A program made the position numbers and the translations under genes. DNA of 64,000 nt from Armatimonadota bacterium. Its GTDB lineage: Bacteria > Armatimonadota > Fimbriimonadia > Fimbriimonadales > Fimbriimonadaceae. The DNA lies in assembly GCA_029781035.1 (NCBI GenBank), contig JAKOXK010000081.1, forward strand, positions 62,001-126,000. Reading direction: 5' to 3'. The notes under the pieces are model-generated. The model was not told the DNA's origin, did not search any database, and was given only the letters and a program-made list of their open reading frames with translations. Positions 1-64,000 of the stretch are shown in pieces. The first letter of the stretch is position 1; each line of letters opens with the position of its first letter.

Positions 1-611
1 TTGACACCCATGGCGGCGCTCGCGACTTCGTCCTCTCTGACGGCGATGAACGGCAGCCCGTGCGACGTCTTCAGCAGGTTTCGGCACACTGCGATGCAAA
101 GCACCGCCAGCAACCATACGAGCCACAGGATCTTCGGTGGCTCGCCAAACGGCTTCACGTTCAGGCCGTAAGCGCCACCGAGGGGATCGACATTTTGAAC
201 GACGATCCGCATGATTTCACCGAAGCCCAGCGTCACGATCGCCAGATAGTCGCCCCGTAGCCGCAGGCTTGGCAAGCCGACAACGATGCCGGCGATCGCG
301 GCGAAGACGGCACCGACTGCCATCATGACGACGAGCCAAAGAACTGGCCCAAGCGGCTGAGAAGCGTACATGTGCTGGGACACGAACCCGGCCGCGTACG
401 CACCGATCATGTAGAAAGCCGCATGGCCGATCGAAAACTGTCCCGTGATCCCGTTGATCAAGTTCAGGCTGACGGCCAAGGTCACATAGAGTCCGGCCAG
501 AACTGCCAAACGGTAGAGGTTGGGAAACGCGGTCTGCGTGACCACGTCCAGACCGTAAACGAACCCAAACGCCAGGACAAAAGACAAGAGCCTGACGCCC
601 CAAAACTTCAT
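1..611 (-). CDS. livM: Branched-chain amino-acid ABC transporter permease LivM (partial, C-terminus outside window)
   Basis: Reading the minus strand from ATG at 611 gives MKFWGVRLLSFVLAF followed by hydrophobic segments, then NLINGITGQFSIGHAAFYMIGAYAAG, the conserved LivM signature. Near the window edge comes PFIAVREDEVASAAMGVN, matching the family's EAA-like cytoplasmic loop that contacts the ATPase. It is one of the two inner-membrane permeases of a Liv-type importer. The ATG overlaps the livH stop as ATGA, so the two are translationally coupled. About 203 codons are visible and the end is cut off by the window start. The ORF track lists only a shadow frame here because the real frame has no stop in the window. 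Confidence 0.9.
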   Translation of the reverse strand, partial: MKFWGVRLLSFVLAFGFVYGLDVVTQTAFPNLYRLAVLAGLYVTLAVSLNLINGITGQFSIGHAAFYMIGAYAAGFVSQHMYASQPLGPVLWLVVMMAVGAVFAAIAGIVVGLPSLRLRGDYLAIVTLGFGEIMRIVVQNVDPLGGAYGLNVKPFGEPPKILWLVWLLAVLCIAVCRNLLKTSHGLPFIAVREDEVASAAMGV

Positions 612-1783
612 ACCTTCTCCACCTTGGACGAACCGAGAAGCCCGCCTGGTCGGAACAGGAGCACCGCGATCAGCACGACGAAGGCCACGGCATCTTTGTA
701 GCCGCTGAATCCAAGCCAGATGACCAGAGTTTCGACGACACCCATCAGGATCCCGCCAAGGGCAGCGCCGGGGATGTTGCCGATTCCTCCGAGCACTGCG
801 GCGACGAACGCCTTGACACCGGGCGTGACGCCGAGGAACGGGGTCAGGTTGGTCCTCAGGAACGTTGCGTACATCATCGCTCCGGCCCCGGCTAGGGCCG
901 AACCGATGAGGAACGTCACGGTCACGACGTTGTTGACGTCGATGCCCATCAGTGAGGCGGAATCGAAATCGTGAGAGACGGCGCGCATGGCGCGACCAGT
1001 CCTCGTGTACATGACGATGTGCCGGAGAATGAGCATCAGCACGATCGTCGTGATCAGCATGATCAACTGGCCGAACGGGATATTCAGCTTGACTGATTGT
1101 CCGTTGACTTCGCCCTCGACCTTCTGCGCACTGCGTTCGAGGGTTTGGTACTTCTGTCGAAGGTCTTCGGTCGCAGCTGTCGTGTGTCCCGGCGGGTCTT
1201 GCTGCTCGGACGCGCGATACGCCGCTTCAGCCTTGCCTGCCTCGGCGTCGAGAAGCTTGGCCTGCGCTTTCAGCGCCGCTGGTGCGTCTTTGAGTGTCAG
1301 GCGGACGTTGTCAGAGTCCTTGCGGTAAGGATTCACCTGCTCGGAAATCGCGGGGGGCGGCGACTGAGGCAGGAACAAGCCTCCAGCGTACTGAAGGAAG
1401 AGCGACACACCGATCGCTGTAATGAGCGACGCGATGCGGGGCTGGTTCCGCATTGGACGGTAAGCCAGGCGCTCGATGACGACTCCGATCAACCCGCAAA
1501 CAACCATGCTGACGACCAGCATGAGAGCCAAGACCATCCAAGACGACGGTTTCTCAGCCCCGTTCTTGAGCGCCTCTGGAGTGAATCCGAGCGCCCATGA
1601 CGTGAACAAAGCGGCGTACGATCCAAGCATGAAAACCTCGCCGTGGGCAAAGTTGATCAGGCGTAGCACGCCGTAGACCATCGTGTAGCCCAAGGCGATC
1701 AGGGCGTAGATGGCGCCGAGCAGCAGACCGTTAGCCAACTGTTGTGGCAGGATGGAAAAGTCCAGTCCTGCCACAAGGTTCAT
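608..1783 (-). CDS. livH: Branched-chain amino-acid ABC transporter permease LivH with an extra internal segment
   Basis: The N-terminus QQLANGLLLGAIYALIALGYTMVYGVLRLINFAHGEVFMLGSY is classic LivH, and the C-terminal half (GRAMRAVSHDFDSASLMGID, LGGIGNIPGAALGG) is equally typical. It forms the transmembrane channel with LivM. At roughly 390 residues it is about 90 longer than the usual LivH. The excess is a charged, Lys/Ala/Glu-rich stretch at about residues 145-235 (ALKAQAKLLDAEAGKAEAAYRA and so on) between membrane segments. I chose ATG 1783 (MNLVAGLD); a TTG at 1798 is the track's start. It lies directly downstream of the binding-protein gene (stop at 1800). Confidence 0.88.
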   Translation of the reverse strand: MNLVAGLDFSILPQQLANGLLLGAIYALIALGYTMVYGVLRLINFAHGEVFMLGSYAALFTSWALGFTPEALKNGAEKPSSWMVLALMLVVSMVVCGLIGVVIERLAYRPMRNQPRIASLITAIGVSLFLQYAGGLFLPQSPPPAISEQVNPYRKDSDNVRLTLKDAPAALKAQAKLLDAEAGKAEAAYRASEQQDPPGHTTAATEDLRQKYQTLERSAQKVEGEVNGQSVKLNIPFGQLIMLITTIVLMLILRHIVMYTRTGRAMRAVSHDFDSASLMGIDVNNVVTVTFLIGSALAGAGAMMYATFLRTNLTPFLGVTPGVKAFVAAVLGGIGNIPGAALGGILMGVVETLVIWLGFSGYKDAVAFVVLIAVLLFRPGGLLGSSKVEKV

Positions 1784-1799
1784 TCCCAGGTCGTGCAAC

Positions 1800-3068
1800 T
1801 CAGTTCTCGATTTCCTCGGGCTTGTACGACTTTCTCCAGACGAAGCCGTTCTTCGTCACTTCGACGACCAGCGCAGGCTTTCTCGGGTTGCCCCCCTGGC
1901 CCTTGAGCGTGATGTTGCCGGTCACGCCAGGGTAGTTCTCAGTGTCCTCGATGGCTTTGGTGACGTCGCGCGACTTGGTACCGTTGGCCTTCATCGCCTT
2001 TTCGATCGACTTCATCATCAGCATGGCCGCGTCGTAGCTCAGGGCGCCCATCGTCGTGCCAGGCTCCGCGTGGTACCGAGCCATCCACTTGCTCAAGAAC
2101 TCCTTGACTTCTGGCCGATCCTCTTTGCTGTTGTAATGGTTGCAGAAGTAGCCACCGACGATGGCTTCTCCACCAGAAGTCAAGAGCTCGCTCGAGTCCC
2201 AACCGTCTCCACCAAAGACGGGCACTTTGAGGCCCGCCTGACGCATTTGGTTCACGATGGGGCCGACCTCGTTGAAGTAGCCGCTCAGGAACACTCCGTC
2301 CGGGTTCTTGGACTTCAGATTCTCGATCTGGCCGGCGAACTGGGTCTGTTTGGACTCGTAGAACTCCTCATGGATGACTTTGCCGCCCAGCTTCTCGAAT
2401 GCGGCGCGGAAGGACTTGCTGAGGTATTGCGAATACGGCTGTTTGTTGTCGGTCATCAAGGCGACGTTCCGCAGCTTGAGCTCTTCGTAAGCGAACTTGG
2501 CCATGACCGGGCCCTGGAAGTCGTCGGTGTAGCAGACGCGGAAGATGTTGTCGCCGACTGCCGTGATGTCCGTCTTCGTCGCGCCAATGGCGATGACGGG
2601 GACGCCTGCGTCGAACGCGACGTTGGCGATCTGCTGCGTGATGCCGCTCGAAACCTCGCCGAGCAACCCGACGGCACCGTCAGCGATCAGCTTCTGAGCA
2701 GCCGACTTACCGGCCTCGGGGCTCGAGTTGCTGTCGCCCGGCATGAGCATGACTTTCTTGCCGTCGATCCCGCCCGCCTTGTTGATCTCGTCCACGGCGA
2801 GCGTGGCACCTTTGAAGCTGTCGTCGCCCCACGGCTTCAGGTCTCCGTTCAAACTGACGACTAGGCCGATCTTGATCGGGTCGCTGATCGCGTTCCCGTC
2901 GGATTTCGGGCTTGGTCGGGCCGGAGTAGAACTGGACGTATTCGACCCGGACTTCGTGTCGGGGGCTGGCGATCCGTTGCCAGTTTCCGTTGTCTTGCAC
3001 CCTCCGAGCAGGCCCATTGCCAGGCCAGCCGCGATGAGGATCGATTTACCCACGAGGTTGTTTCGCAT
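1800..3068 (-). CDS. Branched-chain amino-acid ABC transporter substrate-binding lipoprotein (LivJ/BraC type)
   Basis: The protein starts MRNNLVGKSILIAAGLAMGLLGGCK, a type II signal peptide with lipobox LLGGC, followed by a Ser/Thr/Pro-rich linker and the Periplas_BP_6 fold (PIKIGLVVSLNGDLKPWGDDSFKGATLAVDEINKAGGIDGKK). It captures branched-chain amino acids or related ligands for the LivHM channel. The 540-residue track ORF begins far upstream in non-coding sequence. Start choice is 3068, but two GTG codons directly upstream have a better-placed GGAAGG, so the start could be three to six bases earlier. It is first gene of the liv cluster seen here; the ATPases must lie outside the window. Confidence 0.9.
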   Translation of the reverse strand: MRNNLVGKSILIAAGLAMGLLGGCKTTETGNGSPAPDTKSGSNTSSSTPARPSPKSDGNAISDPIKIGLVVSLNGDLKPWGDDSFKGATLAVDEINKAGGIDGKKVMLMPGDSNSSPEAGKSAAQKLIADGAVGLLGEVSSGITQQIANVAFDAGVPVIAIGATKTDITAVGDNIFRVCYTDDFQGPVMAKFAYEELKLRNVALMTDNKQPYSQYLSKSFRAAFEKLGGKVIHEEFYESKQTQFAGQIENLKSKNPDGVFLSGYFNEVGPIVNQMRQAGLKVPVFGGDGWDSSELLTSGGEAIVGGYFCNHYNSKEDRPEVKEFLSKWMARYHAEPGTTMGALSYDAAMLMMKSIEKAMKANGTKSRDVTKAIEDTENYPGVTGNITLKGQGGNPRKPALVVEVTKNGFVWRKSYKPEEIEN

Positions 3069-3222
3069 CACCACTGTCACACCTTCCGCCAGTCCAAACT
3101 GTCCGGCGGTTCGCTGGTGCGCGGAGTATACAGGAATTCGCTTCAGGACACAACCTGCCGGGTACTCGCCCGGGACTTGGCGACTTGCATGGCTGGCTGA
3201 TCCGTTGTAAAGTAGTGAGACA

Positions 3223-4392
3223 GTGACCCTTGCACCTTTCGTGATCGCTCTGGCCCACGTGGCCCCCACCCCCGTCGACGAGGTTCCCTTCCGGATCGGC
3301 GAAGACGCCATCATCGTCGACACCACTGTCAACGACCGCAAGGTGTCGCTCATGTACGACACGGGCTTTTCAGGTGCCGTGATCCTCAGCGACAACATCG
3401 ATGTCGGCAAGCCGACTGGCACGATGACGATGACGGACTTCGTCGGGTCGTTTCAAGCCAAGACGATCGCGATCAAGTCGCTCAAGATCGGGGACAAGCC
3501 GTTCGACAAAAGCGACCTGGAGGTCGTCCAACAACCGACCGAACACTACACTGCGGCCTACGGCACCCACTGCGACGGGATTCTGGGCTTTGAGCCGTTC
3601 GGCGGCAAGGTCTACCAGATCAATTTTGAGCACCGGAAGTTCGTTTTCTACCCTGATACGTACGACGTCACCACACTCAAGCCCGACGGCGTCAAGACGT
3701 TCCTCACCAAGCTCCTTCCCAAAGGGATCAACTCCCTCCAGATGAGCGCAGAGGTGTCCAACGGGCAGAAGCTGTACCTGGCCCTCGACACGGGCAACTC
3801 GGGGTACATCGTGACCCACAAGGACGCCCTCGAGCGTGTCAAGGCCTGGCCAGAGGGCAAGACCGCAGACTTCATGGGCCAGTCGATGGTCGCGTCAGGG
3901 GCTGTCAACACATTCAACCTCGAAATGCACGACATGAAGATCTTCGGAGTCCCTGTACCGAAATGCGTCGTCGGTGTCATCGATCTTCCTTCGAGCCAAG
4001 CCGATCACGACGGAACCGTGGGCTACGAGTTTCTGCACAACTTCAACATCACGGTCGACATGATCCGGAGGCGGGTCTACTTCGAAAACTGGACGGGCAA
4101 GGTTGTCGAACCCGAGTCTGCCGACGTCGGTGTGCTGGCGTTCGATGACCCCAGAGTTCATCGAATGCGGATCGTGTCGGTCACTCCAGGCAGTCCGGCC
4201 GAGAAGGCTGGCATCAAGCGCGGTGACGAACTTCTTTCCGTCGATGGTCAGGAGGTCGCAGGAATCGGTTTCCGCAGGCTGACCGCCTTGCTTCATGGAC
4301 AACTGGGAACCAAAGTAAAGCTCGACGTCTCGCGTGAGGGCTCGTTGATGCGGTACGAGTTGGAGCGTGCCTACCTCGTGAACCGACCCTAG
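3223..4392 (+). CDS. Secreted aspartyl protease-like protein with C-terminal PDZ domain
   Basis: A GTG start gives a short signal-like leader (MTLAPFVIALAHVAP). Two retropepsin/pepsin-type motifs are visible, DTGFSG near residue 45 and DTGNSG near residue 188, as expected for a two-lobed aspartyl protease in a single chain. The final ~80 residues form a PDZ domain (VTPGSPAEKAGIKRGDELLSVDGQEV). This domain order is known in bacterial retropepsin-like proteins of unassigned role. It is probably periplasmic or exported. It is divergent from the liv gene cluster and its end overlaps the uracil-DNA glycosylase gene by four bases in convergent orientation. Confidence 0.8.
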   Translation: MTLAPFVIALAHVAPTPVDEVPFRIGEDAIIVDTTVNDRKVSLMYDTGFSGAVILSDNIDVGKPTGTMTMTDFVGSFQAKTIAIKSLKIGDKPFDKSDLEVVQQPTEHYTAAYGTHCDGILGFEPFGGKVYQINFEHRKFVFYPDTYDVTTLKPDGVKTFLTKLLPKGINSLQMSAEVSNGQKLYLALDTGNSGYIVTHKDALERVKAWPEGKTADFMGQSMVASGAVNTFNLEMHDMKIFGVPVPKCVVGVIDLPSSQADHDGTVGYEFLHNFNITVDMIRRRVYFENWTGKVVEPESADVGVLAFDDPRVHRMRIVSVTPGSPAEKAGIKRGDELLSVDGQEVAGIGFRRLTALLHGQLGTKVKLDVSREGSLMRYELERAYLVNRP

Positions 4393-5069
4393 GCGGTGGG
4401 ACGCGGGTCGCCGAAATCGATCGCCTTGCGGAATCGACCGACTACTTCGGCCAACATTTCGCGTGTCAACCTGCCCGTGAAGGTGTTCTGTTGGCTCGGG
4501 TGATAGCTAGCGAGCACAACGCGTCCGCTCGGATCCTCAGCTTCGGCACCGTGGGTAAACGGCGTCCCAATGGGCATGTTCAGCGCCCTCAATGTCTCTT
4601 TCCATGCCAGAGACCCGAGGCAGAGGAACGCGTCAAACCTCGAGAGCCCAAGAGTGGCCATCAAGTGAACGCGACAGGCCTCGACCTCCTCGCGGGCGGG
4701 CTTATTGTCGGGTGGGGCACAGTGGCACACCGCGGTGATCATGACCTTCTTCAGCATCAACGGGTCGTCTCTGCCCGCCGACTGGGGCTGTGTCGCCAAC
4801 CCGGCTTCGTACAGAGCGCGGAAAAGCCATTCGCCGCTCCGGTCTCCAGTGAACATGCGGCCCGTTCGGTTGGCCCCGTGAGCGGCCGGAGCCAGACCTA
4901 CGATCAGTCCGCCCGCGGCCGGATCGCCAAAGTTGGGCACAGGGAGTCCCCAATATGTCTCGCTGGCGAAGGCCTTTCGTTTCTCGGCCGCGACTTGGTT
5001 GCACCATCCTCGCAAGCGCGGGCAAGCCTTGCACGAGACGATTTGGCTGTTCAACGCGTCAAAGTTCAT
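4389..5069 (-). CDS. Uracil-DNA glycosylase, family 5 (UdgB-like)
   Basis: Removes uracil and probably other deaminated bases from DNA. The motif GLAPAAHGANRTGRMFTGD corresponds to the family 5 active-site loop and SYHPSQQNTFTGRLT to the C-terminal HPS motif. CKACPRL at the N-terminus together with later cysteines (CHCAPP) fits the iron-sulfur cluster of families 4 and 5. Length 226 is normal. GLAPAAHGANRTGR rather than GEAPG separates it from family 4. Starts divergently from the FmdB-like gene, 28 bases away. Confidence 0.9.
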   Translation of the reverse strand: MNFDALNSQIVSCKACPRLRGWCNQVAAEKRKAFASETYWGLPVPNFGDPAAGGLIVGLAPAAHGANRTGRMFTGDRSGEWLFRALYEAGLATQPQSAGRDDPLMLKKVMITAVCHCAPPDNKPAREEVEACRVHLMATLGLSRFDAFLCLGSLAWKETLRALNMPIGTPFTHGAEAEDPSGRVVLASYHPSQQNTFTGRLTREMLAEVVGRFRKAIDFGDPRPTA

Positions 5070-5097
5070 GGTGGGCGACGCCCTAGGATGATACGAC

Positions 5098-5430
5098 TTG
5101 CCTGTTTATGAGTATGAGCATCTGCACGACGACTGCGTCCTGTGCGACTATCGGTTTGCAGCGGTTCAGGGCGTCGACGAGCCTCCCCTTGAGTTCTGTC
5201 CGTCCTGTGGCCTCGAAGTGCGCCGGGTTGTGAGTCAGATCTCGGTCGTCACGACCCAGTCGTTTGACGCTCATATCGCTGCGAAGAAGGGTTTCACCAC
5301 CTGGAAGCGGTCGGGGATGGGAACGTGGGAGAAGGTTGCTGGCGACGGAGTCGACTACATCGTCGGATCCGACGGCGACAAGGCCGCTGTGACAGAGAAG
5401 TCGGCCAAAGTCGTGGATCTAAGCGAATGA
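5098..5430 (+). CDS. FmdB-like zinc-ribbon protein
   Basis: The protein begins MPVYEYEHL with a CxxC pair (CVLCDYRF) and a second pair FCPSCG, which fits the small FmdB/CxxC_CXXC_SSSS regulatory zinc ribbon. The remaining ~65 residues (TTWKRSGMGTWEKVAGDG) are low in recognisable motifs. A TTG start is supported by AGGATG seven bases upstream. Function of the family is not established; a regulatory or chaperone-like role is only a guess. Its end overlaps the ArgC-like gene on the other strand. Confidence 0.7.
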   Translation: MPVYEYEHLHDDCVLCDYRFAAVQGVDEPPLEFCPSCGLEVRRVVSQISVVTTQSFDAHIAAKKGFTTWKRSGMGTWEKVAGDGVDYIVGSDGDKAAVTEKSAKVVDLSE

Positions 5431-6156
5431 CAGAGAGTCGGGGATTCCCAGACATTCCTCGAATCCCGCCATCACGTTCATCGCGTGTACGATCTGCGCC
5501 GCACCGCACTTCCCGTTCCTGTCCGCCATCACCTGGATGGTCAAAAGGGAGGTGGGCTCGTCGGGTGAACATCTTAGGCGGTAGACAGCCCACGGGCGAT
5601 CCTTGACCAGTGAAGCGTGCCACTCGTCTTGGTCGTTGAGTCGCACGTAAAACGAACGTCCGAAGCACTCGCCATAAAGGGCGTCGATCTCATCCCAGTC
5701 GGACGGAGTGCTGATGATGGCCATCGCCTGGGCGGCCAAGACGCCACCGAGGTCTCTCTCTTCGGTGACGACTTCTACGGGCCCCATCCCCTCGTAGGCG
5801 ACCAGTTGCTGATCGACGGCTTCTTCCGCATTGGTCTGAAGGATCGGCGGCTCGTGCACGATTCCGGCGCGGAACAACGGCCCCAGAGCGATCAATCCAA
5901 GGGTAGCTACGGCGCTGGGCACCGAGAAGGCGTCGGCACAGACAAGGGGATTGTTGTCGACGAGCTCCACAAGGCCACGAAGGGGGACGTCACATGAGCC
6001 GACGGCGATCGACCGCCACCATGAACCTTGGGCGAAGTCCATCATGGCGCTGTCGCCAGCTTCAGAAAGCGACACGAGTGGATGCTGCTCAAGCAGTTTG
6101 GCGAGAGCTGGGTCGCGCGGTCGAGCCGTGACGATGGGGCTCATCACGACGTTCAC
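5419..6156 (-). CDS. ArgC/Asd-like semialdehyde dehydrogenase-family protein lacking the Rossmann domain and catalytic Cys
   Basis: The C-terminus GKCGAAQIVHAMNVMAGFEECLG matches the end of N-acetyl-gamma-glutamyl-phosphate reductase (GAAxQAVQxMNxMxGFxE), and VPSAVATLGLIALGPLFRAGIV aligns with the NPxC...ALxPL active-site helix of the ArgC/Asd fold. At the catalytic Cys position this protein has Ala (VPSA for NPNC). At 245 residues it is about 100 short and lacks the NADP-binding N-terminal half. It is therefore unlikely to be a working dehydrogenase. The start overlaps the stop of the FKBP gene by four bases, so the two are co-translated. Function unknown; a ligand-binding or structural role is possible. 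Confidence 0.6.
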   Translation of the reverse strand: MNVVMSPIVTARPRDPALAKLLEQHPLVSLSEAGDSAMMDFAQGSWWRSIAVGSCDVPLRGLVELVDNNPLVCADAFSVPSAVATLGLIALGPLFRAGIVHEPPILQTNAEEAVDQQLVAYEGMGPVEVVTEERDLGGVLAAQAMAIISTPSDWDEIDALYGECFGRSFYVRLNDQDEWHASLVKDRPWAVYRLRCSPDEPTSLLTIQVMADRNGKCGAAQIVHAMNVMAGFEECLGIPDSLSFA

Positions 6157-6932
6157 GACTTGGAGGGCTTGCAGTCCACCAGGGTCACGTCGTAGATCGT
6201 GACCTGTCCGCCGGGAATGACGTCGTGTCCCGTCGGCCCCCAGCCGGCCATCGGAGGGATCGTCAGTTTTCGCTTGCCACCGACTTTCATGCCGAGGACT
6301 CCCCGTTCGAACGCAGTGATCGCCTCCTGACTCCCGATCGTGAACTTCACAGCCTTGTCGGGTGCCATCCGGTCATCGAACATCCTGCCGTTGACGAAAC
6401 TCCCCGTGTAGTTGACGGTGACCGTGTCGCCGTCCTTCGCCTCGACGCCACTACCCACGGTCTCGTCTTCGACGTCAACAGTGTTCTCGTCGCCCTTCTT
6501 GACGATGTACAGCATCTTCACGTCGAAGACAAGATCAGAGTAGGCGGGGATCATCTCGTTGCCCATCGGGCCATAGGCCTGTTGCCATGGAATGCTGATC
6601 GTCCTTTCGCCGCCTACCTTCATGCCTTCAAGGCCCGTGACGAGCCCAGGGACGATGCCGGCATTGGGACCCAGCACGGCCCCGAGCGGAATCTTGTTCT
6701 TTTCGGACTTGTCCGGATCGTTCGTGTCGAACATCTGGCCGGACTTGGCGAACTTGCCCACGTACTGAACCAAGACGAGGTCGCCTTCTGCCGCCGATGG
6801 CCCGGTGCCTTCGACGGTGTCTTTGGTCATCACCTTGCTGAACAGGGAGTCGTGCTTCTCTTCTTGATTGCACCCGACCGAGAGGGACAGGAGCGCACCC
6901 CAAGCGAGGACTGCCCCGATTGACAACCGCAT
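6153..6932 (-). CDS. Tandem FKBP-type peptidyl-prolyl isomerase lipoprotein
   Basis: MRLSIGAVLAWGALLSLSVGC is a lipoprotein signal (lipobox LSVGC). Two FKBP domains follow, about residues 30-142 (DLVLVQYVGKFAKSGQMFDTND, IVPGLVTGLEGMKVGGERTISIP) and 148-257 (DTVTVNYTGSFVNGRMFDD, AFERGVLGMKVGGKRKLTIPP). Both keep the core VxVxYTG and GMKVGG motifs. It probably helps fold exported proteins from a membrane anchor. It is the first gene of a two-gene unit with the Cys-less ArgC-like gene and is divergent from smpB. Confidence 0.88.
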   Translation of the reverse strand: MRLSIGAVLAWGALLSLSVGCNQEEKHDSLFSKVMTKDTVEGTGPSAAEGDLVLVQYVGKFAKSGQMFDTNDPDKSEKNKIPLGAVLGPNAGIVPGLVTGLEGMKVGGERTISIPWQQAYGPMGNEMIPAYSDLVFDVKMLYIVKKGDENTVDVEDETVGSGVEAKDGDTVTVNYTGSFVNGRMFDDRMAPDKAVKFTIGSQEAITAFERGVLGMKVGGKRKLTIPPMAGWGPTGHDVIPGGQVTIYDVTLVDCKPSKS

Positions 6933-6969
6933 AGGCTCGAAAGGTTACCTCCGGTAGACTCAACATACA

Positions 6970-7443
6970 ATGGGCTCCAAGGGTGCCTCCAAAGAGGAAA
7001 AGCGCGGGCCAGCGACGATCCAGAATCGAAAAGCTCACCACGACTATGAGTTCGTGGACACTTACGAAGCGGGGATCGCACTGGTCGGAACAGAGGTCAA
7101 GAGCCTCTTTCTCGGTCGGGCGTCCCTGACCGACGGGTACTGCGAAGTGACTGGTGGCGAAATCTGGCTCCGGCAAATGGACATCGAGCCCTATGAGAAA
7201 TCGTCGTTCTTCCGTCACGAGCGTCGTCGCGACCGCAAGTTGCTCATGCACAAGAAGGAGATCGACCTGATCCGACGCCGCACCCAGGAAAAGGGACTCA
7301 CGATCATCCCGTTCAAGGTCTATTTCAACGAGAAGGGCCGGGTCAAGATCGCCATCGCCCTCGCACGAGGTAAGAGGCAGTACGACAAACGCGAGGCGAT
7401 CAAGCAACGAGAGACGCGCCGCGAACTCGAACGGGGCGAATGA
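6970..7443 (+). CDS. smpB: SsrA-binding protein SmpB
   Basis: Binds tmRNA and brings it to stalled ribosomes in trans-translation. NRKAHHDYEFVDTYEAGIALVGTEVKSLFLGRASLTDGYCEV and DRKLLMHKKEIDLIRRRTQEKGLTIIPFKVYF are diagnostic, and the basic C-terminal tail (KRQYDKREAIKQRETRRELERGE) is intact. Length of 157 is standard. Convergent with dapF, six bases apart. Confidence 0.97.
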   Translation: MGSKGASKEEKRGPATIQNRKAHHDYEFVDTYEAGIALVGTEVKSLFLGRASLTDGYCEVTGGEIWLRQMDIEPYEKSSFFRHERRRDRKLLMHKKEIDLIRRRTQEKGLTIIPFKVYFNEKGRVKIAIALARGKRQYDKREAIKQRETRRELERGE

Positions 7444-7449
7444 CTGGGC

Positions 7450-8292
7450 TCACCACTCGCCTTCAAACACCGTCTTTGCTGGGCCGGTCATGAAGACCGT
7501 GCCGTCCTCTCGATAGTCCACCTGCAAGTCTCCGCCTGGAAGTGTGACCGAGCAATACCGCTCAGTGTGCCGGTTCAGGAAGGACGCCACGGCGCATGCA
7601 CACGCTCCAGTACCGCAAGCGAGGGTGACCCCGGCGCCGCGTTCCCACGTCCTCTGGAGAATGTGCGTTGGAGTCAAAACTTGGACGAAGTGGGCGTTCA
7701 CGCGCCTTGGGAAGAGAGAGTTTGTCTCCAGGACGGGTCCGACGCGCTCGAGGTCAATGGTGGCAGCGTCGTCGACGAACACCACGATGTGCGGGTTGCC
7801 CATCGACACGGCCGTGCCCCTCAGGGAGGGCGAGCCAGGCGACAGCAGGCCAGCAGTTCCCGGGAGCTCCTGATCCAGAAACGGCTCGTCGGCGGCGCCC
7901 GCCATACCGATCTCTCCTCGGTTCAAACGGGCCAGCCCCATGTCCACTCTGACCTGGCCATCGGCTAACACCTGTAACACGAGCCTGCCTGCGCCAGTCT
8001 CGACCGGGATCGTGGTGTCTTCTGTCAAGCCCTGGTCACGCACGAACGTCGCGAAGCACCGGATACCGTTGCCACACATTTCGCTTTCCGAGCCGTCAGG
8101 GTTCCACATGCGCATGGCGAACCTCTCGGCCCTACCTGGTGCTGCCACAATGAGCCCGTCCGACCCGACGCCGAACCGGCGGTCACAGACTTCTCGGGCA
8201 AGTTCTGCGACCGCCGAGTCTTGGATCGGCTCTCGGAATCCGTTGACCATCACGAAATCGTTGCCGATTCCGTGCATCTTGGTGAAGTGCAT
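7450..8292 (-). CDS. dapF: Diaminopimelate epimerase
   Basis: Interconverts LL- and meso-diaminopimelate for lysine and peptidoglycan synthesis. Both catalytic Cys motifs are present: SEMCGNGIRCFA (about residue 75) and ACGTGACACA (about residue 225), along with the N-terminal FTKMHGIGNDFV. Length 280 is normal. Its ATG overlaps the hfq stop by one base (TAATG), making it the last gene of the OB-fold/miaA/hfq/dapF operon. Confidence 0.96.
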   Translation of the reverse strand: MHFTKMHGIGNDFVMVNGFREPIQDSAVAELAREVCDRRFGVGSDGLIVAAPGRAERFAMRMWNPDGSESEMCGNGIRCFATFVRDQGLTEDTTIPVETGAGRLVLQVLADGQVRVDMGLARLNRGEIGMAGAADEPFLDQELPGTAGLLSPGSPSLRGTAVSMGNPHIVVFVDDAATIDLERVGPVLETNSLFPRRVNAHFVQVLTPTHILQRTWERGAGVTLACGTGACACAVASFLNRHTERYCSVTLPGGDLQVDYREDGTVFMTGPAKTVFEGEW

Positions 8293-8552
8293 TACTCCTC
8301 TTCGCTTGGATGATCCTCGCCGTGTGCGCGCTGCCCACCACCTATCTGCTTGGCTGGCACAACGCTGGTGATCGCGTGCTTGTAGACCAGTTGTGTCGGT
8401 TTGCCAGCAGTGTCCAGCAAAACCGTGAATGCGTCGAATCCTCGAACCTGCCCGCGTAGTTGAACCCCGCCCATGAGGTAGATCGTAACACCGATGCCTT
8501 CTTTGCGGACCTGATTCAAAAACATGTCTTGGAGGTTGATTGCTTTACCCAT
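8292..8552 (-). CDS. hfq: RNA chaperone Hfq
   Basis: Sm-like hexameric RNA-binding protein that helps small RNAs pair with mRNAs. [47 protein letters not shown] and the Sm2-type [12 protein letters not shown] are conserved. I start it at ATG 8552; the track ORF adds 11 residues from the end of miaA. A GAGGAG within the miaA stop region serves as ribosome-binding site. The miaA-hfq order is widespread in bacteria. Confidence 0.95.
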
Positions 8553-8562
8553 TTCTTTCTTA

Positions 8563-9468
8563 TTAATCTCCTCGACCAAACACAATCGACAGAGCGGAAT
8601 CCGCCACCTGTCTAATGCTCTCGTCTGTCAGTTGCGTCATTGGCAGGGCCCTCAGTCTCGGCTCAGACCTCAACCATGTCCTTTGACGCTTGGCGTACCG
8701 GCGCGTAGTCCGGAACACGGCTTCCTCTGTTTCAAGCCTACTAAGCCGTCCCAAAAGAAAACCAGCCACGGATTGATACCCGATGGCGCGGAATCCTGGC
8801 GACGTTATTGGGACACCTCCTTCAAGAAGATTCCTAACTTCTTCCGGCCAACCACCGTCCAACATTCGCCGGACGCGGTCTTCTAGGGCCTCGTCCAACG
8901 GTGTGACGTCTGGAAGTAGGCCCAGCTTCACCGTGCTGAAAGGGGGCAATGAGATCTGAATCCGGACCTTTGGCGTCAGAGACCGCTCGATGGCACGCCG
9001 CACGCGGGCCGGGTTCCTCTGATCGACCGCCGTTTCTGGTTCGAGCTGCAGCAACCATTGGACGAGACCTGTCAGACCCTGTTCTCGCTCGACGCTGCGG
9101 ACGGCTTCCCGCAGACTTGGTTCAGGGGCCGGAGCCATATCCCCATACTGCTCGAACAACGCACGGATGTAGTAGCCGGTTCCACCGACCACGACCACGC
9201 TCCTTCCCTTCTCCCAGCAGTCGTTGAGTTCGTGCACGGCCAGTCCCACCCATTGCCCGGCGCCAAACTCCTCCGTGGGCTCGACAAGGTCCAGCAGTCG
9301 GTACCTGTCTTTGTCGACCGGTTTGTTCGTGCCAATGTCGAGACCCCGATAGACCTGGAACGCGTCGGCGTTCAGCAACTGGGCCTCGAGCGCGTCCGCC
9401 AAGTACTCTGCGACGGCGCTCTTACCCGATCCCGTCGGGCCCATGACCGCGACGAGGTGAGGAGTCAC
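8563..9468 (-). CDS. miaA: tRNA dimethylallyltransferase MiaA
   Basis: Adds a dimethylallyl group to A37 of tRNAs reading UNN codons. The P-loop [15 protein letters not shown], the [18 protein letters not shown] motif (family usually SADSxQVYRxMDIGTAKP) and [14 protein letters not shown] are all present. Length 301 is normal. ATGA overlap with the upstream OB-fold gene and tight spacing to hfq indicate one transcript. Confidence 0.96.
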
Positions 9469-9833
9469 TTCACAGGCTTGACGCCGTTGGTCTTCACTTT
9501 GTCGCTACTGGCGTCGATCTCGTTCTTGAAGGTTTGGCTGCCGACGGTCTTCTCCTTGGTGTACACGCCCGTCACTTTGACTTTGTCGCCATTCTTGACT
9601 TTCGTTCCGGGGCGACCTTTCAAGTAAACGTGGACATTGTGTTTGCCGTCGTTCAGGTCAAACACGGTGTACGGCTTCTGGCTCGATTTGGCCACCCGTT
9701 CCTGGTACTTGTCGACCTTGCCCACGACGGTGACGGTCTGCTTGTCGTACTTTGCAAGGTCGCCGATCAGGACTGGCTTGCTGGGAGCGCCCTGAAATCC
9801 AATGACAAGCAAAGTGATGAGTGTGGCAGTCAT
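9465..9833 (-). CDS. Small exported OB-fold-like protein
   Basis: MTATLITLLVIGFQGAPSKPV looks like a signal peptide, followed by a compact beta-rich domain (KQTVTVVGKVDKYQ...YTVFDLNDGKHNVHVYLKGRPGTKVKNGDKVKVTGVY) of the nucleic-acid-binding OB type seen in many exported bacterial proteins. About 122 residues. Binding partner unknown. Stop overlaps miaA start by four bases. The track's 138-residue version starts in non-coding sequence upstream. Confidence 0.65.
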   Translation of the reverse strand: MTATLITLLVIGFQGAPSKPVLIGDLAKYDKQTVTVVGKVDKYQERVAKSSQKPYTVFDLNDGKHNVHVYLKGRPGTKVKNGDKVKVTGVYTKEKTVGSQTFKNEIDASSDKVKTNGVKPVK

Positions 9834-9935
9834 GGGGAGGATTCTACTCCCCTGCGTACCGCCTTGATCGCGAGCCGACACTGGGCCTCAGGTCTGGCCT
9901 CTCTTCGCCGGTGTCCCGAGTCAATAGGGGGAGGC

Positions 9936-10457
9936 TCAGTATTTGATCAGGGCCCTGATCGGGTAGCCAAGCAGGTTCTTCCGCCCCTCAAGAAAGGTTA
10001 GTTCGACCATGAACCCCATGCCGCAGACGTGGGCATTGAGACGTTCCACGAGGCGGGCGGCGGCAGCGGCTGTCCCACCGGTCGCCAAGAGGTCGTCAAT
10101 GATGTATGCACGCTGACCAGGGTCGATCGCGTCCACGTGCATTTCGACGGTGTTCGTGCCGTACTCGAGGGCGTATTCCTCCGTGATCCGGTCGAACGGG
10201 AGCTTGCCAAGCTTCCGGGTCATAGCGAACGGCACGCCGAGTTGCAGCGCCACAGGGACGCCGAACACAAAACCTCGGCTTTCGATACCGACGACCACTT
10301 CTGCGCCCTGGCCCTTCGCGTCCTCGGCGATATGGTCGACGACCTCCTGCAGCGCGGCCGGGTTCTGGAGCACGGGAGCCACGTCCTTGAACATGATCCC
10401 GGGCTTGGGGAAGTCGGGAACGTCGCGGATCAGCCGTTCGGCCAACAGTTCGGGCAT
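9936..10457 (-). CDS. apt: Adenine phosphoribosyltransferase
   Basis: Salvages adenine to AMP. It shows IRDVPDFPKPGIMFKDVAPVL, GIESRGFVFGVPVA and the PRPP-binding loop AYIIDDLLATGGTA. Length 173 matches the family. It follows the ferredoxin gene on the same strand with a 45-base gap. Confidence 0.96.
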   Translation of the reverse strand: MPELLAERLIRDVPDFPKPGIMFKDVAPVLQNPAALQEVVDHIAEDAKGQGAEVVVGIESRGFVFGVPVALQLGVPFAMTRKLGKLPFDRITEEYALEYGTNTVEMHVDAIDPGQRAYIIDDLLATGGTAAAAARLVERLNAHVCGMGFMVELTFLEGRKNLLGYPIRALIKY

Positions 10458-10502
10458 CGCCGCTAGGTTACCTGGGCTTCGGTCATGCGGTTGCGGCGGG
10501 TG

Positions 10503-10826
10503 CTATTCCTCGACCTCGATGCCGGGATCCCAACCTTGCTCGCTGGCCCTCATCAGAACCGTGACGTGCATGTCGCGGTCGACTCGACTTTGGCACGAGA
10601 GTCGGAACTGACCCAGCACGCCGTCCTCCTCGAGGCAATCGTGCTCTTTCTGGCGCATCGGCGGCTCTTCGGAGTGGAACTGCACCCGGCACGTCGTGCA
10701 ACGGGCGTTGCCACCACACCGGTGACTGATATCGAACCCTGCTCGCTCGATCGCAAGGACAAGCTTCGTCCCCTCTTCGACTTCAAACGTCCCAAACCCT
10801 TCGACCGTCACCTGGTGAGTCGGCAT
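10503..10826 (-). CDS. 2Fe-2S ferredoxin
   Basis: Small electron carrier of plant/vertebrate-type fold. The cluster ligands are in RCGGNARCTTCRVQF (Cys-x5-Cys-x2-Cys) with the fourth Cys in RLSCQSRV. I use ATG 10826 (MPTHQVTVEGFG); the track start adds eight unlikely residues. About 107 residues. The partner enzymes cannot be read from the neighbourhood. Confidence 0.88.
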   Translation of the reverse strand: MPTHQVTVEGFGTFEVEEGTKLVLAIERAGFDISHRCGGNARCTTCRVQFHSEEPPMRQKEHDCLEEDGVLGQFRLSCQSRVDRDMHVTVLMRASEQGWDPGIEVEE

Positions 10827-10883
10827 ACGGGAGCAAATGCTACCTGGCAACGCAAGAAGAGGGCCCGTCGATCAGGCCCTCGG

Positions 10884-11369
10884 TCAGGCCGGGTGGACTG
10901 CCTCGTCGCCATAGGCTGCAAGCACTTCGCGCAGTTTCGTGATCTGTCCGATGTGGTAGCCCATGTGGATGAAGCGACAAAGGATGTCTCCGATACCGTA
11001 GGGACTGGCCTCCATCTTCTCGACTGTCGCGTCATGGATCGTGGTGCGAACAGCGTCGAGGGAGGTGAACAGCCGCGCCTTGGCAGACTCCCACGCCTCG
11101 GCGTCCGGAACCGCTGGCAAGGGTGGCCAGGCGCCTTCGGAAGGGTGGGAGACTTGGCCCGTCTCGATCCGAGCGACGATGTTCTCGTTCCAGTTCGCCA
11201 TGTGGAGGACGATGTCCCAGATGCCGAGACCGTCTCTGCCCAGCCTCAACAGGGCTTCGTGAAACGTCACGTCACCCAACGCCTCTTGTAGCGGAGTGAC
11301 CCAGTCCTCATGAAGGAACGAGTACTCGAAGCCGATGACAAGCAACTCCTTGATTCTTTCATCCGTCAT
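10884..11369 (-). CDS. DinB-like four-helix protein
   Basis: IWDIVLHMANWNENIVARIE and the C-terminal RFIHMGYHIGQITKLREVL fit the DinB/YfiT-like metal-binding four-helix bundle, with His residues at the expected helix positions. Some members are thiol S-transferases, but the substrate here is unknown. The start at ATG 11369 removes 58 unsupported residues of the track ORF. Divergent from cydA. Confidence 0.72.
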   Translation of the reverse strand: MTDERIKELLVIGFEYSFLHEDWVTPLQEALGDVTFHEALLRLGRDGLGIWDIVLHMANWNENIVARIETGQVSHPSEGAWPPLPAVPDAEAWESAKARLFTSLDAVRTTIHDATVEKMEASPYGIGDILCRFIHMGYHIGQITKLREVLAAYGDEAVHPA

Positions 11370-11474
11370 GGTTTCATGGTGCCACAGGAGACGGAAAACC
11401 GACATGTTCGTCTTCAAAGGACCAAAGTGGCCCTCGACTCTTAGGCAGGATGCATACTGAGGCAGGAGTTTCGA

Positions 11475-12800
11475 ATGAACGAACTCTCTTGGGGTCGGTT
11501 TCAATTCGGCTTTTTGGCCTCGTTCCATTATCTGTTCCCGCAACTGACGATGGGGTTGGCCCTGATCATCGTCGTCCTCAAATTCATCGCGACCAAGCGG
11601 AGTGACGAAGCCTACAACCGGGCCGCACAGTTCTGGGCGCGTATCTTCGGCATCAACTTCGTTGTAGGCGTCGTCACAGGCATCCCGCTGGAGTTTCAGT
11701 TCGGCACCAACTGGGCCGCCTTTTCTAACTTCGCGGGAGGCGTCATCGGCCTCACATTGGCCATGGAGGGCTTGTTCGCTTTCTTCGCCGAGTCAGCCTT
11801 TCTGGGGCTGTTCCTGTACGGTGAAAAGCGACTTGGCCCGAAGGGCCATCTCGTTGCGGCGGTCATGGTCTTCCTGGGCTCCTGGCTGTCGGGCTACTTC
11901 ATCGTTGCCACGAACGCCTTTATGCAGCACCCGGTCGGTTACCAAGTGACGGCCTCGGGCGCGCTCCAACTCGCGGACATGTGGGCCTACCTCCTCAATC
12001 CCTGGACGCTGTGGCAGTACCTGCACAACATGACGGCTTCGACCGTGACGGCCTCGTTCGTCGTGGCCGCTGTGGGCGCCTACTATGTGCTGTCCAAGAA
12101 GCACCACGACCAGGGAAAGGTCTATCTTCGAGTTGGCATCGTGACGGGGCTCATCGCAAGCCTCCTCATCCTCTTCCCGACCGGGGACCAGCAGGGAAAA
12201 ATGGTCGCCCGGCACCAGCCCGCTGCTTTGGCCGCGATGGAGGGCAAGTTTGAGACGAGCGACCACGCGGAGCTCGCCCTTGTCGGCCAACCCGACGTCA
12301 AGAACAGGCGGTTGGAGAATCCGCTGATCGTGCCCGCCGTACTCAGTTACCTGGCCTATGGCTCGTTCGGTTCGGAAGTGAAAGGCCTCAACGACATCCC
12401 GACCGACCAACAGCCCGACAACATCGAGCTCTTGTACTTCGCCTACCACATCATGGCCGGCTTGGGCACGCTCCAGATCTTGTTGATGCTCTTGGCTTGT
12501 TTCAAGCTGTGGCGCGGCTCTTTGATGGCATCCAAGGCGATGCTATGGATCCTCATGTTCGCCTTCCCCTTCCCCTACATAGCGACGACTATGGGCTGGA
12601 TGACGGCCGAACTGGGGAGGCAACCGTGGCTCGTCTACGGACTGCAGCGGACCCTTGCCGGCGCCTCGCCGACAGTCAGTGGCGGCGACGTGGCTTTCAG
12701 CCTTCTCGGCTTTTTCGGCATCTACTTCGTGATAGGCGTCCTCTTCCTGTACTTGGTGATGCGGAAGATCGCGACCGGCCCCGCGCCGGCGGAGGTGTGA
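11475..12800 (+). CDS. cydA: Cytochrome bd-type quinol oxidase subunit I
   Basis: Terminal oxidase that reduces oxygen with electrons from quinol. MNELSWGRFQFGFLASFHYLFPQLTMGLALI carries the haem-ligand His, and GWMTAELGRQPWLVYGLQRT is the conserved periplasmic segment. At 441 residues it belongs to the short Q-loop type. AGGAG sits six bases before the ATG. cydB follows one base after the stop. Confidence 0.95.
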   Translation: MNELSWGRFQFGFLASFHYLFPQLTMGLALIIVVLKFIATKRSDEAYNRAAQFWARIFGINFVVGVVTGIPLEFQFGTNWAAFSNFAGGVIGLTLAMEGLFAFFAESAFLGLFLYGEKRLGPKGHLVAAVMVFLGSWLSGYFIVATNAFMQHPVGYQVTASGALQLADMWAYLLNPWTLWQYLHNMTASTVTASFVVAAVGAYYVLSKKHHDQGKVYLRVGIVTGLIASLLILFPTGDQQGKMVARHQPAALAAMEGKFETSDHAELALVGQPDVKNRRLENPLIVPAVLSYLAYGSFGSEVKGLNDIPTDQQPDNIELLYFAYHIMAGLGTLQILLMLLACFKLWRGSLMASKAMLWILMFAFPFPYIATTMGWMTAELGRQPWLVYGLQRTLAGASPTVSGGDVAFSLLGFFGIYFVIGVLFLYLVMRKIATGPAPAEV

Positions 12801-12801
12801 C

Positions 12802-13848
12802 ATGCAGACCTTGTGGTTTTGGATCGTAGCGGTGATGGTCGCCGTTTATGTCGTGCTCGACGGTTTCGATTTCGGCGCTGGGATCTTGCACCTGCTCGTC
12901 GCCAAGAACGACGAAGAGAGGAGGACTGTGTTCGCCGCGATCGGGCCCCTTTGGGACGGCAACGAAGTCTGGCTCTTGGCTGGGGGGGGCGTGATGTTCT
13001 TCGCCTTCCCAAAGGTCTACGCTGCGGGTTTCAGCGGCTTCTACCTGCCCCTCATGATGGTGCTTTGGCTCCTGATCTTGCGCGGCATCTCGATCGAGTT
13101 CAGGTCGCTCGAAGAGGCTTCCATGTGGCGGAGCTTCTGGGACGGCGTCTTCTTCCTGTCCTCGACCCTCATGGCGATCGTGCTCGGCGCCGCGCTTGGC
13201 AACGTGATCCGGGGCGTGCCGCTCGGACCGGACGGCTACTTCCGTGGCCCGCTGTTCACGAACTTCCTGACCGGCTCCGAACCGGGCGTGCTGGATTGGT
13301 ACACAGTGGTCGTGGGCGTCTTCGCCCTCTGCGTCCTCGCCATGCACGGCGCCTTGTTCCTTTGGTACAAGACCACAGGCTCGGTGCAGGAGCGGTCGCG
13401 ATCGCTGGCCCAGCGACTTTGGCTCGCCGTCGTCGTCGTGGGTGTCCTCGTGACGGTCGCGACCCAGGTTGTGCGGCCAGCCTTGTTCGCCAACCTGGTG
13501 GGCCGACCCTTGACGTGGATCCTTGCGGTCGGGGTCGCTGTCGGCATCGCCGGTGTGCCCGTGATGCTGAAGCGGGGCGAGGAACTGAAGGCGTTCCTTT
13601 CATCGGCCGTGTTCATCACTTGCCTGCTGGCGGCGACGGCGGCAGGAGCGTTCCCAACGATGCTGGCATCGACCTTGAGCCCAGCCTACAGCCTGACTGT
13701 GACCAACTCATCAGCCGGTTCCTTGAGCCTCAACGTCGGCCTCTTCTGGTGGGTCCTGGCCATCGTCCTCGCCGTGTTCTACTTCGTCATGCTTTTCCGG
13801 TCTTTCAAGGGCAAGGTCGATCTGAGCGTCGAAGGCTACGGCCACTGA
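12802..13848 (+). CDS. cydB: Cytochrome bd-type quinol oxidase subunit II
   Basis: Partner of CydA. It begins MQTLWFWIVAVMVAVYVVLDGFDFGAGILHLLVA and contains GPLWDGNEVWLLAGGGVMFFAFPKVYA and RGISIEFR, all standard CydB motifs, in a multi-membrane-span protein of 348 residues. Its presence shows at least microaerobic oxygen use alongside the anaerobic-looking cytochromes further right. Confidence 0.95.
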   Translation: MQTLWFWIVAVMVAVYVVLDGFDFGAGILHLLVAKNDEERRTVFAAIGPLWDGNEVWLLAGGGVMFFAFPKVYAAGFSGFYLPLMMVLWLLILRGISIEFRSLEEASMWRSFWDGVFFLSSTLMAIVLGAALGNVIRGVPLGPDGYFRGPLFTNFLTGSEPGVLDWYTVVVGVFALCVLAMHGALFLWYKTTGSVQERSRSLAQRLWLAVVVVGVLVTVATQVVRPALFANLVGRPLTWILAVGVAVGIAGVPVMLKRGEELKAFLSSAVFITCLLAATAAGAFPTMLASTLSPAYSLTVTNSSAGSLSLNVGLFWWVLAIVLAVFYFVMLFRSFKGKVDLSVEGYGH

Positions 13849-13866
13849 CGACGGCTCACACGCACC

Positions 13867-14826
13867 TCAGGATGGGTCCGGCACCAGTCGGGCCATCTCC
13901 GAGCACGTGACCCAGGTCACCCGGTCCTTCAGGGTGCGGTCGATGCGCTCGGCCAGCAGCTCCAGGACGCGCAGGCCGGTCTCAAGGCCGTTCGAAAACA
14001 GCGATTGCCAGTGCGTGAGCACAACCGGCCATCCGCCGGCATCGAGCACCTCGACGATTTGCCCAGACCGCCCGTCCTCGGTCAGCATCTTGTCGCACAC
14101 CGCGGCGACGAAGGCTTCATCGGTCCGTGGCGAGTTGATCGTCTCCCACCACCAGTCCGCGACCGTGGCTGCGATGGCGACAAGACCAGGAGCCGCGACC
14201 CAGGGGCGGGTGGCGGGCTTGTCCCACATCATGTGGAGGAAGTACCAATGCCGCGAAGCAGGAAACACGGACCTCAACGAGGCCTGGATCGCGGCTGTGT
14301 ACTCCGGTTCGACCTTGATGCCGAAAACCCAGGGCGAAGTCACGCCCGTGCAACGGTATCCCGCGTCCCTGAGGAGCTCCAGCGCGTGGGTGATGTATGG
14401 GGTCAGCGTGGCCCGGGTCTGCGTCTGCGACCACTCAGACTCGCCCACATCGAAGAACCCGCCCGACGAGAGGTCGAGGGCGAGGTTGTGGGTGATCATC
14501 TCGGGGCAGAAGTCCATGAAGGCGCCAAGCCGGCTCTGGGTCGTGCGGACCCACTGCTGGGTCAGCTCCGGCGGAAAGCCCTCGATCCCGCGGACCACAT
14601 CGCCGAGCCCGGCCGGGGCCGGGACCACTGAGAACTTGCCCTTCACGCCGTGCTTTTCGACGACGTCGCAAAAGCGGTCCAGAAAGTCGTTGGGGATGTG
14701 TTCCAGCAAGGGCCTGCCGTCGTCGGTGGTGGCCGGCTTGTGGTGGACGTCCACCCAGTGGTTCCGGTAAACGTGGATCAGGGGGCACGGGTCATCGACC
14801 AGCAGGCAGATCGGAGTCTTGTCCAC
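13867..14826 (-). CDS. Hypothetical protein, possibly polysaccharide-deacetylase-like fold
   Basis: Starts MDKTPICLLVDDPCPLIHVYR; the early Asp pair and KGKFSVVPAPAGL are reminiscent of NodB/carbohydrate-esterase type barrels, but I do not see the full set of catalytic motifs. Rich in Trp and His in the second half (HWYFLHMMWDKP, ADWWWETIN). No signal peptide, so probably cytoplasmic. The family name is a guess from fold impression. Convergent with cydB. Confidence 0.45.
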   Translation of the reverse strand: MDKTPICLLVDDPCPLIHVYRNHWVDVHHKPATTDDGRPLLEHIPNDFLDRFCDVVEKHGVKGKFSVVPAPAGLGDVVRGIEGFPPELTQQWVRTTQSRLGAFMDFCPEMITHNLALDLSSGGFFDVGESEWSQTQTRATLTPYITHALELLRDAGYRCTGVTSPWVFGIKVEPEYTAAIQASLRSVFPASRHWYFLHMMWDKPATRPWVAAPGLVAIAATVADWWWETINSPRTDEAFVAAVCDKMLTEDGRSGQIVEVLDAGGWPVVLTHWQSLFSNGLETGLRVLELLAERIDRTLKDRVTWVTCSEMARLVPDPS

Positions 14827-14938
14827 GGTCCAGTGTAGCCTCAGGCCGGCGATCGTGAGCGAAAACTAACGGATGCGCCCCGAGAGTTCTGCAACGCGCC
14901 CCATCGAGGCGGCGTCCCATCAGATAGCCGAGCGCCCC

Positions 14939-15685
14939 ATGTTCACCTCCCAGTTCCGCAGGGCCAAGCCGCTCACCCTGACCGGCGCCGTTTTCGCCGG
15001 CCTGTTCGTCTCTGTCTTCTTCGGTTTCTGGTGCGGGGGGGCGCACGCCATGGGTGTCCAGGCGGCCCAAAACGCTGCGGTCTTCGCCCAGGGGACGGCC
15101 ACAGTGCCTGGCGTCGTCACCGGCGAATACCGGTCGGACAGTGACCACAAGATGGGCTACTCGTTCGCACTGAAGTCAGGGCAGATGTTCGTCGGTCAGT
15201 ACACGGCCAAAGACTATCGTCCGGCGGGCGCCCCCGTGCAGGTGGAGTACGCGGTGCACGATCCCATGGTCTCGCACGTGGTGGGGCAGCCGCCCCCGGG
15301 CCCGCAGCCGCTGTGGTTCGAGCTCGCCGGCTTGGTGATGGGCGTTGTCATTCTCGCCGGCATCCTGGTCCGGATGGCCCAGCTCGGCGCACCCGTCGTG
15401 GCTGTCTTGGGGTTCACCGTGTTGTGCCTGGCCTGTGGCGCCGCGATGGTCGGTGTCGGAGGATCCGTGATGTCGGGCCGCCATTACACAGTCCAGGTCG
15501 GCGACCAGGCGTGGACGACCGACGGCAGCCAACGGGAGGTCACCCAGGGCGCGACCATGCAGGTCAAGGACGGGCAGTTGACCGTCAACGGCAGGGGCTT
15601 CGGGCCGGTCCCCGACAGGGCGCACCTCTGGTTCCGCAACGACGGCATCTTCGTGAACGGCAGGCTGGTTCCGGGCAGCGGATAG
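14939..15685 (+). CDS. Membrane protein of DUF3592-like organisation
   Basis: I begin at MFTSQFRRAKPLTLTGAVFAGLFVSVFFGFWCGGAHAMG; the track ORF starts 22 codons earlier. There are about three hydrophobic segments (residues 12-35, 120-140, 150-175) with a soluble beta-rich stretch between the first two (GVVTGEYRSDSDHKMGYSFALKSGQ). This resembles DUF3592-type proteins. The C-terminal 60 residues are hydrophilic and repetitive in pattern (DGQLTVNGRGFGP). No function known. Confidence 0.5.
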   Translation: MFTSQFRRAKPLTLTGAVFAGLFVSVFFGFWCGGAHAMGVQAAQNAAVFAQGTATVPGVVTGEYRSDSDHKMGYSFALKSGQMFVGQYTAKDYRPAGAPVQVEYAVHDPMVSHVVGQPPPGPQPLWFELAGLVMGVVILAGILVRMAQLGAPVVAVLGFTVLCLACGAAMVGVGGSVMSGRHYTVQVGDQAWTTDGSQREVTQGATMQVKDGQLTVNGRGFGPVPDRAHLWFRNDGIFVNGRLVPGSG

Positions 15686-15694
15686 GTCGGCCGC

Positions 15695-16816
15695 CTACAA
15701 TTGCAGCACGTCGGGGGGTGGCGATCGGAGAATATCGACCAGGGCGCCCTCGCGCCACGAGGCCGACAACATCCTCGCAACCCCCCTGTCCAGCCGGCCC
15801 ACCAACGCGTCGCGTAGGATGACAGCGACAGCCTGTTCAGGGGCCAAAGCTTTCCGGTAGGAGCGGTCGCTCGTGAGTGCGTCGAAACAGTCGCAGACCG
15901 ACAACACCCTGACCAACGGCGAGATCATTGAGCCGGCCAGCCCGTCTGGATAGCCAGAACCATCCAGTCGTTCGTGGTGCGAGCGCACGAGCGAAAGCGA
16001 AAGAGGGTCGTCGAGAACCCCCTGCAATATGTTGAAGCCTGTCACAGGGTGCGTCTTCATCAGTGCGAACTCGCTGGGGTCGAGTGCGCCAGGCTTGAGC
16101 AGCACCGCGTCCGGAATGCCGATCTTGCCGACGTCGTGCAGGAGACAGCCAGCTTTGAAGCTCCAGCGGACCTCATCGGGCAGAAGTCCGAGCCGATCGG
16201 CAAGCACTCGGGCGTACCTCCAGGTTCGCCAGGCATGGCCCACGGTGTTCCGGTCCCTCGCCTCGAGCGCCACCACCATCGCCGTCGCTGCGGCACGGCG
16301 GTCGGTCGCGCGCTGGTCCAACGCCGCGCGGTACTTCTCGGTCGTCGACATAAGCACGTCGTACTGCAGCCTAGCCCCTTCCGTCATTCCGTCGAGTTGC
16401 CGCTTTAGCTCCTCGGTCTCTGTCTTGTCGCGGTGGATCGCCACAAAGGCGACGTGAGGCAGATAGTCGCGCACAGGGAAGATCGACTCCTTGACATACT
16501 TGAGGCGACCGTCCTTCGCCTTGTTGACGAATGTGCCGTCCCAGACTTCTCCGTTCAGTAGTCTCGACCAGAGCCGTCGATAGTCTTCCTCCGGCGTTTG
16601 TCCGCTCTTGAAGACGCTTGGGGTCTTGCCCTTAAGCTCCTCCAGGCTCCAGCCAGTGTAAGTCTCCAGCCTGCTGTTTGCGCCAATTATCACCCCTTGG
16701 TCCGTGGCTAAGACCACGCCCAGGTCTGTCGAGTCCATGATCTTGTCGATCAGCGAACCCGAAGGGTGCGACTTCAACTTGGCCGAGGCGGACATGAGCC
16801 CATGGTCCGTTTTCAT
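15695..16816 (-). CDS. PAS-domain HD-GYP phosphodiesterase
   Basis: The N-terminal PAS domain (DLGVVLATDQGVIIGANSRLETYTGWSLEELKGK, about residues 25-130) is followed by a short coiled coil and an HD-GYP domain with LLHDVGKIGIPDAVLLKPG and SHHERLDGSGYPDGL, plus the DxFDALTSDRSYRKAL segment. All HD-GYP residues are present, so cyclic-di-GMP hydrolysis is the expected activity. It lies just downstream of an HDOD gene on the same strand, suggesting a signalling pair. The last ~40 residues extend beyond the usual domain end. Confidence 0.85.
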   Translation of the reverse strand: MKTDHGLMSASAKLKSHPSGSLIDKIMDSTDLGVVLATDQGVIIGANSRLETYTGWSLEELKGKTPSVFKSGQTPEEDYRRLWSRLLNGEVWDGTFVNKAKDGRLKYVKESIFPVRDYLPHVAFVAIHRDKTETEELKRQLDGMTEGARLQYDVLMSTTEKYRAALDQRATDRRAAATAMVVALEARDRNTVGHAWRTWRYARVLADRLGLLPDEVRWSFKAGCLLHDVGKIGIPDAVLLKPGALDPSEFALMKTHPVTGFNILQGVLDDPLSLSLVRSHHERLDGSGYPDGLAGSMISPLVRVLSVCDCFDALTSDRSYRKALAPEQAVAVILRDALVGRLDRGVARMLSASWREGALVDILRSPPPDVLQL

Positions 16817-16877
16817 TGTCGGCCAACCCCTGCGTTCTCCCCAGGGCGGGTGCCCGATCCCCTTGCTGCCACCATCC

Positions 16878-17792
16878 TTACTCCTCGCCCGACCAGCGCG
16901 GCCCGCGGCCCAGTGTGTCGAGTAGGCTCGACGCGTCTCTCATCGCTTCCAGCCCGATCGTTTCCAAGTCCTTCGTCGCGAGGCCGATGCGGTCCAGGGC
17001 GAACGGATCCATCTTTTCATGGTCGGCCCCGGCGAACGGCGGACAGCCGATGCCCGAGGCCAGCCCGCTGGCCACGTTTGCCATGTCGACGGCCGACTGG
17101 TAGAGACCGCTGGCAAGGCTCGGCGAGTGGTGGTGTCGGATGACGTCCTTGACGTTTTCTGGAAGCTGGAACTCGTCCGCGATCATCAGACCGACTTCGA
17201 TATGGTCGGTGTTGTAGTAGTACCGCTCCACATCACAGAGCCTGGCGCCAGGTGTCTTGGACAGGGTGTTGGCCACCATCTGCGTGGAATCGGACGCGAA
17301 GACTGCCAGGAAGAAAAGCCCGATGTCCTGCATCAGCCCTTCGAGGAAGCGCGCGTCTTCTGTGCCCGGGGCACACCGCTGGCCGAGGCGGGATGAGACA
17401 GCCGCCAGAGCCATCAAGCGCCGCTGCAACCGCGCTACGTGCGAACCTGCTTCATAGCGCCTCGCCACGTAGCCGTCGACGACCATTGCGAACACCAGGT
17501 TCGACAATCTGTCGTAGCCGACGACTTCGATCGCCTTCGCCAGAGAGTCGATCGGACCGACACCGAATGCTGCCGCCCGGGCTGCGCGCATCACTGTCAT
17601 CGAAAGGACAGGGGTCCCCGCCATGGCCCGTTCCAACTCGGCAACGCTGGCACCGGCCTCTACCGCCCGCCGCACATTCAGCGCCGCGTCAGAGATCAGC
17701 CGGTCGCTCGTTCGGCGCCTGATGAGCAGCGGCAAGGCCTCCACCCTAAAGGGCGGGCCATCGAATGTCTGCTCGTGGTCAGCTCGTGCCAT
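16878..17792 (-). CDS. HDOD-domain signalling protein
   Basis: From ATG 17792 (MARADHEQTFDGPPFRVEALPLL) the protein shows the HDOD order: the N-terminal helix set (VAELERAMAGTPVLSMTVMRAARAAAFG), IEVVGYDRLSNLVFAM, the degraded HD region (EGLMQDIGLFFLAVFA) and EFQLPENVKDVIRHHHSPS. HDOD proteins act in signalling but lack a proven enzymatic activity. The upstream 77 residues of the track ORF are compositionally odd and probably not translated. Likely transcribed with the PAS-HD-GYP gene 61 bases downstream. Confidence 0.78.
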   Translation of the reverse strand: MARADHEQTFDGPPFRVEALPLLIRRRTSDRLISDAALNVRRAVEAGASVAELERAMAGTPVLSMTVMRAARAAAFGVGPIDSLAKAIEVVGYDRLSNLVFAMVVDGYVARRYEAGSHVARLQRRLMALAAVSSRLGQRCAPGTEDARFLEGLMQDIGLFFLAVFASDSTQMVANTLSKTPGARLCDVERYYYNTDHIEVGLMIADEFQLPENVKDVIRHHHSPSLASGLYQSAVDMANVASGLASGIGCPPFAGADHEKMDPFALDRIGLATKDLETIGLEAMRDASSLLDTLGRGPRWSGEE

Positions 17793-18472
17793 GCTCGGCG
17801 CTTCTTGCCTTAAGTGTCGGTCGCTGCCCCGGCCCTCGTCAGTCCTCCGGCTCCGGAGTCCAGGTGGGGCCGGTCCCCATGGCGGATCGGCCCACCTGCG
17901 CTCCGTCGGCCCGACCGTAGCCAAGCTGGTCGGCGCCCCACCAGGAGGACTGGCGTTCCGGCTTGCAGCGCTGGCTTGCCAGTCGAACATAATCTCCGTT
18001 TGGCACTGGGGCCGCAGATCCATCCGAACACGCGGTTCCTGGTGCCGCCCTCTTCAAACTGTCTCCTTCCTTCGCTCAATGCCATTTCGACCTTTGCGTG
18101 CACAACGCTTGTCTAGCCTCGGTCTGTCTGGCACTTGGCGGCCGTCTGGCGCGGCTTGGGGCTCTTCCCCGCTGTCTTGAGCCTCTTGTCCTTCGCCTTG
18201 GGCCGCCCCAGTGGCCCACCTTGTGGCCCAAGCCTCACAGCAAGCGCCCCAAGTGTCCCGCTGAGTGCGCCAAGCGTCAGACAAAGGCGTCCAAGTTCCA
18301 CAACAAGGGCGCCAAGTGTCACGCCGAGTGCCCCAAGCACGAGGAAAGGTGCGCCAAGTCCGTTGCCAGAGCGACCAAAATGGAGCGGCAAGAAGACAAT
18401 TAAGACACTTTTTTCGACTTTGGCACTAATGGTCCGCTTGTTAACGCCCAAGAACGAACAACAGGAGAAAAC
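17793..18472. other. Gene-poor region containing a 21-bp tandem repeat
   Basis: No convincing coding frame. Several overlapping ORFs on both strands (for example 18098..18403 plus and 18113..18451 minus) exist mainly because of the 21-bp repeat, which keeps all frames open. The first ~300 bases look like ordinary spacer. Confidence 0.5.
18222..18368. repeat. Seven-unit 21-bp tandem repeat
   Basis: Seven consecutive 21-base units share a core like AGTGCGCCAAGTGTCACRCMA, for example units at 18243, 18264, 18285, 18306, 18327 and 18348. The unit is a multiple of three, so it reads as a heptapeptide repeat either way: Lys/Cys-rich on plus (KCPAECA, KCHAECP) and LGALxVT-like on minus. The units are diverged, so it is not a recent expansion. 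Confidence 0.8.
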
Positions 18473-19438
18473 ATGCCGATCACAAGCGTTGCCAGTTGGC
18501 TACCGACAATTGACGAATTCATCCAGCATTGGACCGACGTGAACGCGGCCCTCAGCCCGGGTTCGCTTACGCTTCTTGGTGGCTACGGTCTGCCCACCTT
18601 GACCACCGACCGGGCGGACGTGGCGACCGCCATCACCGATGTGCAGACAAAGGACAACGCCACGCAAGTGGCCCGGGGCGACCGCGACGTCAAACGCGCA
18701 AGCGTGAGGCCGAGGTTCCCCCAGTTCCGCGCCGCCATCAATGGACAACTGCCCGGTTCGCGCTATCTGCCAGCGATCCCCAACACCCCCAACTTCCAAG
18801 ACTCACCGGGCAAATGGCGCGACGCGATGGACGACATGCAGAGCCTGTGGACGACCATCAACGCCAACACCCCGCCCATAGTGGGCTTCACGCCGCCGCT
18901 GCTGTTGGCTGGCGCCTACACAGTGGCGACGTACACGCTGGAAGTGGCCGGGCTCAAGACGGCCTTTACCACTTTGGAGGCAGCGGACCAGGCTGGCCAA
19001 TTGGCCCGTGCCCACCGGGACGAGGTTTTTGCGCCCGTCTATCAAAGACTTAAGCAATACCGGCAGGCCGTGATGGGGACTTTCCCCGCCGACGACCCGC
19101 TCGTCCTCTCGTTGCCACGCCTCTCGCCCGCGCCGGGGCACACGCCCAAAGCTGTCAACGTGAGCGCACAGTGGGACGCGGGACTTTTGAAGGCTAAGAT
19201 CGACTACACCGCCAGCGACGACGCCGACCTGGAAAAGTACGAACTGCGCGCCTGTTTTGGCGACAAGTACAGCACAGACCAGGAGCAAGTGATCGGTACG
19301 AACCTGCCTGGATCGCTCGAGTTCTTGACCGACGACGGCCTGGTGGCCACGGGATCGACTGTTTACTACAAGGTGTATGTGATGCTGACGACCGGACACG
19401 AGAAAGGCAGCAAGACGGTGAGCGTCACCCGACCTTGA
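18473..19438 (+). CDS. Hypothetical protein, possibly phage-derived
   Basis: MPITSVASWLPTIDEFIQHWTDVNAALSPG opens a 321-residue protein with two similar helical blocks (about 1-95 and 100-205: TKDNATQVARGDRDVKRASVRPRFPQFRAAINGQLPG versus ADQAGQLARAHRDEVFAPVYQRLKQYRQAVMGTFP), which look like an internal duplication. A fibronectin-like beta domain follows at about 225-321 (KAVNVSAQWDAGLLKAKIDYTASDDADLEKYELRAC). Upstream AGGAG (caggagaaaac) supports the start and a clear terminator follows. Its position next to a portal gene suggests phage ancestry, but no family is recognised. Confidence 0.6.
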   Translation: MPITSVASWLPTIDEFIQHWTDVNAALSPGSLTLLGGYGLPTLTTDRADVATAITDVQTKDNATQVARGDRDVKRASVRPRFPQFRAAINGQLPGSRYLPAIPNTPNFQDSPGKWRDAMDDMQSLWTTINANTPPIVGFTPPLLLAGAYTVATYTLEVAGLKTAFTTLEAADQAGQLARAHRDEVFAPVYQRLKQYRQAVMGTFPADDPLVLSLPRLSPAPGHTPKAVNVSAQWDAGLLKAKIDYTASDDADLEKYELRACFGDKYSTDQEQVIGTNLPGSLEFLTDDGLVATGSTVYYKVYVMLTTGHEKGSKTVSVTRP

Positions 19439-19475
19439 CGGCCAGCCAAGGAAGTTTCCCACCCCTCCAGCCAGT

Positions 19476-19503
19476 GGCCCGGCCCTCGCGCCGGGCCCGT
19501 TTT
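19476..19503 (+). terminator. Rho-independent terminator after the 18473 gene
   Basis: Stem GGCCCGG / CCGGGCC with an 8-base loop followed by CGTTTT. Confidence 0.8.
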
Positions 19504-19708
19504 CTTATGTTGGAAGGCAACAGCACACAGTTGCGCGGCGTCATTAAGGAAAAGAGCAGAGCGCTCCATCGGTGACCGCTCGGACCGTTCGCAATGCGCA
19601 GGATCGGCGGACGGTAGAGACTAAGGTGGCACGGCAGGGTCGAACCGCAATGACGCGATTAATGGCTTGATTGGAGTGGCGCGTCTACGCGTGTTCGTTT
19701 GTTCCTCG

Positions 19709-19736
19709 GCCCGGCGGCAACCCGCCGGGCTCTTTT
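19709..19736 (+). terminator. Second terminator hairpin of the spacer
   Basis: Stem GCCCGGCGG / CCGCCGGGC with a 4-base loop followed by TCTTTT. Confidence 0.8.
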
Positions 19737-19948
19737 CGGTTCATCCAGTTTGGTGGCGAACGGGCCGCTCAATTGGGGCGTAGGAACATCTATGCCCTAG
19801 GGTCCCTAGGCCTGAACCCGTCGGATCCACGTTACCGCATGGACCGGCCCACTTACAGTTCGGCAACAGCCCCGGGGCGCGATCGCCAGTGCGCGATGAA
19901 CGCTCGCTCAAGAACATTAATTGTGTTTCGCAGGAAAGTTGCCTCACC

Positions 19949-19977
19949 GCCCGGCCTGTAGCCGGGCGCTTTCTTTT
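19949..19977 (+). terminator. Third terminator hairpin of the spacer
   Basis: Stem GCCCGGC / GCCGGGC with a 5-base loop followed by GCTTTCTTTT. Core nearly the same as the other two. Confidence 0.75.
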
Positions 19978-20136
19978 GTTTCGGGCGCGGGCACCGTGTG
20001 AAGGCCGATCAGCTGGCGGGCAGCGACTAATTGCGAGCATAGGGCTCATAAGTCTTATCGGGCCTCTCCCTTTTGGCAGGTTGACTTTGTTTCTCCCAGG
20101 GGCCTTCAGTGGCTGGGCACGGGCCCAACCTTTACC

Positions 20137-21213
20137 ATGCGCCTCTTCACAAAACGATCCAAGAACACCGCCGAACAGGCGCCGCAGCTCACCTTGTGGG
20201 ACCGCAACGCTTTTGCCTTGCCAGGGAGTCGCTTCGGGCTCTTGAGTTACCAAACATACGACGAGATGCAGAAAGACTCGATGGTCCAGACGGCGCTGAC
20301 CTTGAAGCGCCTCGCTGTACTGGCGAGCGACTACGAAGTATCACCGGCGTCTCCCTCTCCTGAGGCCCAGCGGAAGGCGGATTTTGTCCGGGAGGCCCTG
20401 AGCGCGATGGAGGGTAGCCCGATCGACGTCCTGACCCATGCGATGGACGCGTTTGCCAAAGGATGGTCCGTCCAGGAGTCGGTCTACGAGGCGCGAGGCG
20501 GCCGACTGTGGCTCAAGGCAGTACGGCCCAAGGATCCGTCGCTCTTTGGCCTCCAGGTGGATCGGTTTGGCCGCCTGGAGGGACTGACCCTGCAGGTGCC
20601 CGGCGAGACCGAAGTTGCCCTGCCACGCGGCAAGTTCGTGGTCTACATGCACCAGCGTTCCTACGCTCAACCCAAGGGGAGGAGCGATTTGGACGCCGCG
20701 CACCGGCACTGGCAGGCCAAGCAGTCCCTCCTGGCGGCTTGGCGGCTGCATCTGGAGAAGTTCGCCATGCCCACCGTGCTCGGGAAGTACGAACGGGGCT
20801 TGCCGGCCGATGAACAGACGGCCATCCTCAGGGCGTTGCAGGACATCCAGAACAACACAGCGGTCGTGTACCCGAGCGAGATCGACGTCTCGCTCCTCGG
20901 TGGCCAGCGCGACCCGTCGACCGGGTTTCTGGACGCGATCGACTTTCACAACCGAGAGATCGCCCGGTCGGTGTTGGGACAGACCTTGACGACGGACGAG
21001 GGTCGGCGCGTAGGTTCTCTAGCACTGGGAAAAGTCCACCTTCAGATCCTTCTGCTTCAAGTGAACGCGATCCGGCGCGACCTGGCCGAGACAGTCATGA
21101 CCGAGCAGCTGATCCGGCCTTTGGTCGAGGCCAACTTCGGGCCCGGCATGATCCCGAAGTTCGCCTTCAAGGAGGCGGCCGTGAGCGCGTTCACGACTGG
21201 CGAGCTGAAGTGA
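20137..21213 (+). CDS. Mu gp29-like (DUF935) phage portal protein, solitary and short
   Basis: SYQTYDEMQKDSMVQTALTLKRLAVLASDYEVSPAS, DAFAKGWSVQESVYEARGGRLWLKAVRPKDPSLFGLQVDRFGRL and AWRLHLEKFAMPTVLGKYERG match the DUF935 portal family that forms the DNA entry ring in Mu-type heads. It is 358 residues, shorter than the roughly 450-520 usual, yet open throughout. No terminase, protease or capsid gene is adjacent; clpC follows on the right. It is either a remnant or a protein retained for another purpose. No clear ribosome-binding site precedes this ATG, so the start is uncertain. Confidence 0.75.
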   Translation: MRLFTKRSKNTAEQAPQLTLWDRNAFALPGSRFGLLSYQTYDEMQKDSMVQTALTLKRLAVLASDYEVSPASPSPEAQRKADFVREALSAMEGSPIDVLTHAMDAFAKGWSVQESVYEARGGRLWLKAVRPKDPSLFGLQVDRFGRLEGLTLQVPGETEVALPRGKFVVYMHQRSYAQPKGRSDLDAAHRHWQAKQSLLAAWRLHLEKFAMPTVLGKYERGLPADEQTAILRALQDIQNNTAVVYPSEIDVSLLGGQRDPSTGFLDAIDFHNREIARSVLGQTLTTDEGRRVGSLALGKVHLQILLLQVNAIRRDLAETVMTEQLIRPLVEANFGPGMIPKFAFKEAAVSAFTTGELK

Positions 21214-21642
21214 ACTGAAGTCCCCCCCGGTACACCGAGGTCATGTGAAGGATAGGCCCGCCAGCACAGTGAACCCGGCTTCAGACCGATTGACGGGCTG
21301 GATCTGAGTCTTTATCGGGGTGCTCGGCATGGCAGGGCTGGGACAGTCGAGAGGCCCAGAGTCCAGGTACGAAGGGGTGTTTTTCGCCCCAAGCGGAACA
21401 TCAGATGCCTCTCATCTGTCAACTTTCCCGTCCCAGCGACCGACTTAACACCATAGGCCGAAAGCCAGGGACGTGGAGACCATTCGGGCACCTGAAATGA
21501 TGTCCGGGCGTCTACACAAGCGTGGACATCGCCAGACCCAGCAAGGTGACGGGTTTGCGAGGTACCACAAGGAAAGCCGAGGCGTCCGCCGGGCTGGATC
21601 GTCCAGCCGGCCCCGACCAAAGCAAAAGGAAAGAACGCGAAC
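21214..21642. other. Spacer upstream of clpC
   Basis: No supported gene. It contains a hairpin at about 21377 (GGGGTG-TTTTT-CGCCCC) and a GGCTGGATCGTCCAGCC hairpin near 21592, shortly before clpC. The clpC promoter is presumably here, but I could not identify it. Confidence 0.4.
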
Positions 21643-24144
21643 ATGTGGCAACGCTTTACTGAGCGTGCGAGAAAAGTGGTCTTCTTCGCACAAGAGGAAG
21701 CCCAGAAGTTTGGTGAGGGCTATGTCAGCACCGAACACCTTCTCTTGGGTCTGGTGCGCGAGACCGATTCGGTCGCGGCCCGGGTCTTGGAGCGGCTGGG
21801 CGTCAGCCTGAGCCGGATCCGCGCGGAGGTTGAGAAACAGTTGCCGCGAGGCGAGGCGAGGCAGAGTCAAGACATGACCCTGACGCCGCGCGCGAAAAGG
21901 GTGATCGATCTGGCCTATGACGAGGCCCGTAACCTCAACAACAACTACATCGGCACGGAACACCTGCTGCTCGGCCTCATCCGCGAGGGTGACGGCCTTG
22001 CTGGTCGGGTCTTGGCCAAGTTGGGTGTCGAGTTGGAGAAGGCGCGTCGCGAGGTCATGGCCCTGCAGGACAATGAAACGCAGAGCCGCAGCACGTCGGC
22101 CCGCCCCGGTGCGGGCGGAGGACAGGTCAAGACCCAAACCCTGGACGAATTCGGACGCGACCTGACGGACCTTGCCCGCGAAGGAAAGCTGGATCCGGTC
22201 GTCGGTCGCCAACAAGAGATCGAGCGCGTCATGCAGATCTTGACGCGCCGGACAAAGAACAATCCGTGCCTCGTCGGCGAACCCGGTGTCGGTAAGACGG
22301 CCATAGCAGAAGGACTGGCCCTCCGCATCGTGAGCGGCGACATCCCAGACCTCTTGAAGAACAAGAGACTGGTCGCCTTGGATCTCGCTGGACTCGTCGC
22401 TGGAACCAAGTACCGGGGCGAGTTCGAGGAACGGATGAAGAAGGTGATGGAGGAGGTGCGCCGGGCCGAGGGTCAGGTCATCCTCTTCATTGACGAACTC
22501 CACACCTTGGTGGGAGCCGGTGCCGCTGAGGGCGCCATCGATGCCAGCAACATCATGAAACCAGCGCTGGCTCGTGGTGAGCTTCAGTGCATCGGCGCGA
22601 CCACGCAAGACGAGTTCCGCAAGTACATCGAACGCGACGCCGCCCTGGAGCGCCGCTTCCAGATGGTCAAAGTGCGCGAGCCTAACGAAGAGGAGGCCGT
22701 AGACATCCTCAAGGGTCTCCGCGAGCGCTACGAAGCCCACCACGATGTTGAGATCACGGATACGGCGATCATGAGCGCCGTCCAGCTCAGTCAGCGGTAC
22801 ATCACCGACCGCACCCTGCCGGACAAAGCCATCGACTTGATCGACGAGGCTGCCTCCCGTGTCCGGCTGCAACAGAGCCTGCCGCCCTCCGACGTCCGGG
22901 CGGACAAAGTCAAGCTCAACAAGATGAGGTCCGAGCTTGAACACGCACGGCGCCACGAACCCGATGCTGATGCCACGCACGAGCTTGAGAAGAGAATCGA
23001 CGAACTGGAGGACAGCATCGCGGGCCGTGAAGAGGACTGGGCTGCCCAAGAGAAGCCAAAAGCGATCGTGGATGAGGAACAGATCGCGAGCATCGTACAG
23101 AGCTGGACGGGCATTCCGGTCAGCAAGCTGGTAGAAGGCGAGTCTCAGAAGCTTCTGCGCATGGAGGACGACCTCCACAAGCGCATCATCGGTCAGTCCG
23201 ACGCGGTCACGGCTGTCTCCCGAGCGATTCGCCGTGCACGCAGTGGCCTCAAGGATCCGAAGCGCCCGATCGCGAGCTTTATGTTCCTCGGCCCGACCGG
23301 AGTCGGCAAGACCGAGCTTGCCAAAGCGCTAGCCGAGTACCTGTACGAGAAGGAGTCGAACATCGTCCGTATCGACATGTCCGAGTACATGGAGCGGTTC
23401 GCGGTCAGCCGGCTCGTCGGCGCGCCACCGGGATACGTTGGGTACGACGAGGGCGGCCAGTTGACCGAGCAGGTCCGCAGGAACCCGTATTGCGTCGTGC
23501 TCCTTGACGAGATCGAAAAAGCGCACCCCGAGGTCTTCAACATCCTGCTCCAGGTCATGGAAGACGGTCAGTTGACCGACAGCCAGGGTCGAACCGTGGA
23601 CTTCAGGAACACGATCATCATCATGACGTCCAACGTCGGCGTCCGTCCAATCGAGTTTGAAAAGGGCCTTGGGTTCCGCGAGACCTCGATGGACATCAAC
23701 GATCCTAAGACGTACGAGACCATGAAGACGAAGATGCTCGAAGAGATGAAGAAGCTCTTCCGGCCCGAGTTCCTCAACCGCGTCGACGAAGTCATCGTCT
23801 TCCAGCACCTGAAGAAGGAAGAAATCCTCCAGATCGCCGACCTCTATTTGGTCCGGGTCAACAAGCAGGCTGCAGACATCGGCATCACGCTAGAGCTCAG
23901 CGATCAGGTGAAGGAACTTCTCGTCAACAAGGGCTACGATCCCAACCTGGGAGCCAGGCCATTGCGGCGCGCCGTTCAAAGGTACATCGAAGACCCGCTC
24001 AGCGAAGAGCTGCTGTTGAACGTCTTCCAACCGGGGGACGTGATCGTCGCCGAGGTCGAAGAAGGCACCGAGGACAAGATCGTCTTCAACAAGAAGTCGG
24101 GCGGCAGCGGCGGAACAAAGGAAAAGGTCCTCGTCAAGAACTAG
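21643..24144 (+). CDS. clpC: ATP-dependent Clp protease ATP-binding subunit ClpC
   Basis: Hexameric AAA+ unfoldase that feeds ClpP. It shows the N-terminal double repeat ([40 protein letters not shown] and a second [19 protein letters not shown]), D1 Walker [14 protein letters not shown], Walker [16 protein letters not shown], a middle domain, D2 Walker [19 protein letters not shown] and [13 protein letters not shown]. An LGFR-type ClpP loop is expected near GLGFRETSM. At 833 residues it is full length. No ctsR or mcsB neighbours, so control differs from Bacillus. AAAGGA precedes the ATG. Confidence 0.95.
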
Positions 24145-24254
24145 CTGCTCCACCGCTCTGCATGAGGCCACCAGGTCCTGTCGGACTGGTGGCCTTACAG
24201 TGCCTGGCAACGCACTGTGACTCAGGTGCCGAGGCTTCATGTATAGTGGAAGGG

Positions 24255-25280
24255 ATGCGAAACAGCTCGCAGTCACAGCGGGCGACGTTGGCTGACGTGG
24301 CCCGGGAAGCTGGAGTGTCCATGCAGACTGCTTCGCAAGTCTTGGCCCGTTCCGAGACCGTACGCCTCGGGCCGGAGACGCGCCAAAAGGTCGAAGAGGC
24401 GGCACAAATGGTTGGATATCAGCCGAACCGATTGGCTCAAGCGATGCGGAGCGGCAGGACCAACGTGATCTCACTCTGGATGCCGGTGGACCGTCCGACG
24501 ATTACCTTCCTTCGCGTGTTGAACGCGGTAAGTCACAAAGTCCGAGAGTCGGGATACGACCTGATGGTCGTCGGGCTCGACTCCTCTGTCGCCTACGGCT
24601 CGGAAGCCCGTGTCCCCCAACAATGGCCCGCAGACGGACTGATCAGCTTTGATGCCGGAAGAGCCATCGGGGAGTTCAGGAAGTGCCCTGCGAACACGTC
24701 GATCCCCTTGGTCGTCATCGGGCTCGAGCAGTTCGAACACGCCGATACGGTCGGATGGGACGTCCGTGGTGCTGCCCACGAAGTGACCCTCAGACTCGTG
24801 AACTCGGGCTGTCGCCGGATCGTCCACGTGACGCCCCAATGGGTACTGGACGGTTTCCCACTGGAACAGAGGCGGCGTGGCTACTCCGAGGCGATGACGG
24901 AGTGCGGTCTCGAGGCAGTCTTTCTCGGAGTTGCCGATGAAACCGCGTCAGCAACCGAACAAGCCGTCAACCGGGCCCTCGACGGTCAGCCAGCACCGGA
25001 AGCCTTTTTCTGCTTCACCGACCAGATCGCGGTCGGTACTCTGCGTGCCCTGAGGACGTCCGGGGTCTCGGTGCCCGACCCTTGTCAGGTGTGGGGCTAT
25101 GGCAACTATCCGGAGGCCGCCGACCACTCGACCCCCGTCTCTACGATCGAGATTCCGCACACGGCTCTCGTAGACCAAGCCTGGAAGTGGTTGCTGGAGC
25201 GGATCGACAAACCCAAGCGTCCTGCGCGGTTCGTAAACATTCCGATACCGATCATCGAGCGGGCTTCGACTCTGAAGTGA
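24255..25280 (+). CDS. LacI-family transcriptional regulator
   Basis: ATLADVAREAGVSMQTASQVLARSETVRLGPETRQKVEEAAQMVGYQPNRLAQAMRSG is the LacI helix-turn-helix and hinge. Here the recognition helix reads QTASQVLAR instead of the usual xTVSRVLNx. The rest is a periplasmic-binding-protein-like sensor domain ending ASTLK. I used ATG 24255; the track start adds 31 residues. The ligand cannot be read from context, since the next gene is convergent. It probably controls sugar or other catabolic genes elsewhere. Confidence 0.88.
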   Translation: MRNSSQSQRATLADVAREAGVSMQTASQVLARSETVRLGPETRQKVEEAAQMVGYQPNRLAQAMRSGRTNVISLWMPVDRPTITFLRVLNAVSHKVRESGYDLMVVGLDSSVAYGSEARVPQQWPADGLISFDAGRAIGEFRKCPANTSIPLVVIGLEQFEHADTVGWDVRGAAHEVTLRLVNSGCRRIVHVTPQWVLDGFPLEQRRRGYSEAMTECGLEAVFLGVADETASATEQAVNRALDGQPAPEAFFCFTDQIAVGTLRALRTSGVSVPDPCQVWGYGNYPEAADHSTPVSTIEIPHTALVDQAWKWLLERIDKPKRPARFVNIPIPIIERASTLK

Positions 25281-25295
25281 CCAGTACAGACCGTC

Positions 25296-27809
25296 TCAAT
25301 CGTCTGTGTCGATCTGACCCGGTTGCTCGCCTGGGCGCCCAGGGTACGGTCTGGATCCCTTGTAGATCGAGTACCAAACGATCCGGTTCAGCCAATAGAA
25401 GTCTGCTCGGTCCATCGACGACCAGTCGAGCGACGCGGAGATGTCGTACCAGTACTTCCCTTCTGCCGAGAGTTTGTCGCGGCTCGGGTTGTGCTCGCCA
25501 AGCGGCACATTGTTCTTGGCCACGTCGTACGGTGTCATGTCGGGAGCGTCGGTAAAGCACTCGGTGAAGGGACGGGCGATCGTGTCGAACTTGGTCATCG
25601 GCTTGATGCCGAGCATGGTTTCGATCGACTTCAGAATGGTGAGTTGGGTCGCAAACCCGCTGTTGACGACGCCTCGCCGTGAGTAGGGAGAGACAACGAG
25701 GCACAGGGTTCTGTGACCGTCCACATGATCGGGCCCGCTCTGGGAGTCGTCTTCGGTGACGAAGATGCAGGTGTCCTTCCACGCCTGCGAGTGGGAAACG
25801 AGGTCCACGATCCGCCCCAGCGCCAAGTCGTTGTCCGCCATCATGCTCCTGGGAGTCGGATAAGCGGGATTCGCTCCTTCACTGTGGTCGCTTGGGAGAC
25901 TCATGACCATGAGGTTCGGGAGCTTGCCTTGGCTCAGGTAGCTCTTGAACTCCTTTTCGAACACGTCCACCCGGCTCTGGTCGCTTTGGATCAAGGGCCA
26001 ATAGTGGTAGTCAGGGCACAGGATCGGCTTCAGAGAGTTGACACGCGTATGGGCCTTATAGTGGAACAGGTTTCGGCCCGACTGGCGGTCGTCCCAAGCT
26101 TCGAACCAGTCCTTTGGCGGTCGTGGCTCATAGGTCGCCTGTGAATCGCCGGCCCACTCGCCATACACCCGAACCGACTTGTGCGCTTTGATCGCAGCGT
26201 CCCAGATCCGGCCCGTGCTGTTGAGCGCCATAGCGTCCTCGCCGTCGTCCGGGTAGGTTCGCGAATAACCGACATAGAAGTGCTCCAAATACTCGTTGGC
26301 CATGGCTTGGTCGCACCACTGGTGGCCGTCGGCGCTGTTGGTTCCACAGGTATAGGCGTTGTCGAAGAGCCCAAACGTCCGGGCTATCTTCCGATGGTTC
26401 GGCATGACGGTCTCGCCGAGGGAGCAAAGCGAAGGTTCACCGTCGCCTTCCGGCATGTCACCAAATATGTCGTCGTATGTATGGTTCTCCTTGATGATGT
26501 AGATCACGTGCTTGATCGCACCGTGATAAACCTTGAGGTCGGACTGGTAAGCCCTTTCAGGCTCATTCCACGAATCCAGTTCCGCTACTTTGTCAGAGTC
26601 CGCCGACAGGTCGCTCGACAAATCAAGCACGCTGACAGTCCCCTGAAAATCGTGTGTGTTCCTGTACTTGCTCCCCTTCAGGGCGTTCTTCACCGATCCG
26701 TTGCCTTTGGTGTTCACGACATAGGCCGTCAGCCCGTCTGGAGTCACCCTGACTCCAGTCGGGTAGAAACCGGCTGGCCGATATCCCGCAACAACCCCTT
26801 TCTTGAGGTCGATCTCGCACAGGGCGTTGTCGCCGCCGTTGCACGAATAGAGCCTGTCATTGCGCACGGCCAGCTCGTTCGGCATGGCTCCGATGATCCG
26901 CCTTCCTTGGAACCGGAATTCGATCGTGCGCGACACCCTTTTTGTCGTCAGGTCGATCTCGCTTATGGAATCGCTCATCGCATTGGCGACGTATGCCCGT
27001 TGACCGGCCACAGCGATGCCGGTCGGATGAATCCCCACGGGAACCACCGTCGTCTGCCCACCGCTGATTGGGATCAGCGAAACAGTGCCCGTCGCGGCAC
27101 TGCCTTCTTGGTTGACCTTGACCTCTTGATCCACGCTCAGATCGCGAAGATCTCCCGATTTGGGCGGCTCGCCTCCCCAGTTCGAGACGATCAGTTCGGA
27201 CTCGTCCGGCGTCAGTTTGGCCGTGAACGGAATGTTCTGCGTCGCGAACTCGCGTGTCCGTTTGTTGGCCTGAAGGTCAACCTCCACGACCGCGTTGAGG
27301 CTGGCGCAGGCGACGTAAGCTTTGGCGCTGTCGTGTGTGACGCAAAGTCCACCGGGGACAGGATTCGTCTTGTCGCCTGGCCGGCGCAGGTCAATCTTGG
27401 AGTCCAAGGTGAGACGCTCGTTTGAATAGCGGAGCGCGAGGAGGAAGCCGTTCTCCAAGCTGACAAAGAGCCTGGATCCGTCCTGAGCCCAGGCCACTCC
27501 ATGGAACCCAGCGGACGCACCGAGGTCGATGTCGGTGTCTGGGATCATCGCCGCACCCTTGACGAGAAAGACCTTGCTCTTGGCGACAACCGCCAGGATC
27601 TTGCCGTCAGGTCGTAACGCGATGTCGCTGAGCCTCTGGTCGAACGCGATCGTCCCTGGAAGGATCTGCTGGCCAGTGGAGACGACAAAGCCACCGTCAG
27701 GCTGATGACCGACCATGCGCTTGAGCGGGCTAAATGGACTCGCGACCCAGCCGACAAGGGCGAAGCCGATCAACGTATAGAGTCCGAGGCGCACACGGTC
27801 GCGAGCCAT
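25296..27809 (-). CDS. Beta-propeller protein with C-terminal phosphoesterase domain
   Basis: An N-terminal membrane segment (RVRLGLYTLIGFALVGWVASPF) suggests anchoring or export. Residues about 40-420 are YVTN-type propeller repeats (DIALRPDGKILAVVAKSKVFLV, GIAVAGQRAYVANAMSDSISEIDLTTKRV, GVRVTPDGLTAYVVNTKGNG). The last ~400 match the phosphoesterase family (VIYIIKENHTYDDIFGDM, NAYTCGTNSADGHQW, TCIFVTEDDSQSGPDHVDGHRTLCLVVSPYSRRG), with metal-ligand-like Glu, Asn, Asp and His present. Substrate unknown; acid phosphatase or phospholipase C-like are both possible. ATG 27809 and 27827 are alternative starts. Confidence 0.8.
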   Translation of the reverse strand: MARDRVRLGLYTLIGFALVGWVASPFSPLKRMVGHQPDGGFVVSTGQQILPGTIAFDQRLSDIALRPDGKILAVVAKSKVFLVKGAAMIPDTDIDLGASAGFHGVAWAQDGSRLFVSLENGFLLALRYSNERLTLDSKIDLRRPGDKTNPVPGGLCVTHDSAKAYVACASLNAVVEVDLQANKRTREFATQNIPFTAKLTPDESELIVSNWGGEPPKSGDLRDLSVDQEVKVNQEGSAATGTVSLIPISGGQTTVVPVGIHPTGIAVAGQRAYVANAMSDSISEIDLTTKRVSRTIEFRFQGRRIIGAMPNELAVRNDRLYSCNGGDNALCEIDLKKGVVAGYRPAGFYPTGVRVTPDGLTAYVVNTKGNGSVKNALKGSKYRNTHDFQGTVSVLDLSSDLSADSDKVAELDSWNEPERAYQSDLKVYHGAIKHVIYIIKENHTYDDIFGDMPEGDGEPSLCSLGETVMPNHRKIARTFGLFDNAYTCGTNSADGHQWCDQAMANEYLEHFYVGYSRTYPDDGEDAMALNSTGRIWDAAIKAHKSVRVYGEWAGDSQATYEPRPPKDWFEAWDDRQSGRNLFHYKAHTRVNSLKPILCPDYHYWPLIQSDQSRVDVFEKEFKSYLSQGKLPNLMVMSLPSDHSEGANPAYPTPRSMMADNDLALGRIVDLVSHSQAWKDTCIFVTEDDSQSGPDHVDGHRTLCLVVSPYSRRGVVNSGFATQLTILKSIETMLGIKPMTKFDTIARPFTECFTDAPDMTPYDVAKNNVPLGEHNPSRDKLSAEGKYWYDISASLDWSSMDRADFYWLNRIVWYSIYKGSRPYPGRPGEQPGQIDTDD

Positions 27810-27855
27810 GCCCTTACGATACGGCATTGCTCGGGGGCTTGTCTAGAGACAACGG

Positions 27856-28857
27856 TTAAGCGATCGTTGCCACCGGAGAGCACTCGGCTATCTGCCGCAA
27901 CTGCTCCAACTCGGGCCGATGGGCCGGTTTGGCGTTCATGACCGCCTTGACGACCTCTGCCAACTCCGCATCGCCGACTCCGCGACGGAGTGCTTCCCGG
28001 ATCCGTGAATCTGGCTCAGCGAACTGGCATGACTGCACGCGACCATCGGCGGTGAAACGGATCCGATCGCACTGGTTGCAGAAAGTCTCTGACAGGGCTG
28101 GCACGAACCCGACCGTCCCCGTGCGGTCCGGAATACGGTACTCCTTGAGGTCCAGCGTCTGTCGGTCAGGGATTTCGACTAGAGGATAGCGGCAGCGGAC
28201 GTTTTCGACCATTAGTGACCACGGAAAGACGGCGCCCTGCATCCACCCGACGTTGGTGAACGGCATGAGTTCGATGAAGCGCACTTGATCGTGGGTCTCC
28301 TCCACCATCGCTACGAAGTCGTCCAGTTCATCGGCATTCACGCCTTTCATGACAACAGTGTTGATCTTCACTGACTCGTAGCCGGCTTTCTTAGCGGCCT
28401 CGTAACCTGAACAGGCTTGATCCAAGAGTTGCGTACCCGTGATCTTCATGTACCGACCGTGTCGGAGCGTGTCCAGACTGAGATGGATGGAGTCAAGTCC
28501 GGCTGCATGGAGATCTGAGACTGTCGCGGCCAAGTCGGTCCCCATTGTCGTCAATGAGACCGTCTGGGCTCCAGCGTTGGCCTTGATCCCATGGATCAGG
28601 CCAGGAAGCCCTGCATAGTTTGACGTCGTCGCCGCCGTCAGGTGGACATGTTCGACCCCGAGGCTGACAAGGACGCGGGCGAGATTGACTATCTCACCGT
28701 TCTGCAATGCGGTCGAATCAGCAGCACCCGCCGTCAAGGATTCGGGAGCCCGATAGATCATTCGGAAGGGATTGTCCGTCGCCAGGCGGAACCGAGCCTC
28801 CTTGACCGCCCGTCCTTGATTGTCTCTCCACGCGTGGCTATCCTGAGTCGCGCCCAT
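27856..28857 (-). CDS. MoaA paralogue lacking the radical-SAM CxxxCxxC and GGEP motifs
   Basis: It aligns along its whole length with the true MoaA at 32387. The C-terminal cluster ligands survive (ETFCNQCDRIRFTADGRVQSC), as do GLDSIHLSLDTL and VRFIELMPF. At the radical-SAM site, however, DRCNFRCRYCMP becomes DNPFRMIYRAPE, losing all three Cys, and the SAM-binding RLTGGEP becomes HLTAATT. The C-terminal GG that MoaA needs is also absent (ends VATIA). It cannot run the GTP cyclisation step. It is last in the moa operon, 44 bases after moaE-moeB. A GTP- or cluster-binding accessory role is a possibility only. Confidence 0.85.
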   Translation of the reverse strand: MGATQDSHAWRDNQGRAVKEARFRLATDNPFRMIYRAPESLTAGAADSTALQNGEIVNLARVLVSLGVEHVHLTAATTSNYAGLPGLIHGIKANAGAQTVSLTTMGTDLAATVSDLHAAGLDSIHLSLDTLRHGRYMKITGTQLLDQACSGYEAAKKAGYESVKINTVVMKGVNADELDDFVAMVEETHDQVRFIELMPFTNVGWMQGAVFPWSLMVENVRCRYPLVEIPDRQTLDLKEYRIPDRTGTVGFVPALSETFCNQCDRIRFTADGRVQSCQFAEPDSRIREALRRGVGDAELAEVVKAVMNAKPAHRPELEQLRQIAECSPVATIA

Positions 28858-28901
28858 GGGCGGATTGTCGGCAATCTATACGGAAGTGGCAATGACGCGC
28901 G

Positions 28902-30053
28902 TCATAGGCTCTGGTTTCGGCAGTCCTCACAGTCCTTCCGGGAAACGAGCGATCGCCGGGTCAGCGTCAACTCGGTTTCGTCAAAGACCAGGGCAGAAGT
29001 CGCGAGGCCGTCGCGGACGGGAAGGAGCCAGTTGAGCGCTTCGCTTGCCATCAGGCTGCCCATGCTCGCAGTGAGGGTCGGTGTTGGCGTTTCTGAGCCC
29101 GAACTTGAGAGCGCCTTTTCGACGTGCGAACGGAAGCAGCTGAGACAAAGACTGTCAGGCCGAATCGTTCCTAGACATCCGCGCCTTCCTTGGGCACGGC
29201 CTATGACCAAGGGCCTGGATTCCCTGCGACACACGGAATCGAGTGCCGATGTCGACTTCCAGTCCTGGGAGCTGTCGATGATGACGTCGTGGTCCAGGAC
29301 AAGCCGTGACGCGAGTTCCGGCGACAGGGGCTCTGGTACCGAGACCGCGTTGATGAACGGACTCAATCTCGATGCGAAAGCTGCCGCCCGATCGGCTCTG
29401 TTTCGACCGACTTCATCGAACTTGTACAGCGGCTGCTGGGGCAATCCGCCCGTTTCGACGAGCCCCGGATCGACAATTGTGACCCGACCAATACCCGCTC
29501 CGACGAGGCAGGGCAGCGCCGAGCAACCCAGAGGGCCAGCCCCGACAACCAAGGCTCGCCCCTGTCGAAGCCGCTCTAGTCCGTCGGCGCCGACCCCAGT
29601 CACCAGTTGCTGGGAAGCCACGAACTCTTCTTGGCCCTGAACAAGCGACTGGATCGGCTCCGAACCTACCCACCCTGAGTCGCCTTCCGCGTAATGCTCT
29701 TTCTTCCAGATCGGTATGCGGTGCTTGATCTCGTCGATGATCCACTCGCATGCAGCGAACGCTTCACGACGATGGGCCGAAGCCACGCCGATCCAGACGG
29801 CCGCATCGCCGATTTGGAGGTGACCAACCCGGTGAACGACCTTGGCCCAAACGAGCCCGAACCTCTCGATGGCCTCCTGGACGAGCCGTATCCCCTCGGT
29901 CACGGCCAGCTCTGGATAGGCCTCGTACTCGAGGGAGACGACAGGGCGGCCTTGGCTCCGTGATCGGACCCGACCTTCGAACGTCACAAACCCACCTGCG
30001 TGCACTGGCTCCACGTCGAGGGGCGTCAGGGGCGTGTTCGAGAGTTCGAACAT
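28902..30053 (-). CDS. MoaE-MoeB fusion (molybdopterin synthase large subunit plus E1-like enzyme)
   Basis: Residues 1-130 are MoaE: GFVTFEGRVRSRSQGRPVVSLEYEAYPE, AVWIGVASAHRREAFAACEWIIDEIKHRIPIWKKEHYAEG, with the catalytic lysines of PIWKKE. From about 145 to the end is a ThiF/MoeB-type domain (ALVVGAGPLGCSALPCLVGAGIGRVTIVDPGLVE; zinc-type CLSCF and CEDC pairs). The E1 Arg in the family's NLxRQ is not obvious here (TGGLPQQPLY), so its adenylating activity is uncertain. MoaE uses sulfur on the MoaD tail to make molybdopterin; fusion to the E1 would couple sulfur loading and transfer. Confidence 0.85.
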   Translation of the reverse strand: MFELSNTPLTPLDVEPVHAGGFVTFEGRVRSRSQGRPVVSLEYEAYPELAVTEGIRLVQEAIERFGLVWAKVVHRVGHLQIGDAAVWIGVASAHRREAFAACEWIIDEIKHRIPIWKKEHYAEGDSGWVGSEPIQSLVQGQEEFVASQQLVTGVGADGLERLRQGRALVVGAGPLGCSALPCLVGAGIGRVTIVDPGLVETGGLPQQPLYKFDEVGRNRADRAAAFASRLSPFINAVSVPEPLSPELASRLVLDHDVIIDSSQDWKSTSALDSVCRRESRPLVIGRAQGRRGCLGTIRPDSLCLSCFRSHVEKALSSSGSETPTPTLTASMGSLMASEALNWLLPVRDGLATSALVFDETELTLTRRSLVSRKDCEDCRNQSL

Positions 30054-30055
30054 GA

Positions 30056-30295
30056 TCAGCCCCCTGCAACCGGAGGAACAAAGACGACGTCGTCCCCCTC
30101 GTGCAATTCAGAATCCGCTCCGACAAAGGCGCCGTTAATGGCGGCCTTCACCTGCGATGGGTCCAAGGAAAAGCCGTGTGTCCGTGCCAGTTCGCGGTAG
30201 AGCCGGTCAGGCGAGTCCGCATGGGTGTCGACCGTCTCCTCATCGAGGCCGCGTTGATCCCGCAACAGAGCAAAGTATCGGACACGGATTCTCAT
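30056..30295 (-). CDS. moaD: Molybdopterin synthase sulfur-carrier subunit MoaD
   Basis: Ubiquitin-like protein starting MRIRVRYFALLRDQRGLDEETV and ending FVPPVAGG, with the C-terminal Gly-Gly that carries the thiocarboxylate. About 79 residues. The start ATG 30295 overlaps the moeA stop as ATGA. Its partner MoaE begins three bases after its stop codon. Confidence 0.92.
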   Translation of the reverse strand: MRIRVRYFALLRDQRGLDEETVDTHADSPDRLYRELARTHGFSLDPSQVKAAINGAFVGADSELHEGDDVVFVPPVAGG

Positions 30296-31491
30296 GACAG
30301 ACAACTCCAAGGCAACGGGTAGACCGGTACCGGATCGCCTCGTTTTGAGGTGCTATGGGGCGGTATTCGGATCAAGCAGTTAGCCGAGGCTAGACCAGCC
30401 ACGGCGTGCGATCCGACCGTCGGCGAAGGCACGACTGTTGTGCCGGCCGGTTCCCAGTTCGCCCGGCCTGGCACCAGTTCATCCCGGTCAGAGCGGTTCG
30501 TCTCGTCTCGTTCTAGCTTGGCCGTCCGCCATGCTGGCTGAGGCAGTCCCATAAGTCCGTTCAGAAGCGGCCACCCGAAAAGGGTGAACGTGACAAGGGC
30601 TGACATCGGGTTGCCTGGCAGGCACACGATCAGTTTGCCGTCAGAGCGGGTCGCCAGGGTGAACGGCTTGCCGGGCTTGATCGCTACTCCCGCGACATCA
30701 GACTCAAAACCAAGCTTCTTAAGCGAAGCCGGAATGTGGTCGAGCATCCCGACTGAGACTCCACCCGAGGTGAACACGACGGTCGAACGGTTCACCAAGT
30801 TCTCAAGGACACGCTGAGTCGCTTCGACATCGTCGGGCACTGTTTCCAGATGAGCGGAGAGACCGAGGTGCGCAAGGACCGCCGATAGGGCAAAGGAGTT
30901 GCTTTCGTAAATCTGGGCTGGCCCCAACTGCTGGCCAGGCTTGGCCAGTTCGGATCCGGTGGCGAGCAAGCCAATCCGAGGGGAGCCGACAACCGAAGCC
31001 GTCGTCCGGCCCAAGGCGGCGAGAGTCGCCACGAGGGGCGGCGTGACGGTCGTTCCCCGCTCAACGATCAGTTCCCCTTGCTTGTACTCATCGCCTGCTC
31101 GGCGGATATGTTGACCCTCCCGAACAGGAACACTGACTCGCACCGTGCCGCCTTCGCGCTCGACGTCTTCCTGCATAACGACCGCGAACGTTCCCTGCGG
31201 AACCATAGCGCCCGTGAGAACCTGGATCGCCTGACCTGGCTGAAGCACGGTGCCTGCTTGTGACCCCGCCGGAACCAGACCAACGACAGGAATCGGTCCC
31301 TGTCGGTAGGCGTCCGCGTCAGCGACCGCATACCCGTCGACGGCCGAGTTGTCGAATCGAGGTATCGGAAACGGGGCTGTCACGTCTTCGTCAAGGCAGT
31401 GCCCCAGGCATCCGAGTAGCTCGACGCACTCGGGTTGCATGCGGTTCGCGTGAGTCAAGACCCGTTGGAGGGCTGACTCATACGACTGCAT
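30292..31491 (-). CDS. moeA: Molybdopterin molybdenumtransferase MoeA
   Basis: Inserts molybdate into adenylated molybdopterin. It shows FPIPRFDNSAVDGYAV, VQEDVEREGGTVRV, RIGLLATGSEL, YESNSFALSAVLAHLG, FTSGGVSVGMLDHIPASLKKLGF and CLPGNPMSALVTFTLFGWPLL. All MoeA domains are represented in 399 residues. It abuts the moaC-mog gene (one-base overlap) and overlaps moaD. Confidence 0.95.
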   Translation of the reverse strand: MQSYESALQRVLTHANRMQPECVELLGCLGHCLDEDVTAPFPIPRFDNSAVDGYAVADADAYRQGPIPVVGLVPAGSQAGTVLQPGQAIQVLTGAMVPQGTFAVVMQEDVEREGGTVRVSVPVREGQHIRRAGDEYKQGELIVERGTTVTPPLVATLAALGRTTASVVGSPRIGLLATGSELAKPGQQLGPAQIYESNSFALSAVLAHLGLSAHLETVPDDVEATQRVLENLVNRSTVVFTSGGVSVGMLDHIPASLKKLGFESDVAGVAIKPGKPFTLATRSDGKLIVCLPGNPMSALVTFTLFGWPLLNGLMGLPQPAWRTAKLERDETNRSDRDELVPGRANWEPAGTTVVPSPTVGSHAVAGLASANCLIRIPPHSTSKRGDPVPVYPLPWSCLS

Positions 31492-32390
31492 CAGTGACCT
31501 CCACCAGCGAGGATCACGAATGCGTGTGTCAAGTACGGGAACAATGCATCCAGTGCATCTTTGACGGCTCCCACCGATCCCGGCAATGCGATCAGGACCG
31601 TCTCGCCCACGACGCCGGCGACGGGACGCCCGAGGATCGCGGTCGGTGTCCGCTCCCTACCATAAGCGTGCAGCTTGGCTTCCACTCCTGGCAGGCGTTT
31701 GTCGAAGATTCCGTGGAGGGCCTCGGGGGTCTGATCGCGCGGCCCAAGGCCAGTGCCGCCCGTTACGAGCACCAGATCGAGGCCTTTGCCGCACCAACGT
31801 TCAACGGTCGTCCGGACTGCTTGACGCTCGTCCGGCACCACCCCGAACTCAACGATGTCGCCACCCTGTTCTTGAAGACGGTCCCGCAAAAGCGCACCCG
31901 ATTCGTCTTCGGCCGTTCCCGCAGAGACCCGGTCCGACACGACCAGTACTCCGCAAGTCCAGCCTTTCTCGGCTTCGAAGTTGCTCTTGCCTCCAGTCTT
32001 GTCCAGAAGACGAACCGACGTGACCTCGACGTGATCGTCGATCATCTTGAGGATGTCATAGATGTTGAGGGCTGCCGCCATGGCGCCGGTCATCGCTTCC
32101 ATCTCGACGCCGGTCTTGTACACCGCTTTGACTGAAACGTCGACTGTGATTCCCGCATCGTCAATTTGGAACTCAACGCCGACGTGATCGATCGGCACGG
32201 TGTGACAATAGGCGATCCACTGGGGGGTCGCTTTAGCGGCTTGGATCGCGGCGACCTTGGCTACAGGCAAAGGGTCGCCCTTCGGCACTGTTCCCTGACG
32301 CATAGCCTGGATCGACGACGGCGACACCGACAAGACGGCGCGCGCCCTCGCTGTCCGCAGGGTGTGGCTCTTGGCCGAGACGTCCCTCAT
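31491..32390 (-). CDS. MoaC-MogA/MoaB fusion
   Basis: Residues 1-~142 are MoaC, the cyclic pyranopterin monophosphate synthase partner of MoaA (MRDVSAKSHTLRTARARAVLSV, LIDDHVEVTSVRLLDKTGGKS, TGVEMEAMTGAMAAALNIYD). Residues ~145-299 are a MogA/MoaB adenylyltransferase (GVLVVSDRVSAGTAEDESGALL, VLVTGGTGLGPRDQTPEAL, LIALPGSVGAVKDALDALFPYLTHAF). One chain thus carries both a second and a late Moco step. The ATG overlaps moaA's TGA, so it is coupled to moaA; the track ORF starts 23 codons upstream inside moaA. Confidence 0.92.
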   Translation of the reverse strand: MRDVSAKSHTLRTARARAVLSVSPSSIQAMRQGTVPKGDPLPVAKVAAIQAAKATPQWIAYCHTVPIDHVGVEFQIDDAGITVDVSVKAVYKTGVEMEAMTGAMAAALNIYDILKMIDDHVEVTSVRLLDKTGGKSNFEAEKGWTCGVLVVSDRVSAGTAEDESGALLRDRLQEQGGDIVEFGVVPDERQAVRTTVERWCGKGLDLVLVTGGTGLGPRDQTPEALHGIFDKRLPGVEAKLHAYGRERTPTAILGRPVAGVVGETVLIALPGSVGAVKDALDALFPYLTHAFVILAGGGH

Positions 32391-33424
32391 CCGCCGATCT
32401 GCACCATGGCCTTGTCGTCGTGCCCGACCCACTGGTCCATGGCCGGGTGGCCTGCCCACTTCGTTTGCAACGCCACGTGGATAGCCTCAGCCAGTTCGTC
32501 GTCACTTGATCCTTGTCGCATCATGTCTCGCAAACTCGTCCCGGCCTTGAGGAAGAGGCACGTCTTGATTTGCCCCTCCGCCGTCAATCGGATGCGGTTG
32601 CACCCACCGCAGAAGTCGTCGGTCACCGAGGTGACAAAACCGATCGACGCTCTCGTGCCCTCGACTTGAAATTCCTTGGCCACGGCCGACTTGTCGATTT
32701 CGAGTGGCCGGAGTTTGAACTGGGTCTCGATCAGACGGATCATCTCGCGGTACGGAAGTACCCCCGCCTTGGTCCATTCGTTGCCCAGGAACGGCATGAA
32801 CTCGATGAACCGCACATGAACGCCCTTGTCGATCCCGAACTGAACGAAGTCCACGAGTTCGACATCGTTCACGCCTGCCATCGCGACGACGTTGACCTTG
32901 ACCGAATCATAGCCCGCGTCCAAGGCGGCATCAATTCCCGCCAAGACTTTTTGGAGGTCTCCACCGCGGGTGACTTCCACAAAGCGGTCCGGTTGGAGGG
33001 AGTCGAGACTGATGTTCAACCCCGTCAGGCCCGCGGCTCGATAAGCGTGCGCTTGTGAAGCGAGCGTCGAACCGTTTGTGGTCATGAGAAGAGGTCCAAG
33101 CCCCTCCAATGCCCTCAGTTCCCGGATCAGTCCGACAAGTCCCTTTCTGACGCTCGGTTCGCCCCCAGTGAGCCGGATTTTCTGGACGCCGAGTTTGACA
33201 AAGATCCACGAGAGCCGAACGCACTCTTCGAGGGACAGCACCTCGTTGCGCGGTTTCCACTCGACGCCGTGCAAGGGCATGCAATAGCGACACCTGAAGT
33301 TGCACCTGTCCGTCAGTGAGAGGCGCAAATAGGTGTGCTTGCGACCGAAACGGTCGACCAGGGGTCGCCAAGGATCTGTTCCCGCGCTCACTCCCTTCAG
33401 GATATCCAAGGGTTCGTCTTGCAT
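32387..33424 (-). CDS. moaA: GTP 3',8-cyclase MoaA
   Basis: First Moco enzyme. The radical-SAM motif LSLTDRCNFRCRYCMP, SAM-binding RLTGGEP, C-terminal cluster CGGCNRIRLTAEGQIKTC and terminal Gly-Gly (VQIGG) are all present. I start at MQDEPLDILKG (33424); a TTG ten codons earlier is the track start. It leads the minus-strand moa operon (moaA, moaC-mogA, moeA, moaD, moaE-moeB, moaA-like), with an inverted repeat 83 bases upstream. Confidence 0.95.
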   Translation of the reverse strand: MQDEPLDILKGVSAGTDPWRPLVDRFGRKHTYLRLSLTDRCNFRCRYCMPLHGVEWKPRNEVLSLEECVRLSWIFVKLGVQKIRLTGGEPSVRKGLVGLIRELRALEGLGPLLMTTNGSTLASQAHAYRAAGLTGLNISLDSLQPDRFVEVTRGGDLQKVLAGIDAALDAGYDSVKVNVVAMAGVNDVELVDFVQFGIDKGVHVRFIEFMPFLGNEWTKAGVLPYREMIRLIETQFKLRPLEIDKSAVAKEFQVEGTRASIGFVTSVTDDFCGGCNRIRLTAEGQIKTCLFLKAGTSLRDMMRQGSSDDELAEAIHVALQTKWAGHPAMDQWVGHDDKAMVQIGG

Positions 33425-33867
33425 GGGGCGAACAGGGCCCACCGACCACGACAAACTGGAAAATCTTTGGCGGCTTGACAGGGCTGAGTTTCATTTGGGC
33501 TGCCTCATGACAACTGTCATTTCCCTGTCTTAGAGGGCGGCACACCATTGGGTTATGGCGTTTTGCAGGCCGACCAACCGGCTCGGCACGTCCCCGGAAA
33601 TCCCCGCGGAGCATCGGCTTCGGGGGCCCTTGAGGACATGCAGGCGTCCACCCTTTGACACTCATCTTCCTGGTTTGGGTTGCTGGCGGATCCACGGCGC
33701 GGCTGCCTCGTGGTGGCGGACCAGCGAAGCGCTCAATACCTCGAAGCGATGGTCGCTGAATGCTGTACCGCACAATTGCGCTACTGGCTGCTCGTTAGCC
33801 AGAATGGGCGATTGTCGATCGCATGTGACTCGTTTCTTATCGCGCCCAAAACAAAAAGAGGTGTACC
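33425..33867. other. Divergent spacer between moaA and the Crp/Fnr gene
   Basis: No gene supported. It contains the operator-like palindrome at 33507 on the moaA side. The right half holds spacer up to the regulator's ribosome-binding site. Confidence 0.5.
33507..33520. promoter_or_regulatory. Inverted repeat ATGAC-AACT-GTCAT upstream of moaA
   Basis: Perfect 5-bp arms around a 4-base centre, the geometry of Crp/Fnr-family operators. It lies 83 bases before moaA, and the same arms occur upstream of the cytochrome operons at 38418 and (one mismatch) 43036. The likely binder is the Crp/Fnr-family protein encoded at 33868, an inference. Confidence 0.65.
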
Positions 33868-34608
33868 ATGGCGGCTAAATCCGTCGTATCTTGGAGACAC
33901 GCGATGGTATCAGTTCCCGAAAGGCCTTCCATCTTGTCGGTAGTCGACTCGTGCCCTCTGCTTACGTCGCTCAGTGACGCGCACCGGTCAGAACTGCTGT
34001 CCGAGTGCTTCATGGCCTATGCGGAGCGGAGCGAACTGATTTGGCTCGCCGGTTCACCGAGTCAGTTCGTCGCCGTCGTCGGAGTGGGGTTTGTCAAGAT
34101 GTGCAAGTGTTCGTCCCGCGGATCCGAGGTCGCGGTCGAACTGATTGGCCCGAACAACTGTTTTGGGGTGACGGCCGCTCTTGAGAACCGGCCCTATCCG
34201 TTGAGTGCGATCGCTGTCACGAACACATGGTATTTGAAGATTCCGGTGCGAGTTTTCACCCGGCTCTACGAACAAGACGACCAAATTCGGACCAATGTCG
34301 TCCAGCAAATGTCGCCCCGTTTGCAGCGCGCCCACAACATGATTGCCCGCATGTCGTCAGGCAAAGTCGACCAGCGCATGGCTGCCGTCCTGTTGCTCCT
34401 AATGGACGCCTATGGCCGCGAAGTCGAGGACGGGATCGAGGTCACGGTGCCGCTGACTCGGCAAGACCTGGCCGAGATGGCTGGCACCACCGTGGAGACC
34501 TCGATCCGGACAATGAGCCGTTGGCAACGCGAGGGCATCGTGGTGACGACACAACAGAGGATCACGATCCTCAACCCCGACTTGCTCAACGAGGCCCTTC
34601 TCAGCTAG
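33868..34608 (+). CDS. Crp/Fnr-family transcriptional regulator
   Basis: A cyclic-nucleotide-binding-like sensor domain (about residues 20-140: SQFVAVVGVGFVKMCKCSSRGSEVAVELIGPNNCFG) is joined by a long helix to a winged HTH (VPLTRQDLAEMAGTTVETSIRTMSRWQREGIV). The recognition helix keeps Glu and Arg of the Fnr-type ExxxR pattern but has Ile where Fnr has Ser. The Fnr N-terminal four-Cys cluster is missing, so it probably senses NO, redox state or another cue. AGAGGTG precedes ATG 33868; ATG 33904 also has GGAG. Convergent, four-base overlap with mobA. Confidence 0.85.
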   Translation: MAAKSVVSWRHAMVSVPERPSILSVVDSCPLLTSLSDAHRSELLSECFMAYAERSELIWLAGSPSQFVAVVGVGFVKMCKCSSRGSEVAVELIGPNNCFGVTAALENRPYPLSAIAVTNTWYLKIPVRVFTRLYEQDDQIRTNVVQQMSPRLQRAHNMIARMSSGKVDQRMAAVLLLLMDAYGREVEDGIEVTVPLTRQDLAEMAGTTVETSIRTMSRWQREGIVVTTQQRITILNPDLLNEALLS

Positions 34609-35177
34609 ATGAGTTTGAGGAGTCTGGACAGCGCTTCGGGCGTGTTCGCGTTGTGGTAAGAGTGTGGCTTTAGGCCCTCGGCGACCAGGACAGCTTCGTC
34701 GATCTCTTCGACCCAGAGTGTGTCGAGCCACGCCCTCATGCTCTTGCGCCCCTCAGCCAGTACCGTTTGAATCATCAAGAACGCGGGCGCACGGTACAAG
34801 GCGCACAAGGGTTGGGTCTCGCCATCCACGACCGGCACTAGGGCCGACACCGAGTCGTGACGGCAGATGTGAGACTCCAGTACGGGCACGATTCTCGCAT
34901 CGAACAGCGGCATGTCGCACGAGCAGACGAAAACCATCGGTTCGTGCGGCACAAAGCGGGAAAGCGCGCACAAGGGGCCACGGAAGCTGCCTTCGTCGGC
35001 GAGGAAAGCATGGCCAGGCAAGGGGGATTGCCCCAAGACCGTAACCCTGGTGCTCGTCCTGGCCAGCTCTTGCGCAGTCCGCTCTCCCAGGGGAAGACCA
35101 TCCACCACAAGGGTCGATTTGTCACTCCCCATGCGGCTGCTCCTTCCTCCTGTCAAGAGGATGGACTCCACGCCCAT
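34605..35177 (-). CDS. mobA: Molybdenum cofactor guanylyltransferase MobA
   Basis: Attaches GMP to Moco, giving the guanine dinucleotide form used by the DMSO-reductase family of enzymes. MGVESILLTGGRSSRMGSDKSTLVVDGLPLGERTA is the nucleotidyltransferase motif, with FVCSCDMPLFDARIV in the middle. About 190 residues. The upstream 68 residues in the track ORF are not convincing. Its presence implies a bis-MGD enzyme elsewhere in the genome; none is in this window. Confidence 0.9.
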   Translation of the reverse strand: MGVESILLTGGRSSRMGSDKSTLVVDGLPLGERTAQELARTSTRVTVLGQSPLPGHAFLADEGSFRGPLCALSRFVPHEPMVFVCSCDMPLFDARIVPVLESHICRHDSVSALVPVVDGETQPLCALYRAPAFLMIQTVLAEGRKSMRAWLDTLWVEEIDEAVLVAEGLKPHSYHNANTPEALSRLLKLI

Positions 35178-35400
35178 ACAAGTATTTTCCCTCGCCTTCG
35201 GCGCGAATTGATCGGGTTGAGGGTCAAACTCTGCAACGTTTCGACCCGGTCTCGGCACCAGCCGACAGCACTCCGCCCTGAGGTTGGGCGCACGAACCCA
35301 GGACGGCGGACTCCGAACAGCCCTTGAAAGGACCACCTCCAAAAAGGGGCGCTGGACCAATCTCGCACCAGCGCCAAACAACTACCCGCGAAGGTGAAAG

Positions 35401-35428
35401 GCCCGCGCTCCGGAGACCGAGCGCGGGC
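35401..35428 (-). terminator. Hairpin downstream of the 35441 cytochrome gene
   Basis: Ten-base arms GCCCGCGCTC / GAGCGCGGGC with an 8-base loop. On the minus strand it is followed by CTTTC, a weak U-tract. Confidence 0.6.
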
Positions 35429-35440
35429 CAAGGTTCAGGG

Positions 35441-35767
35441 TCAGTCCTTGACTCCGGGGTTCCGATCTTTCTTGATCTCGTCCCCGTTCTTGACCCCGTC
35501 TTTGTCTGAGTCTAGCTTATCGACTTTCGACAGAAGATCAGGCGTTAGCTTGCCGCCAGCTGCCTTCGCAGCGGCGGCGAGGTCTTGACCGTAAGGGTTC
35601 AGTTTTCCACCGGTCGCCTTCACGTGGCAAACGCCACACTTGGCTTTCCCGAGGTTCGAATCCGGCTTTACGGAATACTTTGTGTTGAACGACTTCTGAA
35701 AAGCACCCGTTGCCAACACCAGAATAGCCATTGATGCGATCAGAAGGGTCACTATCGTTCGTTTCAT
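35441..35767 (-). CDS. Small exported monoheme cytochrome with EF-hand-like loop
   Basis: MKRTIVTLLIASMAILVLATGAFQKSF is a signal peptide. Then comes one heme site CGVCH (KAKCGVCHVKATGG) and, near the C-terminus, DSDKDGVKNGDEIKKDRNPG, a calcium-loop-like sequence. 108 residues, closely similar to the protein at 37989 (shared KPDSxLGKAKC, KxTGG/KASGG, GVKN/GMKNG). It is flanked by terminators on both sides, so it is its own transcript. A periplasmic electron carrier is the natural role, inferred. Confidence 0.8.
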   Translation of the reverse strand: MKRTIVTLLIASMAILVLATGAFQKSFNTKYSVKPDSNLGKAKCGVCHVKATGGKLNPYGQDLAAAAKAAGGKLTPDLLSKVDKLDSDKDGVKNGDEIKKDRNPGVKD

Positions 35768-35894
35768 TCTTTCACCATTCGCGGTTTGGTTTCATTGCTC
35801 TTCGGGCCAGGCCCTATCCCCTCACTTGTGTCTACTCCTCCCCACATTAGAATGTTCCACACTTTCGGTTTTCAATCTATTAGTCCTAGCTGCC

Positions 35895-35925
35895 AAAAAA
35901 GAAGGCCGCGCCAGTTGGCGCGGCC
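35895..35925 (-). terminator. Terminator of the CbcL-like gene
   Basis: Minus strand: GGCCGCGCC AACT GGCGCGGCC then TTCTTTTTT. Strong intrinsic terminator, 23 bases after the stop codon of the gene at 35948. Confidence 0.9.
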
Positions 35926-35947
35926 TGAGGACTCTTCCTGCTTCAGA

Positions 35948-37837
35948 TCACGGAGAAGAGCTGGGTGGTTCCGTATCGCGTGGGTCGTCTGCCGACTGTT
36001 CCGGACTTTCGGGTTCGGCCGGTACCTCTTCCGGATAGGGTTCCATCCCGCCGAACTGGCTCTCCAGCTTGCGGAGTCGTTCAAGCTCGAGCGGGTGCTC
36101 GTGCGCCATCTCTTCTTCCGTCAGGACGCCTGTGATCCATACGGGGTTCATCAAGAAGGACTGCGGACGGAAGTGGTTGATCTGTCGCAGGGCGATCGCG
36201 TTGTAAAGATGCCAGAGAGTGACAGCCAACAACGCCAAGACCGCTTCATAGGAGTGCGCCACGTAAGCGATAGGAATCGCGTCGGCAGGAAGTACGTTTC
36301 CAGTCCTTACCGGGAACCAGAGAATGAGGCCTGATAGTCCCATTATCGGCACGCCCCAGTATTCAGCTAGGTAGTCCAATTTGGAACGGAAAGTGTACTT
36401 GCCGAACTTCGGCTCTTCCTTTGAGAGACCTAGATGGAATTTCACAGTCGTTAGGAAGTCGTGAATGTCCTTCTTATTGATCATCATCGACCAGGACTTG
36501 AAGGAGAAGCCGACCCGTTTCCATTTGACTACCAGCTCTCCGATGTGGAACAGCCAGACTGCGATCATAAGGATCCCGGCACTGTGGTGCACAAGCCGCA
36601 TCACCGGCATCCCGCCCATCGACATGTAGATCGCCCGCAGGGTGCCCTGTTCAGGGAAGCGCAGCGGGAATCCGGTCAAGACCAGAGCGGTGAAGGACAC
36701 GATCAGGAGAAGGTGCTGAATCCTCAGCGAGAGACCCATCCTCGGATAGAGCTTTTGGTTCTTGATCTCGCGGATGTCCCAAGACCGGAAGGCGCCGATC
36801 AGGATCGAGGCAAGAATCAACGCGATCGCGGCACCGACAGAGGCCATCGCACCAGGAATCCTGAAGGAAGCCTGGATGATCGCCCAAACCAAGAAGAGGA
36901 AGCTGAGGGCGCTCGTCAAGGCGACGGCTCGGAAGACCGGTGTCAGGTTCTTGAGGAACAACGCCCGCTTGAGGTCGAACAGGACGCCCAGGGCGAGGAA
37001 CGAGTTCACGCCTACGATCAGGGCCAGGAAGAAGAGCTTGATTCCAAAAAGGAAGGGCTCCTTGTCGATACGGAGATTGAGATGTCCGGCTCCCGACATG
37101 GCGAAGTTCATCTTCGCCCCGGGGTGGCATCCCGCCTGTCCGCAAGTCTTGGCCAGATTGGTCGAGTGTGTCGGAGACGCAGGATCCTTTGGGTTCAAAA
37201 CGTCGTGGATCCCATGGCAGTCGGCGCAAATCGCAGTCTTGAGGTTGCCGAACCGCATCAGGGCCTTACCGTGGAACGAGTTGTTGTAGGAATCCACGAC
37301 ATCGGTCGTGGCGCCGTACTTCTTCATCCTCGCTTCGTCCGAGTGGCAGTCCTGGCACACTTTCACCTTTTGCGCCCGTGTCCAAGTGCCTCGGATGACG
37401 ACCGCATGGGGATTGCCGCCACCGTGGCATTTGACGCAGGTCGGGTGGTCGCCCTTGACCTTGTCCGGTCGTGCGTGAACGCTTGCGACGTACTTCTCCT
37501 CCTCGTCCGGGTGGCAGTTGCCGCACTTCGGCAGGTTCTTGATCTGCTCCTCAGTGTGCGGCTCGGTCGCCGACATTCCGGTGTGGCAGTCCGTGCAGGC
37601 GAAGTCCTTGTGCGGCGAGTGTCGGAGCGCGTCCAAGCTGACGGCCGGAGCCGTCTTCGCTTCGGGATCGTGGCACACGAGACACTGGTGCCGTGATGCC
37701 GCCGCTTCTTCGGCAGCGCTGTCGTCGGTGGTTCCCCCTTGAGTCTCGGCAGTCTGTGCCATCAATCCTACGCTCAGTAGAACAATGGCGGTGGCAATGG
37801 GAGCCACCTTGAGAATCACATTTCTAAATCGTTTCAC
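35948..37837 (-). CDS. CbcL-like quinol oxidoreductase: multiheme c domain fused to a cytochrome b domain
   Basis: From a GTG (37837) with AGGAGG seven bases before it, the protein has a signal segment (VILKVAPIATAIVLLSVGLM). A cytochrome c region of ~225 residues follows with six CxxCH (CLVCH, CTDCH, CGNCH, CVKCH, CQDCH, CADCH) and one CX4CH (CGQAGCH). Then come several membrane spans, including a diheme cytochrome b type set with His residues in RIQHLLLIVSFTALVLTG, LVHHSAGILMIAVWLFHIGELV and HSYEAVLALLAVTLWHLYNAI. This layout is that of CbcL-type inner-membrane complexes moving electrons from menaquinol to periplasmic cytochromes. The tail (EEVPAEPESPEQSADD) is acidic. Confidence 0.82.
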   Translation of the reverse strand: MKRFRNVILKVAPIATAIVLLSVGLMAQTAETQGGTTDDSAAEEAAASRHQCLVCHDPEAKTAPAVSLDALRHSPHKDFACTDCHTGMSATEPHTEEQIKNLPKCGNCHPDEEEKYVASVHARPDKVKGDHPTCVKCHGGGNPHAVVIRGTWTRAQKVKVCQDCHSDEARMKKYGATTDVVDSYNNSFHGKALMRFGNLKTAICADCHGIHDVLNPKDPASPTHSTNLAKTCGQAGCHPGAKMNFAMSGAGHLNLRIDKEPFLFGIKLFFLALIVGVNSFLALGVLFDLKRALFLKNLTPVFRAVALTSALSFLFLVWAIIQASFRIPGAMASVGAAIALILASILIGAFRSWDIREIKNQKLYPRMGLSLRIQHLLLIVSFTALVLTGFPLRFPEQGTLRAIYMSMGGMPVMRLVHHSAGILMIAVWLFHIGELVVKWKRVGFSFKSWSMMINKKDIHDFLTTVKFHLGLSKEEPKFGKYTFRSKLDYLAEYWGVPIMGLSGLILWFPVRTGNVLPADAIPIAYVAHSYEAVLALLAVTLWHLYNAIALRQINHFRPQSFLMNPVWITGVLTEEEMAHEHPLELERLRKLESQFGGMEPYPEEVPAEPESPEQSADDPRDTEPPSSSP

Positions 37838-37943
37838 CACAAGCCCTCCTAGCTTGCTGGTGCCAAATTCTCGCCGGTCTGCTTCGCGTTTCCGCTCCGG
37901 TTGCCCAGGAGCACCTGGCACCGGCTTCCCTTGAAGTTTTTCC

Positions 37944-37978
37944 GTGGCCCGGGCCCTTCAAGGGCGAACCCGGGCCAC
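37944..37978. other. Stable hairpin between cytochrome genes
   Basis: Arms GTGGCCCGGG / CCCGGGCCAC (10 bp) sit in the spacer between the 37989 gene and the CbcL-like gene. No U-tract follows on the minus strand, so it may set relative expression or mRNA stability rather than end transcription. Confidence 0.55.
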
Positions 37979-37988
37979 GATCCTAGGC

Positions 37989-38318
37989 TTAGTTCTTGAC
38001 GCCGGGGTTGCGATCCTTCTTGATCTCTTCCCCGTTCTTCATGCCATCGCCGTCAGAGTCTTTGCCCTCGACCTTCTTCAGGATCTCAGCGGTGACTTTC
38101 TTTCCACCGGACTCCTTCAGGGCCGCGTAGACGTCCTTGCCGAATGCGTTGAACGCGCCACCGCTAGCCTTGGTGTGGCAAATCATGCATTTCGCCTTGC
38201 CAAGAGTGGAGTCGGGTTTGACCTTGTACGTGTCGTTAAAGGTCTTCAAGAACGCACCTGTGGCCATGGCGACCGCCGCCAAGCCGGTGACTGTTGCAAA
38301 GATGATCAAACGTTTCAT
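37989..38318 (-). CDS. Small exported monoheme cytochrome with EF-hand-like loop
   Basis: Starts MKRLIIFATVTGLAAVAMATGAFLKTFNDTYKVKPDSTLGKAKCMICHTKASGG; signal peptide and one CMICH heme site. The C-terminal DSDGDGMKNGEEIKKDRNPGVKN is a canonical-looking calcium loop. GGAG lies eight bases before ATG 38318; the track ORF adds 33 residues. It is first in an operon with the CbcL-like gene and has the Crp/Fnr-like palindrome 100 bases upstream. Probably shuttles electrons from CbcL to the outer-membrane conduit. Confidence 0.82.
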   Translation of the reverse strand: MKRLIIFATVTGLAAVAMATGAFLKTFNDTYKVKPDSTLGKAKCMICHTKASGGAFNAFGKDVYAALKESGGKKVTAEILKKVEGKDSDGDGMKNGEEIKKDRNPGVKN

Positions 38319-38417
38319 GGGACTGTCTCCGTATGGTTTCCCGAATTGAGGATACCAGTGGGTTAAACGTGTAAAGGCTTTCCTACCTACATTGTTGGCG
38401 GCCTGTTTGGGGGCCAT

Positions 38418-38431
38418 ATGACCGGTGTCAT
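38418..38431. promoter_or_regulatory. Inverted repeat ATGAC-CGGT-GTCAT upstream of the cytochrome/CbcL operon
   Basis: Identical arms and spacing to the site upstream of moaA, 100 bases before the first gene of the operon. Confidence 0.65.
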
Positions 38432-38498
38432 TCTTCGGGCCTTCTAATGAAACCTAAAGGTCGGCAGGATCGGGGCGAGCAACCCTTGCGGACACAGA

Positions 38499-38530
38499 CC
38501 GAGGCCCGTCAGGAGCCTGACGGGCCTCGG
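38499..38530 (-). terminator. Hairpin after the octaheme gene
   Basis: CCGAGGCCCGTCAGG / CCTGACGGGCCTCGG, a near-perfect 15-base stem with a 2-base centre, 28 bases after the stop codon at 38559. The U-tract is weak (TCTGTGT). Confidence 0.75.
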
Positions 38531-38558
38531 ATTTGGGCTTGTTTCTCGACCGTGGGCT

Positions 38559-40007
38559 TTAGAAGTCCTTTTGGAACCCTTGCCCAGCTCGCTTGTAGTC
38601 GCCCTGGATGACACGGAGCTTCTCGTCCCTTGAGACAGTGTTCCCGCCGTTGACCGGCTTGCTGCCGAGAACTGAATCCATGTTCAGGTTTGCCACCTCA
38701 AGGAGAGTCTCGACGTACGGGTGGTTGTGGATACCGTAGTCGTTGGACTCGACGATGAAGTAGTAGTTGTGACGCGCGCGGCGGACTTCGATCGGAATCA
38801 GCTTCTGATCCGGCGGCGTCTTGCCGAGTGCCGACACGTTTGTGGAGTAGTCCCAGAAGTCCGGGTCGCCGAGCTGTGCCTGAGCCCAGGTCTGCATCTT
38901 CGTGCGGAGTGCATAAAGCTCGTCCAACACGCTTTGCTTCACTGAGGTCGCTCTGGCGGCCGCGTCTTGAGCGGTGTGGCAAGGCGAACAGCTTGTGTCG
39001 TAGCTCACCGTGAAGGTGTGCCGCGCACTGGGCATATGGCACTTGCTGCACTGACCAGGAGCCTCGGCGTGAGCCGTGTTCCGCTTGACCACTCCGTTGC
39101 CTTCGGCGCCACCGATGCCCATCAGCATGTTGTATTGGTTGCTGGCGTGCATGTTCGGCCTCGAGCCGGAGTCGGGGATCAGTTTGGCATCGGTGCCGTT
39201 CGCGCCGCGACCGTTGTGGCATTCGCCGCAACCATGGTCAAAGGCAGTGAACTGAGCAGCCGTTGTTCCCGGATTGACCATCGACGTGTCGATGTTGAAT
39301 GTCTTGTGCCGGAGCTGCTTCTCTTCGCCGTCGGCGTTGAGGTTCCCTGTCTTGGCGTGCGGGTTGTGGCAGGTGTTGCAGTTCGCAATCTGAGGCGCCA
39401 CGTTGACGGTCTCATCGACGAACTCTTGCACTTCGGGGTCGGTCAGCGTCGAAATGTCGATGCCCTTTTCATAAACTTCCGTACGGAAGATATTGCTGTG
39501 GCAAAGGACGCACCGGCTGTTTCGAGCGTACTGACCTGGGTTGGTCGCAGCCTCTTCGATCGGGGCTGTGATCAGTTCCTTGTGCTTGGACTGGTTCCAC
39601 TCGTCATGGGTTGGGCCGTGGCATTGGCCACAAACAACGGCGGTGTCGACCCTGGGCGAGCTCACGATGTTGTCCTTCGTGGGGTTCGCCTGGTGGACGC
39701 TGCCGTTGCCGTGGCACCTTTCACACCCGACGCCAACGCTGGCGTGCTTGGTGTCGTGCCAAGTTGTGTAGACGGGGTCGCTCGCCTTCCCGCCGTGGCA
39801 CGGCGCGCAGGCTTCGGACCCGATTGCTGTGGCGGACTTTTGCTCGTTAGACATCAAAGCTAAGAACTCTGAACTGAACGATCCCCCGCCTGTCCCGCCT
39901 CCGCCGCCGCCCGCAGGGCCACCCTCGCCGCCGCAGCTCTGCACTGTCAGCAGCATGGCGGCGTAAGGGAGTGCGGCGAAGAGGGCTAGGTACCAACGTA
40001 CTTTCAT
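38559..40007 (-). CDS. Octaheme c-type cytochrome lipoprotein
   Basis: MKVRWYLALFAALPYAAMLLTVQSCGG has a lipobox-like VQSC, followed by a Gly-rich linker. Eight CxxCH sites: CAPCH, CERCH, CGQCH, CVLCH, CNTCH, CGECH, CSKCH, CSPCH. The C-terminal ARHNYYFIVESNDYGIHNHPYVETLLEVA resembles the C-terminal helix region of NrfA-type multiheme enzymes. It is last in the operon after the MtrA-like and MtrB-like genes, where MtrC-type surface cytochromes are found in known porin-cytochrome systems. Surface exposure, versus periplasmic nitrogen-compound reductase, is not decided by sequence alone. Confidence 0.78.
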   Translation of the reverse strand: MKVRWYLALFAALPYAAMLLTVQSCGGEGGPAGGGGGGTGGGSFSSEFLALMSNEQKSATAIGSEACAPCHGGKASDPVYTTWHDTKHASVGVGCERCHGNGSVHQANPTKDNIVSSPRVDTAVVCGQCHGPTHDEWNQSKHKELITAPIEEAATNPGQYARNSRCVLCHSNIFRTEVYEKGIDISTLTDPEVQEFVDETVNVAPQIANCNTCHNPHAKTGNLNADGEEKQLRHKTFNIDTSMVNPGTTAAQFTAFDHGCGECHNGRGANGTDAKLIPDSGSRPNMHASNQYNMLMGIGGAEGNGVVKRNTAHAEAPGQCSKCHMPSARHTFTVSYDTSCSPCHTAQDAAARATSVKQSVLDELYALRTKMQTWAQAQLGDPDFWDYSTNVSALGKTPPDQKLIPIEVRRARHNYYFIVESNDYGIHNHPYVETLLEVANLNMDSVLGSKPVNGGNTVSRDEKLRVIQGDYKRAGQGFQKDF

Positions 40008-40080
40008 TGCTTTCCTCCGCTACTTTTCCTTTTCAGGGCCGCCTCCATGGCGACCCAAACTGTCGCATGACGCTCCACTT

Positions 40081-41736
40081 TCAGAACCTCACCCTGAATG
40101 AGAGCATCACCATCGTCGCGTCGTAACCGACGTTGTCGTAGATCCGGTCCCGGTATTGCCAAGGAGCAACCGTGAGCGCGGCTTCGTTGCCGTTGCCGAA
40201 CTGATGGGTCAAAGAAGCCGTGAGGTAACGGCCGCGGAAATTGCCATCGGGCAGGAGCAACGGGTTGTCGTTGTCGGTGAAGAGATAGGTGTAACTGGCG
40301 GCGAGCCACCAGTTGGGCTTGACCGTCCAGTTTCCACCGAGCGCCAGCGTCGTGGCCGACGGATAGAAGCTGTCCAAGTCGAGGCCGCCCACATCGGACA
40401 GGCCCTTGGCTTTCGTCTGTGAGTTCGAGAACTCGAAATAGGCGTCCGCGTTGTCCGCGACGCTGAAGCTGCCACCGAATGTGACCGTTCCCGTCGTCAC
40501 ATCGACCTGCCGGTCTGTGTTGCGGGTGTAGTTCACGTTGTAGGTGGCATAGCCCAGCAGCCGACCGAGGTTCGCGTCAATCTTGGCCTGTGCTCGGACA
40601 CGCTGATCCCAGTACAGAAGCCGTGAGTCGGTGGTGTCCATCGTCGCCGGGTCTGTTGCCCGGTTCCAAGTCCATCGCGCCGATAACCGGATCGCCTTGT
40701 TGATCCTCCCGGTGGCTTTCGCTTCTAACTGGTCGAACTTCGGCACATCGACGTACGTGTGGTCGGCGGTGACCCGTTCGTTCTCCCGGTGCCGGTAGCC
40801 GAATTGGAAGTTCCAGCGTTGCCAGTACTGAGTTAAGTTGAACGAGCTGTTGAACCGGTCCTGCACGTAGGCGTTGGCCACGTTTGGCAAGTCGAAGGAG
40901 TCACGGCTGAAGTTGAACCGAAGGTTCGTGTCAGGCCCGATGTCCCAATCGCCACCAATGGACGACGACTTGATCTCGCTGTCCTGGTACCCCGTCTGCT
41001 CGATCCGAGTCTGCCCAAGGGATCCTTCAAGACCGATCGCGGGCGTCAACTGGATGCCATAACGTCCCGTGAGCCGTCGTTGGACGCTCTCAGGCTGGAA
41101 GCCCTGCATGTCCACGAACCGCCAGTCCGTGTAGGTGACGGCAGCGTCCCCACCCAGGGCCTTGCCTTCAAGGCTCGCGGTCGTCGTCCTCGTGCGGGTC
41201 GCGGTTGGATCCTTGGCTGCTTGGAAGCTGTAGTCCTTCTGGTCGCGGTGGTACTTCACGAACAACCCGATCTCGGGAGTGATCGCTTGGCTCACCGTCA
41301 CCGTGGTCAGCTTGCTCGTGCTCGGTTCGACCGGGCCGGAACCTGGATCCGAGAACTCGTTGCGGCTGAAGTTGAACCACAACTGGGTCTGACCGTGGAA
41401 GAACTGCATCAGCCCAGAGACGGCCGACGTCTCAAGGCCCGGCGCAGCGATGTCGATGCTCGCATACGGTGAGTTCGCTTTCAGCGGGAACACGAGGTTC
41501 ATGTCCGCGATGTAGAACCCGTGCCCCGGGGTCGAGTATTGAAGGAACTTGTGACGATTGCCTCTGATGGCCCAGTCACCGTAGGCGAGGTCCAAAGTGC
41601 CCCATTGCGTGATCGCAGTGGACGCTTCGGTCGTTGGCGGATTCGTGTCTCCGGCCTGTTGGCCATCCTGGCCCCAAGACGCGGCTGCGGCAAAGGCGAG
41701 CCAGATCAAGCTGACGGTTCGTCGGTTCAGTCTCAT
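40081..41736 (-). CDS. MtrB/PioB-family outer-membrane beta-barrel
   Basis: MRLNRRTVSLIWLAFAAAASWGQ is a signal peptide, and GGAGGT sits seven bases before ATG 41736. The ~530-residue remainder is an alternating-pattern barrel (RWNFQFGYRHRENERVTADHTYVDVP, TLALGGNWTVKPNWWLAASYTYLFTDND) ending with an aromatic (LSFRVRF), as outer-membrane barrels do. GTLDLAYGDWAIRGNRHKFLQYSTPGHGFYIADM resembles the MtrB/PioB start. It would sheathe the decaheme cytochrome encoded directly upstream. Family assignment is by architecture and context more than by long exact motifs. Confidence 0.8.
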   Translation of the reverse strand: MRLNRRTVSLIWLAFAAAASWGQDGQQAGDTNPPTTEASTAITQWGTLDLAYGDWAIRGNRHKFLQYSTPGHGFYIADMNLVFPLKANSPYASIDIAAPGLETSAVSGLMQFFHGQTQLWFNFSRNEFSDPGSGPVEPSTSKLTTVTVSQAITPEIGLFVKYHRDQKDYSFQAAKDPTATRTRTTTASLEGKALGGDAAVTYTDWRFVDMQGFQPESVQRRLTGRYGIQLTPAIGLEGSLGQTRIEQTGYQDSEIKSSSIGGDWDIGPDTNLRFNFSRDSFDLPNVANAYVQDRFNSSFNLTQYWQRWNFQFGYRHRENERVTADHTYVDVPKFDQLEAKATGRINKAIRLSARWTWNRATDPATMDTTDSRLLYWDQRVRAQAKIDANLGRLLGYATYNVNYTRNTDRQVDVTTGTVTFGGSFSVADNADAYFEFSNSQTKAKGLSDVGGLDLDSFYPSATTLALGGNWTVKPNWWLAASYTYLFTDNDNPLLLPDGNFRGRYLTASLTHQFGNGNEAALTVAPWQYRDRIYDNVGYDATMVMLSFRVRF

Positions 41737-41759
41737 GGAAGGCACCTCCATCACCTTTC

Positions 41760-42740
41760 TCATGGCTTTAAGAAGTAGGGGTCGGTGTTGCTCCCGTGAG
41801 GGGCAACGTGGCACCCGGTGTTCCAGCAGCTCTGGCCCGGATGGTGAGTCGACAGTTTCTCCGTGTGGCACTGGGCGCACAACCCTCGGGAGAACGTATT
41901 CAAGAGCCTCGGATTGGCCGATCCGTGCGCCTTGTGGCACTCCAGACAGCCGTCACCAGAGTTACCTGCGACGGGATCGTGCTGGTACACGAACGGACCG
42001 GCGTATTCCGTGTGACACGTCACGCACTTGTCGTTGACCCCGTTGAAACGGGACTTCGACTCCTTGCTCGGGTGGACCGTGTGACAGTCGCTACAGACGA
42101 CTTGGCCCTCGGGCACAGGGTGGTGCGAGTTCATGCGGAACTGCGCGATCTCAGACGTGTGGCACTGGCCGCACAAAGTCGGCTCGTCCGCCATCAGTAG
42201 ACTCTTCGTTGCCGCCGCTGCCGTGAAGAGTGGCTTCTTCAGGTCGTCGGCTTTGCCTCTTTTGAAACTGCTGTCCGCCCACTGCGGCTCCGAGTCCGGG
42301 TGAATCTTGTGGCAAGTCACACAGGCAAGGTCGGCCTTGGCGTGGGCCGAGTTCTTCCAGTGAGACGCGCTCATCGTCGATTCGTGGCAGCGCAGACAGG
42401 CCGCAGACGACTCCTTGGGAGTCATCGACCGGAACGAGACCACCTCAGGGTTGTTCTCGTCCTGGTGGACCCCGCCAGCGCCGTGGCAGCCTTCGCACCC
42501 TCGCTTGCCCAGAGGCAACTTGTCACTGCTCATACAAGCAGCGTGGGGAGATCCAGCGAAGTTCGCGACCTTGTCCTCGTGACAGGCGGCACAATACTCG
42601 TCGCCCTTGAAGTCCTCAGCCTTCGCCCGCTGGAAAATCCGCTCTGCCTCATGGCCGGGTCCATCTGCTTTTCCCGGAAACGCGGCGCCGATAAACAACG
42701 ACGCCGAACAGAGACAAAGAAGGAGACTCCAGATTCTCAT
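41760..42740 (-). CDS. Decaheme c-type cytochrome, DmsE/MtrA/PioA type
   Basis: From ATG 42740 (MRIWSLLLCLCSASLFIGAAF) the protein has nine CxxCH sites (CAACH, CEGCH, CLRCH, CVTCH, CGQCH, CSDCH, CVTCH, CLECH, CAQCH) and a tenth CX4CH (CWNTGCHVAPHGSN), the DmsE-family ending. It is the periplasmic/outer-membrane electron wire in porin-cytochrome conduits. It is first gene of the operon with the barrel and octaheme genes. A palindrome matching the moa site lies about 296 bases upstream. Confidence 0.88.
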   Translation of the reverse strand: MRIWSLLLCLCSASLFIGAAFPGKADGPGHEAERIFQRAKAEDFKGDEYCAACHEDKVANFAGSPHAACMSSDKLPLGKRGCEGCHGAGGVHQDENNPEVVSFRSMTPKESSAACLRCHESTMSASHWKNSAHAKADLACVTCHKIHPDSEPQWADSSFKRGKADDLKKPLFTAAAATKSLLMADEPTLCGQCHTSEIAQFRMNSHHPVPEGQVVCSDCHTVHPSKESKSRFNGVNDKCVTCHTEYAGPFVYQHDPVAGNSGDGCLECHKAHGSANPRLLNTFSRGLCAQCHTEKLSTHHPGQSCWNTGCHVAPHGSNTDPYFLKP

Positions 42741-43172
42741 CCGTCCCTCCGTAGGGCGGTTCTCCCCCATCCTTTTGGTCGATCCGCATTCATCATGTGT
42801 CTTCCCCCGATGGTCGTTCCTAGTTACCGGGTTGACTTTTCCGTACTCGAACCTACCCAGTACCCAAGGCCATGTCTATGATATTGGCTGATTCTAACAT
42901 TACGAAAGTATCCACATAAGCGTTTTATTGTTATTGAGGCGGGGTCGTGACAACTTTAGGTTCAAAAAGCGACACAGCGTGCCTCTCCCCGCATTCACCG
43001 ACAGGTGGCCGACTTGGGCCTTTAGACCACTTTTTATGACGGTTGTCAGGGGTCTGGTAGTCACCCTGGACTGGGCTCAAAACGCCCCTGCAACGACCTT
43101 CGCGGGCACGGCCAACAGGGCTCAAGACGTGCTTCTGGAGCGTGTCTCACGATCACAGGAACGTCCCGCGAC
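42741..43172. other. Long leader upstream of the decaheme operon
   Basis: No gene supported. AT-richer than its surroundings near 42890-42940 (tgatattggctgattctaacattacg), which could hold the promoter, and it contains the operator-like site at 43036. Confidence 0.5.
43036..43049. promoter_or_regulatory. Inverted repeat ATGAC-GGTT-GTCAG upstream of the decaheme/barrel operon
   Basis: Same arms as the sites at 33507 and 38418 with one mismatch (final G for T). About 296 bases upstream of the first gene, further than typical. Confidence 0.5.
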
Positions 43173-44315
43173 TCAGTCGGCAAGCAAGGACCGGGCGATC
43201 ACTACACGCTGGATCTCGCTCGTTCCTTCGTAGATCTCCGTGATTCGTTGGTCTCGGTACAGTCGCTCCACTCGGAACTCCTTCATATAGCCGTACCCAC
43301 CGTGAACCTGAAGCGCCTTGTGACAGACTCGGTGTGCCATCTCAGAAGCAAACAATTTGGTCATCGCCGATTCCTTCGAATGCTTCTGGTGAGTGTCCTT
43401 CATCCACGCCGTGCGATAGAGCATCGCCTTGGCCACTTCCACCTCCGTCGCCATGTCGGCGAGCATGAACTGGAGCCCTTGGAACTCAGCCAACTTCTGG
43501 CCAAACTGCGTGCGGTCCTTCGCGTACTTGATGGCCTCGTCAAGGGCACCTTCCGCAATGCCTACGGCTTGGGCGGCGATTCCAATGCGGCCGCCATCCA
43601 GTGTCGTCAGAGCTACGTTCAGGCCCTTGTTCTCCGGTCCCAACAGACACGAGGCCGGAACGCGGCACCCGTTGAAGACCATCTCGGTCGTGCTCGACGT
43701 GCGGATGCCCAGTTTGTTCTCGTGCTTTCCGACCTCGAATCCCGGTGTGGTCGCGGGTACCAGGAACGCAGAGATCCCCTTCGCACCCTTGTCCTTGTCC
43801 GTCTGGAAGAACGCGATGATCGCATCGGCGAAGCCACCGTTGGACGTGAAGTTCTTGGTTCCGTTGAGAATGAAATGGTCGCCGTCGCGGACTGCTGAAG
43901 CCCTCAACGAGCCGGGGTCGCTGCCTGCGCCGCCTTCGGTGAGGGAGAAGCAACCAAACCACTCGCCCGTGGCGAGTTTCGGCAAGTACGTCGACTTCTG
44001 TTCGTCGGTACCGAACTTGACAATGGTGTCGTTGACCAGTGAGTTCTGCACGGAGACACCGACCGCAGTCCCGGCGTCAACCTTGCTCAGCTCGATCATC
44101 GCGCCGACATAAGCCACCGCCCCCAAGTTCGAACCGCCATACTCCTCGGGCACGGTCATCCCGAGAAAACCGAGCGAACCGAGCTCGCGCAGCGCTTCCA
44201 GATTCACCTCTTGACGCTCGTCAAGCTCCTGAACGACCGGCGCCAATCGCTTTTCTGCGAACTTGCGCGCTTCTTCGATGACCAGTCTCTGTTCGTCGTT
44301 GAATGAGAAGTCCAT
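43173..44315 (-). CDS. Acyl-CoA dehydrogenase
   Basis: FAD enzyme putting a double bond at C2-C3 of an acyl-CoA. CFSLTEGGAGSDPGSLRASAV (FAD binding), FILNGTKNFTSNGG, QVHGGYGYMKEFRVERLYRDQRITEIYEGTSEIQRVVIARSLL with the catalytic Glu of IYEGTSE. Length 380 is standard. It sits downstream of the B12 mutase genes on the same strand, 9 bases from the small subunit, so a role in propionyl-/isobutyryl-CoA or branched-chain acyl breakdown is likely. Confidence 0.92.
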   Translation of the reverse strand: MDFSFNDEQRLVIEEARKFAEKRLAPVVQELDERQEVNLEALRELGSLGFLGMTVPEEYGGSNLGAVAYVGAMIELSKVDAGTAVGVSVQNSLVNDTIVKFGTDEQKSTYLPKLATGEWFGCFSLTEGGAGSDPGSLRASAVRDGDHFILNGTKNFTSNGGFADAIIAFFQTDKDKGAKGISAFLVPATTPGFEVGKHENKLGIRTSSTTEMVFNGCRVPASCLLGPENKGLNVALTTLDGGRIGIAAQAVGIAEGALDEAIKYAKDRTQFGQKLAEFQGLQFMLADMATEVEVAKAMLYRTAWMKDTHQKHSKESAMTKLFASEMAHRVCHKALQVHGGYGYMKEFRVERLYRDQRITEIYEGTSEIQRVVIARSLLAD

Positions 44316-44324
44316 GGATCGATC

Positions 44325-44735
44325 CTAGGCTCTTGGGTGCTCCTTCACCCACTCGCGTATATAGGCGACGATCATTTGGGGGTCGTCGCCAGGGCCGAAC
44401 AACTTGCCCACGCCCATGCCTGAAAGCGTTTCTTGATCCTTGGTGGGAATGATCCCGCCTCCTGTCAGAAGCCGGTCCCCCAAACCCTGTTGGTCCATGA
44501 GTTCTTTGACCCGTCTGAAATGGGGCATGTGCGCCCCCGAAAGGATGGAGAGGCCGATGACGTCGGCGTCTTCTTCCAAGGCGGCAGCAACGATGGCCTC
44601 AGGAGTCTGCTGGAGACCCAGGTAGACGACCTCCATTCCCGCCTCCACAAGCGCTCTTGCCACGACTTTGGCCCCCCGGTCATGCCCGTCCAGACCAGGT
44701 TTGCCCACGACTACTTTGATAGGCTGCTCTGCCAT
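44325..44735 (-). CDS. Acyl-CoA mutase small (cobalamin-binding) subunit
   Basis: [36 protein letters not shown] contains the DxHxxG base-off cobalamin motif (DGHDRG), with the downstream SILSGAH and TGGGIIP segments. 136 residues, matching separate B12 subunits of methylmalonyl- or isobutyryl-CoA mutase. Start at MAEQPIKV (44735). The large subunit is just upstream. Confidence 0.93.
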
Positions 44736-44756
44736 GCTTGTCTCCACACTGAAACC

Positions 44757-46385
44757 TCAATAGAAGGCTTGCTCTTTGTACTCCCCGTACACCTTGACTA
44801 GCGCCTGCCGGATCTCGCCCAAAGTCGTGTAGACCCTACAAGAGTCCAGGAGGTAAGGGATCAAGTTCCTGTTGTCCCGGGCCGCCCTCTCCAACTTCTC
44901 CAACCGGTCCTTGACGGCGAGGTTGTCCCGACCTTCTTTGACCTTCCGAAGGCTGACGACCTGCTCGCGCTCGACAGACTCGTCTATCTCCAGGATCGGG
45001 ATCACCAGTTCTTCACCCTCGTTGGCAAAATCGTTCACGCCGACAATGATCTTCCTTTGCTCACTGACCGCTTTCTGGTATTCGTAGGCCGACCGCGTGA
45101 TCTCTTGTTGAGGGAACCCTCGTTCGATCGCCTTGACCATGCCGCCCAAGACGTCGATCTGCTCGAAATACTTCTCAGCGTCTGCCTCCAACTCGTCGGT
45201 CAGCTTCTCGATGAAGTAGGAACCGCCAAGTGGGTCGGCGACGTTCGCTGCACCGCTCTCGAACGCGATGATCTGCTGTGTGCGAAGGGCAATCTCCGCT
45301 GCCTTGTCAGAAGGGAGCGCGAGCGCCTCGTCCATCGAGTTCGTGTGCAGGCTCTGACACCCGCCAAGGACGCCGGCCAAGGCCTCAAGCGCCGTGCGGA
45401 CGATGTTGATCTCGGGCTGTTGGGCCGTCAGGCTGCACCCGGCCGTCTGGACGTGGAACCGGCAGAGCCAAGACCGCGGGTTCTTCGCTTTGTACCGCTC
45501 GCGCAGGTGCCGGGCCCAGATCCGCCGAGCGGCGCGCAATTTGGCGATCTCCTCAAAGAAGTCCAGGTGGGAATTGAAAAAGAAGGAGAGTCGCGGCGCG
45601 AAGTCGTCGATGTCTTGGCCAGCGGCCAAGGCGTGGTCCACGTAGCAGAATCCGTCAGCCAGCGTGAAAGCGAGCTCTTGCGCCGCCGTGGCGCCAGCCT
45701 CCCGGATATGGTAGCCGCTGATTGAGATCGTGTTCCACTGAGGAACGTTCTCGCTGCAGAACGCCATCAGATCGGTGATCAGCTTGATGTGCGGCTCGGG
45801 TGGAAAGATCCACTCTTTTTGGGCGATGTACTCCTTGAGGATGTCGTTCTGAAGCGTGCCGCGCAGTTTCGCGAAGTCGATGCCTCGCTTTTCGGCATTG
45901 GCCAGGAACATCGTGAAGACCCAAGCAGCGGGCGCATTGATCGTCATCGACGTGGAGACTTGATCGAGCGGAATTCCGTCGAAGAGCCGTTCCATGTCCG
46001 CCAGCGTGTCCACGGCGACGCCGGTCTTCCCCACCTCGCCCATGCTCAGTGGATGGTCCGAGTCCCAACCGTACAACGTTGGGTTGTCAAAGGCCGTGGA
46101 AAGGCCGGTTTGGCCTTTCTGAAGCAAGAACTTGAACCGCTCGTTCGTCTGAGCGGCTGTGCCCATGCCCGCGAACATGCGCATGGTCCACAGCTTGCCG
46201 CGATACATGGTCGGGTGGACACCGCGTGTGTACGGGTACTCGCCCGGCAAGGTCGAATCGAGGTGTGGCACGTCGGCCTTGGTGTAGACCGGCTCGACGG
46301 GCCTTCCCGACACCGTCGTGTACTCTGCGTCGCGGACGGGCGTGGATCTCAGGTCGTTTTGGGTCTTTTCATGCGCCGTGGCCAT
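44757..46385 (-). CDS. Acyl-CoA mutase large subunit (methylmalonyl-CoA mutase family)
   Basis: TIM-barrel substrate-binding subunit of a B12 mutase: [106 protein letters not shown]. Length of 542 is that of the split-subunit type. The residue equivalent to the Tyr of MCM's TxRQYAG is Phe (TMRMFAG), and the MCM Arg of PSMR is Lys (PHIK), so the substrate may not be methylmalonyl-CoA. Overlaps meaB (stop 46369). Confidence 0.9.
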
Positions 46386-47367
46386 TGCTAGCCTCCTTAT
46401 CTAGTGCCTGTACCCGAACCCGGGAACAGGACTCCCGGATGAAAGGATACGGCGATTCTGCTTTCTCGACAAGTTCCCTTGCCTTCTCTTGGATGCATTT
46501 TGTCGCGCCGGTGAGGCCGTCGTAGGCGGTCCATAAGCACTGGCTGATCGCCTCACGGATCTCTTTCTCCATGCGGGCGCGCCGCAGGTCGGCATGGCGT
46601 CCAGAGTCCAACAAGACACTCGCGAGCTTCTCGAGTTCGGCGACCAACTCTGGCAGGCCTTCGTTCTGCATCGCCGAGGTGGTCATGACAGGTGGTACCG
46701 GACGGATCTTCTTAGTCAGACCCATCCCAAAAAGGAACCGAAGCGAGTTGAGGACCACGTCTTTACCTGGGAGGTCGGCTTTGTTCACGACGATGAGGTC
46801 GGCGGCTTCGATGATCCCAGCCTTCATCGTTTGAATCGCGTCACCTGTGCTTGGCTGCAGCACCAGAACCACCAGGTCGGTGCACTCCAGCACATCGAGC
46901 TCGGCTTGCCCCACGCCCACCGTCTCGATCAGGATCCGGTCCATGCCAAACCCTTCAAGGACGTCGGCAACGTCCGGGGTCGAGGGCGACAGCCCTCCGT
47001 GACCCTCCCGTGAGGCCAGTGACCGCATGTAGATGCGCTGGTCACCAACGAGTCCCTCCATCCGGACCCGGTCTCCCATGAACGCGCCCCCGCTGAACGG
47101 GCTGCTCGGATCGACGGCGACAATGCCGACCTTGTGTCCCGCGTCAGCCATCCCAAGTGCCAACAAGCTCGTCAGCGTGCTCTTGCCAACGCCCGGGGGC
47201 CCCGTGATGCCGATCCGCACCGCGCGTCCAAGGCGGTTGGCCAAGGCGTCACGCAACTCAGGAACCCGCTCCTTGCGGTTCTCTGCGATCGTGATCAACC
47301 GCGCACACGCAAGGCGGTCGCCTTGGAAGAACGCCTTCCACAGGTCTTCGGGGATGGACTTCTTCAT
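46369..47367 (-). CDS. meaB: MeaB/ArgK-type GTPase chaperone of acyl-CoA mutase
   Basis: G3E GTPase that loads and protects the B12 mutase. Walker [63 protein letters not shown] and NKADLPG are all present. 332 residues from ATG 47367; the track version is 80 codons too long. It overlaps the mutase large-subunit gene by 17 bases, and the set meaB, mutase large, mutase small, acyl-CoA dehydrogenase reads as one operon. Confidence 0.94.
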
Positions 47368-47515
47368 TGAAGGTTCAGGCCCTCCATTATGAACGCCTAG
47401 CCTTTGACGGGACGGGGCGAGCGTCCCCGCAGACGGCTTCAGAGGACGGGCAGGAAGTACGCCGATGGCAGCCAAAGGCAGTCTCCGATCGCGAACTTGG
47501 TGGGATGATCGACAT

Positions 47516-48430
47516 GTGCTTGCCTTTGCGTGCGCGGCCGTGATCCCGAAGGCGTCCTTTGCTGGGGACCTTGAGCAGGCGCTGCTCGGCCAAAAGCTGA
47601 CCGGCACACCCTTTCATCGCACGATCCTCGCTGAGGCAAAGAAGCACGGCCTCATCGTTCAGGACGACCATCACCTCTTCCACACGTCGGGCGACCAACG
47701 TGGGGTCGTTCTCTGGCTGTGGGCCTCAAACGGCTACGATTGCCTGCTGTTCTTCCTCTGGCCCGAGGGCGGCCGCAATCGCGTGCAGCTCCTCGAGCGC
47801 GGCACGACGGTCGAAGGGCCCGGCACGGACTGCGTCCGCGGCGACTTCTTTTGGCGCAAGGACGAACTCCGGATCGCTGGCATCGGCAGCGCGAGCGGCA
47901 ACTGGTCATGGCCCGAGCTCTTGGCGTACCGAGAGTCCGACGGCCGTTGGCAAAAGACGCAAGCCGTGCTCATGGGCGACGAGGTCGCAGGCGACACCCG
48001 CTTCGCCCGGACCAAGCACGGGATCGATCCGGACCACGTGCTCTCCCGCGTACGTGTCTATCCCGATGCCCTCAGCGCCTGCCACGGCTGCCCCCACCGC
48101 CTCTACGACGACAAGTACACCTTTCAGCGCGGGCAATTCACCCGCACGTCCCGCAGACGGCTTCCGACGCCCCTCGCGACTCTGGAGGACCTCGCCGCCC
48201 TGGAAGTGGCGGGAAGAAGGAGGGAGTTCGCCAAACGCGTCGGGCCTAGGTTCGAAGGGCGGCTCTGGGAGGCCCTCGCCCGCGACAGGAAACTGAGCTG
48301 GCACTTCCCTCAGCCCAAAGGGAAGTACAGCTGGGACTGGGGAAAGCGGTTCGAACTGAACGGAACCTGGCTCGTGAGCCTCGATGGCAAGGCCGGAGCC
48401 TGGCACGTCGTCTCTGTCCACCCCCTCTAG
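47516..48430 (+). CDS. Hypothetical exported protein
   Basis: A GTG at 47516 gives MLAFACAAVIPKASFAG, a plausible signal peptide; the track start 17 codons earlier gives a poor leader (MAAKGSLRSRTWWDDRH). The rest contains Trp-rich segments (GVVLWLWASNGYDCLLFFLWPEGG, FFWRKDELRIAGIGSASGNWSW) and a Cys pair (SACHGCPHRLYDDKYTF). No family is recognised. Divergent from meaB. Confidence 0.5.
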   Translation: MLAFACAAVIPKASFAGDLEQALLGQKLTGTPFHRTILAEAKKHGLIVQDDHHLFHTSGDQRGVVLWLWASNGYDCLLFFLWPEGGRNRVQLLERGTTVEGPGTDCVRGDFFWRKDELRIAGIGSASGNWSWPELLAYRESDGRWQKTQAVLMGDEVAGDTRFARTKHGIDPDHVLSRVRVYPDALSACHGCPHRLYDDKYTFQRGQFTRTSRRRLPTPLATLEDLAALEVAGRRREFAKRVGPRFEGRLWEALARDRKLSWHFPQPKGKYSWDWGKRFELNGTWLVSLDGKAGAWHVVSVHPL

Positions 48431-48516
48431 GGCGCCACCGTGCGAATTGTGTGCGTCGTCAAACGTAGTAGTCCGGCGCACGCGCTACATTGAGCCGATG
48501 GCCCCGACCCTGTCGG

Positions 48517-48912
48517 TCACGCCCCCGCCGCTGACTCCAATGCGCGCGTTCGCCGCCAGTCGCGCACGTTGAGCCCGACGCTCATCGTCAGCGAGATGAC
48601 GAACACCCAAAGCGCGATGGCGTTGACCAAAGGCACGGGCGGGTCCCATCCCGAAAGCGTGCGCACCAGCAGCACCAAGTAGCTGTCCGCATGGTCGTGG
48701 ATGCCCATCGCCGCGCGGACGCGCCAGTGTAGGTCGGTGCAGACGCAGTACCCGCGGCCGAACCAGATTCCCATCACGGTCCAGCTGAAGGCAGTGAGGA
48801 GCAGGGTGGCCAGGTTCCACTTGCGCAGCTTCTTCGGGATCCAGCCGAGCACGTTGAAGAAGATCAGCGCGGTGTGAAAGACGAAAAAGAAGACGTTCAG
48901 GAAGGCCAGCAC
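48517..48912 (-). CDS. DUF2784-like membrane protein
   Basis: Four predicted membrane segments in 131 residues: NVFFFVFHTALIFFNVLGWI, NLATLLLTAFSWTVMGIWFG, then YCVCTDLHWRVRAAMG (the family's conserved loop) and LVNAIALWVFVISLTMSVGL. Function of the family is unknown. Confidence 0.7.
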   Translation of the reverse strand: MLAFLNVFFFVFHTALIFFNVLGWIPKKLRKWNLATLLLTAFSWTVMGIWFGRGYCVCTDLHWRVRAAMGIHDHADSYLVLLVRTLSGWDPPVPLVNAIALWVFVISLTMSVGLNVRDWRRTRALESAAGA

Positions 48913-48954
48913 TCACCACAGTCTAACCGCGCTGCCGGTCGCCCGGTGCCCGGC

Positions 48955-49557
48955 TCACCAGCGGACGGCTTTTCCCAACGCACCGTATCCTCCCAGGACA
49001 TGACCGTCGGCACAGGCAACGTTCGGGTGATCGAGATGGCGCGTGCGCGCGAGCAGTTCTTGGCCGCCGACTGACTTGCCTTCCGCGTCGAAGACGAGCA
49101 CTGTGTTGGCGGGGTCTTCCAGCTTGCTCGAGTCGAAGCCGAGGAGCCGCTGGTTGAAAGCGTAGCTGACCGGGCCATCGGCGCTGGGGCACTTGAGGTC
49201 GGCGGGGTCTTTGACGAGCTTATCCCAGTCACTTCCCGGGCAATATCGGCCATCGTTGTCTACGGTGTAGAGGGTGAGGTCGTTTGCCACGCGTCGGAGA
49301 TGTGAGTAGCACTGGCTCTTCCGGCTGGCGATGACGGCACACGGCAAATGCATCTGGCTCGCTAGGAACCCGAGGATGCCCAGGACGAGGGCAGTGTTGG
49401 CCGCGCGGTTCACGCGCTTCGTGACCGGTGTCGGCCGTCGCTTGGCCCACTGCGCGCACACGATGGCGAGCACGATGACGGAAAGCAAACACAGCAACAC
49501 CCGGCCCGCCCATTCATGGCTGAACATCTCCCAGAAACGGAGGTCTCGTTCGCTCAT
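48955..49557 (-). CDS. Pseudopilin-like protein with H-X9-DG type tail
   Basis: Two membrane segments at the N-terminus (AGRVLLCLLSVIVLAIVCAQW; NTALVLGILGFLASQMHLPCAVI) are followed by SQCYSHLRRVANDLTLYTVDNDGRYCPGSDW, SYAFNQRLLG and RHLDHPNVACADGHVLGG. The tail resembles the DUF1559/H-X9-DG domain common on pseudopilins of Armatimonadota and Planctomycetes. The usual prepilin cleavage motif (GFTLIE) is missing, so it is a variant not processed as a pilin. Confidence 0.6.
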   Translation of the reverse strand: MSERDLRFWEMFSHEWAGRVLLCLLSVIVLAIVCAQWAKRRPTPVTKRVNRAANTALVLGILGFLASQMHLPCAVIASRKSQCYSHLRRVANDLTLYTVDNDGRYCPGSDWDKLVKDPADLKCPSADGPVSYAFNQRLLGFDSSKLEDPANTVLVFDAEGKSVGGQELLARTRHLDHPNVACADGHVLGGYGALGKAVRW

Positions 49558-49634
49558 GGTGCCGCACCTTGCCGCCGCTCATTGTATATCTGGAGGAGGT
49601 CCGCAATGCCGACTTCGTTCGTCCCCCTAACGTT

Positions 49635-49749
49635 CCAGGTTCAAAATCCTGGAGCCGATGACCAGATTCGAACTGGTGACCTGCTGTTTACGAAACCGGC
49701 TAGCCCATCTCCATACCGTAAGATAGCGACCCGTACCAGGTTCAAAATC
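49635..49749. repeat. 14-bp direct repeat flanking a tRNA fragment
   Basis: CCAGGTTCAAAATC occurs at 49635-49648 and 49736-49749, 101 bases apart, enclosing the tRNA-Thr fragment. The first copy is part of an inverted repeat CCAGG..CCTGG. It may be a trace of integration or excision. Confidence 0.6.
49650..49696 (-). pseudogene. 3' fragment of tRNA-Thr(CGT), probable integration site
   Basis: The minus strand reads TTTCGTAAACAGCAGGTC, then ACCAGTTCGAATCTGGTCATCGGCTCCA: an anticodon loop with CGT, a variable loop, a perfect T-arm and the 3' acceptor with CCA. No matching 5' acceptor (GCCGATG) or D-arm follows at higher coordinates, so this is a truncated copy. Such 3' fragments mark the far end of islands inserted into tRNA genes; here the island would lie to the right. 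Confidence 0.75.
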
Positions 49750-50129
49750 GGCCCTGCTATTCCATTCTTTCCGCGACGCCGGACGGTTTTTCCGCCTCGG
49801 TTGTCGTCAACGGTCGTCGTCAGATTCCTGTACTCTCGGTACCCGGTCTTCAGGCCGCGAAACTAGCACTGGAAACGCCTGGAACATTGGAACCACGGCA
49901 TCGGACGAGAGATTCGTTACATGCGATCGTCTTGGCAGACCGACTGCCCCGGGGGAGTACCCGTCCTCGGCACTGGCACTGGCACGGTCAGGCCAGACGA
50001 CCAGATTTTCTTCATGTGGTAGGTTGACGAGTTCGATAGTAGGCTCGAGATCCACTTGATCCAGGCTGTTAAACACTCTGATCCGCCTGTCTGGATACCG
50101 GCTGGCCCGGCACTGTGTGATTTTGAAGT

Positions 50130-50237
50130 GACGACCTGAATCATCTCCTCGACCGTCCACACGCCGTCTGCCAAGCCCGCCGCGATGGCAGGCGTCGTCT
50201 TGAACCCCGCGCCCTTACTCAGGCTTGCCGGTGCCAT
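50130..50237 (-). pseudogene. Transposase C-terminal remnant
   Basis: SLSKGAGFKTTPAIAAGLADGVWTVEEMIQVV resembles the C-terminal TPAMAAGLTDHVWTLEEL ending of DDE-type (IS1-like) transposases. Nothing upstream continues the domain, so it is a short leftover. Confidence 0.45.
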
Positions 50238-50343
50238 GACTCGCTTCTAAGCAGTTACAACCTGGCACCTGCGTCCGATGACCGATCACAAGCTCCCGCC
50301 AAATTGCGAACGTATCATTTGAAACAGGTACTAACGGCCCCGA

Positions 50344-50640
50344 CTAGCCCTCGTCCGAAGGAGCCCGATAGGTCTCTGTGCTCTCTGAAGTCGCGAGCGG
50401 CTTGGTCAGCTTGCCGTAGACCTCTTGCGCGAGCCAGTGGTTGACCACTTGGCGGAAGTCGGGGGCGCTCATGTAGCGACCGAAGATCTCCTCGTTCTGC
50501 TCCATGCGCTCGACCATCAGGTTTTGGACGTGGCCACCGAACACCAAAGCGAACTTGTCGGACGGGTTCGCGTTCGCCGCCTGGACGAGCGCCGAGTCGG
50601 AAGCGGCGTCCTCGACGATATTCGCAAGGTGGATCTTTGA
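50344..50640 (-). pseudogene. 3' remnant of a type I restriction enzyme R subunit (hsdR)
   Basis: NIVEDAASDSALVQAANANPSDKFALVFGGHVQNLMVERMEQNEEIFGRYMSAPDFRQVVNHWLAQEVYGKL matches the HsdR C-terminal helical region (FxxVFxxxLxxLxxxRMExNEEIFxRxMxDxxFxxVVxxWLxxxVYxxL). The ORF upstream (residues 1-175 of the track ORF) has no coding character, so only the last ~98 codons remain. No hsdM or hsdS nearby. Confidence 0.7.
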
Positions 50641-51438
50641 TTTATAACGTTGGTTCTTGCCGAGCCGATCTGACTTCTTGAGCCCTTGCGTCCGCACGAG
50701 ACCAAGATAGCTTGAGACGCAAATGCCGTACCCCGGCTTAGGGAAGAAAGAGGGATAGAACCGGCGGCACCGCTCCCTCCATTGAACTGGGGCGCGTTGG
50801 CCAAGGAACGGCCGCCCTGAAGGCGTCCTTGGTCGGCCTGATCTCAGCGTTTGGGGTAGGGGCTGACTCGGGGTGCTAGAGCGCTCTTTCCTTGAGGTCC
50901 CCAATATCCTCCTCGTCGGTGCAGTCCGGCAAAACTCCATCAGACCGGCCTCAGAGTTTCCTAGCCTATCATGATCGCACTGTCTCCGTCCCTTTGGCCC
51001 CGCTTGCTTTGGGGCCGGCGACGCGACCGCCAAATTCAAGAATTGACCGTGCCAGTCCGATCGCTCTGTGGCATGTTCTTGGCGCTCTATTCGCTCTCGG
51101 GCGAAGACTGACCTGCCCGATAGCTTGGTTACTTCTAAGGTTCGAGTGGCTACCATGGGGGTAGCCATGTCCGTTGGTGAAGAGCATCCCCAAGCTGCCG
51201 GAACCGGATCGTCGCCCTATCGTGGCTCGCGGTACGAACAGGGCAGCTCAACGATTCTTCGGTCGAAACTCACGTGGTTCTGTTCTGGGACCGGCATGGA
51301 CGACTGCAGTGAGCATTGCAGCGAGCTCTAGCACGGACAAATGGACACTGCGGATGTAGAGCTGCCGCGCCAACAGTGGGCAGTCCGAATGGTCAGACGC
51401 TCTCACACTTCGGTCCTCACCTAACACAGGAAAAACCA
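50641..51438. other. Gene-free stretch in the island
   Basis: ORFs here are overlapping and compositionally unlike proteins. I see no functional element apart from the ribosome-binding site of the next gene. Confidence 0.5.
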
Positions 51439-52437
51439 ATGAACCCCATCCTTCTCGCTTGCATATCTGGCGTCGCTGCCTCGTTTGGCCCGGCGCACGA
51501 CTTCAGTGTGATCCACAAGTTCGTCATCGGCGGCGATGGCGGCTGGGACACTATGACCGTAGACTCGAGTTCCCACAGGCTCTACTTGTCCAGATCGACG
51601 AGGGTGACGGTCGTGGACACTGAGACAGGCAAGGTCGTTGGCGAGGTCACTGACACCCCAGGTGTGCACGGCATCGCCATCGACCCAGCCACGAGCGAGG
51701 GATTCACATCCAACGGTCGGGACAACTCAGTGACCGTGTTCGACACGAAGACACTCGAGAAGAAGGAGACTGTGAAGGTCGGACAAAACCCTGACGTCAT
51801 CATTTTCGACCCAGCCTCAAACCACGTCCTAGCTTTCAACGGCCGTAGCAACGACGCGACGGTCCTCGATGCCGCATCGCACAAGGTCGTCGCGACGATC
51901 GCACTCGGCGGCAAACCGGAGTTCGGGCAAGCAGACGGCAAGGGTTCCGTGTGGGTGAACATAGAAGACAAGAGTGAGGTCGAAGAGATCGACACGAGAT
52001 CGAACAAAGTCGGGCGGACATGGTCTTTGAACCCTGGAGAGGAGCCGTCCGGCCTTGCAGTCGATCCCTCCGGCCACCGCCTGTTCAGCGTTTGCTCAAA
52101 CAACAAGATGGTCGTCTCCGACTTCAAGTCGGGCAAGGTCACGGGCTCCGTCGCAATAGGAAACGGCCCCGACTCGGCGGCATACGACCCGGCCTGGAAA
52201 CTCGCCATGAGCCCGAACGGTCAGGACGGCACATTGGACATCGTCGACGTCTCGGGCGAAGACCCAAAGGTCGTGCAGACCGTAAAGACGATGGTGTCGG
52301 CGCGCACGATGGCCTACGACGCCAAAGCTCACAGGGCCTATCTCCTGGCAGCCGAGTTCGACGCGCCAGTCGGGGGAGCGCGCCGGGGCCAGATGAAGCC
52401 TGGGACAGCGACCGTCATTGTCGTGGGTGTGCCATAG
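51439..52437 (+). CDS. Secreted YncE-like beta-propeller protein
   Basis: MNPILLACISGVAASFGPAHDF is a short export signal, preceded by AGGA. Propeller repeats follow: WDTMTVDSSSHRLYLSRSTRVTVVDTETGKVVGEV, GVHGIAIDPATSEGFTSNGRDNSVTVFDTKTLEKKETVKVG, EEPSGLAVDPSGHRLFSVCSNNKMVVSDFKSGKV. 332 residues from ATG 51439. Such YVTN proteins are often found with metal/efflux systems; the next operon is an RND pump. Ligand unknown. Confidence 0.82.
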   Translation: MNPILLACISGVAASFGPAHDFSVIHKFVIGGDGGWDTMTVDSSSHRLYLSRSTRVTVVDTETGKVVGEVTDTPGVHGIAIDPATSEGFTSNGRDNSVTVFDTKTLEKKETVKVGQNPDVIIFDPASNHVLAFNGRSNDATVLDAASHKVVATIALGGKPEFGQADGKGSVWVNIEDKSEVEEIDTRSNKVGRTWSLNPGEEPSGLAVDPSGHRLFSVCSNNKMVVSDFKSGKVTGSVAIGNGPDSAAYDPAWKLAMSPNGQDGTLDIVDVSGEDPKVVQTVKTMVSARTMAYDAKAHRAYLLAAEFDAPVGGARRGQMKPGTATVIVVGVP

Positions 52438-52642
52438 AAGTAGCCTGAAGGATCGAGGCCGCAAATCCGGCTTCTAAATCTAGGGCCACCTGGCGCGACT
52501 AAGTGGGTGGCCCGCCCAGAACCTGAATGATCGTCATCACGGATCTGGCTAAGAAATAGGCCGATTAGTTGATGATATCCCGGCAACTCAGCGACTTGGC
52601 TCCTTTTAAGGTTCGGAGGCCGCCTCAGGCAGGTATCCCTGT

Positions 52643-53914
52643 ATGGTGGAGTACAAAGTGCCACCGAGGCTGATTGCGAGCGGGGGAATTGCGTTGTTCG
52701 CCTCCATCGCGCTGGGTCAGGCCACATACTCGCAACACGACATCGTTAAAGCTGTTCTAGAGCGGCACCCGGCCGCAGCGCTCGCCCAAGACAGAGTTGA
52801 TGAGGCCCAGGCGAGACTAGACGAGTTGTTAGGGCTCGCCCGCCTTCAGCCGGTCTTCTCGGGCACGGCAAGCGGGTCATACGGGAAAGTCGCCGAGCCT
52901 CCCTCCATCGAAAGCTACGACACATTAGAGGGGAGCTTGACCGTCCCCTTGCCGAACCGTCCGCTCAACCAGGCGAAGGTCGAGCAGGGCAAGGCGGGAG
53001 TCCTCTCGGCAAAGGCTGGCCTTCAGAGGGCGAGGCTGGATATCGCGTTCCTCTCCAGTCAGGCGTATTACGAGTACTGGAGGGCACAAGGGGCGAAAGC
53101 GATCGCCGAGCAGGCGCTGGACCAGGCAAAGCGGCAAGTCGCGGACACGCAGAAGCGTGTAGACGCTGGAGACCTACCGGAGGCCGACCTCTTGAAGGCC
53201 CAAGTTCCGGTGGCGGAAGCCCAGGCCGCTTTGACGCGGGCTGAAGTCGGAGTTTCGGCTGCGGCCCAGACCCTCGACAACCTCCTTGGCAAGGAGCTCG
53301 ATTTCCCGCTGAAACTCGCAGAGCCAGACACTGCGAGCCAGACTGAGCCGGACCCAAAGAAGCTGCTCGAATCAGCTCTCAAATCGTCACCCGAGATCGT
53401 AGGAGCAGAGGCCCAAGTCTCGGCCGCGAAGGCAGGGGTCAGGGTCGCACAGCATGGAAACGACCCGGACTTTGCGCTTCAACTGACCCATGTGCAGACA
53501 ACAGATCCTACGGCGTATTCGCACCTCACGACGCTCTCGGTCAGCATAGGGCTTCCCCTTTCGGGCAGGAGCGTCCTCAAGAGCCAAGTCAAGCAAGCCC
53601 AGTCACAGCTCTCTCAGGCGAACGCGGCGCTACAACTTGCGACTGAACAGGTCCGCCTCGATGTCGGGCAAGGGTTCCTTGACTTGCGAGGGGCAAAGGC
53701 GACCTTGGAGGCCACAACGGTGACCAAGGACATTGCCAGCCAAAGCCTGGCGAAGGCGCGCCAAGCCTATGCCGCGGGATTGACGACGACGCGCGATGTG
53801 CTAGACGCTCAGTTCGCCTACAACCAGGCACTCGTCGATGAGAACACTGCGAGGTTCGACCTCGCTGTGGCGGTTGCAAGGCTTAGACAGATAACCGGGG
53901 AGCCAACACCGTGA
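52643..53914 (+). CDS. TolC-family outer-membrane efflux channel
   Basis: MVEYKVPPRLIASGGIALFASIALGQATYS is a signal peptide. The body shows the two-repeat helical pattern (VDEAQARLDELLGLARLQPVFSGTASGSYGK; LDQAKRQVADTQKRVDAGDLPEADLLKAQVPVAEAQAALTRAEV; LAKARQAYAAGLTTTRDVLDAQFAYNQALVDENTARFDLAVAVARLRQITG). 423 residues. GTGA overlap with the adaptor gene shows coupled translation. Confidence 0.9.
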   Translation: MVEYKVPPRLIASGGIALFASIALGQATYSQHDIVKAVLERHPAAALAQDRVDEAQARLDELLGLARLQPVFSGTASGSYGKVAEPPSIESYDTLEGSLTVPLPNRPLNQAKVEQGKAGVLSAKAGLQRARLDIAFLSSQAYYEYWRAQGAKAIAEQALDQAKRQVADTQKRVDAGDLPEADLLKAQVPVAEAQAALTRAEVGVSAAAQTLDNLLGKELDFPLKLAEPDTASQTEPDPKKLLESALKSSPEIVGAEAQVSAAKAGVRVAQHGNDPDFALQLTHVQTTDPTAYSHLTTLSVSIGLPLSGRSVLKSQVKQAQSQLSQANAALQLATEQVRLDVGQGFLDLRGAKATLEATTVTKDIASQSLAKARQAYAAGLTTTRDVLDAQFAYNQALVDENTARFDLAVAVARLRQITGEPTP

Positions 53915-55338
53915 AGTCCTTTGCTGCCTTTGTCATGGTGTCGCTTGCTGTTGCCGGTTGCGGGAAACCCCCGGATTCAGGCGACAGTGCCGACCAAGCC
54001 AAGCCTGTGGTCCAGGTCACCATAGCCACCGCCGAGAAGGGCGACATCCAAGAGACCGTCGAGGCAACGGGGACGCTCGCACCACTACCGGGCCAAGAGG
54101 CCAAGGTCGCACCATTGTCTCCTGGGCGGATCAAAGACGTCCGTGTCAAGATTGGCGACACTGTAACCAAGGGACAGGTCCTTGCGACGATCGACGCTGG
54201 AGCCCTCGCTGGACAAGTCGGAGGGGCCCGGTCTGCTGTGCAAGCAGCCCGAGAGGCACTTGCCCAGGCCCAAATCAACCTTGACGCTGAGAGGCGGTCT
54301 CAACAGGCGGCGGTCGAACAAGCTCACTTGAACGTGCGCGCCCAAACTGTTGCGCTCGCCAAGCTGCGGGCCGGATCCAGACCGCAGGAGATCGCTCAGG
54401 CTCAAGCCGCCGTCTCTTCGGCGCAGGCAGCGGTCACAAACGCCGTCCAGAACCTCTCGCGCTCGCAGACGCTCTACGGAGAAGGACTGCTGGCCCGCAA
54501 GGATCTGGAAAGCGCCCAGGCACAAGTAGAGACTGCGAAGGCACAACTCGCCAGCGCCGAGCAGGCCCTGTCGCTCGCCAAGCAAGGAAACCGGCCAGAA
54601 GACATTCAGGCGGGCGAAGTGGCGCTCGACCAAGCCCGGCAACAGCTCAGGGCTGCACAGGCCCAATCGGTCCAGGTCAAATCAAAGGAGCAAGACGTCC
54701 AGATCGCTAGGCAACAAGTAGCCTCGGCGACCGCTAGCCTGCAGTCTATCGTCGCGCAGTACAATGCCCTTACCATTGTCTCACCGGTCGGTGGGACGGT
54801 CGTGGCAAGGGCTGTCAACCCGGGTGAGAGCGTCGACACGACGACGGCCATCGTCACGGTCGTCAACCTAGACCGTGTCCGACTTCTCCTTCATGTCGCC
54901 GAAGGGAGCCTTGCGAAACTCCGGCCCGGACAGGCGGTCGAATTCACCACAGATGCCGCTCCTGGCTCGCCTCATAGAGCCGTCCTGAGCGTCATCGGCA
55001 GCGCGATCGACCCTGCTTCGAACACGGTGGAAGTGGAGGCTGTCGCAGACAACAGCGACCACAGGCTCCGGGACGACGGTTTTGTCACGGCAAAGATCGT
55101 GACGAAGTCGGTGACAGGCGTCGTGCTCGTTCCAGTCACTGCAGTCGTTCAGAAAGGAGGTCAGCCAACTGTCTTCACCGTGGGCCAAGACGATGTCGCT
55201 CACGCGAACAAGGTGGTCCTCGGAGTGACCGATCCTAACAGAACCGAAGTCGTGAAAGGTGTTTCGTCGGGCGACCGCGTCGTCACGACCGGGGCCCTTG
55301 AGCTCGAGGACGGGACGGCGACAAGGACGGCTAAATGA
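53911..55338 (+). CDS. RND efflux periplasmic adaptor lipoprotein
   Basis: GTG start; MKSFAAFVMVSLAVAGCGKPPDSG carries a lipobox (AVAGC). A lipoyl-like half (QETVEATGTLAPLPGQEAKVAPLSPGRIKDVRVKIGDTVTKGQVLATID) flanks a long Gln/Ala-rich helical hairpin of about 180 residues (QAAVEQAHLNVRAQTVALAKLRAGSRPQEIAQAQAAVSSAQAAV), then the second lipoyl half (IVSPVGGTVVARAVNPGESVDTT) and beta-barrel/membrane-proximal parts. 475 residues. Links the pump to the TolC-type channel. Confidence 0.9.
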   Translation: MKSFAAFVMVSLAVAGCGKPPDSGDSADQAKPVVQVTIATAEKGDIQETVEATGTLAPLPGQEAKVAPLSPGRIKDVRVKIGDTVTKGQVLATIDAGALAGQVGGARSAVQAAREALAQAQINLDAERRSQQAAVEQAHLNVRAQTVALAKLRAGSRPQEIAQAQAAVSSAQAAVTNAVQNLSRSQTLYGEGLLARKDLESAQAQVETAKAQLASAEQALSLAKQGNRPEDIQAGEVALDQARQQLRAAQAQSVQVKSKEQDVQIARQQVASATASLQSIVAQYNALTIVSPVGGTVVARAVNPGESVDTTTAIVTVVNLDRVRLLLHVAEGSLAKLRPGQAVEFTTDAAPGSPHRAVLSVIGSAIDPASNTVEVEAVADNSDHRLRDDGFVTAKIVTKSVTGVVLVPVTAVVQKGGQPTVFTVGQDDVAHANKVVLGVTDPNRTEVVKGVSSGDRVVTTGALELEDGTATRTAK

Positions 55339-58300
55339 GCGCGCTAGACTGGCTCATTCGCCACGTGAGGGCCGTGGGCCTGCTCGTCGTGGGTCTCTGT
55401 CTCCTCGGTGTCTTCGCTGCGACGAACTTGCCGCTCGCGATATTTCCCAACCTGACTGTGCCGAGGATCATCGTTGCGGCTGAAGGGGGCGACGCTCCTT
55501 CGGAGAACGTCTTGGTAAGTGTCACGAAACCCCTCGAAGAGGCGTTCAGCAGCATTCCCGGCCTTAAACTTGAGGAGTCGCAGACTACTCGAGGCTCGGC
55601 GGGGTTCACTCTGACGTTCCAAGACGGCAGCGATATGAACGTCGTGCTGCAGTTGGTGCGCGCCAGGATCGCAGAGGTCGCATCGACGCTTCCTAACGGC
55701 GTGTCCGTGACTGCTGAAAGGCTGAACCCTACAGTCTTTCCGATCATCGACTACAGCCTGACTTCAGACAGGCGGAGCCTTGCCGACCTCCAAGAGCTCG
55801 CTTTGTACACGGTGAGGCCGAGGATTGCGCGGATCCCTGGTGTCGCCCGAGTGTTGGTCAACGGCGGCGACAAGCGCGAGTTCCAAGTGGTCGTCTCGCC
55901 CGCTAAGTTGTCGGCTCACGGATTCGCAATGGCCGACGTGGACGACGCCATCGCCAAGACGAACATCATCACGGCGGTCGGAAGTTACGACGAACAGTAT
56001 GTGCGCCACTTGGTCATCGTCTCTGGCAGCCTCAGCGACGAGGACTCAATCCGGCATGTCGTCATCGGGGCTAAGGACAGGGTTCCAGTTACCGTCGGCG
56101 ACGTCGCGTCAGTGAGCGAGGGAGTCGAGCGGCGGACTGTCATCGCGACTGGCGGGGGCAAAGACGCTGTCCTTCTCAACATAATTCGCAGCCCAGACGG
56201 CAACACGGTGCAAGTCGCTGACGACGTGCGGGCCGAAGTCGCCCGTTTGCGGGCTACTCTGCCCCAAGACGTCGTCCTCACACCGTTCTATGACCAGTCG
56301 GAGATCGTACGGGAGAGCGAGGCCAGCGTCGTCGAAGCGATAGCCATCGGGGGCTTCTTGGCGCTTATCGTGGTAACGCTGTTCCTGCGGAACTTCCGGG
56401 CGGCCTTTGTCACCTTGGTGATGCTTCCGATCACTCTGGTGATAGCCTTCGCCGCTCTGCGCTTTTTTGGAATGACCCTCAACATCATGACGCTGGGCGC
56501 GATTGCCATCGCCCTCGGATTGGTGATCGACGACGCCATCGTGGTCGTGGAGCACATCTATCTTGAGCTGGAGCAAGGGCACCCTCGGCTTAGCGCCGTG
56601 GTGCACGGTTTGCGCGACATCACGCCAGCCATGGTCGGTTCGACCATGGCGACGGTGGTGACGTTCGCGCCACTCATGCTTCTTCCCGGCGTGACCGGTG
56701 GCTTCTTCGCACCACTTGTCAAAACGATGATCTCTGTCTTGGCTGTCTCGCTTGTCCTCGCCCTTACTGTCGTCCCACTTCTTGCGAGGTGGGTGTTCCC
56801 TGAAGGTCTGGTGACGGGAGGGCCGCACGTGGCGGGCCCAGTCGAACGCACTTACCTTAAAGTCGTGCACTGGGCACTGAGTCACAGGCCTGTCACGCTC
56901 CTGCTGATCGCGCCGATCGCGGCAGGAGTCTGGTTCCTGTTCGGCCAACTGCAAAGCGGCTTCATGCCCGAGTTCGACGAAGGCGCCTTCGTCTTGGACT
57001 ACCGGATGCCTGCTGGCACATCGCTTGCCGAGACGGACAGGGTGATGCGACAAGTCGAAGCCGTCCTCGCCCACGAAAAGGGCGTCAAGACCTGGTCCAG
57101 GTTGACAGGCGCTCTTTCCGGATCAGGTCTGGAGATCACGCAGTTGAACCAGGGCGACATGGTGGTTCGGCTTACGTCTGGAAAGCGGCCAAGCGCTGAC
57201 GAGATCATGAGCGACGTCCGCAACAAACTAGGCTCCCTTGTGCCTGACCTCAGTGTCGATATGGTTGCGATCCTCGGAGACCTGATCGGAGACATTGCGG
57301 GCACGCCCCAACCCGTCGATGTCAAGGTCTTTGGTCCAGACATCAACGTTCTGAAACAGGTGGCGCAACAGGTCGCCGACAAAGTCTCTTCGGTCAAAGG
57401 CGTCGTCGACGTGTCCGACGGCATCATTGAGAGCGGCCCTGAGACGATGGTCCAGGTCGACCCCGTCAAGGCGGCAGTCCGGGGGCTCACCATCGACACC
57501 GTGACCTCTGCGGCCCAAGGGGCAATGGACGGCGACGTGCCTTCCTTTGTGAAGAGGACCGATCTGTTAGAGCCTGTCCGTGTTAGGTTCCCTTTCGTTG
57601 CCAACCGGACGGTCGACTCTGTGCGGGCCATGACTGTCGCCGCTCCCAATGGACAACTTATCCCGCTCGGAAGCGTCGCAAACGTGTACGTCGACCAAGG
57701 CGGGCCCGAGCTTGACCGCGAGAACCAGCGGCTCATGGTCGCGGTGACAGCGCGCCTGGAGGGAATCGACCTTGGGTCTGCCATACGACAGGTCAAGTCG
57801 AAACTGACCGGGCTCGCGCTTCCGCCCGGCTATGCGATCGAATATGGTGGCCTTTACAAAAGCCAGCAAGAGTCCTTCCTTGCCCTTGGCGCAGTTTTCG
57901 CGACGGCCGCCGCGGCCGTGTTCTCCGTGATGGTGTTCGCTCTACGGTCCTTCCGCATCGCGGTCTCGCTCTTCACAGCTGCCGTGCTGTCGCTCGCTGG
58001 TGTCGTCTTAGCCCTATGGATGACCGCCACGCCGCTAAACGTCTCGTCGTACACGGGCGCCATCATGATCGTCGGAATCGTCACGGAGAATGGCATCCTG
58101 CTTTTCGACGAGTTTCTGCGAAGGAAGCGCCTCGAGCCGGAAAGGGCTCCGCTGGCACTCATTGCCGAAGCTGGCGCGGCGCGCTTGAGGCCGATTCTCA
58201 TGACCACCTTCGCAGCGATCACAGCCTTGTTCCCTCTGGCACTTGGAATCGGCGCAGGCGCGGCCATGCAGAAGCCACTTGCTATCTCGGTCATCGGCGG

Positions 58301-58388
58301 ACTCGCGTTTTCGACGCTCTTCACGCTCGTGCTCGCGCCCGTGTTGTACGCGAGCCTCCTTGCGCGCTCCGAACGTGCCAAGGCTTAG
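55335..58388 (+). CDS. RND-family efflux pump permease
   Basis: Twelve-span proton-driven exporter. DWLIRHVRAVGLLVVGLCLLGVFAATNLPLAIFPNLTVPRIIVAA, then IALGLVIDDAIVVVEHIYLELEQG with the Asp-Asp pair of the proton relay as in AcrB, and the second membrane block (ALGAVFATAAAAVFSVMVFALRSFRIAVSL, GIVTENGILLFDEFLRRKRLE). 1017 residues. The DD pair favours an organic/hydrophobic-substrate pump over CusA-type metal pumps, though assignment by one motif is weak. ATGA overlap with the adaptor. Confidence 0.93.
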   Translation: MSALDWLIRHVRAVGLLVVGLCLLGVFAATNLPLAIFPNLTVPRIIVAAEGGDAPSENVLVSVTKPLEEAFSSIPGLKLEESQTTRGSAGFTLTFQDGSDMNVVLQLVRARIAEVASTLPNGVSVTAERLNPTVFPIIDYSLTSDRRSLADLQELALYTVRPRIARIPGVARVLVNGGDKREFQVVVSPAKLSAHGFAMADVDDAIAKTNIITAVGSYDEQYVRHLVIVSGSLSDEDSIRHVVIGAKDRVPVTVGDVASVSEGVERRTVIATGGGKDAVLLNIIRSPDGNTVQVADDVRAEVARLRATLPQDVVLTPFYDQSEIVRESEASVVEAIAIGGFLALIVVTLFLRNFRAAFVTLVMLPITLVIAFAALRFFGMTLNIMTLGAIAIALGLVIDDAIVVVEHIYLELEQGHPRLSAVVHGLRDITPAMVGSTMATVVTFAPLMLLPGVTGGFFAPLVKTMISVLAVSLVLALTVVPLLARWVFPEGLVTGGPHVAGPVERTYLKVVHWALSHRPVTLLLIAPIAAGVWFLFGQLQSGFMPEFDEGAFVLDYRMPAGTSLAETDRVMRQVEAVLAHEKGVKTWSRLTGALSGSGLEITQLNQGDMVVRLTSGKRPSADEIMSDVRNKLGSLVPDLSVDMVAILGDLIGDIAGTPQPVDVKVFGPDINVLKQVAQQVADKVSSVKGVVDVSDGIIESGPETMVQVDPVKAAVRGLTIDTVTSAAQGAMDGDVPSFVKRTDLLEPVRVRFPFVANRTVDSVRAMTVAAPNGQLIPLGSVANVYVDQGGPELDRENQRLMVAVTARLEGIDLGSAIRQVKSKLTGLALPPGYAIEYGGLYKSQQESFLALGAVFATAAAAVFSVMVFALRSFRIAVSLFTAAVLSLAGVVLALWMTATPLNVSSYTGAIMIVGIVTENGILLFDEFLRRKRLEPERAPLALIAEAGAARLRPILMTTFAAITALFPLALGIGAGAAMQKPLAISVIGGLAFSTLFTLVLAPVLYASLLARSERAKA

Positions 58389-58467
58389 CGAGTTCCAAGT
58401 TGTCGGTGGAGGCGTACAGTGTTTACTCGGAAACGGGGCAGCGGTACCTGCTTCCGGAGAACGAACA

Positions 58468-58914
58468 ATGAGCACGAGAATCACAACGATCGCATGCGTC
58501 GCGGCGACATTCGGCCTTCTGGCGGCTGCGGCCGTATTCGCGAGGAGCGCCGACGCACGAGAGCCGTCTAACTCTGTCAGCAAGCTTTACGCGGTTGCCC
58601 AGGACGAGAAAGGTGAATCCGGCGGGCAGACCAAATGGGCGCGGCCAACAACGCCGTCTGTCAAGATAAGTCCGGTGGAAGCGATGCGGGCCGCCACGTC
58701 AAAGTTGGGTGGCGGGACTGCCTTTCAAGCCAATTTCGAGTTCGACGAGGGACACTGGTCGTATGGTGTTATGGTCGCCAAGGGCCACAAGATTTCGGAG
58801 GTCGAAGTCGACCCAATGAGCGGGAAAGTACTAGACTCGGAGTCTGTGGACCCAGCAGGAGAGGCCAGCGAGATGAAGGCTGATCTGGCGAAGATCGCGA
58901 AGGCAGGAGGCTAA
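58468..58914 (+). CDS. Exported PepSY-domain protein
   Basis: From ATG 58468 (GGAGA eight bases upstream): MSTRITTIACVAATFGLLAAAAVFARSADA is a signal peptide. VKISPVEAMRAATSKLGGGTAFQANFEFDEGHWSYGVMVAKGHKISEVEVDPMSGKVLDSESV is a PepSY domain. 148 residues. It lies between the pump and a two-component system, a typical place for periplasmic PepSY sensors. Its in-frame TAA stop precedes the response regulator by a few bases. Confidence 0.8.
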   Translation: MSTRITTIACVAATFGLLAAAAVFARSADAREPSNSVSKLYAVAQDEKGESGGQTKWARPTTPSVKISPVEAMRAATSKLGGGTAFQANFEFDEGHWSYGVMVAKGHKISEVEVDPMSGKVLDSESVDPAGEASEMKADLAKIAKAGG

Positions 58915-58941
58915 GTCGAGATCAAGGGCCAACCACGAGTC

Positions 58942-59613
58942 TTGGTCGTCGAGGACGAGCCCTCGATGTCCCGGCTTCTGGAGCAGGCGCTCCAGGAGTC
59001 GGGCTTTGATGTCTCTGTCGCTCCAAACGGATCGGAGGGCCTCAAGCGCGCCAGGGGCCACGACCTTCTCATCGTGGACGTCATGATGCCGGAGATGAAC
59101 GGCTTCGAGATGGTCCGGCAGTTGAGGGGCTCTGCCGAAATGATCCCGGTGCTGTTCTTGACAGCCCGTGGCGGACTCGACGACCAAGTGAAGGGCCTGG
59201 ACCTTGGTGGCGACGACTACCTGGTCAAGCCCTTTGTCTTGGAGGAACTGCTGGCCCGCCTCCGTGCTTTGCTCAGGAGGTCACGGGCTAACCAGGACGT
59301 CCTCGAGTACGACGACCTCCTGATGGACACCCGATTGCGTTCAGTGAAGCGGAACGATCGGTGGATAGACTTGTCGAGAACGGAATTCGCCCTTCTAGAA
59401 ACGTTCATGCTGAACCCAGGCATAGTCCTGTCCAAACCAAGGCTGTTCGAACTCGTATGGCACGAAGACAATCCTCGCGACCCGAACCTCATTGAGGTGT
59501 ACATGAACTATCTCCGAACGAAGTTGGAGGCCATGGGACGCCCCCGGCTGATCCACACGGTCAGGGGCAAAGGGTACGTCTTGGAGGTGAGGCACGGTCA
59601 GCCACAAAGCTAG
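58942..59613 (+). CDS. OmpR-family response regulator
   Basis: Receiver domain with the DE pair of VVEDEPSM, phospho-acceptor Asp in HDLLIVDVMMPEMNGFEMV, conserved Thr/Ser-side LFLTARG and Lys in DDYLVKPF. The winged-helix C-terminus follows (LSRTEFALLETFMLNPGIVLSKPRLFELVW, VYMNYLRTKLEAMGRPRLIHTVRGKGYVLEV). The track start TTG (58942) removes the first beta-strand residues; the frame is open back to a TAA at 58912 with AGGAGG at 58905, but offers only ATC (58921) or GTC as earlier codons. The true start is unresolved. Confidence 0.88.
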   Translation: MVVEDEPSMSRLLEQALQESGFDVSVAPNGSEGLKRARGHDLLIVDVMMPEMNGFEMVRQLRGSAEMIPVLFLTARGGLDDQVKGLDLGGDDYLVKPFVLEELLARLRALLRRSRANQDVLEYDDLLMDTRLRSVKRNDRWIDLSRTEFALLETFMLNPGIVLSKPRLFELVWHEDNPRDPNLIEVYMNYLRTKLEAMGRPRLIHTVRGKGYVLEVRHGQPQS

Positions 59614-59620
59614 GCTCGGT

Positions 59621-60889
59621 TTGGTTTCCGCGGGGGTTGCGGCCTTTGTGCTGGCGATCGTGTTCTCGGTCGTAGTATGGCTTTCCCGATCGTCCGCAAT
59701 GTCCCAGAAGCGGAGCGAACTCGCTGCAGCTTTTCGCAGCGCGTCAGGCGACCCCGTGAGCCGGTTCGACGCCTCCGAGTTTCACGAAGACCACCCAAGG
59801 ATGGCCGCCACCGTGTTCGACAAGTCTGGCAAGGTCGTCGCCTCTACAGGGCCCGTAGCTTCAGATGAGCTCGGCTTCCGGATCGAAGGCGCAACAGCGT
59901 ACTATGGCGGCACCTTGGTGGGAGGACGCCTTGTCCTCTCGACTAACTGGGCAGACACCGAACAGGGCTTGCAGAGGCTGGAGTTGGTCCTGTGGTCTAT
60001 ATGGCTTCCGTTGTCCTTCCTGGTTGGAGCTTCGACTTGGCTCGCCGCTCTTTCGGTCTTCAGGCCGCTGCAACGTCTGAGCGACCAGGCTGCGGAAATC
60101 AGCGGCTCAAGTAGGGACGAGCGCCTCGCAACAACTGACCGCGCCGAGTTCGGAGCGTTTGCGGAACACCTCAACGGCATGTTGGACCGTATCCGTCAGT
60201 CAGTCCACCGAGAAGAGAAGTTCGCGGTGGACGCAGCACATGAACTTCGAACCCCACTGGCAATCATGCGGACACGAGTCGAGACGACCCTGCTCAGGGA
60301 GAGGTCCTCCGAGGAGTACATTGCGTCCCACAAGGCCCTGCTAGGTGAGATCGACCGTCTGACGCGCATCGCCTTGTCACTCCTTCAATCGACACGTGCG
60401 GCTGACCCGGTTACGGAATCGACAGAGCTTTCTAGCGTAGTCGGAGAAGCAGTGTCTGGATGGACGGACCGGTTTGCCGAACATCGCGTCGAACTCCGTC
60501 ACACCCTTGATGTTGCCTATGCCAGTATCGAACCTGCTGAAGTCAGGATCGTCCTCGACAACCTCTTGGACAACGCCCTCCGTTTTAGCGATCCGGACTC
60601 ACAAGTTGACGTGAAGCTGAGGGTCACACCTGATGGGGGCTCGCTCTTGACTGTCGAAGACGAGGGCCCCGGAATCGAGACTAGCCTTCACGAAGCCGTT
60701 TTCGAGCGGCTTTTCAGAGTGGACAACCACCGGAACAGGAGTAACGGGGGAAGCGGGATCGGTCTCGCGGTCAGTCGGCGGATCGTCGAGGCACGGGGCG
60801 GCGCCCTCGCCTGCGAAAACCGAGACCCGAGGGGTGCCCGGTTTGTTTGCCGGCTGCCTCGCGCCGAAGTCGAGGCGACCAGGACATGA
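59621..60889 (+). CDS. Sensor histidine kinase (HisKA type)
   Basis: Two membrane segments (GVAAFVLAIVFSVVVWLS and LVLWSIWLPLSFLVGASTWLAALSVF) bracket a ~100-residue periplasmic sensor. A HAMP-like stretch (RPLQRLSDQAAEISGSS), H-box FAVDAAHELRTPLAIMRTRVE, N-box DNLLDNALRFSDP, DEGPGIE and GGSGIGLAVSRRIVEARGG follow. 422 residues. TTG 59621 is the track start; SHKARLGL upstream reads like its natural basic N-terminus, but the only upstream codons near GGAGG are GTC or ACG. Pairs with the preceding regulator and probably controls the efflux operon. Confidence 0.88.
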   Translation: MVSAGVAAFVLAIVFSVVVWLSRSSAMSQKRSELAAAFRSASGDPVSRFDASEFHEDHPRMAATVFDKSGKVVASTGPVASDELGFRIEGATAYYGGTLVGGRLVLSTNWADTEQGLQRLELVLWSIWLPLSFLVGASTWLAALSVFRPLQRLSDQAAEISGSSRDERLATTDRAEFGAFAEHLNGMLDRIRQSVHREEKFAVDAAHELRTPLAIMRTRVETTLLRERSSEEYIASHKALLGEIDRLTRIALSLLQSTRAADPVTESTELSSVVGEAVSGWTDRFAEHRVELRHTLDVAYASIEPAEVRIVLDNLLDNALRFSDPDSQVDVKLRVTPDGGSLLTVEDEGPGIETSLHEAVFERLFRVDNHRNRSNGGSGIGLAVSRRIVEARGGALACENRDPRGARFVCRLPRAEVEATRT

Positions 60890-61251
60890 ACTGCACGAAC
60901 GTAGCGAGTCGTCGCAAAACGGAGCGATACTCGTTGGTGCCTTCACTGGTCGACTGTAACACGGCAGTCGTCGCACCCAGACGGGTCTGACAAGAGCATA
61001 GGGCTAGGTTCTTGGCCGACCAGGGATCAATCCCGATTCGCATGTGCCATTCTCGCGCTTCGTATAACCTGTGCATTGTCCATTGAACGATTGGGGATGC
61101 CCGAATGTGTCCTGGCCAGCTACGGTTCGGATTCCAAAGTCTTCGGATCTGAATGAGTCGGCCCTGTCTCTGCCACCTTGGCCCACGATCGAACTCCAGG
61201 GAGCACAGGAAATACAAACGGTCGTTTGTATTTCTTCGGGTAGGATAGGGC
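60890..61251. other. Spacer before the recombinase gene
   Basis: No gene supported. The only clear structure is the 26-bp palindrome at its right end. Confidence 0.5.
61209..61234. promoter_or_regulatory. 26-bp palindrome upstream of the serine recombinase
   Basis: GAAATACAAACG-GT-CGTTTGTATTTC has perfect 12-base arms around a 2-base centre and ends 17 bases before the recombinase ATG. Serine recombinases bind palindromic sites with a 2-bp crossover centre, so it may be the recombinase's own crossover/res site or an autoregulatory operator. Confidence 0.7.
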
Positions 61252-62016
61252 ATGGCCAAGTCTAGACGCAAACTGCACCGACCCGAATCAGATGCCGTGA
61301 GCGTGGTTGGTTACATCCGAGTCTCCACCGACAAGCAGGCCGACTCCGGCGCCGGGCTCGAGTCGCAGCGGCAAGCGATTGAAGACGAGGTCGGACGGCG
61401 CGGCTGGACGGTCTCAAGCATGGTGACAGACGAGGGACTGAGTGCCAAGGATCTGAACCGTCCCGGCCTCCAAGAGGCTCTGGAGTTACTCTCACGCGGA
61501 AAAGCGAATGCACTGGTCGCCGCCAAGCTTGACCGCCTGAGCCGATCGGTCGGCGACTTCTGCCAGTTGGTCGACCTGGCTTCCCGCCAAGGATGGAAAC
61601 TGGTCGTCCTCGACGTCAACGTGGACACGTCGACGCCGGTTGGCGAGATGGTCGCCAACGTGCTCGTGTCGTTCGCCCAGTTCGAGCGAAGGCTCATAGG
61701 ACAGCGGACTAAGGAGGCGTTGCGGGTCAAAAGAGAGCAGGGCATCGTCGGCGGTCGCCGGGTGTCTGTAGACAAGGTCACTGCACGCCTCATCCAGGTG
61801 CTCCGGTCACGCGGCATGACATACGCGCAGATCGCTGACCACCTGAACCTAGCTGGAAAAGCGACACCGATGAACGGCAAGAAGTGGTACCCGGCGTCAG
61901 TACGACAGATCGTTGTGCGACTTGATAGGCACACCGAAAAAGTACCAGTAGTGCGCCCAGTTAACTTCGGCGGCTTTCCGGCTCCCACAAATGTCACTAG
62001 GTACTCTTCACGCTGA
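61252..62016 (+). CDS. Small serine recombinase (resolvase/invertase type)
   Basis: GYIRVSTDKQADSGAGLESQRQAI contains the nucleophilic Ser (RVST). VAAKLDRLSRSVGDFCQLV, VNVDTSTPVGEMVANVLVSFAQFERRLIGQRTKEALRVKREQGIVGGRR and the C-terminal helix-turn-helix (TARLIQVLRSRGMTYAQIADHLNLAGKATPMNGKKWYPASVRQIV) complete it. 254 residues, the size of resolvases and invertases rather than large integrases. Likely acts within the island or resolves dimers. Confidence 0.9.
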   Translation: MAKSRRKLHRPESDAVSVVGYIRVSTDKQADSGAGLESQRQAIEDEVGRRGWTVSSMVTDEGLSAKDLNRPGLQEALELLSRGKANALVAAKLDRLSRSVGDFCQLVDLASRQGWKLVVLDVNVDTSTPVGEMVANVLVSFAQFERRLIGQRTKEALRVKREQGIVGGRRVSVDKVTARLIQVLRSRGMTYAQIADHLNLAGKATPMNGKKWYPASVRQIVVRLDRHTEKVPVVRPVNFGGFPAPTNVTRYSSR

Positions 62017-62194
62017 CTCTGATCGCTACTCTACGAGTCGTTGGCAGCACAAAGGGGTTGACTGGTTTCAACCTGGGGATTGGTGGCGCGAGTCGCTTCT
62101 CGGAGGATGGCCCCACCCCTCCCCCCTCCCCCGGTGGAGCTGGGGCGTACGACCTGGGCAGCACCGAATCACGCTTGAAGCCGAACATGCTGAC

Positions 62195-62884
62195 TCACTG
62201 ACGAATACACTTCTTGAGCGCCTCGGCTACCGAATGGCCACCGCAGTCGTACATAGTCATACCTACGCTTCCACCGTCAGGCCTCTTCCGTTTCTTGGCT
62301 GCTTTCTCCACGCGTTTGAGTGGACGGACTAGTTTGGCAATCTCGACCGGCTGCCCTCGAATCTCCAAGAGGGCGTCAGCCTTTGCCTTCGGCCCTCTCG
62401 TTCCCCAGAAGCGGCCCATGTTTCTGTAGCCCTCAGGGATCTGATTCTGCGGGTGATCGGGGCGCTTCAGCATATACTGGACCAAAGCGTCGTAGACCCT
62501 GATGGGTTTTGAATAGACGTTGACGTGGCTCGACCCTGTGGCACTTGCCCAAACTCGAGAAGCTTCACCCTCGTTGAGCGGGCCAGTCATCAGCATGTGA
62601 AAGTGCGGTTTCCCCGAGCTGAACTCCTGCTTCCAGAACAAAGAGACACCCTGCCTGACCACCCATAGGGCGAAGCGGTCGAGAGCCAACTTGGCAAGTC
62701 GGTCGTCGAGGACAGGCCGAGGGAAGGTCAGCCCGACAGCCCATGAATAGCAGGTTGCGTTACGTAGGTGGAGTAGGGCGCGCCGTCGGCTCTTGCGGCT
62801 GAACTCCCTGATGACCCTGGGCTGTTCTGTCGGTCGGGCTTGCGCAAGGACTGGCCGGGGCCGAGCTGCCTTGCGTCTGGTCAC
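62195..62884 (-). CDS. HUH-type replication initiator (Rep-like) protein
   Basis: From GTG 62884 (GAGGGA seven bases before) the protein has a His-hydrophobic-His motif in GKPHFHMLMTGPL and a candidate nicking tyrosine in YDALVQYMLKRPDHPQNQIPEGYRNMGRFWG. This is the motif order of rolling-circle Rep proteins of plasmids and some phages. 229 residues; the track ORF adds 130 N-terminal residues that overlap the HTH gene. It probably nicks an origin on this element. Plasmid, integrative element or filamentous-phage ancestry cannot be separated here. Confidence 0.68.
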   Translation of the reverse strand: MTRRKAARPRPVLAQARPTEQPRVIREFSRKSRRRALLHLRNATCYSWAVGLTFPRPVLDDRLAKLALDRFALWVVRQGVSLFWKQEFSSGKPHFHMLMTGPLNEGEASRVWASATGSSHVNVYSKPIRVYDALVQYMLKRPDHPQNQIPEGYRNMGRFWGTRGPKAKADALLEIRGQPVEIAKLVRPLKRVEKAAKKRKRPDGGSVGMTMYDCGGHSVAEALKKCIRQ

Positions 62885-62954
62885 GACGCAGTCCCTCGCC
62901 AGGACCTGGATTCCATCCCTTCCATCCTGTGTGTCGAGTGGTGGCCTAGTATTG

Positions 62955-63161
62955 TCAAGGAAATGTGGGCCCCTGTTGGGTTCCAGCTTCAGCCTGCCGG
63001 GCGATCCATTTTTCGAGCTCAAGGTAATGGACGCGCCTACTTCGCCTGCCAGCCAGATACACGCTCGGTATTTCGCCGGAGGCAACGAGTTGGTAGGCGA
63101 GTGACTTGCCGATGCCGAGAATCTCGGCGACTTCCGTAATCCTGTAGAACGCTTTCTGCAT
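62955..63161 (-). CDS. Excisionase-like helix-turn-helix protein
   Basis: MQKAFYRITEVAEILGIGKSLAYQLVASGEIPSVYLAGRRSRRVHYLELEKWIARQ is a MerR/Xis-type winged HTH. 68 residues from ATG 63161 with AGGA six bases upstream; the track start is 75 codons too early. Upstream of and same strand as rep. Either assists excision or controls rep. Confidence 0.8.
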   Translation of the reverse strand: MQKAFYRITEVAEILGIGKSLAYQLVASGEIPSVYLAGRRSRRVHYLELEKWIARQAEAGTQQGPTFP

Positions 63162-63251
63162 CGATTGTCCTGTCTGGCGCTCAGGCCGAAGACACTGTAC
63201 TTCCATTGATGTGCCAGAATAAAGTATCTTTCCATAGCGTTTACGTAGCAC

Positions 63252-64000
63252 ATGACCAATCCACCTAGACTCACTCCTTATTCGGCCGCCTGGTGGGTGC
63301 AGGCGAGCGGGTACTCCTGGCTGCCTGATGCGTGGCCAACGGAGACGACGCTTGTGACGAACACGGAGCTTCTGACCAGCACGCAAGACGGAACCGACGT
63401 GTTCTGCTTCGAACCGTCGACCCTCAAGGAGCCCATGGGCAACCCATCAGGATGGTTGGTGCTAAATGAGGATGGCGAAGGGGGCTTTGAACCGAACGGG
63501 TGGTGTTACGACCCGCTCTCAGTTCCGGGACTGCACCGCCGATTTTCCTCCCTGCCCATCGAGTCGGGCGCCATCGGCAAATTTGCATGTGAATACGGCC
63601 TCTTGGGCAGGTGTGTCCAGCAGCTTTTTGAGCATGACAAGGACAAGAGGCAGTTGCGATGGGGGGAAAGCGCCACTATGTGGGTCAGGGAGATCCTGGC
63701 AATGCGAGACATGATCGACGTGTGGGACGCAGTTTCGGGACGTGCCAAGTCTCCTGAAACCCAGGTTCATGAGATTCTGCGTTTCACTGGATCATCGACC
63801 GTAGAGCTGGTCGGAGGCAACTGGGACAAATTGGGTCTAGCCCACCTCCTCCCAGAGCGAGTCACAGAGTTCGTCTTCTGCGAACCGTCGAGGGTTCAAG
63901 CGGGGCCACCGTGGAAGCACATGGCGCGCAGATGGCTTGAGGTAGTCGTGACACGATCACTTCGAGAGGGTGCGCATCCAGTCGTCGTCTCCGGTCGTCG
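63252..64000 (+). CDS. Hypothetical protein, C-terminus cut by window end
   Basis: Not in the ORF track because no stop occurs before the window ends. Translation from ATG 63252: MTNPPRLTPYSAAWWVQASGYSWLPDAWP..., then IESGAIGKFACEYGLLGRCVQQLF, ESATMWVREILAMRDMIDVWDAV, ERVTEFVFCEPSRVQAGPPWKHMARRWLEVVVTRSLREG, open for 249 codons. Its composition is normal for this genome. No family recognised. Divergent from the excisionase-like gene with 90 bases between. Confidence 0.7.
   Translation, partial: MTNPPRLTPYSAAWWVQASGYSWLPDAWPTETTLVTNTELLTSTQDGTDVFCFEPSTLKEPMGNPSGWLVLNEDGEGGFEPNGWCYDPLSVPGLHRRFSSLPIESGAIGKFACEYGLLGRCVQQLFEHDKDKRQLRWGESATMWVREILAMRDMIDVWDAVSGRAKSPETQVHEILRFTGSSTVELVGGNWDKLGLAHLLPERVTEFVFCEPSRVQAGPPWKHMARRWLEVVVTRSLREGAHPVVVSGR

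Follow-up and report, generated by a model that had tools for sequence, protein, structure and literature searches.

Among the described systems closest to the locus reported here is the MtrCAB complex of Shewanella, in which the barrel MtrB has 26 strands and, between the first and the second of them, a cap helix, and tryptophan 204 of the cytochrome MtrA is a cap-contact residue (PMC7198977). The Pcc systems of Geobacter have been described as having no phylogenetic relation to Mtr (PMC4245776). Homologues of CbcL and MtoC occur in Fe(III) reducers and Fe(II) oxidisers alike (PMC6295460). For the Armatimonadota themselves, MtoAB-like genes have been reported from the class UBA5829 (mg024; PMC9671151).

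The window analysed here, a stretch of 64,000 nucleotides from an Armatimonadota bacterium of the Fimbriimonadaceae, carries six genes on the minus strand which probably encode an MtrAB-type (porin-cytochrome) conduit for electrons across the cell envelope, with an outer cytochrome other than MtrC, leading outward from menaquinol. A preliminary description of this DNA had placed the six genes at positions which could be confirmed, had guessed the phylum correctly (the named relatives are Fimbriimonadaceae, Chthonomonas, and Armatimonadetes MAGs), and had proposed a parts list and a porin-cytochrome reading which are now supported by profile, structure, and synteny evidence. Shuffling of each of the multiheme proteins yielded a mean of 0.01–0.11 CXXCH motifs with a maximum of 3, so that the heme motif counts are not due to chance. 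Shine-Dalgarno-like sequences precede the starts of the octaheme, barrel, and CbcL-like genes; a simple promoter scan of the locus, which is uninformative for Armatimonadota, gave zero sites.

The first gene (41760..42740) encodes a decaheme c-type cytochrome of 326 amino acids with nine CXXCH motifs and one CX4CH motif, which is predicted to be periplasmic. Its start was corrected and is most likely at 42740, where the ATG is preceded by GGAGGG. The protein combines ten c-heme sites with homology to the solved MtrA structure (PDB 6r2q_A, E 1.1e-31), and 11 histidines outside the motifs are invariant across 21 decaheme homologues. Its score with the MtrA/DmsE family TIGR03508, 189.3–189.5 bits, lies just under the curated whole-protein cut-off of 192.2, and the best-scoring family is NF041028 (the GSU2203 family) with 195–197 bits against a cut-off of 325. 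TIGR03508 comes within 3 bits of its cut-off, and the protein is classed as MtrA/DmsE-like. In the alignment the position of tryptophan 204 of MtrA holds a glutamate, and the interface between barrel and decaheme may thus differ from that of MtrAB.

The adjacent gene (40081..41736) encodes a predicted outer-membrane beta-barrel of 551 amino acids. This had been called MtrB/PioB-type, and a barrel without match to the respective profiles had been named as evidence against that reading; at the sequence level this is what was found. The profiles TIGR03509 and PF11854 gave zero matches to the window barrel, a search of its own genome with the MtrB/PioB profile likewise gave none, and one of 28 barrel homologues was matched (E 0.0031). 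Searches of the PDB sequences with phmmer and with a profile yielded a porin fragment only (E 2e-5) and did not find MtrB. Comparison by hhalign of the barrel family with the TIGR03509-positive MtrB of another Armatimonadota genome, G197, gave a probability of 2%, and sequence homology of the barrel to MtrB is therefore not claimed. GSU2204 (NF041027) is matched by five of the 28 barrels, up to 1.8e-6, with no match for the window barrel itself, which also contains zero CXXCH motifs. What stands of the assignment is the predicted fold and the gene context. In the AlphaFold model (pLDDT 85.6) the barrel is made of 26 strands, with a helix at residues 61–67 between strands 1 and 2; the PDB chain ranked first by Foldseek is the MtrB chain from the MtrCAB crystal structure (6r2q_B, E 4.3e-13, TMq 0.67). 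As judged from model and context the barrel is an MtrB-like sheath, lying outside MtrB/PioB by profile.

The third gene (38559..40007) encodes an octaheme protein, probably a lipoprotein, of 482 amino acids with eight CXXCH motifs, for which a role as terminal cytochrome on the outer surface of the cell is proposed. Its cysteine 25 is invariant and stands after a hydrophobic signal in the candidate lipobox V-Q-S-C, with a glycine at +2. The octaheme profile matches the structures of OcwA (PDB 6i5b, 6.4e-13) and OmhA (6qvm, 1e-11) and also those of NrfA and MccA, by which the protein is probably a distant relative of OcwA and OmhA, surface reductases of Gram-positive bacteria, and of NrfA and MccA. 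This superfamily assignment rests mainly on sequence because the AlphaFold model is poor (pLDDT 63.5, best Foldseek E 0.0021); helices are suggested in its C-terminal part at residues 346–379, 406–421, 429–447, and 460–480. The octaheme is not MtrC-like. The MtrC/OmcA profile TIGR03507 gave zero matches to the window octaheme and matched one of 27 octaheme homologues (E 1.2e-7). A perfect GC-rich inverted repeat 3' of the octaheme gene (38501..38528, minus strand), GAGGCCCGTCAGG CT CCTGACGGGCCTC, was read directly from the DNA; it is absent from the output of the terminator scan and possibly marks the end of the first transcription unit.

Two small c-type cytochromes of one family, each with one CXXCH motif, are encoded further downstream. 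The first (37989..38318, 109 amino acids) has a TSP3/EF-hand-like repeat and weak matches to PF24784, PF18884, and NF041762, is proposed to act as a periplasmic carrier, and has a homologue in most clusters of the family; the second (35441..35767, 108 amino acids) matches NF041762 weakly. Between them lies the gene of a CbcL/MtrH/MtoC-like, putatively quinone-linked protein of 630 amino acids (35948..37840), followed 3' by a hairpin resembling an intrinsic terminator, with a 10-bp stem and a T-run (35903..35926, minus strand). Seven c-heme motifs, six CXXCH and one CX4CH, precede a cytochrome b561-type membrane domain (PF01292, 46.7 bits, over the cut-off) with about six transmembrane segments and invariant histidines 376, 418, 432, 529, and 544. 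The published CbcL/MtoC architecture of N-terminal hemes, six transmembrane segments, and b-type ligands is thus found in the window protein. Seven proximal and seven other invariant histidines occur in its c-domain, and this equality of extra invariant histidines and hemes, seen also in the octaheme (eight for eight), fits bis-histidine electron-transfer hemes. The genome holds two MqnA/MqnD-type genes of the futalosine menaquinone pathway, and the window also encodes cytochrome bd and methylmalonyl-CoA mutase/acyl-CoA dehydrogenase, which suggest a respiring heterotroph.

The arrangement is conserved in the phylum. The barrel was found in 73 of 291 Armatimonadota species genomes (41 of 156 genera), and in 56 of 57 barrel loci checked the decaheme gene adjoins it, the sole exception being at a contig edge. 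In most relatives the octaheme gene comes after the barrel gene, and an approximately 800 amino acid CcmF-type heme lyase, missing at the window locus, normally lies 3' of the octaheme gene. A scan of contigs with one short barrel pattern gave 24 loci, apparently all from Armatimonadota. It had been suggested that such a system would extend the known range; Armatimonadota is not a first, since MtoAB-like genes were already known from another class of the phylum (PMC9671151), and what holds is that the version described here is common.

In the proposed conduit the CbcL-like protein would exchange electrons with the menaquinone pool at the inner membrane, and the small monohemes, or possibly the decaheme directly, would ferry them over the periplasm. 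The decaheme, seated inside the 26-strand barrel, would carry them through the outer membrane to the octaheme lipoprotein, which may take them up on the outer face and hand them on to an acceptor outside the cell, for example minerals of Fe(III) or Mn(IV), humics, shuttles, or a partner cell. The preliminary description had left the direction undecided, and with good reason. That the same conduit works inward, the octaheme drawing electrons from another cell, a mineral, or Fe(II) and the CbcL-like protein reducing quinone in the manner of MtoC, is unlikely but has points in its favour: the CbcL/MtrH/MtoC homologues of Fe(III) reducers and Fe(II) oxidisers have no distinguishing feature (PMC6295460), and in an Armatimonadota MAG the MtoA-like gene was found to lie closer to PioA/MtoA than to MtrA (PMC9671151). 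Quinol oxidation is the better fit for the menaquinone-type, low-potential quinone genes, Fe(II)-oxidising mto and pio clusters tend to be without an outer cytochrome gene (PMC4245776) for which a candidate is present here, and the gene neighbourhood is heterotrophic; each of these points favours outward flow without being decisive.

The kinship of the octaheme with NrfA, MccA, OcwA, and OmhA also allows it to be read as a nitrite or hydroxylamine reductase of the ONR/NrfA type, periplasmic or surface-bound and merely fed by the other cytochromes. OcwA itself shows slow nitrite reduction as well as a reaction with hydroxylamine (PMC6703420), and a "candidate octoheme nitrite reductase", possibly a different protein from the window octaheme, is listed for a hot-spring Armatimonadota MAG (PMC11788075). 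This reading is considered distinctly improbable. The octaheme lacks a CXXCK motif and scores far below the cut-off with the NrfA profiles, none of which is exceeded; with eight invariant histidines outside the motifs to serve eight hemes, an open heme site is not obvious and is made unlikely. Moreover, all 61 genomes with a full octaheme have a barrel match, and the genome encodes an HAO/HDH-like octaheme besides this one (L094/L148).

It is very doubtful that the conduit serves an extracellular molybdoenzyme in a DmsEFAB-like manner. Molybdenum cofactor genes including mobA flank the cluster at 27856–35381, and a mobA-like gene adjoins it in G073 too, but the cluster is without molybdopterin oxidoreductase, the five matches in the genome lie on other contigs and are best classed as formate dehydrogenase, NasC-like, PhsA-like, NuoG, and FdhF/YdeP-like, and of the window's cofactor genes mobA alone was met again close to the cluster, in one genome, among the family loci inspected. 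An iron or siderophore uptake receptor, with cytochromes which are unrelated or aid assimilatory Fe(III) reduction, is the least probable explanation. In its favour, TonB-dependent receptors come after MtrB in the fold search; against it, MtrB is ahead by E-value and TM-score (about 0.5 at most for the receptors listed below it), the barrel model has no plug domain and 26 strands rather than 22, and the decaheme gene is the almost constant neighbour of the barrel gene.

The conduit may belong to a class of its own, spread through the Armatimonadota, in which an MtrAB-like module whose barrel goes unrecognised by standard profiles is joined to a surface octaheme of the NrfA/OcwA lineage replacing MtrC, matured in many species by a dedicated CcmF-type lyase, and may allow respiration with external acceptors in lineages for which descriptions so far speak mainly of aerobic heterotrophs; the chances of this are about even. 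If true, porin-cytochrome extracellular electron transfer would be widespread in a phylum with few cultured members, the standard MtrB profile, with TIGR03509 detecting four of 255 genomes, would overlook the trait, and the placing of the phylum in iron and carbon cycling would change. An MtrAB-type wire could then also draw its outer cytochrome from another cytochrome superfamily, a point relevant to how evolution puts such wires together.

With MtrAB and DmsEF of Shewanella (MtrCAB, PDB 6R2Q) the locus shares a ten-heme cytochrome beside a predicted 26-strand barrel best matching MtrB in fold. It differs in a barrel which is undetected by profile and shorter (551 versus 649 residues in the structure), in tryptophan 204 of MtrA not being kept, in a CX4CH as last heme motif of the decaheme, and in an octaheme lipoprotein standing in place of an MtrC homologue. 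The GSU2203/GSU2204 family of Geobacter (NF041028/NF041027) gives the decaheme its highest family score and is matched by five of the 28 barrels, whereas the window decaheme stays below the curated cut-off and the barrel has neither CXXCH nor a match. The UBA5829 genes (mg024, PMC9671151) come from the same phylum and comprise an MtrA homologue and an MtrB-family barrel. In G197, a genome that may correspond to mg024, the TIGR03509-positive barrel and the family of the window barrel fail to align in hhalign, the decahemes are 31% identical, and an octaheme of the window type was not seen beside the MtrB-type barrel. OcwA of Thermincola and OmhA of Carboxydothermus, surface cytochromes in their hosts, are probable distant homologues of the octaheme, but have nine and eleven hemes, two of them high-spin in OcwA, and sit in Gram-positive cell walls without a porin. 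The Geobacter Pcc (OmbB-OmaB-OmcB) likewise unites barrel, periplasmic, and outer cytochromes in one cluster, with barrels predicted to have 18–22 strands and a periplasmic member with 8 hemes (PMC4245776). CbcL, MtrH, and MtoC agree with the window protein in architecture, N-terminal c-hemes being followed by six transmembrane segments with b-type ligands, and differ in having nine c-heme motifs instead of seven, the published range being 3–23.

The source genome (G000; 3.42 Mb, 98 contigs, 96% complete), in which the window spans 62001–126000 of contig C77, carries at window positions 35441–43049 six minus-strand genes described preliminarily as a conduit, all of which were confirmed by position: a decaheme cytochrome (41760–42740), a barrel (40081–41736), an octaheme cytochrome (38559–40007), a monoheme cytochrome (37989–38318), a CbcL-like protein (35948–37840) and a second monoheme cytochrome (35441–35767). 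The heme motif counts of these proteins far exceed the expectation from shuffled sequences. As a whole the cluster is probably best read as a porin-cytochrome electron conduit, and for the decaheme-barrel core alone this reading is held with greater confidence. Elsewhere in the window lies a run of molybdenum-cofactor genes (27856–35381), two of which encode MoaA paralogues, including what read as a MoaE-MoeB/ThiF fusion (28902–30053) and a MoaC-MogA-type fusion (31491–32459) and adjoined by a Crp/Fnr regulator (33868–34608) and MobA (34605–35381). A protein reading as a Mu-like phage portal of the DUF935 type (20137–21213) is apparently an isolated prophage remnant, and genes for TolC-like, membrane-fusion and RND efflux proteins are followed by a response regulator and a histidine kinase (52643–60889).

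A barrel failing the MtrB/PioB profiles had been named in the preliminary description as speaking against a conduit. Profile searches indeed yielded no TIGR03509 or PF11854 match for the window barrel or anywhere in its own genome, and hhalign of the barrel family against one Armatimonadota MtrB gave a probability of 2%. Among 28 family members five matched GSU2204 (best 1.8e-6) and one TIGR03509 (0.0031). An AlphaFold model of good quality built from 28 homologues (pLDDT 85.6) predicts 26 strands and a helix at residues 61–67 between strands 1 and 2; MtrB is reported to have 26 strands and a small helix in the corresponding place (PMC7198977). In a Foldseek search with this model MtrB ranked first (E 4.3e-13, TMq 0.67), followed by TonB-dependent receptors, none of which had an E-value below 1.4e-9 or a TMq above about 0.5. 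The barrel is thus MtrB-like by predicted fold and outside the MtrB family by profile, and the negative profile result is outweighed by structure and gene context.

The decaheme protein scores just below the cut-off of TIGR03508 (189 versus 192.2 bits) and well below that of NF041028 (196 versus 325 bits), and its closest solved structure is MtrA of the Mtr complex (6r2q_A, E 1.1e-31). Alignment of 21 homologues showed eleven invariant histidines besides the ten of the heme motifs, which is the pattern expected of ten bis-histidine hemes; the final motif is CX4CH in the window protein and its aligned relatives. Tryptophan 204 of MtrA, which sits beneath the MtrB cap helix (PMC7198977), aligns with a glutamate of the window protein.

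The octaheme protein has a lipoprotein-type N-terminus with an invariant cysteine 25 and a glycine-rich linker, and its surface exposure is inferred. Profile searches relate it distantly to OcwA (6.4e-13), OmhA (1e-11), MccA and NrfA, and OmhA and OcwA, both cell-surface cytochromes of Gram-positive metal reducers, were also the top-ranked Foldseek matches of its low-confidence structure model. As its eight CXXCH motifs are matched by exactly eight further invariant histidines in the homologue alignment and its sequence contains no CXXCK, electron transfer appears more likely than catalysis; a side activity may still occur, and OcwA has two high-spin hemes and reduces nitrite slowly (PMC6703420). 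The same genome encodes a separate 433-residue octaheme protein (contig C85, L148:7187–8488) with a partial hydrazine-dehydrogenase-type match (90 bits, cut-off 900), and a 412-residue protein with seven CXXCH (contig C61, L109:826–2064) and no NCBIfam match at 1e-10.

Of 85 Fimbriimonadaceae genomes, 33 contain the barrel; across the phylum it is present in 73 of 291 genomes, which represent 41 of the 156 genera. Named relatives retrieved with its profile come from Fimbriimonadaceae, Chthonomonas and other Armatimonadetes MAGs. Each of the 61 genomes that encode a full octaheme has a barrel match, a count that ignores shared ancestry. A decaheme gene adjoins the barrel in 56 of 57 barrel loci (two of which, L131 and L132, score just 44–46 bits), the exception being a contig end, and in most loci the octaheme gene follows this pair. 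The common order in the family is decaheme, barrel, octaheme, CcmF, monoheme, and a CbcL-like or further monoheme protein, and 25 of the 32 loci examined in the family have the CcmF-type heme lyase gene behind that of the octaheme. It is absent from the clusters of the window (expected at 38319–38558), G061, G062 and G063; four more family loci lacking it stop at contig edges. Variants include two tandem decaheme-barrel pairs with an octaheme after the second only (L124 of G121, 1656–9777), one pair followed by two tandem octaheme genes (L056 of G010, 21–3140), and, in family f24, octaheme relatives with nine CXXCH (L133, 8470–10464; L134, 4405–6363), the open frame surrounding each match being interrupted by a single in-frame stop. 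A record titled 'Methanoregulaceae archaeon' (L077, JADZEW010000016.1) also contains the cluster; its title is probably wrong.

Within its genus the window cluster is unusual. In a tree of decaheme, barrel and octaheme the window copy falls outside the clade of its genus-mates G033 and G034 (support 0.996), and over these proteins it is 46% identical to G033, which is 67% identical to G034; the ClpC of both genus-mates is 90–91% identical to that of the window. Each genus-mate has one general CcmF and one within the cluster, while a genome search found in G000 a single CcmF (contig C43, 15661–18117), closest to the general copies and 61% identical to them. The unusual state of the window copy probably reflects replacement or a transfer within the family, and ancient paralogy is a possible cause. 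Phylum-wide the decaheme tree partly tracks families: f13, f17, f19, f24 and f30 form clades, as does f1 apart from a single f2 member, and those of f12 and f26 are dispersed.

At the inner membrane the CbcL-like protein, with seven c-heme motifs, seven invariant partner histidines, about six transmembrane segments and invariant membrane-domain histidines 376, 418, 432, 529 and 544, matches the published architecture of CbcL/MtrH/MtoC (PMC6295460); two MqnA/MqnD-type menaquinone genes are present in the genome. Since CbcL/MtoC homologues are known from metal reducers and metal oxidisers alike, this protein does not decide electron direction, in agreement with the preliminary view that sequence leaves it open; we infer outward flow.

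A survey of mtrCAB covered three phyla and does not mention Armatimonadota in its text (PMC8805035), and Kato et al. (2022, PMC9671151) reported MtoAB-like genes from a single Armatimonadota MAG belonging to class UBA5829. No description of the present cluster was found in the literature searched, which omits most subscription papers. TIGR03509 matches only 4 of 255 genomes of the phylum, and the barrel of the best match (G197) differs from the window barrel family. Compared with the Mtr system, the proposed outer cytochrome belongs to a different superfamily from MtrC.
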